Shown in pieces: positions 1 to 32,342 of a DNA stretch of 32,342 bases (the stretch's first letter is position 1; each line of letters opens with the position of its first letter). The notes beneath the pieces are model-generated. The model was not told the origin of the DNA. It made no database searches and was given only the letters and a program-made list of their open reading frames with translations. The DNA comes from a virus, in the IMG/VR virus record IMGVR_UViG_3300042935_000445, positions 1-32,342 of that record. The stretch is one strand, 5' to 3'. Both the position numbers and the translations under genes were made by a program.

Positions 1-492
1 CAGAATGGAGTAGTAGTACCTACAGAACATTGTTATACACTCAAGGCTTTGAAAGATGTAATGGATAACTATCCAGAAGATCATTTAAAGATTTACTTGT
101 ATCTTTTTTATATGACATGTCCTAATCCGGATATGAACCCATTCTTTAATACTCCAGATGTAGATAAAGAATATATTATTCTAAAAGAAATAGAAGCAGA
201 ATTTTCTACGGAAGATCAGGATATATTTATAGCATTAGAATTTTGTAGAAAAATGTATGAGACTCCCACATCTAGAGCATACAAAGGTATGGCATCTATG
301 TTAGATAGATTAGCTAGATATATGGAGACTACCCAGATTACTGCAGGAAGAGATGGTAATATTAATTCACTAGTTGCTGCAGCTAAAAACTTTGACCAAA
401 TTAGAGCATCTTTCAAGGGTGTGTACAAAGATCTTCAAGAAGAACAATCAAGCAAAGTGCGCGGTGGAATTGGTATGGCTTATGATCAATAA
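1..492 (+). CDS. Terminase-adjacent phage protein, 5' truncated
   Basis: The frame is open to the left edge of the window, reading QNGVVVPTEHCYTLKALKDV before the first internal TTG at 49 and ATG at 61, so the true start lies upstream and this is the C-terminal 163 residues. The protein is mostly helical and soluble with no membrane segment. Motifs include TCPNPDMNPFFNTP, YETPTSRAYKG, and a GRDGN turn followed by a charged helix ending in RGG. It sits 2 bases before the terminase large subunit, the usual place for a small terminase subunit or packaging accessory protein. I recall similar proteins beside the terminase in Bacteroidota phages but cannot assign a function. Small terminase is an inference from position only; no DNA-binding helix-turn-helix is obvious. 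Confidence 0.8.
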   Translation, partial: QNGVVVPTEHCYTLKALKDVMDNYPEDHLKIYLYLFYMTCPNPDMNPFFNTPDVDKEYIILKEIEAEFSTEDQDIFIALEFCRKMYETPTSRAYKGMASMLDRLARYMETTQITAGRDGNINSLVAAAKNFDQIRASFKGVYKDLQEEQSSKVRGGIGMAYDQ

Positions 493-494
493 CT

Positions 495-2696
495 ATGAGT
501 GAAATATATCAAGATATTCCCTGTTGGGAAAATGGCAAATGGACTACAGTATCATTTGAATCTAGAGAAGAATTTTCTGATGACATAAAATCTATATTCT
601 CTGAACCTGGTAAATATAACTTTGATGAAACTAGTTATCAGTTTAACATAGAAGCAGTAAAGTTTAGAGATCAGAATATATACTGTGCCTTTCCTTTTAG
701 ATCTAGAGACTTTATATCTTATTGGGATGATCAAAAAAATAGATGTAGAAAAGGTGTCTACTATATAAATGGTAATAAGAAATGGTATATTACAAGGGAC
801 TACTACATGTGGTTAAACTTCTTACCAATCTTTGATAAAGAACAACAGAAGTTTGACTTTGCCAAGATTAGAGATGCCCAATATCATATGGCTCTATATG
901 AATTACTTGCAGAACTTAATTATAAACATGTTGCTATTCTGAAGAAACGTCAGATAGCCTCCTCATACTTCCACATCTCTAAGTTACTTAATCAGCTTTG
1001 GTTTGAAGCTGGGGTAACTTTAAAGATGGGAGCTAGCCTCAAAGATTATATCAATGAGAAGGGTTCCTGGAAGTTCATGTCGGAATATGCTGCCTTCTTG
1101 AATGAGCACACTGCATGGTATCGTCCAATGTCTCCAGACAAAGTCTTAATGTGGCAGCAAAAGATTGAAGTAAGAAAAGGGGACAGAAAAACAGAAGTGG
1201 GTCTAAAGGGTACCATGCAGGGCATGTCATTTGAGAAAGATCCTACAAATGGTGTAGGGGGTCCGGTAAAATACTTCTTTCATGAGGAAGCAGGGATTGC
1301 ACCAAAGATGGATCTCACGTATGAATACATGCGCCCAGCTATGGCATCTGGTTTAATTACTACCGGAATGTTTATTGCTGCAGGATCAGTAGGAGATTTA
1401 TCTCAGTGTGAACCATTGAGAAGAATGATACTTACACCAACAGATAGTGACATCTATGCAGTAGAAACAAATCTTATTGATGCAAAAGGTACTGAAGGTT
1501 TGTCAGGTTTGTTTATTCCTGAGCAATGGTCAATGCCTCCTTACATTGATGAATATGGTAATTCACTTGTAGAAGAAGCATTAGTAGCTTTAGACAAACA
1601 ATTTGATGCTTGGAAAAAAGAACTAGATCCAGAAACTTATCAGTTAAGAATCTCACAGAGACCAAGAAATATTGAAGAGGCATTTGCTCACAGAAGTGTA
1701 TCAGTCTTTCCTCCACATCTTATTGCTGCACAAGCTAGAAGAATTGAAGAAAAAGAATATGCATATGAGTTTTTAGATATCAGTACAGATGAGAATGGTA
1801 AACCAACGGTAAAAGAATCTAATAAACAACCTATTAAAGAATTCCCTATTACTAAAAAAACTGAAGATAAAACAGGTTGTTTAGTAGTATGGGAAAGACC
1901 AATCAAGGATCCTACCTTTGGACAGTACTATGCTTCTATTGACCCTGTATCAGAAGGTAAGACAACTACATCAGAATCATTATGTTCTATCTATGTAATG
2001 AAAGCTCCGGTTCAAGTAACTAAGGTTACTGGTATTGAAACAGAAACATACATAGAACCAGATAAAATTGTAGCAGCGTGGTGTGGTAGATTTGACGACC
2101 TTAATAAAACTCACCAGAGATTAGAACTAATTATAGAATGGTATAATGCTTGGACAGTAATTGAGAATAATATCTCATTGTTTATCCAGTATATGATATC
2201 TAGAAAGAAACAAAGGTTCTTAGTACCTAAGAGTCAGATAATGTTCTTAAAAGATCTTGGTTCAAATACTAACGTGTTCCAAGAGTATGGTTGGAAAAAT
2301 ACTGGTACATTGTTTAAACAACATCTTCTTAACTATGCCATAGAGTATACTAAAGAAGAACTAGATGTAGAAACTAAAACAGATGGTACAATTGTACGTA
2401 CAAAATACGGTATAGAAAGAATACCTGATCCTATGTTACTTACAGAGATGCGTGAATATGCACCTGGAGTCAATGTGGATAGACTAGTTTCTTTCTGCGC
2501 ATTAGTTGCATTTATGAGGATACAACAATCTAATAGAGGCTATGCTAAAAGAGTTATCATGGATGATGCAGCTAAAAACTTGCAAAAGTCAGAAAATTTG
2601 TTTAAATTAAATAAGAGTCCTTTCCGTCATATGGGTGGAAATACAACAGTTGGTGGAGCTTCTATGAAGCGAACTCCATTTAGAAATATTAAGTAA
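495..2696 (+). CDS. terL: Terminase large subunit (divergent ATPase-nuclease)
   Basis: This is the motor that pumps DNA into the prohead and cuts the concatemer. The 733-residue protein has an N-terminal ATPase region: a basic Walker A-like loop at about 148-158 (ILKKRQIASSYF) lacking the canonical GKT/S, a Walker B-like strand at 260-265 (YFFHEE), and a coupling-type AAGSVGD at 295-301. The C-terminal half looks like an RNase H-fold nuclease, with candidate acidic residues D483 (SIDPV), E557 (VIENN) and D662 (VDRLVSF). The layout matches a divergent terminase family seen in large Bacteroidota phages, in which Walker A reads roughly KKRR-x-G-x-S. The start at 495 follows the previous stop by 2 bases, suggesting translational coupling. 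The portal follows 5 bases after the stop, which strongly supports the call. Confidence 0.88.
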   Translation: MSEIYQDIPCWENGKWTTVSFESREEFSDDIKSIFSEPGKYNFDETSYQFNIEAVKFRDQNIYCAFPFRSRDFISYWDDQKNRCRKGVYYINGNKKWYITRDYYMWLNFLPIFDKEQQKFDFAKIRDAQYHMALYELLAELNYKHVAILKKRQIASSYFHISKLLNQLWFEAGVTLKMGASLKDYINEKGSWKFMSEYAAFLNEHTAWYRPMSPDKVLMWQQKIEVRKGDRKTEVGLKGTMQGMSFEKDPTNGVGGPVKYFFHEEAGIAPKMDLTYEYMRPAMASGLITTGMFIAAGSVGDLSQCEPLRRMILTPTDSDIYAVETNLIDAKGTEGLSGLFIPEQWSMPPYIDEYGNSLVEEALVALDKQFDAWKKELDPETYQLRISQRPRNIEEAFAHRSVSVFPPHLIAAQARRIEEKEYAYEFLDISTDENGKPTVKESNKQPIKEFPITKKTEDKTGCLVVWERPIKDPTFGQYYASIDPVSEGKTTTSESLCSIYVMKAPVQVTKVTGIETETYIEPDKIVAAWCGRFDDLNKTHQRLELIIEWYNAWTVIENNISLFIQYMISRKKQRFLVPKSQIMFLKDLGSNTNVFQEYGWKNTGTLFKQHLLNYAIEYTKEELDVETKTDGTIVRTKYGIERIPDPMLLTEMREYAPGVNVDRLVSFCALVAFMRIQQSNRGYAKRVIMDDAAKNLQKSENLFKLNKSPFRHMGGNTTVGGASMKRTPFRNIK

Positions 2697-2701
2697 AAGA
2701 T

Positions 2702-5467
2702 ATGCAAGTATATAATGCTTTACAGTTAAAGAATGGTGCAAAAGCTGATTATCAAAAATTAGGTAGCATTACTCAACCATTACAATTTATTCCAAAAAAA
2801 GATAAAACCCAAGAGTGGGCTGCTTGGAATTTGGATTGGATTGAATGGCAAGGATTAAAACAAATCCGCAGAAATGCCAGAAGATTAATGAAAAATTATA
2901 AACTTGCTAAAGGTATTATTGACCGTAGTGATTATATAGTTGAAGAGAATAATGAGTATAGAGATATAGTTGAGATGCTTACTAAGGAGGATGCTTCTGC
3001 ATTAGAACTTAAGTTTTATCCAATTATTCCAAATGTTATTAATGTTCTGGTAGCTGAATTTGCTAAGAGATCTACTAAACTTACTTATAGATCTGCAGAT
3101 GAGTTCTCATATAATGAGATGCTTGAGCAAAAGAGAGCAATGGTAGAAGAAACTTTACTAGGAGATGCGCAAGTAAAAATTACAGCAGCATTACTAGAAC
3201 AAGGACTTGATCCACAATCACCCGAAGCACAACAACAATTAGCTCCAGATAATCTTAAAACTTTACCAGAGATTGAACAATTCTTTAAAAAGGATTATAG
3301 ATCTATGATAGAACAATGGGCAACACACCAACATAAGGTTGACATTGAAAGATTTAAAATGGATGAACTAGAGGAAAGAGGTTTTCGTGATATGCTTATT
3401 ACAGATAGAGAGTTCTGGCATTTTCAAATGAGAGAAGATGATTATGAGGTAGAACTTTGGAATCCAGTAATTTGTTTTTATCATAAATCTCCAGATGCAA
3501 GATATATTTCTCAAGCACAATGGGTTGGTAAAACAGATATGTTTACACCAGCTGATGTTATTGATAAGTTTGGTTATCTAATGAATGAGGAACAGCTACA
3601 AGCATTAGAAGCAGTTTATCCTGTAAGATCTGCAGGTTATAATATTGGTGGTATGCAAAATGATGGATCATTTTATGATGCTACTAAGTCTCATGAATGG
3701 AATACTAATATGCCTTCACTTGCTATGAGACAGTTTACTACAGCATCTGCAAATTCTATATATGATGGTGGAGATATTATATCTCAAATTTTATCAGAAG
3801 GTGAAGATTATACTGATCAAGGTACTGCATATTTATTAAGAGTATCTACAGTGTATTGGAAGTCTCAAAGAAAAGTTGGACATCTTACAAAAGTTACTGA
3901 ACAAGGTGAAGTATTAAATGAGATTATAACTGAAGATTTTAAAGTTTCAAGTAAACCCATTTATGATAATAGATTAAATAAAAATAAAACTAAAGACAAT
4001 TTAGTATTTGGAGAACATATTGATTGGATTTGGATTAATGAAGTATGGGGTGGCATTAAGATTGGACCAAACATTCCTTCATATTGGGGAATGAATAATC
4101 CTGGAGGATTTGCTCCTATGTATATAGGAATTGATAAAGATGAAATTGGACCATTAAAATTCCAATTTAAAGGTGATAGCACTTTATATGGATGTAAACT
4201 TCCTGTAGAAGGTGCAGTATTCTCAGATAGAAATACAAGATCTACAGCTCTTATTGATTTAATGAAGCCTTTTCAAATTGGATACAACATTGTAAATAAT
4301 CAAATTGCAGATATCTTAATAGATGAGCTTGGTACAATCATCATGCTTGACCAGAATACATTACCAAAACATTCCTTAGGAGAAGATTGGGGTAAAAACA
4401 ATTTGGCTAAAGCTTATGTAGCAATGAAGAATTTCCAAATGCTACCACTTGATACGTCTATTACTAATACAGAAAATGCACTTAACTTTCAGCATTTTCA
4501 AAAATTAGATTTATCTCAGACAGAAAGATTAATGTCAAGAGTTAATTTAGCTAATCATTTTAAACAACAAGCATTTGAAGTAATTGGAGTTAATCCACAA
4601 AGGATGGGACAACAGTTATCTCAGATGACCGCTACAGGGGTAGAACAAGCCACTGCATCGTCTTATGCACAGACAGAGGTATTCTTTATCCAACACTGTG
4701 ATTATCTGATGCCTAGAGTCCACCAAATGCGTACAGACTTAGCACAGTATTATCACTCTACTAAACCATCTACTAGGTTAACTTATATAACTTCGGCAGA
4801 TGAAAAAGTAAACTTTGAAATAAATGGTACAGATCTTCTCTTAAGAGATCTTAATATATTCTGTACTACAACTGCAAATAATAGAGCTATTCTTGAACAG
4901 CTTAAACAATTTGCTATGCAGAATAATACTACCGGAGCTTCTATTTATGATCTTGGTAAAGTAATTCAATCAGATTCAATTGCTGAACTTAATACAGCAT
5001 TAAAATCTACTGAAGAAAAACAGACTGAAATGAAGCAACAAGAAATGCAACAAGCTCAACAAATGCAAGAACAACAACTTCAAGCTCAGCAACAAATGGA
5101 GCAAATGAAAATTGATGCTCAAATGGCTGAGAAAGAGAAAGATAGACAACGTGATATTCTTGTTGCAGAAATTAGAGCAGCTGGTTATGGAGCTATGGGT
5201 GATGTTGATCAAAATCAAATGTCTGACTATAGAGATGCTATGAAAGAGATTAGAGAAACAGAAGCTTATAGAGATCAATCAAACATTCAAAGACAAAAAC
5301 AGAGTGATGATATGGTTAAGCATTCTCAAAAAATAGATATTGAACAACAAAAATTACAGGCACAACAGGATATTGCAAACAAACAATTAGAAATTGCAAG
5401 AGTAAATAAGAACAAATATGACTCTGGATCTGATTCAAAATCTAAAACAAATAATAAAAAGAAATAG
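2702..5467 (+). CDS. Portal protein
   Basis: The portal forms the dodecameric ring at one capsid vertex through which DNA enters and leaves. The 921-residue product is long for a portal, as in crAss-like and P22-like phages. Suggestive segments are the wing/stem region around FYPIIPNVINVLVAEFAKR (about 101-119), a long helical stretch with YRSMIEQWATHQHK, the segment PFQIGYNIVNNQIADILIDE (about 523-542), and the GVNPQRMGQQ to GVEQATASSYAQTE region near 630-660, like the portal crown/barrel transition. From about residue 769 to 905 it is a Gln/Glu/Lys-rich coiled coil, consistent with a long C-terminal barrel, ending in a basic SKSKTNNKKK tail. It ends in TAG, one of only two such stops here. 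It lies between the terminase and the scaffold/capsid genes. Confidence 0.85.
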   Translation: MQVYNALQLKNGAKADYQKLGSITQPLQFIPKKDKTQEWAAWNLDWIEWQGLKQIRRNARRLMKNYKLAKGIIDRSDYIVEENNEYRDIVEMLTKEDASALELKFYPIIPNVINVLVAEFAKRSTKLTYRSADEFSYNEMLEQKRAMVEETLLGDAQVKITAALLEQGLDPQSPEAQQQLAPDNLKTLPEIEQFFKKDYRSMIEQWATHQHKVDIERFKMDELEERGFRDMLITDREFWHFQMREDDYEVELWNPVICFYHKSPDARYISQAQWVGKTDMFTPADVIDKFGYLMNEEQLQALEAVYPVRSAGYNIGGMQNDGSFYDATKSHEWNTNMPSLAMRQFTTASANSIYDGGDIISQILSEGEDYTDQGTAYLLRVSTVYWKSQRKVGHLTKVTEQGEVLNEIITEDFKVSSKPIYDNRLNKNKTKDNLVFGEHIDWIWINEVWGGIKIGPNIPSYWGMNNPGGFAPMYIGIDKDEIGPLKFQFKGDSTLYGCKLPVEGAVFSDRNTRSTALIDLMKPFQIGYNIVNNQIADILIDELGTIIMLDQNTLPKHSLGEDWGKNNLAKAYVAMKNFQMLPLDTSITNTENALNFQHFQKLDLSQTERLMSRVNLANHFKQQAFEVIGVNPQRMGQQLSQMTATGVEQATASSYAQTEVFFIQHCDYLMPRVHQMRTDLAQYYHSTKPSTRLTYITSADEKVNFEINGTDLLLRDLNIFCTTTANNRAILEQLKQFAMQNNTTGASIYDLGKVIQSDSIAELNTALKSTEEKQTEMKQQEMQQAQQMQEQQLQAQQQMEQMKIDAQMAEKEKDRQRDILVAEIRAAGYGAMGDVDQNQMSDYRDAMKEIRETEAYRDQSNIQRQKQSDDMVKHSQKIDIEQQKLQAQQDIANKQLEIARVNKNKYDSGSDSKSKTNNKKK

Positions 5468-5515
5468 CTTTAGCCATATAGTTCTCAAAATTAAATATTA
5501 GCTTTTAAATTTTTA

Positions 5516-5545
5516 AAATTTAATTACTATATTATATTATAAATA
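5516..5545 (+). promoter_or_regulatory. Promoter-like AT element before the scaffold/capsid unit
   Basis: The 93-base gap after the portal contains TTACTATATTATATTATAAA, preceded by a T-rich AAATTT block and followed 15-20 bases later by the start codon at 5561. The CTATATTATA core recurs before 13611 and, with G as first base, before 18086. No Bacteroidota primary-sigma TAnnTTTG box is obvious. The promoter role is inferred from recurrence at unit boundaries. Confidence 0.5.
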
Positions 5546-5560
5546 AAAACCAAAACCAAC
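5546..5560 (+). promoter_or_regulatory. A-rich AAAACCAAC leader (non-Shine-Dalgarno)
   Basis: The bases before the start at 5561 read AAAACCAAAACCAAC, with no purine Shine-Dalgarno sequence. The same AAAACCAAC string precedes the genes at 8536 and 15959. A-rich leaders promote initiation in Bacteroidota, so a translation-enhancing role is likely but inferred. Confidence 0.45.
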
Positions 5561-6814
5561 ATGGAAACCAATCTTAATGAAATACAAGAGACAACAACGG
5601 TTGCTCAAGTAGATGTAAACATTGATGAATTATTTGGAATGCCTGGTGCAGAGAGTGTAATGCTACCAGAAGAAGAAGATTCAAAAGAAAATAAAAACTC
5701 TGTCTTTTCTAAACCAAAAGATGTAGACACAGCGTTCCTTGACAATACTACAGTTAAAGATGATAAATCTGATAGACCTGTAGCAACGGTAGAAGAAGTA
5801 GATGAAGCAATTGCTGAACTTGATAATTTAATTACTCAAGAAGAAGATGCTGGTGGTAAAGGAAGACCTAAAGTAGATAAATCAGGTCTTGCAGAATTAG
5901 CAACTAAGATGATTGAAGAAGGTTCTTTAGTTCCTTTTGATGATGATAAACCATTAGAAGAATATACTACTAAAGACTTTAGAGAATTGTTTGAAGCTAA
6001 TTTTGAAGAAAGAGAAAATAAAATTAAAGAAAGTGTTCCAAAAGAATTCTTTAATGCACTTCCAGAAGAACTTCAATATGCAGCAAAATATGTTGCAGAT
6101 GGTGGAACTGACTTAAAAGGATTATTTAGAACTCTTGCTCAAGTAGAAGAAATGAGATCATTAGATCCAGCTGATGAATATGATCAAGCAGAGATTGCAA
6201 GACAATATCTTTATGCAACTCAATTTGGTAGCCCAGAAGAAATTGAAGCTGAGGTTAATGATTGGTCTGACTTAGGTAGACTAGAGCAAAAAGCTCAACA
6301 GTTTAAACCAAAGTTAGATAAAATGCAAGATGAGATTATGGCTAGAAAACTTGCAGAACAAGAATATAAAAAAGAACAACAGCAAGAACAAGCAAAAGCA
6401 TATACTGATAATGTTTATAATACATTGTCAATTGGTGAACTAGGTGGTGTTAAGTTAGATAAAAAGATTCAGAGTATGTTATACTCAGGATTAGTACAAC
6501 CAAGTTATCCATCTATTTCGGGTAAACAAACAAATATGTTAGGGCACTTATTAGAGAAGTATCAATTTGTAGAACCTAGACATGATTTGATTGCTGAAGC
6601 TCTTTGGTTACTTGCAGATCCAGAAGGATACAAAGGTAAAGTAAGAGAACAAGGATCTAAAAAAGCTGTAGAAGAAACAGTAAGACAATTAAAGACAGAA
6701 CAGTCAAGAAAATTAGGATCTTCTATACAAGAAGCAGAAGAACCAAAAAGAACAAGTGGGAAACCACAACAAAAAACACTCTCAAGACAAAATAATTTGT
6801 TCAAGAGATTTTAA
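5561..6814 (+). CDS. Scaffold-like capsid assembly protein
   Basis: A 417-residue, highly charged, helix-rich protein directly before the major capsid gene, the position of phage scaffolding proteins. The N-terminal 110 residues are acidic and probably disordered (LPEEEDSKENKNS, EEVDEAIAELDN). The middle is helical (FRELFEANFEERENKIKE). A coiled coil runs from about 245 to 285 (LEQKAQQFKPKLDKMQDEI, EQEYKKEQQQEQAKAY). The C-terminus is basic and low complexity (PKRTSGKPQQKTLSRQN), as in scaffolds whose basic tail binds the capsid subunit. No protease motif is visible. The start follows an AAAACCAAC leader and a promoter-like element. Scaffold is inferred from position and composition; a minor internal head protein is the alternative. 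Confidence 0.65.
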   Translation: METNLNEIQETTTVAQVDVNIDELFGMPGAESVMLPEEEDSKENKNSVFSKPKDVDTAFLDNTTVKDDKSDRPVATVEEVDEAIAELDNLITQEEDAGGKGRPKVDKSGLAELATKMIEEGSLVPFDDDKPLEEYTTKDFRELFEANFEERENKIKESVPKEFFNALPEELQYAAKYVADGGTDLKGLFRTLAQVEEMRSLDPADEYDQAEIARQYLYATQFGSPEEIEAEVNDWSDLGRLEQKAQQFKPKLDKMQDEIMARKLAEQEYKKEQQQEQAKAYTDNVYNTLSIGELGGVKLDKKIQSMLYSGLVQPSYPSISGKQTNMLGHLLEKYQFVEPRHDLIAEALWLLADPEGYKGKVREQGSKKAVEETVRQLKTEQSRKLGSSIQEAEEPKRTSGKPQQKTLSRQNNLFKRF

Positions 6815-6841
6815 TTAGTAACAAACAAAAACAAATAAATA

Positions 6842-8458
6842 ATGGCAACTCCAGTAATGAACAATGGTATATTCCTCAGAGATACCGCTTACAACGCAAG
6901 TTCCCATGTGGATTCATACCACTTGGTAAACATGCTGAAAGATGCAGAGCCAATGGACTTAGGTCCAGTGGATTTGTGGGCTATGTCCCAAAAAGTTGAA
7001 ATGCCACTTTATCAAATGTCTTCATTTGGTGGCAAGAATGTTATCATGGTAGATAATGCTCGTGGAGAGTACAAATGGCAAACTCCGGTTTCTATTGACC
7101 TTCCGTACATTGTTGAGGATATTGAACCAGACAACAACTTCAAAGGTGTTGATGGAACAACATTCCGTATCAAACTTAACAAAAGAGAATTTGGACATGG
7201 TGATATCATCACATATGACAAATACAACGGTGTTGAGATGTACATCACAGCAGAAGATATCTTACCTTTAGGTGATGGATTTATCTACACTGTACAGTTA
7301 GTTAATAATGATAACTATAAGTACATTGATGATAAGTACCTAGCTAATGGTACTAAAGTATTCCGTAAAGGTTCTGCTCGTGGAGAGTATGGTGAAAGAT
7401 TCTCTGATATTACAACTAATACAGGTTTCCGTGAATTCTATAACTACGTAGGTGGTGCTGAAGCTCATGTTCACTATTCTATTTCTTCTCGTGCTGACTT
7501 GATGATCAAAGGTGGAATGAATGCAGATGGTACAGTTCCTGTAACTGAGATCTGGAGAAACTTTGATAAAACTATGGATCCATCTGTATCTTCTTTAGAG
7601 GATATGATCAAAGTAATGGGTAAAGATAAAGTTAAGAAAGCATTTGATAATGGTGATTTGTCAAGAACATTCTTGACTAACATGGAAGCTGCTCACTTAT
7701 CTAAAATTGCAATTGACATTGAGACTTACTTAATGTGGGGTCATGGTGGTAGAGTTCGTCAAGACGGACCAGATGATGTTAGATTGTCTGTAGGTTTATG
7801 GCAACAGTTGAATAACTCATTCAAAAGAGTATACAACAAAAATAACTTTACTCTTGACTTGTTCCGTTCTGAGATCTACAACTTCTTCAATGGAAAAGTT
7901 GAGTTCCAAGGACCAGATCCAAAAAGATCTTTAGTAGTTCAAACTGGTATGGGTGGAATGAGAATGGTTAATGAGGCTATCAAACAAGAGGCAATCTCTT
8001 CAGGTCTTCTTATCCAAGCTGCTGACATCGGAGCTATCACTGGTAAAGGAATGGACTTGAACTTTGGATTTGCTTATACATCTTATGTTATTCCATTCTT
8101 GGCTAACGTGAAGTTTGTATTGAATCCAGCATTTGACAATGTTCATACAAATGATATTGAGAACCCAATCATTGATGGTTTCCCATTATCTTCTTACTCA
8201 TTCATTATCTTTGATATCACTGACAATACAAATGACAACATCTTCTTGTTGAAATTGTCTTGGGATAATCAATTGAAATGGTGGTACCAAAATGGTACAA
8301 TGGATTACATGGGACGTAGCCAAGGCTTCCAGTCTTCTGGACAATTCAATGGATACCGTGTAATGATGTCTCAAACAATGCCAGCTATTTGGGTTAAAGA
8401 TCCAACTAAAGTCTTGAAAATTGTTATGAGAAATCCAATCACTGGTGGATCATTCTAA
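6842..8458 (+). CDS. Major capsid protein
   Basis: This 538-residue product is best explained as the HK97-fold shell subunit. It follows the portal and scaffold-like genes. It has no low-complexity tracts and a composition typical of abundant shell proteins: balanced, aromatic-rich and low in Cys. An N-terminal arm (about 1-60, MATPVMNNGIFLRDTAYN) precedes a beta-rich region with GEYKWQTPVSIDLPYIVEDI, a long central helical region (AHLSKIAIDIETYLMWGHGG), and a C-terminal domain ending in KVLKIVMRNPITGGSF. Codon use has more C-ending codons (AAC, TTC, ATC) than neighbouring genes, a sign of selection for high expression. A strong intrinsic terminator follows within 20 bases. I recall similar capsid proteins in Bacteroidota phages. 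No obvious cleavage site marks a removed delta domain. Confidence 0.85.
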   Translation: MATPVMNNGIFLRDTAYNASSHVDSYHLVNMLKDAEPMDLGPVDLWAMSQKVEMPLYQMSSFGGKNVIMVDNARGEYKWQTPVSIDLPYIVEDIEPDNNFKGVDGTTFRIKLNKREFGHGDIITYDKYNGVEMYITAEDILPLGDGFIYTVQLVNNDNYKYIDDKYLANGTKVFRKGSARGEYGERFSDITTNTGFREFYNYVGGAEAHVHYSISSRADLMIKGGMNADGTVPVTEIWRNFDKTMDPSVSSLEDMIKVMGKDKVKKAFDNGDLSRTFLTNMEAAHLSKIAIDIETYLMWGHGGRVRQDGPDDVRLSVGLWQQLNNSFKRVYNKNNFTLDLFRSEIYNFFNGKVEFQGPDPKRSLVVQTGMGGMRMVNEAIKQEAISSGLLIQAADIGAITGKGMDLNFGFAYTSYVIPFLANVKFVLNPAFDNVHTNDIENPIIDGFPLSSYSFIIFDITDNTNDNIFLLKLSWDNQLKWWYQNGTMDYMGRSQGFQSSGQFNGYRVMMSQTMPAIWVKDPTKVLKIVMRNPITGGSF

Positions 8459-8471
8459 TCATAAACAAACT

Positions 8472-8500
8472 AAGGGAGGGGGAAACTCCTCCCTTTTTTA
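8472..8500 (+). terminator. Intrinsic terminator after the major capsid gene
   Basis: A 10-pair stem (8472-8481 with 8486-8495, core GGGAGG/CCTCCC, one G-T pair) closes on a GAAA tetraloop and runs into six T's. The GC-rich stem stands out from the AT-rich surroundings. It lies 13 bases after the capsid stop and should separate abundant capsid mRNA from downstream genes or act as a 3' stabiliser. Confidence 0.92.
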
Positions 8501-8520
8501 TTTAATTTAACCAACAACAA

Positions 8521-8535
8521 TAAAACCAACACACA
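8521..8535 (+). promoter_or_regulatory. AAAACCAAC leader before the 338-residue gene
   Basis: TAAAACCAAC followed by ACACA precedes the ATG at 8536. The same ten bases occur at 15944-15953, also exactly five bases before a start codon. There is no Shine-Dalgarno sequence. I infer a translation-initiation element of the Bacteroidota type. Confidence 0.45.
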
Positions 8536-9552
8536 ATGGAAAATTTCACAATGGTAGAAACAGGGAATGGGACTGTAAAAAAAACAGCAATTGCAGTACG
8601 TCCTTTCTTTGATAATGCAGTCTCTAACATGGGATTGGAAAATTACGGCTTATCTCTTTATGATGGAGTTAAGCATTTTGAACAACTTGCTTGTCTTGAG
8701 CAGAATGGAGTAATTAGGTATCTTACTGGTCTAAATGAATTTGCACCAGAGATTAAACTTTTAAATCCGGAGGACAAAGAAGCAAGAGTTAAGGAGATTA
8801 GAACAGCAGTAGCAGAGTTAGAAAGAGAACTAGCAGCTAATGTTATTGAATTAGATGATCCACAATTTTGGAGCAAAGTAACTTTACTTACTCCAAACAA
8901 TAAAGAGTTTTGGAATAGAATACATATTTCATGTGGTAATGATCCTGTATTCTTAGATCCTAATGACCCATATGATAGAATTAAACTATATGCTATTGAA
9001 GCCGGAGGGTTTTCAATTGTAGCTAAAAGTTTTGATGATGCAAGATCAAGAGCTGTACCTCCTAAGTTTTACTTAGATAAACAAGAGCAAACAGTTATTG
9101 CAAGAACTGAATACAAGAAAATGCGTAACAAAGCATTGGCTGAACTTCAGAAATTATTTGACAAAAACAGTACTAAGTTATTCTATGTAGCAAAAGTTGT
9201 AGATGGTAACAGTACACAATATAGAAAGTCAACACCTAATGATGTTATGTATGAGAACATGGACTTATACATTAATGGTGAAGGAGTTGAGAGTAACAAA
9301 GAAAGAGCAGCAAAATCTTTCCTTGAAGCTGTAGGAATGGATATGGAAACATTAAAAATTAAATCAATTGTTAGAGATTCCATATTTTTTAAGTATATTA
9401 TTAATAAGGCTGATGGTTATATCTATCATGTTAAGAGTTCTAATTTATTAGGAAGAAATGTATCTGATGTAATTGAGTATCTAAAGAACCCTTTAAATGA
9501 GGATGTTCTTACAGATCTTAACAAAGCTTGTGAGAAATTTTGGAATTCTTAA
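8536..9552 (+). CDS. Unassigned virion-region protein after the capsid gene
   Basis: A 338-residue protein I cannot assign to a named family. It starts with a beta-rich stretch (MENFTMVETGNGTVKKTAIA), then a mixed helical body with an acidic coiled segment at about 80-100 (NPEDKEARVKEIRTAVAELE), a PNDPYDRIKLYAIEAGGF segment near 148-165, and a C-terminal region with ILDxF-like hydrophobic strands (SIFFKYIINKADGYIYHVK). There is no signal peptide or membrane helix. Sitting just after the capsid terminator and before the basic small-protein cluster, with a clear A-rich leader, it is a plausible head-associated or auxiliary capsid protein. That role rests on position only. Confidence 0.75.
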   Translation: MENFTMVETGNGTVKKTAIAVRPFFDNAVSNMGLENYGLSLYDGVKHFEQLACLEQNGVIRYLTGLNEFAPEIKLLNPEDKEARVKEIRTAVAELERELAANVIELDDPQFWSKVTLLTPNNKEFWNRIHISCGNDPVFLDPNDPYDRIKLYAIEAGGFSIVAKSFDDARSRAVPPKFYLDKQEQTVIARTEYKKMRNKALAELQKLFDKNSTKLFYVAKVVDGNSTQYRKSTPNDVMYENMDLYINGEGVESNKERAAKSFLEAVGMDMETLKIKSIVRDSIFFKYIINKADGYIYHVKSSNLLGRNVSDVIEYLKNPLNEDVLTDLNKACEKFWNS

Positions 9553-9564
9553 AACTAAAATAAA

Positions 9565-9762
9565 ATGGCTGTTAAAAAAGCTACTAAAAGTAAAGTAAAT
9601 CAGGCTGGTGTATACACTAAGCCTGGTATGCGTGAGACTATATTCAAAAGAATCAAAGCTGGTAGTAAAGGTGGAGATCCTGGAGAATGGTCAGCACGTA
9701 AAGCACAACTAATGGCTAAGGAATATAAGGCTGCCGGTGGTGGTTATAAAACTAAGAAGTAA
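9565..9762 (+). CDS. Small basic phage protein (GGxPGxWSARKAQ family)
   Basis: A 65-residue, strongly basic protein with KRIKAGSKGGDPGEWSARKA followed by QLMAKEYKAAGGGYKTKK. This KGG-x-PG-x-WSARKAQ...YK..GGGY signature is shared by short proteins in phages and large eukaryotic viruses; I recall it as the DUF5872 type, not checked here. Function is unknown. The charge suggests nucleic-acid contact inside the virion. Its TAA overlaps the next ATG (TAATG), so the two genes are translationally coupled. First of a run of eight basic genes. Confidence 0.8.
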   Translation: MAVKKATKSKVNQAGVYTKPGMRETIFKRIKAGSKGGDPGEWSARKAQLMAKEYKAAGGGYKTKK

Positions 9763-10028
9763 TGGCAAAAGATCCTCAACAAAGTCTTAGAGATTGGTCC
9801 GCACAAAAGTGGATGACTTCTGGAACTGCGGCTAATAAAAAGAAGGGATCTTCCAAGGAAGTTAAGTCTAAGGGCAAGAAAAGATATTTACCAGAGGCAG
9901 CTTGGTCAGCATTATCAGCAGGAGAAAAAGCTGCTACTAATAAAGCTAAAGCTAAAGGTAATAGAAAAGGAAAACAATTTGTTGCACAACCAAAAAATAT
10001 TGCGGCAAAAGCTGCAAGACACAGATAA
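9762..10028 (+). CDS. Small basic phage protein (SLRDWSAQKW / KRYLPEAAW type)
   Basis: An 88-residue basic protein with three segments: QSLRDWSAQKWMTSG at about 6-20, a Lys-rich linker, then KRYLPEAAWSALSAGEKAAT and KAKGNRKGKQFVAQPKNIAA. The last part matches a theme I recall from cyanophage and algal-virus proteins (RYLP..A...L...E.AAT..AK..G...GKQFV.QPK.I). Function is unknown; the charge and family distribution suggest a packaged nucleic-acid-binding protein. It starts inside the stop of the preceding gene and ends 1 base before the next ATG, so the cluster is probably one operon. Confidence 0.8.
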   Translation: MAKDPQQSLRDWSAQKWMTSGTAANKKKGSSKEVKSKGKKRYLPEAAWSALSAGEKAATNKAKAKGNRKGKQFVAQPKNIAAKAARHR

Positions 10029-10029
10029 T

Positions 10030-10212
10030 ATGGCAAAGACAAAAGCACAACAAGCAGCTATTGCAATCTCAATGAAGAAAACTGGTAAGAAACCTAAAAG
10101 CTTACCAAAAGCTTTAATGGGTGGTACTAGTAAAAATTGTTGGCCTGGTTATATTAAAAAGGGTACTAAGGTACTAAATGGTAAAGTAGTTAATAACTGT
10201 GTAAAAGCATAA
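10030..10212 (+). CDS. Small basic phage protein (CWPGYxxxGTK..NC type)
   Basis: A 60-residue basic protein. I chose ATG 10030 instead of an upstream in-frame start at 9979 because the longer form would overlap the preceding gene by 50 bases, while 10030 lies 1 base after its stop and gives the typical N-terminus MAKTKAQQAAIAISMKKTGK. The C-terminal half, NCWPGYIKKGTKVLNGKVVN then NC, resembles a very widespread phage tail-end motif (C.pGY...GtK...g..v.NC). Two Cys residues bracket this module. Function is unknown. Confidence 0.78.
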   Translation: MAKTKAQQAAIAISMKKTGKKPKSLPKALMGGTSKNCWPGYIKKGTKVLNGKVVNNCVKA

Positions 10213-10214
10213 TT

Positions 10215-10490
10215 ATGGCAAAGACACCAGCTTGGACAAGATCAGAGGGTAAGAATAAGACAGGAGGTCTTAATGCTAAAGGTGTAGCTAGTTATAGAGC
10301 AGCTAATCCTGGTAGTAAACTTAAGATGGCTGTAACAACTAAACCATCAAAACTTAAACCGGGGAGTAAGGATGCGAATAGACGCAAGTCATTTTGTGCT
10401 AGATCCGCGGGGCAGATGGCTAAGTTTCCAAATGCTGCAAAAGATCCAAATAGCAGATTAAGACTAGCAAGGAAAAAATGGAATTGTTAA
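10215..10490 (+). CDS. Small basic phage protein (DUF6321-like)
   Basis: A 91-residue basic protein beginning AKTPAWTRSEGKNKTGGLNA, then KGVASYRAANPGSKLK and a second block RRKSFCARSAGQM, ending in ARKKWNC. The W.R.EGKN..GGLNAKG..SY ... RR.SFCAR arrangement is what I know as the DUF6321-type protein found in many phages; this is recognised from memory. Its role is not established. It starts 2 bases after the preceding stop. Its codons and GC are slightly less AT-rich than the neighbours (for example CGCGGGG near 10407-10413), compatible with independent acquisition. Confidence 0.82.
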   Translation: MAKTPAWTRSEGKNKTGGLNAKGVASYRAANPGSKLKMAVTTKPSKLKPGSKDANRRKSFCARSAGQMAKFPNAAKDPNSRLRLARKKWNC

Positions 10491-10508
10491 TTATATATAT
10501 ATCTTATC

Positions 10509-11258
10509 ATGAAAAAAGTAATGAAGTCTAAAAAATACGTAAATGGTGGCCCAACTAGTTCAACTGTCCGCCCGGTACAAGGAGCTCCTAAACCAAAACC
10601 ATTAACTCCTCCAGGATCTAAAAAACCTGTAGGCCCACCATATGCAAAACCTACACCTAAACCTACGCCAAAACCTGTAGCAAAAACTCCGGTTAAACCT
10701 GTAACTAAACCTGCAGTTAAGACTCCAGTTAAACCTACACCAAAACCGGCAACTCCTAGCTATGGACCAAAAACAACAGCAGTATTAGATTATATGAAAC
10801 CTTCTAATACTTTGGCAACTAAACCAAAACCTGTTACTCCAGCTAAACCTGCTGCTAAACCTGCTGCACCTGCAGCTAAAACGGTATCTCAATTATGGAC
10901 AGAAAAAACTGGTACATCTTGGTCAGAAGCTAAGAAACAAGGTTTGTCTGATGGTAGTGCTAAGTCTAATATGGAGATAATGAGAAAACTTCAATCAGGA
11001 GCAATTAATAAAGATACAATTGCTACTATGAAAGATAATTCTAAAGTAGCTACATTAAGTGCAAAAGATACAAAGGTTACGAAATCATCTCCTGTAGCAA
11101 CAACTACACCAGAAAAACCTGAAGCTAAACCTACTGCTAAACAAATGTCTGGATCAGGTATGGGTGCAATGGAAAGAATGGAAGGTATGTATAAAAGAGG
11201 CGGTATGTATAAAAGAGGTGGTATGGTTAATAAAAAAATGAAATCTAAAAAGAAATAG
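10509..11258 (+). CDS. Lys/Pro-rich histone H1-like low-complexity protein
   Basis: A 249-residue protein dominated by KP repeats from about residue 25 to 125 (PKPTPKPTPKPVAKTPVKPV), resembling the tails of histone H1 or bacterial PK-rich DNA-binding proteins. A small ordered block follows at about 129-185 (VSQLWTEKTGTSWSEAKKQG ... IMRKLQSG). The C-terminus has a tandem MYKRGG-MYKRGG-MVNKKMKSKKK tail. The N-terminal NGG..........RPVQGAPKP segment recurs in the 1092-residue protein at 28106 (DGGQTRPVQGMAKP). The likely role is an internal, DNA-associated virion protein; this is inferred from composition. It ends in TAG. Confidence 0.75.
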   Translation: MKKVMKSKKYVNGGPTSSTVRPVQGAPKPKPLTPPGSKKPVGPPYAKPTPKPTPKPVAKTPVKPVTKPAVKTPVKPTPKPATPSYGPKTTAVLDYMKPSNTLATKPKPVTPAKPAAKPAAPAAKTVSQLWTEKTGTSWSEAKKQGLSDGSAKSNMEIMRKLQSGAINKDTIATMKDNSKVATLSAKDTKVTKSSPVATTTPEKPEAKPTAKQMSGSGMGAMERMEGMYKRGGMYKRGGMVNKKMKSKKK

Positions 11259-11260
11259 TT

Positions 11261-11581
11261 ATGAAAAAATTAGGATGTGCTAAATGTGGTGGTCAAACAA
11301 TGGCCGTAGGTGGAACTACTAATACTAAAAAACTAATTAAAAAAAGAACTGGTGGTATGTATGGCATACCTCAAGAAAATCTTGGTACTTCTAGTCAATA
11401 TGGTTTTGCTAAAAAAGGTGGAACTCATAAAATGCCTAATGGTAAAGTAATTCTTAATTCTAAAATGAAAACAGGCGGGATTAAAAAAGCAACTAAATTT
11501 GCAGCATTAGCTCCTCCTTATGATAAAGCTACATTTGCTGATAAGATTGTTGGTGCTAAAAGAAATGCTAGAAAGAAATAA
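11261..11581 (+). CDS. Small basic protein with CxxCGG and repeated GG motifs
   Basis: A 106-residue basic protein starting MKKLGCAKCGGQTMAVGG, with one CxxC pair that could bind a metal or form a disulphide. Repeated diglycine sites follow (KRTGGMYG, AKKGGTHK, MKTGGIKK). The C-terminal TKFAALAPPYDKATFADKIV segment plus a basic tail (GAKRNARKK) is a conserved ending I recall in many Bacteroidota phage small proteins. Function is unknown. The start follows the preceding TAG by 2 bases. The GG sites belong to a pattern running through the window (see findings). Confidence 0.78.
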   Translation: MKKLGCAKCGGQTMAVGGTTNTKKLIKKRTGGMYGIPQENLGTSSQYGFAKKGGTHKMPNGKVILNSKMKTGGIKKATKFAALAPPYDKATFADKIVGAKRNARKK

Positions 11582-11583
11582 TA

Positions 11584-11766
11584 ATGGCTGAAAAAAAATG
11601 GATTCAAGGAGCTATTAAAAAACCAGGTGCTCTTAGAGAACAACTTGGTATTAAGAAAGGTGAGAAGATTCCTAAAGCTAAATTAGCTGCAGCTGCTAAA
11701 AAAGGTGGCAAGCTTGGTCAAAGAGCAAGACTTGCCATCACTCTAGGTAAAATGAATAAAAAATAA
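11584..11766 (+). CDS. Small basic phage protein (WIQ.AIKKPGALR type)
   Basis: A 60-residue protein, almost entirely a single conserved module: KWIQGAIKKPGALREQLGIK followed by KGEKIPKAKLAAAAKKGGKL and GQRARLAITLGKM. This W-I-Q-x-A-I-K-K-P-G-A-L-R ... GQRARLA-x-TL module is one of the most widely shared small phage proteins I know of, in phages of unrelated hosts. It probably forms two or three short helices and is strongly basic, so nucleic-acid binding in the capsid is a reasonable guess, but I know of no demonstrated function. It starts 2 bases after the preceding stop. Confidence 0.85.
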   Translation: MAEKKWIQGAIKKPGALREQLGIKKGEKIPKAKLAAAAKKGGKLGQRARLAITLGKMNKK

Positions 11767-11770
11767 CATT

Positions 11771-12322
11771 ATGAAAAAGACTAGTAAAACTAAAATGGGT
11801 CCATTAGGAACTCCTCTTGGAAACCCACTTGGATTTTTTAATTCTTTAAAAGCAAAAAGATCTGCTTCACCAAAACAAACACTTAGAAAAGCTCCAGATG
11901 GAATGTCTGTTAAGAATAATTATGCTGGTCCAATTACTGAAGCTGATAGTAAAATTCTTGATAGAAACTATCCTTCAACGGTTACTCCAAATATTCCATA
12001 TGCTCCAAAAAAACCAAAAATGGGATATGGAAGTGAAGAGTTGTATAGAAACAATGAGAATGTAGATAGAAAAATGTATGAAAATTATTTAAGATCACCA
12101 GGTTCTAGTGTAGCAAATAAAAAAATTGGTAGAGGGCTTTCAGATTTTGGAACTCCTTTTGGTCTTTATAATGATCAATCTATAAACTACAGAATGAATG
12201 AAATGAATAATATTGATTGGGATTCTGAAGAAGGTAAGTTTGCTAAAAAAATAATTGATAGAGATTATAAACAAACTAAACCAATACAAAAAAAAGGTGG
12301 TTCTGTTAAAAGAAAAAAATAA
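11771..12322 (+). CDS. Basic hypothetical protein with KKGG tail
   Basis: A 183-residue basic protein with no family I recognise. The N-terminus is repetitive and Gly/Pro-rich (MGPLGTPLGNPLGFFNSLKA). The middle is Asn/Tyr-rich and largely disordered (NYAGPITEADSKILDRNYPS), with LSDFGTPFGLYNDQSINYRM near 132-151. It ends QKKGGSVKRKK, like other members of the cluster. Many AAA codons and the same spacing as its neighbours place it in the same operon. A minor virion protein is the best guess. Confidence 0.7.
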   Translation: MKKTSKTKMGPLGTPLGNPLGFFNSLKAKRSASPKQTLRKAPDGMSVKNNYAGPITEADSKILDRNYPSTVTPNIPYAPKKPKMGYGSEELYRNNENVDRKMYENYLRSPGSSVANKKIGRGLSDFGTPFGLYNDQSINYRMNEMNNIDWDSEEGKFAKKIIDRDYKQTKPIQKKGGSVKRKK

Positions 12323-12325
12323 CAA

Positions 12326-13024
12326 ATGTTAAATAGCACTATTCAAATTAAATTTAAGCAGCGTCTAAATAAATTAGATAGCCAAGACTATGACAACATT
12401 GAATGTTGGCAAGTAGTTGAAGCATTTAATAAAGCGCAGGTTGAATGGGTTAGAAGACAATTGCATGGGATCAATTTAACTAAAGAAGGTGATGAACAAT
12501 CTACTAGAAGAAAAGATGATTTACAAAAGCTTCTTAAAAAACTTGATTTAGTAATGTATGCAGAAGATGTTTATTATAAAGCTGCTTTACCTGAAAATTA
12601 TTTACAGTGGAAAAGAGTAGATGCAAATGCAAAACAAGAGTGTTGTGAAAATAGACACATGACAGTATATTTTGCAGAAGAAGGTAACCTTAGTTTATTA
12701 TTAAGAGATAAACTAAAACAACCTAGTTTTGAATGGGGAGAAACCTTTGCTACATTGATTGATAATGAAGTGCATATCTTTACTAATAATACTTTTCAAT
12801 TAGACTCTGCTAATTTAACTTACTATAGACAACCAATAAAAATTCAAATACAAAATTGTGTAGATCCTTATACAGGAATTCAATCTATACAAAATGTAGA
12901 ATGTGAATTTAAAGATGACATAATTGAAGTAATAATTGATGAAGCAGTTAGTATATTAGCTGGAGACATAGAATCAACAAATCAATTCTCTAGAGGTACG
13001 GAAACTGCAGAACGTAACAATTAA
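12326..13024 (+). CDS. Head-tail connector / ring protein candidate (crAss-like)
   Basis: A 232-residue protein with an N-terminal helical part (FKQRLNKLDSQDYDNIECWQ, VVEAFNKAQVEWVRRQLHG), a central LYAED-type segment (YAEDVYYKAALPENYLQWKR), and a beta-rich C-terminal part closing on the helix FKDDIIEVIIDEAVSILAGD. This order, with a DDIVE(L/V)I.DEA.....GD ending, fits the connector/ring-type structural proteins I recall from crAss-like phages, which bind under the portal. It starts 3 bases after the preceding stop. Function is inferred from resemblance and position; no catalytic motif is present. Confidence 0.65.
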   Translation: MLNSTIQIKFKQRLNKLDSQDYDNIECWQVVEAFNKAQVEWVRRQLHGINLTKEGDEQSTRRKDDLQKLLKKLDLVMYAEDVYYKAALPENYLQWKRVDANAKQECCENRHMTVYFAEEGNLSLLLRDKLKQPSFEWGETFATLIDNEVHIFTNNTFQLDSANLTYYRQPIKIQIQNCVDPYTGIQSIQNVECEFKDDIIEVIIDEAVSILAGDIESTNQFSRGTETAERNN

Positions 13025-13026
13025 TA

Positions 13027-13545
13027 ATGGAAACTAAAGCAAGAGTATTAAAAAGAAATCCTGAGCCTACTAAAACAGTTAGCAGACCACAAGTAGTTGT
13101 AACTCAACCTAAGAGTGAGCCAGCTAAACCAGAACCCACTCCAAGTACGGGTGTTGGTGGTAGTTCATTAGATACTATGACAGCAGCTTGTGCTACAAAT
13201 CTTATGAATGCAGCAATTAGTTTTCATAGACTTCATTTAAAAGTTACTGGGGATGGATCTTTTGCAGCACACACTGCACTTGGAGAATTTTATGAAGGAC
13301 TTCATGGACATGCAGATACATTAGTTGAAGGATATCAGGGAGTAGCAGAAAAGATTTTAAGTTACACAGATATGCCTGTTAGAACTTTAGATACTGTAGC
13401 AGATGGCGTAGGATATTTAAGAGATATGTATAACTCTATTAACAAACTACAAGGCATGATGCCTTACTCTGAGATTGTAAATAACTTAGACTTAGTTAAG
13501 GATGCAATTAACTCAACTAAATACAAATTACTTTTCTTGAAATAA
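13027..13545 (+). CDS. Dps/ferritin-like protein
   Basis: A 172-residue protein with a disordered Pro/Lys-rich N-terminus (1-45) and a helical core. Residues 67-104 read like helices A and B of Dps: H70, H82, D97 and E101 have spacings of 12, 15 and 4, the same as H51, H63, D78 and E82 of E. coli Dps, and the HADTLVE segment parallels HLDTMAE. The equivalent of Dps D67 is Gly86, with E87 beside it. I recall this as a phage ferritin-like family (DUF5856-type). It could oxidise or store iron, protect packaged DNA, or be a structural protein that kept the fold. The C-terminal helices (GYLRDMYNSINKLQ, YSEIVNNLDLVKDAINS) are shorter than in Dps. The gene sits inside the neck/tail module, 2 bases after its neighbour. 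Confidence 0.72.
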   Translation: METKARVLKRNPEPTKTVSRPQVVVTQPKSEPAKPEPTPSTGVGGSSLDTMTAACATNLMNAAISFHRLHLKVTGDGSFAAHTALGEFYEGLHGHADTLVEGYQGVAEKILSYTDMPVRTLDTVADGVGYLRDMYNSINKLQGMMPYSEIVNNLDLVKDAINSTKYKLLFLK

Positions 13546-13563
13546 TTTTGTTGTTTCAAAAAC

Positions 13564-13590
13564 TTTTACTATATTATAGTATATTATATT
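13564..13590 (+). promoter_or_regulatory. Promoter-like TATATTATAGTA element
   Basis: TTTTACTATATTATAGTA lies in the 65-base gap before 13611; positions 13570-13581 (TATATTATAGTA) are repeated exactly at 18063-18074. It follows a T-rich block and is trailed by a second TATATTATATTATT stretch. The downstream gene is a lone cistron ending in a terminator, which supports a promoter here. Confidence 0.58.
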
Positions 13591-13610
13591 ATTAACTAAA
13601 ACAAAAAGAA

Positions 13611-15320
13611 ATGGCTTATTTTAATCATGCTTTCAAGAAAAGCTTCCTGGCAACAGGACCGACACAAACAGCATTCCCTGTTACCCTTCCTAATGGAACT
13701 ACAGTTAATGCTACAACATCTTTAGGTTACCTAACATCAAATGGTGTACCTACTTATGGTTTAAATCAATTATCTGCAATTAGTGTTGCTACTTATGGTA
13801 CGGCTACTACAGCTACTACTGATGGGTACATTGGATGGTTTAACCCAAAAACAAATTTATCAGTTGATATTAATGATGAAGGATTTGCTCCTTGTTGTAA
13901 TTTATATCTTGCTGGTTCAGCAATTTATAACAATGATAAGATTGGTCCTTTAGCAGGTGGTTACCAAGAGACTAATAAGTCTAAAATGGTTAATCCTAAA
14001 TATGTATCTAGATTTTACCAAGTAGATCCATGTGCTCCACAAAACAATGTAATCCACGTAGGTTCTACTTACTGGACTGCAGGTGGTGGTGTATTAATTG
14101 GTGCAATTACTACTCCAGGTACTAACTATACAAATACAACTACAGCTATAACAGTAGAAACTACAACTACTTTAGGAACTGGTTCAGGTTTATTATTATC
14201 AATTACAGTAGCAGCAAATGTTCCAACAGTTGTTGATATTGTTGCTCCAGGTAAAGGATATGCAGTAGGTGATACTGTTACTATCAAAGATACTGATGGT
14301 GGAGCTGGTGATGCAGTATATACAATTTCTGCTAATGGTGTAACTGTATCTCATCCACAAGAAGGATGTGGTATTACTCCAGAATGTTGCAAAGAATTTT
14401 TATGTGGTGAGACATACTCTTTACGTTTAGATGTAAAAGGTTCTCCAGCTTTGAGATTCTTAAATCACAATGCTTATGCAACTATTGATGCATACACAGG
14501 ATGTTGTGCACCTGATTCAATTGCTCCAACTGCAGTTGACTCTACTGAGGTAATGATCTTATGGGCAAATGGTATTGCAAATAATCCAATTATTTCTCCA
14601 TTCATTCAACCAGTTGTACAAGCTGAAGACGGATCATTATTATATGCTCCAGGAACATCGGCTACATTCTTAGCTGCAAATGGTGCAATCACTTGGGACA
14701 ACTATGTATCTCCAGGACACGTAGATGGTGCTTGTGCAGGTTTGATCTTGAATGGTGCTTATGTTGATACTAAATTTGGTGATTGTACATTCCAATTATC
14801 TGACTTCTATGAAAAAGAGCCAGTTAGATTGTATGCATCAGAAGTAGACTTAAATGGTGATCCATGTTTGTTTACAACACTTTGTGTTGTTACTGAGTGT
14901 CAAGGTCTACAAGTTAATGGTTTAGGAGAAACAGTTTTAAGAGATTTGACTATGTCAGAATCTTACAGACAAAACTTCTTAGCAACTGACTTCCGTATCC
15001 GTGAGATTACTCAAGGAAACCAAATTGTTAGTTCTGTTGATAGAAGCGCATTGTACTACAGATATATGTTACAACACAATGTTCCAAGAAATTATAATCC
15101 TTCTGGTACATTTGATGCTGATCAGTACATGTTAGAGATTTTCTCTTTAGCTCCTCTTAACACTTTTGCAACTGATACTTCTGGTTGGTTAAATGCTTGT
15201 GGTGTATGTGAGATCAATGTATTAGAAAGTGCATATGGTTGTGATACAGTATGTGTTGTTCCAATTGCATTCCCTGCTATTCCAGTATACAATCCGTACA
15301 ATACAGTTTCTTGTAACTAA
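13611..15320 (+). CDS. Abundant virion structural protein with inserted beta domain
   Basis: A 569-residue protein expressed as its own unit between a promoter-like element and a terminator, so it is probably abundant. It carries about 20 Cys, often paired (APCCNLY, PECCKEF, TGCCAPD, CGVCEIN). Residues about 158-243 form a Gly/Thr-rich insert (TPGTNYTNTTTAITVETTTT ... APGKGYAVGDTVTIKD) resembling GxGYxxGD beta modules found inside phage surface proteins. The C-terminal third (SYRQNFLATDFRIREITQGN, YRYMLQHNVPRNYNPSGTFD) resembles large-phage structural proteins I recall but cannot name. Candidates are a capsid-surface or auxiliary capsid protein, or a tail component. No signal peptide or membrane segment. 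Confidence 0.75.
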   Translation: MAYFNHAFKKSFLATGPTQTAFPVTLPNGTTVNATTSLGYLTSNGVPTYGLNQLSAISVATYGTATTATTDGYIGWFNPKTNLSVDINDEGFAPCCNLYLAGSAIYNNDKIGPLAGGYQETNKSKMVNPKYVSRFYQVDPCAPQNNVIHVGSTYWTAGGGVLIGAITTPGTNYTNTTTAITVETTTTLGTGSGLLLSITVAANVPTVVDIVAPGKGYAVGDTVTIKDTDGGAGDAVYTISANGVTVSHPQEGCGITPECCKEFLCGETYSLRLDVKGSPALRFLNHNAYATIDAYTGCCAPDSIAPTAVDSTEVMILWANGIANNPIISPFIQPVVQAEDGSLLYAPGTSATFLAANGAITWDNYVSPGHVDGACAGLILNGAYVDTKFGDCTFQLSDFYEKEPVRLYASEVDLNGDPCLFTTLCVVTECQGLQVNGLGETVLRDLTMSESYRQNFLATDFRIREITQGNQIVSSVDRSALYYRYMLQHNVPRNYNPSGTFDADQYMLEIFSLAPLNTFATDTSGWLNACGVCEINVLESAYGCDTVCVVPIAFPAIPVYNPYNTVSCN

Positions 15321-15345
15321 TCAAGTAACTCAATTTTAAAAACAT

Positions 15346-15384
15346 AAAGGGGAGAAGAGTTCTAAACTCCTATCCCCTTTTTTT
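15346..15384 (+). terminator. Intrinsic terminator after the 569-residue gene
   Basis: AAAGGGGA (15346-15353) pairs with TCCCCTTT (15373-15380), with an inner GAGT/ACTC stem (15357-15360 with 15366-15369) separated by a small internal loop, followed by seven T's (15378-15384). It starts 25 bases after the stop and ends 11 bases before the next ATG, so the gene at 15396 must depend on read-through or an initiation site within the hairpin. Confidence 0.88.
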
Positions 15385-15395
15385 ATTAAACACCT

Positions 15396-15938
15396 ATGGC
15401 TAATCACGTATTAAGTTTAGAAGTTCCTACAGTAATGAATACATGTATTCTTACAGTAATGGATACTAGTCAGTATTCAAATTTAATTCCTGTTACTTGT
15501 CCTTACTTAAATATTACAGTTCCTGGTTTTCAACATTCAGTTCAACTAAATGTAGTTCCAGGATTTATTAAGAATGTCACAGCTTGTGATCTTAATTTAC
15601 AAACTAGTAATTGTGGTACTGAATATGTAGGTATTCCAGATGGTATTTATATTATTAAATATAGTGTTTCTCCAAATGATGTTGTATTTGTAGAATACAA
15701 TCATATGAGAATTACAAAAGCATTAAACAGATACTACAATATACTTTGTAGATTAGATGTTGCAGATTGTGATCCACCATTTAAAATTAAACAGAGGTTG
15801 CAAGAACTTAATTTAATTAAAATGTATTTAGAAGCAGCTAAGTCTAAAGTAGAGTTTTGTCATGAACCTCAGAAAGGTATGTCACTCTATAATTATGCAT
15901 TAAAGCTTTTAAATAAAATGGATTGTGTAAATTGTTAA
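15396..15938 (+). CDS. Virion structural protein, crAss-like tail/neck type
   Basis: A 180-residue protein with a beta-rich N-terminal half (HVLSLEVPTVMNTCILTVMD ... VPGFIKNVTACDLNLQTSN) and a helical C-terminal half (FKIKQRLQELNLIKMYLEAA, then KVEFCHEP and YNYALKLLNKMDCVNC). The pattern of a beta sandwich followed by a helical hairpin with scattered Cys and a CVNC end matches small structural proteins I recall near the tail genes of Bacteroidota and crAss-like phages. The PDGIYIIKYSVSPNDVVFVE segment (about 82-101) is typical. It follows the terminator closely. The exact role is unknown. Confidence 0.7.
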   Translation: MANHVLSLEVPTVMNTCILTVMDTSQYSNLIPVTCPYLNITVPGFQHSVQLNVVPGFIKNVTACDLNLQTSNCGTEYVGIPDGIYIIKYSVSPNDVVFVEYNHMRITKALNRYYNILCRLDVADCDPPFKIKQRLQELNLIKMYLEAAKSKVEFCHEPQKGMSLYNYALKLLNKMDCVNC

Positions 15939-15943
15939 ATTAT

Positions 15944-15958
15944 TAAAACCAACAAATA
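15944..15958 (+). promoter_or_regulatory. AAAACCAAC leader before the Cys-cluster gene
   Basis: TAAAACCAAC (15944-15953) followed by AAATA precedes the ATG at 15959, in the same position relative to the start as the identical ten bases at 8521-8530. Inferred to be a non-Shine-Dalgarno initiation element. Confidence 0.42.
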
Positions 15959-16150
15959 ATGGCAAAATGTTCAAATTGTAAAGCTAACCTATCTTGTGGA
16001 TGTCAGAAGAGAAAAGCAAAAGATGGTACATCAACATGTTCAAAGTGTTTAGCTTCTTATGAAGCAAGTCTTGTACAAAAAAATACAATAGTAGAAGTAT
16101 CCCAGACAGATCAAAATGTATGGGGAGCAAATAGATATAAAAAAGGTTAA
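15959..16150 (+). CDS. Small Cys-cluster (zinc-ribbon-like) protein
   Basis: A 63-residue protein, MAKCSNCKANLSCGCQKRKA then DGTSTCSKCLASYEASL. The CxxC, CxC and CxxC pairs (C4, C7, C13, C15, C26, C29) could form a zinc ribbon or similar metal site. The C..C..NLSCGCQKRKA.DG...C..C...Y arrangement is one I recall from many Bacteroidota phage small proteins. It may be a virion or assembly factor; function is not established. It stops 3 bases before the next ATG, so it is coupled to the large Cys-rich protein. Confidence 0.75.
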   Translation: MAKCSNCKANLSCGCQKRKAKDGTSTCSKCLASYEASLVQKNTIVEVSQTDQNVWGANRYKKG

Positions 16151-16153
16151 CTA

Positions 16154-18052
16154 ATGGCAGTATTTCCCCCACCACCTCCTGGACTTTCAATTGCATGGTA
16201 TGGTTTTGAACCTTGCTGTGGAGGGAATATTTTATACTTTAGATTTGATGGTACAACAAATCCACCAAATGAAGGAATTAACATTTATAATGGACCAGCT
16301 GCTATTGGATATGATCCAATAACAAGTACTTATGTGCCATTAACTAATCAATGTTACAAAATATTTAGGGGTGAAGCTACTAATCCAACCAGTCCTATTG
16401 ATGGATCTAATTATGGTAATCTTTTAGTAGTACCAACAAATTTTGGTATAAACTATACTTGGGACTCAACAACTAATTATGAAACTCCTTGTGGAGATGA
16501 AGTAATTACTTGTCCATCTTGTATTCCAACTTGTTATACACTTTATTCATGTACTGATGCATTTCCACCTATAACTACATCTACTGATTTATCAGCTTAT
16601 GTAAATGGATTTGCACTTATACAAGTAGATGCTGATTTGGGCTTCTCATGCTTTTATATTGTAGAAGCTAACAATTGTGATAACTCAGTAGTTGTTGAAG
16701 TTGATGGAGATACTCCTTGTTCATGTACATGTACATGTTATGAAATAATTGGTACAGCAAAACTAGCTTATATAGATTGTGATGGTAATGAAGTTATCAC
16801 AATGGTTAATGGTTATTGGAAAGACTGTTCATTAGTATATCCTGTAACTAGTCCTAATGCAGGACCTAACTTAACTATTACAAGTTATGGTAATTGTATT
16901 GATGGTCAATGTGAAACACAGTGTTTTGAACTTACAGATTGTGAGGGACTATTAGATCCTATTTATACAACAGCTCAATCATTATTTCCATATTTAACAT
17001 TAGGTCAAACAGTAGTAATTCAAGGATATGATAATTGTTGGACTATATCAGATGTTCTTGAATGTGATTGTGCTATTAATGTAGTGGTTATACAGGGTTA
17101 TGATGATTGTGCAACATGTAATCCAGATCCTAATTATATACTTACTAACTGTGATGACTTAAGTACTACTATATATACTTCATCAGATCTTAGTGCATAT
17201 ACAAATCAAGTTGTAAATCTTGCTCCAGATTGTCCAGGTTGTTGGATTGTGACTGAAGTAAACGGTCCTATTCCATCTGACGTAGCTGTAACTGTTACAG
17301 ATGCATTTGATGATTGTGAAGCTTGTAAGACTACTTATTATAAACTAGAAGATTGTACAGGAATAGAGGATGATATAATAACATCAACAGATTTATCAGC
17401 ATATATTGGATCTATTATAACACTTGAATGGTGTCCTAATACTTGTTGGACAGTATCTCTTTCAGCAACAAGCGCAGGTGCAGGAATCTTAGGAGATATA
17501 TCTAATGACTTTGATACATGTTTAGAATGTCTTAATAGCTTTCCATGTACATGTAGAAGAATAACAAATCATGATGTTGTATCTCATAACTATAATTATG
17601 TAGATTGTGATGGTATAGTGAGAACAATTACAATTTTATCAGGAGAAACATCAGATAGAATTTGTATGGGTATTTTACTTACATCATATGCTACAGATTA
17701 TGTTGAAGTATTTGGAGATTGTACAAATGGTGTTTGCCCTCCTATTGTATATCCTAAGAGATCTTTAAAACCTGGTTATGATACTCCGGCTTGTGAGATA
17801 TGGAAGTATGAACAGATCTCATGTATGGCAGCAGAAGCTTTATATAAACAAGTTCTTGAACTTAGATATGGTATTAGTAATTGTTGTCCTGATGAAGATC
17901 AAAGATATCTTATCCAAAAAGAATTAATAGACTTGAAAGCATTAGTTAATCCTGATTATATATGTGCTACTCCAAGTTGTGGATGTAATACTAGATGTAA
18001 TTGTAGTGGAAATTCTGGATGTGGATGTTCATCAGGTTCTTGCAATTGTTAA
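16154..18052 (+). CDS. Modular Cys-rich repeat virion protein
   Basis: A 632-residue protein with very high Cys content. After a polyproline start (FPPPPPG) and an N-terminal domain (about 10-120), it is built from two repeat types. Type A (four copies: about 127-189, 257-322, 327-391, 395-459) follows Y-x-L-x-D/S-C ... T-x-x-DLSAY ... CWxV ... FDDCxxC. Type B (two copies: about 192-253 and 464-528) follows CTCxxI ... Y-x-DCDG ... GxC-x-x-GxC. A helical segment (YKQVLELRYGISNCC) precedes a Cys/Gly-rich tail (CGCNTRCNCSGNSGCGCSSG). It is probably a tail or surface fibre-type protein with disulphide- or metal-stabilised beta domains. The order A-B-A-A-A-B points to domain duplication. Confidence 0.75.
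   Translation: MAVFPPPPPGLSIAWYGFEPCCGGNILYFRFDGTTNPPNEGINIYNGPAAIGYDPITSTYVPLTNQCYKIFRGEATNPTSPIDGSNYGNLLVVPTNFGINYTWDSTTNYETPCGDEVITCPSCIPTCYTLYSCTDAFPPITTSTDLSAYVNGFALIQVDADLGFSCFYIVEANNCDNSVVVEVDGDTPCSCTCTCYEIIGTAKLAYIDCDGNEVITMVNGYWKDCSLVYPVTSPNAGPNLTITSYGNCIDGQCETQCFELTDCEGLLDPIYTTAQSLFPYLTLGQTVVIQGYDNCWTISDVLECDCAINVVVIQGYDDCATCNPDPNYILTNCDDLSTTIYTSSDLSAYTNQVVNLAPDCPGCWIVTEVNGPIPSDVAVTVTDAFDDCEACKTTYYKLEDCTGIEDDIITSTDLSAYIGSIITLEWCPNTCWTVSLSATSAGAGILGDISNDFDTCLECLNSFPCTCRRITNHDVVSHNYNYVDCDGIVRTITILSGETSDRICMGILLTSYATDYVEVFGDCTNGVCPPIVYPKRSLKPGYDTPACEIWKYEQISCMAAEALYKQVLELRYGISNCCPDEDQRYLIQKELIDLKALVNPDYICATPSCGCNTRCNCSGNSGCGCSSGSCNC
16532..17737 (+). repeat. Alternating type A and type B domain repeats
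   Basis: Diverged tandem coding repeats inside the 632-residue protein. Type A copies lie at about 16532-16720, 16922-17119, 17132-17326 and 17336-17530; type B copies at about 16727-16912 and 17543-17737. They are evident in the protein (TSTDLSAY, SSDLSAY and STDLSAY in three A copies; DCDG in both B copies) more than in the DNA, so the duplication is not recent. Confidence 0.65.
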
Positions 18053-18078
18053 TAAATTTTTGTATATTATAGTAATAG
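18053..18078 (+). promoter_or_regulatory. Promoter-like GTATATTATAGTA element
   Basis: AAATTTTTGTATATTATAGTA sits in the 33-base gap after the Cys-rich gene, 24 bases (element start 18062) before the ATG at 18086. Twelve bases (TATATTATAGTA) match the element before 13611 exactly. A T-run precedes it, as in the other copies. Confidence 0.58.
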
Positions 18079-18085
18079 AAGAAAT

Positions 18086-19738
18086 ATGAAGCCACTTAAT
18101 TATGATAACTCACCTTGTAGCCCAATCTCAAGCAATTGTGTAGTTTGGCAAGGACCTAATATTCCTTGTATTAAATTGTGTACAGGAGATACAATTTCAG
18201 ATGTAATAGAAAAATTAGCAACTGAACTATGTATAGTATTAGATACATTGAATGTAACTAATTATGATCTTTCATGCTTTAACTTAACAGCATGTTCACC
18301 AAATGATTTTCAAGCTCTTATTCAATTTCTAATTGAACAGATCTGTGCATTACAAACAGAAGTAGCAATATTAGCTGATCCAGCAATAAGCCCAATTGTA
18401 AATCAAACTAAATCTACAGGAGCAGATACTCTTGTAACAGTAGCACCTTGTTTTGTAATTGGTACTACTACAGTTATGACAGTATCAGAATATGCACAAG
18501 CTATTGGTATTAGAGTATGTTCATTAATTACTCAAATTGCTAACATTGAGAATAACATTACAAATTTAGATATAAGAGTGACAGCTCTTGAAGGGGCTCC
18601 TGTCCCAACATTTACTGTACCTTCATTTACTTTAGGTTGTTCAATTGATACATTAGCTTCTGGAACAAGTCAATTTATAAATGTTATTTTAGAAAGTTTT
18701 ATAAATGATGTTTGGTGTAACTATTATTATAATGTAACAGGTACATCTTCAGATTTATCTGCTGCTGTTAATCAAATTTGTATAACAGATTTAGATTTAC
18801 AATTAACAACCGGTACTTCATTTTCTACAAATCCATTATGGATTCAATCTGGAAGTTATTCTACTGTTGCTGATGCTATAAATAATCTTTGGATTGCATT
18901 ATGTGATGTATATAATTATAGTTCAACATTTTCAATTTCAGTAGCTGATACTGCAACTATAGATCTTAATAATACTGCTAATGTAATTACTGCAAAAATA
19001 GTAGATACAGGTTGGGTAGATCTTAATGGGTTTGCTTATTATGGAGTTGGTGTTGATAAACCTAAATGTAGAAGAATTGGTAATGCAATTCATTTTAAAG
19101 GATCAGTATATGTTCCATTAGAAAATCCTACTTCTCCAGGAGCAGTTGTTCCCTTAGCTTCAACAAGTTCATATAACTCAGTAACAGGTAATCAAACTTG
19201 GTCAGGTGTTGGTGGATGTACAATTAATGCTAATGGAGCAATACAATTTAACAATGGAGCATCTGTTGTACCAAATGCAGTAACTGTTGATAATTTTGAT
19301 GATGTATATAGTTTAGGTTGGATTGTAGCTACAAGACCTATAGATGTAAATGCAACATATGGTACTTCATTAACGGCAGTGTTTGCAATATCTATTAGTA
19401 CAGGAAAAAGTCTTCAAGCTCAGATGTTACATGATATAGAAATTACTACTACAAGAGGTTCTGGATTCCAAGGTAATTCACCTTTGAGATTTATTACAAG
19501 TAATGTAAGAGTAGGTGAATATCTTCCTAACTATATTGGTACAGGCACAGATATACACAATGCTCCAAGCAATGCTAACTTCCCATTACTATCAGATACT
19601 TTTAATGCTACGTGGCCATTTAGCTGTGATGCAGGAAATGAAAATCAAGTAGGAGGATTTAATTTTAGACTAGATGGTTTAATTGCATATTTAGATCCTT
19701 GTAATATAGAAACAGGTTTATCAATAGTTTGTCCATAA
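18086..19738 (+). CDS. Tail fibre / receptor-binding-like protein
   Basis: A 550-residue protein. The N-terminal 100 residues are Cys-rich (NYDNSPCSPISSNCVVWQGP, IPCIKLCTGD) and probably attach it to the virion. A short coiled coil (IANIENNITNLDIRVTALEG, about 151-170) suggests trimerisation, and the rest is beta-rich and Ser/Thr/Asn-rich. The segment DTGWVDLNGFAYYGVGVDKP then KCRRIGNAIHFKGSVYVPL resembles the C-terminal receptor-binding domains of many phage fibre proteins. The gene follows a promoter-like element, so it may be regulated apart from its neighbour. Host specificity is the likely role, inferred from domain layout. Confidence 0.7.
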   Translation: MKPLNYDNSPCSPISSNCVVWQGPNIPCIKLCTGDTISDVIEKLATELCIVLDTLNVTNYDLSCFNLTACSPNDFQALIQFLIEQICALQTEVAILADPAISPIVNQTKSTGADTLVTVAPCFVIGTTTVMTVSEYAQAIGIRVCSLITQIANIENNITNLDIRVTALEGAPVPTFTVPSFTLGCSIDTLASGTSQFINVILESFINDVWCNYYYNVTGTSSDLSAAVNQICITDLDLQLTTGTSFSTNPLWIQSGSYSTVADAINNLWIALCDVYNYSSTFSISVADTATIDLNNTANVITAKIVDTGWVDLNGFAYYGVGVDKPKCRRIGNAIHFKGSVYVPLENPTSPGAVVPLASTSSYNSVTGNQTWSGVGGCTINANGAIQFNNGASVVPNAVTVDNFDDVYSLGWIVATRPIDVNATYGTSLTAVFAISISTGKSLQAQMLHDIEITTTRGSGFQGNSPLRFITSNVRVGEYLPNYIGTGTDIHNAPSNANFPLLSDTFNATWPFSCDAGNENQVGGFNFRLDGLIAYLDPCNIETGLSIVCP

Positions 19739-19750
19739 TATTAAAAAGAT

Positions 19751-20299
19751 ATGTCACTAAATAAATGTCAAAATTGTGGCTGTGAAGATGGTTTCTTAAC
19801 AAGTCCAGCACCATGTCCTACACCTGCAGGATGCCCTAATCCAGAACCTTGTTCTGAAGTATTTGATGCAGAATGTATAGTATATACAGGTACTGATATT
19901 GATTGTGGTACTGATACTGTAGTACTTTCTGATACAAATGTAGCAGATGCTTTAAATGATGTTGTAACCTATTTCTGTCAAGAATTAACTCAACAGAGAT
20001 TAAGATATATAAAAGAGATCAATACAAATTTTGATAATACTACATTAACAGTTAGTCAAACAGAACTAAATGCTTGTGGTATTACACCATCATACTGTAG
20101 TGTAAGTGGTTCTGAGTATTCAGATTTTACACTTAGTCTTTGGTATCTTGTATCTGGTGTTTGGAAACTTATTCAACCATATGAATCTCCAACAGCATTT
20201 TATGGAGTATCTGTGGATGATGCTACTGGATTAATTACAGTTTCTATTACAAGACCTGCTGGTACAACAACAAGGCTAAGAGCCGTATTAATATTTTAA
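19751..20299 (+). CDS. Short Cys-rich fibre-associated protein
   Basis: A 182-residue protein with a dense N-terminal Cys/Pro cluster (CQNCGCEDGFLTSPAPCPTP then AGCPNPEPCSEVFDAEC) followed by IVYTGTDIDCGTDTVVLSDT and a beta-rich C-terminal domain. The N-terminal arrangement shares the theme of the preceding fibre-like protein (a P-C-x...-GPxIPC element), suggesting both attach to the same structure. I recall this Cys/Pro N-terminus in Bacteroidota phage tail proteins. It could be a fibre adaptor or short fibre. The stop lies 37 bases before a strong terminator, closing this unit. Confidence 0.68.
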   Translation: MSLNKCQNCGCEDGFLTSPAPCPTPAGCPNPEPCSEVFDAECIVYTGTDIDCGTDTVVLSDTNVADALNDVVTYFCQELTQQRLRYIKEINTNFDNTTLTVSQTELNACGITPSYCSVSGSEYSDFTLSLWYLVSGVWKLIQPYESPTAFYGVSVDDATGLITVSITRPAGTTTRLRAVLIF

Positions 20300-20336
20300 G
20301 AAGTTACAGTTTGTTGGTTTCTGTGACAACAACGGC

Positions 20337-20369
20337 AAAGCCCTCGCACTTGCGGGGGTTTTGTTTTTT
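20337..20369 (+). terminator. Strong intrinsic terminator closing the fibre unit
   Basis: A GC-rich stem, CCCTCGC (20341-20347) with GCGGGGG (20352-20358), including one G-T pair, is extended by AAAG/TTTT pairs and closes on a four-base ACTT loop, followed by TTGTTTTTT. It stands out sharply from the AT-rich background and is 37 bases past the stop of the preceding gene. Confidence 0.92.
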
Positions 20370-20389
20370 AGTTACATTTGCTAGTCTCA

Positions 20390-20416
20390 TTAATTTTTAG
20401 TATATTAATATATAGT
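20390..20416 (+). promoter_or_regulatory. Promoter-like GTATATTAATATATAGTA element
   Basis: TAATTTTTAGTATATTAATATATAGTA lies just after the terminator and ends at the start codon at 20417. It resembles the 13570 and 18063 copies with about five extra bases between GTATATTA and ATAGTA. Because the element abuts the ATG, the mRNA would have a very short leader or none. Confidence 0.52.
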
Positions 20417-20998
20417 ATGAAGGAATTTAAAAAACCAGATGTAACTGCACCAAGGTATAGACCTAATGCACAGAATATTTTAACAAAAAAGTTCTTTGAA
20501 GATTTTAAAAGTAAACATCCAAAGTATAAGCATGTAGAAAATGCTGAACTTAGAGTAATAATAAAAAAGTTTAATGAGGCATTATTTCAAAATGTTATAG
20601 ACTTTAGAGATGGTATGCAACTACCTGAGTCAATTGGATGGTTGTTTATTGGTACATGTCAAACAAGTAAAAAAACTAATATTGATTTTGCAAAGTCAAA
20701 TAAGTATGGAGTAACAGTAACAAATAAAAATTGGGAGACAGATGGTAAGTTAGCTAAAATTTTCTTTACAAACTATGCACCAAAACATAAAATGAATAAT
20801 AGAGAATTTTGGAAATTTGTTGCATGTAGAAAATTTAAGCGGTCAGTTGCAAAAACATATCCAGAAAACTGGAACACATATGTAGTAGTTGAACCTAATA
20901 GAAAACTTAAACTTACTTATCAAAAATCTTTTTTAAAAGAACTTGCAATTAAGAATGAAAAAAAGAAACTGGAAAGTTATAATGAATTTGACTTATGA
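20417..20998 (+). CDS. Tail/neck structural protein (crAss-like family)
   Basis: A 193-residue basic protein. I chose ATG 20417 because the longer frame from 20378 would begin in the spacer after the terminator, translate the promoter-like element and add an unrelated hydrophobic stretch (MLVSLIFSILIYS). The mature-looking start is MKEFKKPDVTAPRYRPNAQN. The motifs LPESIGWLFIGTCQTSKKTN, GVTVTNKNWETDGKLAKIFF and EFWKFVACRKFKRSVAKTYP recall a conserved structural family of crAss-like phages that lies beside the ring proteins. It is the first gene of a unit reaching the ring and muzzle proteins, and its stop overlaps the next start (ATGA). Confidence 0.68.
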   Translation: MKEFKKPDVTAPRYRPNAQNILTKKFFEDFKSKHPKYKHVENAELRVIIKKFNEALFQNVIDFRDGMQLPESIGWLFIGTCQTSKKTNIDFAKSNKYGVTVTNKNWETDGKLAKIFFTNYAPKHKMNNREFWKFVACRKFKRSVAKTYPENWNTYVVVEPNRKLKLTYQKSFLKELAIKNEKKKLESYNEFDL

Positions 20999-21657
20999 CA
21001 ACAATTGGTGAAGTTATTTCAAGAGTTAGAAATACTCTAAAAGCAGTTAAGGAAGATGCCTTTCTTACTGATAGAACTATCTATTCTTCTTTATTAAAGT
21101 ATTCTAAGACTTTAGTTAAGAGAGAAGATAATCAGTTTAGACTTATGAAAATAAGTTCTATATTTCAAGTATTACCATATATTGAACTAATTGATGTAGA
21201 TAAAGTAGAAGCTGGATGTATAGGAATTTATTCAGGTTGTTATTTTAAAAGATCAAAAGAAAAGTTACCTACTATTCTTGATGGTATGTTTGGTCCTATT
21301 ATACGCACAGTATCTTCAATTGATGGCACTATCGAAATGTTTAGAACAGATCCCGGTACATGGGTATCAATGACTAAAACAACTACATTTAAGTACAATA
21401 AGAATAGATACTTTTGGTATCTTGATGGTTATATCTACTGTCCTAATATTGATTGGGAAGCAATAAGAATGGAAGCTATCTTTGAAGGTCAAGTAGAATC
21501 TTGTAATTCAGATGATTGTTTAATTAAACAAGATCAACCCTTTGCTCTTCCTGAATACTTGTTTTCAGAAGTAGAACAATTTGTAATAAAAGAACTCACT
21601 ATGACTATGCAAGTACCAGGTGATGGTCCTGATGATAGTCAAAATACTTTTAGATAA
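20995..21657 (+). CDS. Tail ring protein candidate (crAss-like)
   Basis: A 220-residue protein opening with TTIGEVISRVRNTLKAVKED and AFLTDRTIYSSLLKYSKTLV, then YIELIDVDKVEAGCIGIYSG, KLPTILDGMFGPIIRTVSSI, DPGTWVSMTKTTTFKYNKNR and YFWYLDGYIYCPNIDWEAIR. This ordered set closely resembles a structural (ring) protein conserved across crAss-like phages, as I recall it; rings of such proteins extend the portal into a short tail. The start overlaps the previous stop by four bases (ATGA), and the stop overlaps the next ATG (TAATG), showing tight coupling and probably a fixed stoichiometry of ring subunits. Confidence 0.75.
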   Translation: MTTIGEVISRVRNTLKAVKEDAFLTDRTIYSSLLKYSKTLVKREDNQFRLMKISSIFQVLPYIELIDVDKVEAGCIGIYSGCYFKRSKEKLPTILDGMFGPIIRTVSSIDGTIEMFRTDPGTWVSMTKTTTFKYNKNRYFWYLDGYIYCPNIDWEAIRMEAIFEGQVESCNSDDCLIKQDQPFALPEYLFSEVEQFVIKELTMTMQVPGDGPDDSQNTFR

Positions 21658-22715
21658 TGGACTTTAATTATACATTACGTTATAGAACATTTGATCAACT
21701 GTTAGAAGATGTAACAGTTGACTTAAGTTCATTTGCTCTTGAAAATATGATTGAGCCTCAGCAGTTAATTAAATTAGCTAAGAAAATTAATTATGATTTA
21801 GGTTTAAGAATTAATCAACAAAAAGAAGTTCTGTTAGATGTTACCCACGGTAGAGTTAAATTACCAGATGATTTTTATACATTTAATTTTGGAATGATCT
21901 GTGGAGAATTTACTGAACATATGGGTTATACTGGTTCAGTAGGAGGGACTAATATTCAAGAAGTTCCTTATGTAGAAACACCAGCTAATGTTGATTTATG
22001 TGCACCACCTACAGTTAATTGCTCTACATGCAATGCAAACCCATGTAATCATACTGCAGCATGTCCAGACAACACATGTCCTGCTACATGCGCTCCTAAT
22101 GTTATTCCTACTGAATATAATCCATTACTTCCATATGGGGATACTTGTACAAGACCTAGAGTCTTTATGAATTGTAAAGGAGATCAGTATGAACTTATTC
22201 AAGTTATAAGTAATCCTGGAATAACAAGAGTTTATGCAAATCTTATTTCATTAAGAATGAAGGCAAGTCAAGAAATAGAATGTGACTGTCCAAATCTTTA
22301 TATTAATGCAGCTAATGAAGGTTGGATTAAAGGAGGCTTTTTATTTACTACATTTCAAACAGGTAAAGTGTATTTAAACTATCAAGGTCAAATGGAAGAT
22401 GATGAGGGTAACTTATTGGTTCCAGATCACGATCTTCTTAATGAGTATTATGAGTATGCTTTTAAAGCTAGAATAATGGAAAATTTATATCTTAACGGAG
22501 AGGATGTAGCACAAAGAATGCAACTTATTGAACAAAGACTTAAGTCTGCTAGAAACAATGCCTTGAGTGTAGTTAATACACCAAACTTTAGAGAGTTTGA
22601 AAATATTTGGGCTGCAAATAGAAAAGCAATGTACGGTAAATTTTATAATATGTTTATGTCACATTCACCAAATAATGCAGCATATAGAAATTATGGTAAT
22701 CCGAGAGTTATATAA
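21657..22715 (+). CDS. Tail ring/stabilisation protein with Cys-rich insert
   Basis: A 352-residue protein with a conserved N-terminal part (YRTFDQLLEDVTVDLSSFAL, EPQQLIKLAKKINYDLGLRI, VTHGRVKLPDDFYTFNFGMI) like a crAss-like ring-family protein that partners the preceding gene product. Residues about 115-145 hold an insert with seven Cys (C115, C122, C125, C130, C136, C141, C145). The second half is beta-rich then helical (LVPDHDLLNEYYEYAFKARI, MENLYLNGEDVAQRMQLIEQ), typical of the C-terminal tail-ring helices. It starts inside the previous stop codon (TAATG). The call is supported by family resemblance and position; the detailed role is inferred. Confidence 0.72.
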   Translation: MDFNYTLRYRTFDQLLEDVTVDLSSFALENMIEPQQLIKLAKKINYDLGLRINQQKEVLLDVTHGRVKLPDDFYTFNFGMICGEFTEHMGYTGSVGGTNIQEVPYVETPANVDLCAPPTVNCSTCNANPCNHTAACPDNTCPATCAPNVIPTEYNPLLPYGDTCTRPRVFMNCKGDQYELIQVISNPGITRVYANLISLRMKASQEIECDCPNLYINAANEGWIKGGFLFTTFQTGKVYLNYQGQMEDDEGNLLVPDHDLLNEYYEYAFKARIMENLYLNGEDVAQRMQLIEQRLKSARNNALSVVNTPNFREFENIWAANRKAMYGKFYNMFMSHSPNNAAYRNYGNPRVI

Positions 22716-22721
22716 TTAGTT

Positions 22722-25700
22722 ATGGCAAAGCAAGACGGACAAGATCAAAGTTCTCAAACTTCAAGAATTTTTATAAAGGGATTAAATAAAGATTCTGATC
22801 CACTTTTTGTACAAGAAGGTATGTGGACTCATGCTCGTAACACAACCAATAATACAGCAGAAGGGGATGTAGGTACTTTGTCAAATGAAGAATCAAATTA
22901 TTTATGTGCACAAACAGGTCAGACACTTAATAGTACTCATACATATATAGTAGGTGCAATTAATTTATTTGCAGATAAATGGATTATTTATACTGCTGCT
23001 TATGATGCATCTAATACAGTTTCTATTAATTCAGAGATAGGTTTATTTGAATCTGATCTTTGTTTGTATAGACCTATTGTACAAGATCCTTGTTTAAACT
23101 TTAGTAAGTTAGATTTAATAACAGGAGCTGCAAGAAGAAAGCAAGATTGTTCTTGGGGTGTATACTGGGCTGATGGTTTAAATCCAGACAGATATTTAAA
23201 TGTAGGGGATCCCCAGTTATGGCCTGATAATAGTTTTTCTTGGATAGGTAATAACTATTATAGTAATGGTGTTATTGTAGATTTTCTTTGGCCAGGAGTT
23301 CAATGGGAAGAAAAATGTTTATTAATATCATCTGGTACAAATCCTAATAATCCAGCTACTTGTTATGATTGTCATCCAATTAATAAACTTGATTGTGATG
23401 CAACAAGACTTGCTAGATTGACTACTACACCTTGTGTAGAAGTAGTGCTTGGTGATCAATCAGGAACTCTTGAGTCAGGATCTTATGCAGCAACTATTGC
23501 TTATACAATAAATCAACAAAGGGTAACTAACTATTTTTCAATGGGTTACCCACAACCCGTTTTTACTGAGATACCAAATCAAGGATCTATTAAAGTTAAA
23601 GTAAATGCTGATGATGCTCACTTTGATGAATATGAATTAGTTATTATTGCAAGAATTAATGATGCTACACTTTCTGTTAAAATAGGTAATTACTCTAGTA
23701 GAATTACAGAAATTACATTAGATCAAATTAAAGCTACTTTAGCAGTTGTACCTGAGACAGAGTTATTAATAAATAATCCTGAGATTGAAAAATCAGAACA
23801 AATTGCAGAAGTAAATAATTATTTACTTAGAGTAGCTCCTACTACAAGATTTGATTTTAATTATCAACCATTAGCTAATAAGATACAAGCTGAATGGGTA
23901 GCTGTGGAATATCCTGAAGATTATTACATCAAGGGTGGTAAAAATACAACATACTTAAGAGATGAAGTTTATGCATTCTTTATACGTTGGATTTATAATA
24001 CAGGAGATAAGTCTGCATCATATCATATTCCAGGAAGAGCTGCTGAAGAGTACTTTCCAAATGTATATGAAGATGGTACTTACTCAGATATAAATACATT
24101 ACAAGGAGATACTTTACTATATCAAACTATCAATACAGCTTCTGTAACTTCATTAACTAATATTACTTTGCCTGATGGAGGAGTTGAAGTAGCTAGTGGT
24201 AAAATGGGGTACTGGCAATCATCAGAAAGTTATCCAGATAACCAAGCTGAAGTTTGGGATTCAAATTTTCATTGTTGGACACAGACAGTTTTACCAAATG
24301 GTGATCCAGATCTTAGATATAATCTTTGTGGTACATTTATTAGACATCATAAGATGCCTGATAATATTACAAACTATAATGGTATACCAAATAGTATAAC
24401 CAATCACTTTGTTAAAAAGAATAACAAATTTTATATTAGAAATTTAGGAGTAAGATTTAAAAATATTATTCTTCCAAAAGATAATGATGGTAATGAGATA
24501 CCTGGTATTGTTGGTTATGAAATTTTAAGAGGTTCAAGATGGGGTAATAAAAGTATTCTTGCAAAAGGAATGATTAATAACTTTAGAGACTATGAAATTT
24601 TAGGTACATCTGTAACTAACTTACAAAATTCTAAGATAACAGGTCTTTATGCAAACTATCCTTTTAATGCAATACGTCCACAGTTAAATACATCTGACCC
24701 TAATAATGATAACTATAATCTAAATGATCCTTATATCTTTGCTCATGATAGTGATAACAATAAGTATAATCAATCAGTACCACAAGATATAGTTTCTTTC
24801 CATTCTCCGGATACTAGTTTTAATAATCCAGCTTTAACTACATCAGAAGTTAAATTATATGGACAACTTATAGGAACAGCAGAACAACAGTTTATTGAAC
24901 CAAGTCTTCATCCTGAATTTAAACTCTTAGGTAATACAGCTTTAGTATGGTCTGTAATTGGAGGTTTGCTTAATGTTTTATTAAATGCATTAAAAGATAG
25001 AAATATATCAACTAACACTGCAATTTATAATGAACCATATGCAAAATATCCAGTTTGGACTGTTACAACTCCAGGTGCTGGCGGTACAACAGGTGTTACA
25101 GCAAATAATGATTTAAGTGCTAATATTGTTGCAGCTTCTGCATGGAATGGTTTTAATAGTGCTTATACTACTTATTTAAGTACAGGCGGTTCATTGTTAG
25201 AAGCTTTAGGTGTTGCTCCAATAACTTTAGATGAAATTTGGAAGACTACATCTGAGACATTAAACAATGGTGGTTTATATACACCTGTAACATTGCAAGA
25301 TGCTCTTAATGGATATGCACAACTTGCAGCTATAGATAATGCATTTATTTCAGCTGTTGCAACTACATTAGGAATTGGTAATACAATTAGTCAAATAGCA
25401 TTTTTCTTTTTAGAAGGAGCACAAGCTACAGTAGATATACTTTATACTATTGCTAGATATAGACAATATGCTCTAGAACAAATTGGACATGGTGAATATG
25501 ATTCAATATCACCTCCAAATAATGCTGCTAGAAAAAGATTTAATATGGCTTTTGGAACATATGTGTATGATTCAATACAAGATATTCCAGAATATCAAAG
25601 TGGCGGAAATACTATTAGATATAGAATTAATAATACTAAAAGACCTAAGTTAGTAGTAGTAAGAACAACTGATGCTCAAGGTAATAGTAGAGGTCCTAAT

Positions 25701-28106
25701 TATATTGTAGATAGTGGTGGTCAGTATATTGATAATTCACTTATGACTTTAAGTGGTGCTGTAACTACACATGGTCCAGAAGTTAATTATAATAATGATG
25801 CAAAAACAGTTGCTTTTAGAAATTCAATTGCAAGTCACTATGCTGGTTTAAAGTTTAGACTTGAAAATCAATATGGTCAACTAAGAAACATTAATCAAGT
25901 TGTGATAACGGCTTGTGAACAAGTAATTGATTATGCTAATATCCAAACATCTTCTTATGGATTAACTTGTCCTACAGGAACACAGTTTCAATATAAGATT
26001 CCTTTAACAGAAGTAATTTTTGGAGGTGATACTTATATAAATAGGTTTACAGAAAAGAATATTATGTTGTTCTTTTATGATTGGTTATATGGTGTGCCTA
26101 ATGGTACTGAGTATAATTACTATTTAAATCAAATGATTCCTTCGCCAAGATTTTGGGTAAATAGTGAACCTTGGGATATTACTGAGTTAAATGTTACAAA
26201 CATTCAAGACTTATTAGCTGGTAACTTAACTGGTTCAGGTCCATTGCCAACATCTTACTATGATTTAGATTCTACACATTATAATCCTAACAATGGTAAC
26301 TTTGGTTTCTTTACTGGTTTTGTATCTCCAAGAAATGGTTACTTCTATACAGGAGCCCATGGTATTAGAGATTTCTTTGTAGAGTCTGATGTATTAGTAG
26401 ATTTTAGAAGTAGAGGTGTATTTGATTATCAAAAGTTCTATAGTAAATATATTTTTACAAACTTAGAGATTCTATTTGATATGAATCCAGATATAATTAC
26501 AGCAGGTAACTTCTATAATTATAACTATTCATTTAGTGCTAACAAGTTCTTTAATCAATATATCCAAGGAGGAGTTTTACAGAATCCAAACTATGACCCT
26601 CAAGTATCTTTATTATGTTATACATACTATCCTAATAGAGTTTACTATTCTCTATATCAAAAAGAAAGAGTATATGCTGATAACTGGTTTATATTCTTAT
26701 CATTAAATTATGCTGAGTTTAAAAGTAAAATTACTAGTGTAAAGAACTTTGCTAAAACTGGTATGTTTGTTACTTTTCAAGATGATGCTCCATTGCTTTA
26801 TCAAGGTGTTGATACTTTACAATTAGCAGATAGTGGTACAAAAGTTACTGTAGGTGACGGAGGTTTGTTTACACAAGCTCCTCAAAATATTATAGCATCA
26901 GATAGAACGTATGAGTATGGTTCTTCACAAAGTAGATATGGAGTAATTTCTACTCCAGCTGGTCTTTTCTATATATCTCAGAATCAAGGTAAGATATTTG
27001 CATTTAGACAAGGTCTAGAAGAAATATCTCAATCTGGAATGAAATGGTGGTTTAATCAATTCTTACCATATAAGTTAACTGAAGATTTTCCAGACTATCC
27101 CCATACTGATAATCCTGTAGCAGGAGTAGGTTGTTCTGCAAGTTATGATAATCAAAATAGTATATTGTTTTTTTCTAAAAAAGATTATAAGTTAAAAACG
27201 GAATATCTTACATCAGTTACATACAGTGAAAATACTGATACTTTCTTTTTTGAAAATGCTGTAGGTTTTAAAACAGGATTTAAAATAGATAGTGACTATG
27301 CTAAACTTTTCTTTGATGATGCTTCCTGGACAATAAGTTATGATCCCAAAATGCAGTACTGGTTAAGTTTTCATGATTGGCATCCAAGTATCTATCTTCC
27401 AAATAAAGGTAATTTTTCAACAATAGTTAAAAATGGTATTTGGAAACATGGTTATGCATGTAATGATTTTTGTAATTTCTATGGAGAGCAATATCCTTTT
27501 GAAATTGAGTTACCATTTATTACTGGACAGAACATAACAACATTAAAAAGCTTTGAGTATTACTTAGAATGTTACAGAAGAGATACTAATTACTGTATAG
27601 ATCAGTTTCATGTATTAGATTATAACTTTGATCAAGCTGTAGTATATAACTCAGAACAAGTTTCTGGTTATCTAAATCTTAATATCTTTCCTAAAAATAA
27701 TGTTACTCTTAGTCAGCAATATCCTAAACTGAACCAATCTAATCTTCAGTCTTTTGATATCTTATTTTCTAAAGAAGAACAAAAATATAGATTTAATCAG
27801 TTCTGGGATATTACTAGAAATAGAGGAGAGTTTCCAAATGGATCTGGTTATCCACCAACAGGTCAGTTAATACCAGATACAACTGTATTATTAGGTAACT
27901 ATCAAGAAAATCATATATGGATAACAGAACCAAATGGCTATGTTAAAAATCTAAATCAAACTTCTTTAGATTATGCTAAACCTCAAATGCAACATAAGAA
28001 GTTTAGACACTATATTAATTTCTTGAATCTATCTAAAGCAGATTCTAGAAATACAAATATGATATTAAGAATTATCAATACTAAAAATCAATATTCACCA
28101 AGGTAA
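22722..28106 (+). CDS. Muzzle/stabilisation-like giant tail protein
   Basis: A 1794-residue protein, the largest in the window. The N-terminus (SRIFIKGLNKDSDPLFVQEG then MWTHARNTTNNTAEGDVGTL) matches the gm-x-x-DssP...y-x-x-a-x-N start of crAss-like muzzle/stabilisation proteins as I recall them. So do YGVISTPAGLFYISQNQGKI (about 1400-1425), WTISYDPKMQYWLSFHDWHP (about 1535-1554), NFSTIVKNGIWKHGY, and CNFYGEQYPFEIELPF (about 1583-1598). Such proteins cap the short tail and face the cell envelope. A region near 741-910 has two hydrophobic segments (VWSVIGGLLNVLLNAL; ISQIAFFFLEGAQATVDILY) that interrupt the beta-rich body. The TAA overlaps the next ATG, linking it to the SET-HAD protein. Confidence 0.78.
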   Translation: MAKQDGQDQSSQTSRIFIKGLNKDSDPLFVQEGMWTHARNTTNNTAEGDVGTLSNEESNYLCAQTGQTLNSTHTYIVGAINLFADKWIIYTAAYDASNTVSINSEIGLFESDLCLYRPIVQDPCLNFSKLDLITGAARRKQDCSWGVYWADGLNPDRYLNVGDPQLWPDNSFSWIGNNYYSNGVIVDFLWPGVQWEEKCLLISSGTNPNNPATCYDCHPINKLDCDATRLARLTTTPCVEVVLGDQSGTLESGSYAATIAYTINQQRVTNYFSMGYPQPVFTEIPNQGSIKVKVNADDAHFDEYELVIIARINDATLSVKIGNYSSRITEITLDQIKATLAVVPETELLINNPEIEKSEQIAEVNNYLLRVAPTTRFDFNYQPLANKIQAEWVAVEYPEDYYIKGGKNTTYLRDEVYAFFIRWIYNTGDKSASYHIPGRAAEEYFPNVYEDGTYSDINTLQGDTLLYQTINTASVTSLTNITLPDGGVEVASGKMGYWQSSESYPDNQAEVWDSNFHCWTQTVLPNGDPDLRYNLCGTFIRHHKMPDNITNYNGIPNSITNHFVKKNNKFYIRNLGVRFKNIILPKDNDGNEIPGIVGYEILRGSRWGNKSILAKGMINNFRDYEILGTSVTNLQNSKITGLYANYPFNAIRPQLNTSDPNNDNYNLNDPYIFAHDSDNNKYNQSVPQDIVSFHSPDTSFNNPALTTSEVKLYGQLIGTAEQQFIEPSLHPEFKLLGNTALVWSVIGGLLNVLLNALKDRNISTNTAIYNEPYAKYPVWTVTTPGAGGTTGVTANNDLSANIVAASAWNGFNSAYTTYLSTGGSLLEALGVAPITLDEIWKTTSETLNNGGLYTPVTLQDALNGYAQLAAIDNAFISAVATTLGIGNTISQIAFFFLEGAQATVDILYTIARYRQYALEQIGHGEYDSISPPNNAARKRFNMAFGTYVYDSIQDIPEYQSGGNTIRYRINNTKRPKLVVVRTTDAQGNSRGPNYIVDSGGQYIDNSLMTLSGAVTTHGPEVNYNNDAKTVAFRNSIASHYAGLKFRLENQYGQLRNINQVVITACEQVIDYANIQTSSYGLTCPTGTQFQYKIPLTEVIFGGDTYINRFTEKNIMLFFYDWLYGVPNGTEYNYYLNQMIPSPRFWVNSEPWDITELNVTNIQDLLAGNLTGSGPLPTSYYDLDSTHYNPNNGNFGFFTGFVSPRNGYFYTGAHGIRDFFVESDVLVDFRSRGVFDYQKFYSKYIFTNLEILFDMNPDIITAGNFYNYNYSFSANKFFNQYIQGGVLQNPNYDPQVSLLCYTYYPNRVYYSLYQKERVYADNWFIFLSLNYAEFKSKITSVKNFAKTGMFVTFQDDAPLLYQGVDTLQLADSGTKVTVGDGGLFTQAPQNIIASDRTYEYGSSQSRYGVISTPAGLFYISQNQGKIFAFRQGLEEISQSGMKWWFNQFLPYKLTEDFPDYPHTDNPVAGVGCSASYDNQNSILFFSKKDYKLKTEYLTSVTYSENTDTFFFENAVGFKTGFKIDSDYAKLFFDDASWTISYDPKMQYWLSFHDWHPSIYLPNKGNFSTIVKNGIWKHGYACNDFCNFYGEQYPFEIELPFITGQNITTLKSFEYYLECYRRDTNYCIDQFHVLDYNFDQAVVYNSEQVSGYLNLNIFPKNNVTLSQQYPKLNQSNLQSFDILFSKEEQKYRFNQFWDITRNRGEFPNGSGYPPTGQLIPDTTVLLGNYQENHIWITEPNGYVKNLNQTSLDYAKPQMQHKKFRHYINFLNLSKADSRNTNMILRIINTKNQYSPR

Positions 28107-31100
28107 TGAAAAAAGTTAAAGCCGGAAAGTCTAAGATTCATGGTAATGGATTAATAGCAGATGAACCAATTAGAAGAGGAGATGTAATAGAACTAGTTCA
28201 TACTATTAGAGAAATTGAACCGGGTGTGAAAAAAACAACTCCTACATTACTTGGTAGAAATTATAATCATTCTGAAGAGCCTAACTCTATGAATGTTATA
28301 GATGGTGATAACAGATATTTAGTAGCTTTAAAAGAAATTGAAGTTGGTGGAGAAATTACTACTGACTATAGAAACAATCCAGATTTAGAACAACCTGATT
28401 CTTTTACTAGCAATGATAACTATGTTTCATTTGACTATGATGATACTCTAACTACACCAGAAGGTTTTAAGTTAGCTAAACAAATGGTTAAGGATGGAAA
28501 CAATCTTTATGTTATTACAGCAAGAGATAAGATGTCTCCTCAAATGATTGAGAGAGCTGAGGCTGCAGGTATCCCAAAAGAAAATATTATACTAGCTGGA
28601 TCTGATGAACAGAAAGTTAAGATAGTAAAAGATAATAATATTAGCAAACACATAGATAATAAAGAATCTGTTATAAAAGCATTAGGAAAAACTGGAGAAT
28701 TATTTAATCCAGGTAAGTATCCTAATTTAAAAGCTGACTTTATTGAAATGGATTTATCAGATGAGGATCTTAATCAACTTAAGAAAGGTGGTTTTATTAT
28801 TGATCAATATCCAGATGGAGGCATTGTAGAATATAATGGTTATAGATATAGAAAAGATAATAGTGGAAATTGGATATTTGCTGATTCTGGTGCACCTGTA
28901 ACTGATAAGATGGTGATATATAAATTACCTTATGAAGGCAAACCTGTTGGATCACCTGTAGTACAGGCAGCACCTAAACCAAAACCTATATCTACAGTTA
29001 CAAAACAACAGCAATTAGAAACAATTAAAAACTCTCCTGTAATTGCAGATCAAAGAAAAGCAAATGAATTACAAGATGCAATAAGAAATGAAAACGTATA
29101 TTTTCCTAAAGGAGAACCAGCAGAAGATGAGCCTGGAGGTGTAGAAGGTGCTATCAATTCAGCATTGGGTTATCCAATGGCTAAAGCAGCTCTATCTTCT
29201 GAGTTTGCTTCAAATGAAGGACAGGTTGACAATTATAGACATGCTAATGCAGGAAGATATACTGCAGAAGCAATTAAAAATATGACAGGTAATATACCTT
29301 ATCTATCTGATGCAGCAGCTATTATAGGTGCTAATGCTTTAGGGTTAGGACATGAAGTAGGTTCTTTTTTTACAAACAGTGATGATACTAGACCTTGGAC
29401 ATCAAAGTTAAAAGAGTCTGGAGAAGACATGTATAATAACTTTATTGGAACTACTATTGGTGTAAGTGATATGCCATCAGTAGAAAAAACAGATAAACTA
29501 TTAAATCTTTCTTATACTAATCAACTACCTGATGGTTATGTTAAAGATCCTAGAGCTCCAAAAAATGTTCCTAATAATATGTATTTTAAACATGGCCCTA
29601 ATGATCCTGGAAAATATAAGCCAAGATATCCAGATGGTGGTCAAACAAGACCTGTTCAAGGTATGGCAAAACCTCTTGCACCCTTAGCAATAAGACAAGA
29701 ACAAGTTAAAGTTTTAAAAAATTCTCCAAAAGTTGCTGATCAAAAAAAATACAAAGCAGTTCAAGATGAAGTAAAAGCTAAAGCAGCAATACAAAAAGCA
29801 TCTAAGCAATTAGATGAATTACAAAAAGATGCATTACCTCAACATGAACAACCATTAGTTGCACAAGATTGGATTTGGACCCTACCTATGATGGGAGGAT
29901 CAGCAATGAAGAGTGCTGGTACAGCTATTGCAGATGGTATGGGTGCAGTAGGTACAAAGGTTATGCCTTATATTACAGGAGCATTAGAAACTTCAATACC
30001 AGGAATGGCATCTATTCCAGGTGCTACAGTAGGTAATGCTATTGCATCTGGTTTTGCAACTGATGCTATAGTAAATAGATTACCAGAAGGAGTTACTCAA
30101 CTTAATAATGGACAGTATATAGATGCAACTGGAAATATTTTAACAGGTGTACTTGATGTAGCTGGAGCAGGTATGATGTCCCCAATGTATCAAGGAGCTA
30201 AATCAACAGCATCAGAACTTGCTAGATTTTTTGAAGGAGTACCTAAAGAATTACCTGGTTCACCTAATTCAAAGTTTTTTAATACTCTTTCAAATTCTGA
30301 GATTCCACAAATAAATCCACAAACAGGATTACTTCAAGTAAATAATACTACTTCATTAAGTAGTGTATTGCCTAGAACATTTAAAGAAACATATATTCCA
30401 GATTTTAAAAGTGCGGAAGGTTTATCTGAAGATGCTATTCCTTATCTTTTGCCTCAACAAGAATTGATGACAAGAGCACCTTGGAGATATCTAAGTAAAG
30501 ATCAAGAAATAATGAATAGTTTTAAATCAGGTATGCGTGCTCAAGAACGTCCTGTAGAAATTCCTAAAGAGTTTAATACTCAAGAAGATATTATGGCTAG
30601 AGCTTTAGGCAAACCATTACCTGAAAGAGCTTCATTAGAAAGTTTAAAACCTAAAATCTATTATGATATAGATGGTAATGTTATAGATGATCCTTTAAAA
30701 TCTGGTTTTGATGCCAACTTTTTAACTAGACCTTTAACTCCATTTACTAAAAATGAGTTAACAACATTGCCTAACAAAAATTTAAAATATAGAAAAATTG
30801 GTAATAAAGCTGGATTACAAGATTTAATTAATAAAGGTGGAGCACAAGCTCCTGCACCAATGAGAATGAAATCAGGATTAACAGCAGATACACCATTTTT
30901 TGGAATGGGAAAAAAACCGAGTGAAGATTATAAAGGTATATTTGCAGTTGAGTTAAAACCTGATAATTCTAAATATAACTGGTCATCAAGAGTTGCTGGA
31001 ACAGATAATTATGGTGTAGCACCATTTGATAAAGTTACAGGTAGGTCTATTAAAAACATTCCTCTTGAAGATTTAAATGTTTATAGAAAAAAATTCTTAA

Positions 31101-31384
31101 GTAATAACTATAAAAAACTAGATCCTAATAATTTAGAAGCAGGTTTAAAATATGCTCAAGCTCAAGTACTTGCTGAACAAGCTTATAAATGGGGAATAAG
31201 AGGAGTAACTGCTGATCAAATATTTAATGATGGTGAATATAGAAAACAATTACAAGAAGTGATATCTAATAAACTTATAGATAATAAAAAAGAAGGAGGA
31301 TCTTTAAACTATATGGTGAAAGAACTTACTCAAGAAGAAATAGAAGAATATAGAAAAGGTGGTTGGATAGTAGAAGACTACTAA
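28106..31384 (+). CDS. SET domain-HAD domain-cargo fusion protein
   Basis: A 1092-residue fusion. Residues 1-95 are a SET methyltransferase domain: KSKIHGNGLIA opening, NHSEEPN at 54-60, and YLVALKEIEVGGEITTDY ending at Y88, the usual catalytic Tyr position. Residues 104-197 are a HAD-type hydrolase: DYDDT at 110-114 (acidic D110 and D112), T138 in YVITAR, K170, and HIDN at 182-185. After an NGYRYRKDNSGNWIF beta segment come two related helical blocks (302-329, 531-560). A Gly/Ala-rich hydrophobic region (about 594-700) could insert in membrane. A C-terminal domain (YRKIGNKAGLQDLINKGG ... YKGIFAVELKP) is of unknown fold. KGG motifs occur at 227-229, 1068-1070 and 1083-1085. An ejected virion enzyme is the favoured guess. 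Confidence 0.72.
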   Translation: MKKVKAGKSKIHGNGLIADEPIRRGDVIELVHTIREIEPGVKKTTPTLLGRNYNHSEEPNSMNVIDGDNRYLVALKEIEVGGEITTDYRNNPDLEQPDSFTSNDNYVSFDYDDTLTTPEGFKLAKQMVKDGNNLYVITARDKMSPQMIERAEAAGIPKENIILAGSDEQKVKIVKDNNISKHIDNKESVIKALGKTGELFNPGKYPNLKADFIEMDLSDEDLNQLKKGGFIIDQYPDGGIVEYNGYRYRKDNSGNWIFADSGAPVTDKMVIYKLPYEGKPVGSPVVQAAPKPKPISTVTKQQQLETIKNSPVIADQRKANELQDAIRNENVYFPKGEPAEDEPGGVEGAINSALGYPMAKAALSSEFASNEGQVDNYRHANAGRYTAEAIKNMTGNIPYLSDAAAIIGANALGLGHEVGSFFTNSDDTRPWTSKLKESGEDMYNNFIGTTIGVSDMPSVEKTDKLLNLSYTNQLPDGYVKDPRAPKNVPNNMYFKHGPNDPGKYKPRYPDGGQTRPVQGMAKPLAPLAIRQEQVKVLKNSPKVADQKKYKAVQDEVKAKAAIQKASKQLDELQKDALPQHEQPLVAQDWIWTLPMMGGSAMKSAGTAIADGMGAVGTKVMPYITGALETSIPGMASIPGATVGNAIASGFATDAIVNRLPEGVTQLNNGQYIDATGNILTGVLDVAGAGMMSPMYQGAKSTASELARFFEGVPKELPGSPNSKFFNTLSNSEIPQINPQTGLLQVNNTTSLSSVLPRTFKETYIPDFKSAEGLSEDAIPYLLPQQELMTRAPWRYLSKDQEIMNSFKSGMRAQERPVEIPKEFNTQEDIMARALGKPLPERASLESLKPKIYYDIDGNVIDDPLKSGFDANFLTRPLTPFTKNELTTLPNKNLKYRKIGNKAGLQDLINKGGAQAPAPMRMKSGLTADTPFFGMGKKPSEDYKGIFAVELKPDNSKYNWSSRVAGTDNYGVAPFDKVTGRSIKNIPLEDLNVYRKKFLSNNYKKLDPNNLEAGLKYAQAQVLAEQAYKWGIRGVTADQIFNDGEYRKQLQEVISNKLIDNKKEGGSLNYMVKELTQEEIEEYRKGGWIVEDY
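29009..29095 (+). repeat. Internal repeat copy 1 (KNSPVIADQ block)
   Basis: Residues 302-329 (QQLETIKNSPVIADQRKANE...) match residues 531-560 of the same protein in the pattern Q-x-x-x-x-x-KNSP-x-x-ADQ-x-K-x-x-x-x-QD. The copies are diverged, so this is an old duplication. It is a protein-level repeat of unknown role, possibly a helix-capping or binding element. Confidence 0.6.
29696..29785 (+). repeat. Internal repeat copy 2 (KNSPKVADQ block)
   Basis: Second copy, QEQVKVLKNSPKVADQKKYK followed by AVQDEVKAKA. It is preceded by DGGQTRPVQGMAKP, a segment similar to the start of the 249-residue Lys/Pro-rich protein, so the module (GG, RPVQG, KP linker, then helix) may be shared between virion proteins. 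Confidence 0.6.
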
Positions 31385-31410
31385 ACTTATAAAGTTTATT
31401 AGATAAATTG

Positions 31411-31442
31411 AAATTTAGTATATTTAATATATATCATATACC
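31411..31442 (+). promoter_or_regulatory. Promoter-like GTATATTTAATATATA element
   Basis: AAATTTAGTATATTTAATATATATCATATACC occupies the 58-base gap before the ATG at 31443. GTATATTTAATATATA resembles the 20400 copy with one extra T. Like the others it begins with a T-run and G/C-TATATT core. The gap also holds CTTATAAAG just after the preceding stop, a possible weak hairpin. Confidence 0.48.
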
Positions 31443-32342
31443 ATGAAAAAGAAAGTAAGAATATATAATCCACAGTATGCTCCAGGTGGTATAACTCAAG
31501 GAGATATCCAACAATATCTTATGTCTCAAAGTCAACAAGCACAACAACCTCAGATTACTGAAGACTCATTAGTAAATAGTATCTATGATGAGTTATCTTT
31601 ATTAGGAGATAAGTCAGGTTATGTTGATCAAGGAAGTATTGATGACTTAGCTGATAAGTTTCAACAAACATATGGTGTTGATAATGACTATATACTAAAC
31701 TTAGTAAATGAAGTTTACTCAACTTTAGCTCCATCTGACTATAAAAAAGATGTGTTTACTGCAGCGGCAGGTTCACCTGTTCCAGATTATATGAGTCAAG
31801 GACAAGATGACAATCAAGATGATTACCAACAAGATATGGAAGATGATAATCTTGCAGCAAATGTTGCAACATATGATGACTATTATGGTGATGATACAGA
31901 TATGACAGAAGCAAAATTTGGAGGGATATCTAGAAAGAAATTCATGAGAGACTTTATTAAAAAGGCTGAACTTGGAATGGAACAAACTAGTGAATCAATT
32001 ACAGGCACTAATGATACTGATGATGGTAGAAGTCAATTGGTAAAAGGTTTTGAATCTGGTATGAAAAAAGCTGTTGTAAAAGCTGTAGCTAAAAATGAAT
32101 TTGAAAAGAATCAAAAACAAATGTCTACTTATTTTGAACAAGGTGGTTTTTTTGATCCTACACGTACTGGAGATGATGAAGCTTATGCTCATCATTTAAA
32201 CTTAATGGCTACTGCAAATAAAGATATTTTTAGCCAACCTAATGTTATGATGGTTGGACAAGGCATGCAAAAGACAGGAGGCATGGTTATGAATCCTTTT
32301 GCTGATTCTTTTGGAGAACTACAAAAGTTTATGAATGGAGGT
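31443..32342 (+). CDS. Cargo-like virion protein, 3' truncated
   Basis: An open frame from ATG 31443 runs 300 codons to the edge of the window without a stop. The N-terminus MKKKVRIYNPQYAPGGITQG leads into a Gln-rich stretch and a helical region (SLVNSIYDELSLLGDKSGYV, YILNLVNEVYSTLAPSDYKK). An Asp/Gln-rich linker follows (QGQDDNQDDYQQDMEDD, then DDYYGDDTD). GG motifs recur (KFGGISRKKF, EQGGFFDP, KTGGMVM, FMNGG), as in the 28106 protein and the basic small proteins. No catalytic motif is visible in this part. It resembles the internal or ejected cargo proteins that follow the muzzle gene in crAss-like phages, inferred by position and composition. The start follows a promoter-like element. Confidence 0.7.
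   Translation, partial: MKKKVRIYNPQYAPGGITQGDIQQYLMSQSQQAQQPQITEDSLVNSIYDELSLLGDKSGYVDQGSIDDLADKFQQTYGVDNDYILNLVNEVYSTLAPSDYKKDVFTAAAGSPVPDYMSQGQDDNQDDYQQDMEDDNLAANVATYDDYYGDDTDMTEAKFGGISRKKFMRDFIKKAELGMEQTSESITGTNDTDDGRSQLVKGFESGMKKAVVKAVAKNEFEKNQKQMSTYFEQGGFFDPTRTGDDEAYAHHLNLMATANKDIFSQPNVMMVGQGMQKTGGMVMNPFADSFGELQKFMNGG

Follow-up and report, generated by a model that had tools for sequence, protein, structure and literature searches.

A SET domain heads a multidomain protein encoded at the cargo position of a crAss-like phage

The DNA analyzed here, referred to as the window, is a 32,342-base fragment of a viral contig (IMG/VR record IMGVR_UViG_3300042935_000445). It encodes a terminase, a portal, a major head protein, tail ring proteins 2 and 1 and a muzzle protein, and is therefore the virion module of a crAss-like phage. 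Its named relatives, based on muzzle and terminase, include Flavobacterium and Cellulophaga phages, the gut phage csAssE-Sib and Leptolyngbya phage Lbo-JY46. A muzzle protein akin to that of the window is encoded at 13602-18566 of a phage recorded from Leptolyngbya, a cyanobacterium (L040, PP438436.1), whereas the other relatives with a named host infect Bacteroidota. Further genes of the window include one for a 91-aa basic protein (10215-10490) that matches DUF6321 (PF19846, 61.6 bits), a Lys-rich ORF of 249 aa among the head genes (10509-11258), of which about 50 residues (125-178) are shared with a cargo protein of L002-L004, and a stretch at 13027-13545 that matches DUF5856 (PF19174) and PHROG 858, "starvation-inducible transcriptional regulator". 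The muzzle gene is followed directly by an ORF for a 1092-aa protein, and the A of its ATG is the last base of the muzzle ORF. This protein consists of a SET domain, a putative HAD-type domain, a 24-aa tag, a module shared with a relative, a Gly/Ala-rich region, a C-terminal region and a second copy of the tag, in this order (Table 1).

Table 1. Features of the muzzle-cargo region of the window
Feature	Position	Strand	Basis or remark
Tail ring protein 2 (PF25702)	20995..21657	+	Pfam
Tail ring protein 1 (PF24228)	21657..22715	+	Pfam
Muzzle protein (PF25731), upstream neighbour of the SET gene	22722..28106	+	Pfam
Cargo-position multidomain protein, 1092 aa	28106..31384	+	ATG overlaps muzzle stop
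SET domain, residues 1-97	28106..28396	+	Pfam PF00856 over cut-off; family profile; AF2/Foldseek
GxG AdoMet-binding motif, G13-N-G15	28142..28150	+	Invariant in 12-sequence alignment
N54-H55 of the SET knot motif NHSEEPN (P59-N60)	28265..28270	+	Invariant in 12- and 15-sequence sets
Catalytic tyrosine Y88 (EITTDY)	28367..28369	+	Invariant in 12- and 15-sequence sets
Putative minimal (capless) HAD-type domain, residues 101-205	28406..28720	+	AF2, Foldseek, motifs
Cargo tag copy 1, residues 212-235 (FIEMDLSDEDLNQLKKGGFIIDQY)	28739..28810	+	42.3 bits; similarity to L007 stops here
Short repeat copy A, residues 291-330	28976..29095	+	Related to residues 529-570
Module, residues 296-515	28991..29650	+	44% identity to L011 cargo protein
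Short repeat copy B, residues 529-570	29690..29815	+	Related to copy A
Gly/Ala-rich hydrophobic region, ~residues 585-700	29858..30205	+	Read from sequence
Cargo tag copy 2, residues 1069-1092 (YMVKELTQEEIEEYRKGGWIVEDY), exact C-terminus	31310..31381	+	40.9 bits
Next gene, truncated at contig end	31443..32342	+	Homologue (57%) directly after the L007 SET gene

The ORF at 28106-31384 starts with a real SET domain. Residues 51-88 match Pfam PF00856 with 28.2 bits (cut-off 22.4, E 2.7e-6), and six other crAss-like proteins encoded at the same gene position also score above the Pfam SET cut-off, with 36-44 bits, some of these scores being the sum of two stretches. A profile built from 12 phage SET domains identified vSET of PBCV-1 as the top match in the PDB (E 3.6e-14), followed by MLL and other SET methyltransferases. 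An AlphaFold2 (AF2) model of residues 1-240 was obtained from 14 sequences (pLDDT 82), and its best 50 PDB matches in Foldseek were all SET proteins, again with vSET first (TMt 0.71). The motifs that a first-pass annotation had read from the DNA, G13-x-G15, N54-H55 with P59-N60, and E83 preceding the catalytic Y88, are all present, and the SET call is firm. With respect to the nearest relative, dN/dS (NG86) is ~0.09 for the SET domain and ~0.22 for the HAD-type domain, which indicates purifying selection. Due to this low ratio and the retrieval of vSET by the family profile, a chance resemblance can be dismissed.

Invariant positions of 15 cargo SETs include the second Gly of GxG, both residues of NH, one Glu and the terminal Tyr, and a (D/E)(L/M)E.P stretch is conserved after this Tyr. 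The module is very short, with 85-97 aa compared to 119 aa in vSET, and its SET-I region is strongly reduced, most so in the L067/L072 group. As the SET-I insert helps to form the substrate groove, its scantness suggests that the activity or range of the domain may be reduced. The same reduction would fit a degenerate, non-enzymatic beta-clip module that serves in binding, for instance to sense AdoMet or to dock to the portal or the tail, and the beta-clip relative SAF shows a weak match to L006. However, such a role is unlikely, as the catalytic positions are invariant even across divergent members, the domain is under purifying selection and its top match, vSET, is an active minimal enzyme. 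The SET fold and the location of the gene are well supported; methyltransferase activity and the substrate proposed below are what we infer for it.

The adjoining residues 101-205 likely adopt a HAD fold. The HAD motifs noticed in the first-pass annotation were recovered as D110-x-D112-x-T114, T138/R140, K170 and D184, and the call is based on these motifs and the predicted fold, with weak statistics. The motifs are retained in three relatives with identity down to 52%, one of which has a Ser for Thr138, and the HIDN that forms motif IV in the window has HFDD as its counterpart in L011. Folded alone by AF2 the domain reached a pLDDT of 90.8, and Foldseek matched the model to KdsC/YrbI phosphatases and the phosphatase of T4 polynucleotide kinase with modest significance (best E 3e-3). 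The best viral matches of the two-domain SET-HAD model include HAD-like proteins of uncultured phages and others named XkdF. Pfam gave only sub-threshold matches for the residues of this domain; as no curated HAD profile matched significantly, it is labelled "HAD-type" and no HAD subfamily is assigned. A search of PDB sequences with a profile of the HAD segment matched repeat proteins only, which were dismissed as spurious.

The remaining residues, about 890, had been described as low-complexity sequence. This applies to the Gly/Ala-rich residues ~585-700, which might have a membrane-active role, but residues 296-515 form a shared module and residues 212-235 and 1069-1092 are the tags. A search for relatives of residues 502-1092 found none. 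An ART-like module suspected at ~858-1068 by motif resemblance was not supported by iterative profiles, and a Pfam match to YflT (E 0.04) was dismissed as below cut-off. No domain from the published list of polyvalent proteins (PMC5512222) was recognized in the window protein.

The two tag copies resemble YIELDLTPEEIEKYVKGGYIVEEL. At a threshold of 15 bits or more the tag was detected in 54 of the 70 distinct ORFs at the first cargo position and in 9 of the 48 at the second, counts that are biased to these proteins as the profile was seeded from some of them. It was absent from all 202 upstream ORFs, all 67 muzzle ORFs and the reversed ORFs, and this absence is unaffected by the seeding. Among the 67 hits in ORFs having a stop, 20 are located at the C-terminus. 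The tag is thus restricted to the two genes downstream of the muzzle in crAss-like phages (window; L046-L125), and we propose it as the leading candidate for a signal of packaging or docking. The second cargo proteins of two near-identical phages (L002, 18167-20785; L004, 18143-20689) share the N-terminal part and the C-terminal tag and differ in the middle, where a recent module swap has occurred; one of the two harbors an HExxH-like stretch (VSHEYGHTSLY).

Neither a tblastn search of the phage collection with the whole 1092-aa protein nor a scan of viral contigs with residues 1-198 gave a match, so that an alignment-based scan was needed to reach relatives. Among the best 80 of 468 muzzle relatives in viral contigs, complete post-muzzle genes encode between ~300 and 2383 aa. 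A SET domain is present in 8 of 51 non-redundant post-muzzle genes drawn from the muzzle search, and in 14 of 57 when genes reached by the window or SET searches are included. It is mostly N-terminal in the cargo proteins and occasionally internal behind a leader. Pfam analysis of 44 first-cargo proteins revealed Phage_lysozyme in 11 and SET in nine, whereas Amidase_2, Phage_lysozyme2, the metallopeptidase DUF6782, ART-PolyVal, SLT, GH19 and PARP occur in one or two each. The window protein and its counterpart in L007 share ~83% identity through residue 236, and beyond this point identity falls to chance level. A quick muzzle tree contains at least eight changes of SET presence, three of them forced by well-supported branches, with gains and losses indistinguishable on this tree. 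Among close muzzle relatives the post-muzzle gene is a hypervariable mosaic.

This distribution bears on a substrate that had been suggested for the SET domain, the small, Lys-rich virion proteins encoded at 9.6-12.3 kb, whose methylation during assembly would tune DNA packing or virion stability. The proteins are real (ORFs at ~9.8-12.3 kb with 14-21% Lys), and a precedent for SET domains acting on basic DNA-binding proteins exists in the archaeal Go1-SET, which methylates the chromosomal protein MC1-alpha (PMC3980110). However, nothing links them to the SET domain, most close relatives lack it, and repeated changes of its presence on the muzzle tree would not be expected if core virion proteins depended on it for maturation. 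This patchy occurrence in a minority of relatives is more in line with an accessory module directed at the host than with an obligatory step of virion maturation, and methylation of the phage's own virion proteins is considered quite unlikely.

The position of the gene points to the virion. In the window and all SET-bearing crAss-like relatives the cargo gene begins at the muzzle stop codon, and in nearly all muzzle relatives the start of the post-muzzle gene overlaps this stop. The corresponding genes of phi-crAss001 encode, in order, the ring (Gp43), the muzzle (Gp44) and the cargo proteins C1 (Gp45) and C2 (Gp46), and both cargo proteins are present in the virion (PMC10172136). An HU/IHF-like (nucleoid-type) gene of phi-crAss001 (L126, 3473-4060) is located just before the ring and muzzle genes, beside the cargo cluster. 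Sequence comparison revealed no similarity of the window protein to phi-crAss001 gp45/gp46, and SET, HAD and tag were not found in gp45-gp47; equivalence to cargo C1 is therefore positional, and we do not classify the window protein as homologous to gp45. Experimentally, the closest tie to the virion is module homology with Cellulophaga phage phi4:1. All genes downstream of the muzzle in the phi4:1 stretch examined are annotated as virion proteins by MS/MS, and gp041 and gp040 match, in parts, first-cargo proteins of the clade of the window (E 5e-10, 1e-6 and 9e-5), these matches involving modules of the family other than SET, HAD or tag. The first-pass annotation had regarded the SET and HAD domains as fused to a virion-type protein and delivered with the virion. 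Gene position and the phi4:1 homology agree with this and suggest that the window protein is packaged in the virion and ejected.

Since structural clusters can host genes of other kinds, the ORF might also encode an ordinary intracellular phage protein beside the virion genes, with SET and HAD acting after late expression. This is very unlikely given the overlap of start and muzzle stop in nearly all relatives, the confinement of the tag to the post-muzzle gene pair, the homology of modules to phi4:1 virion proteins annotated by MS/MS and the phi-crAss001 cargo proteins that occupy the same place.

As a virion-borne cargo protein, the product of the ORF at 28106-31384 would belong to the polyvalent-type multidomain proteins, its gene being the first for cargo in a crAss-like phage. 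It is probably packed in the virion, in the capsid and/or the tail barrel, and would be ejected ahead of, or together with, the DNA. Early in infection the N-terminal SET module would then methylate one or more lysines in a protein of the host, for which a transcription protein or one associated with nucleic acids is the most likely choice. Such a target is plausible, as the viral vSET represses host transcription and Go1-SET acts on a chromosomal protein. The HAD module may dephosphorylate a second target, such as a phosphoprotein, a nucleotide or the end of a nucleic acid. Located at module boundaries and at the C-terminus, the tag may serve as a packaging or docking signal and mark the joint for module swaps. 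This account of a polyvalent-type protein that is carried in the virion, ejected with the DNA and methylates a host protein by its SET domain is considered fairly probable; it builds on the SET fold, the conserved catalytic residues, the gene position, the shuffling of modules, the specificity of the tag to the gene pair and purifying selection. The chances are about even for a bolder statement, namely that crAss-like phages carry a protein lysine methyltransferase and eject it into the bacterium, where it modifies a host protein within minutes of the onset of infection, as a bacterial-virus counterpart of vSET encoded in a tag-marked, plug-and-play gene.

To our knowledge, nearly all work on protein methylation by SET domains concerns eukaryotes and a few bacteria that use it on their eukaryotic hosts, and bacteriophage SETs are nearly undescribed in the open-access literature searched. 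The sole phage SET mention found there is one listed ORF of phage Ps15 (PMC9025141). The same literature did not yield any account of SET domains in polyvalent proteins or crAss-like cargo proteins, and a term search for SET and HAD in the text of PMC5512222 found neither. As far as this literature goes, SET appears to be new as a polyvalent/cargo module. The first-pass suggestion of a new phage protein-modification system is thus to be narrowed to the SET module, as injected polyvalent proteins have been described since 2017 (PMC5512222). A SET module in a gene for packaged proteins means that crAss-like phages may inject a protein-modifying enzyme alongside their DNA. If true, the recurrence of this module in the gene for virion cargo in an abundant order of phages would make bacterial lysine methylation a step of host takeover or counter-defence. 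The mosaic cargo gene provides a direct catalogue of what may be delivered to the host cell by crAss-like phages; the 24-aa tag is a testable candidate packaging signal.

Among known SET proteins, vSET of PBCV-1 (A612L; PDB 3kma/1n3j) is the closest solved structure, the best profile match and likewise a minimal viral SET. It is, however, a stand-alone 119-aa enzyme of an algal virus that acts on histone H3K27, whereas the SET of the window is a shorter module of a large bacteriophage protein. Stand-alone phage SETs (PHROG 28741, 34170) share the same SET core with ~30-40% identity to the cargo SET, but are single-domain proteins of ~95-120 aa encoded outside the crAss-like cargo gene. Stand-alone SET proteins of this size were observed in other phage contigs (L015-L035; PHROG 28741 where tested), and a scan of bacterial genomes revealed four small ones with little information on origin. 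A database entry of 971 aa, A0A218ML49, named SET domain-containing protein of an uncultured virus, may be a member of the cargo SET family. The archaeal Go1-SET (PMC3980110), compared here by its published description, shows that a SET of prokaryotes can have a chromosomal protein as its target, but is cellular and not virion-borne. KdsC/YrbI and the T4 polynucleotide kinase phosphatase share the predicted fold and DxDxT with the HAD-type domain of the window, which differs in comprising only ~105 aa and matches them with modest significance.

The crassvirus cargo proteins C1 and C2 (PMC10172136) occupy the same place after the muzzle, but have no detectable sequence similarity to the window protein and lack SET, HAD and tag. 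The closest parallel in organization is provided by the polyvalent proteins (Iyer et al. 2017, PMC5512222), which, like the cargo family, combine several unrelated enzymatic domains per polypeptide, are encoded among virion genes, are predicted to be ejected with the DNA and are recombined between members. Their protein-modifying modules include peptidases, ARTs, kinases and acetyltransferases (PMC5512222), and ART-PolyVal and a metallopeptidase family are present in sibling cargo proteins of the window. Polyvalent proteins are recognized by at least two domains of disparate activity and by a gene among the late virion genes; the window protein joins a SET and a HAD-type domain, and its gene lies among late virion genes. 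The two groups differ in that crAss-like phages are unmentioned in PMC5512222, and in that modules of the cargo family are marked by the 24-aa tag.
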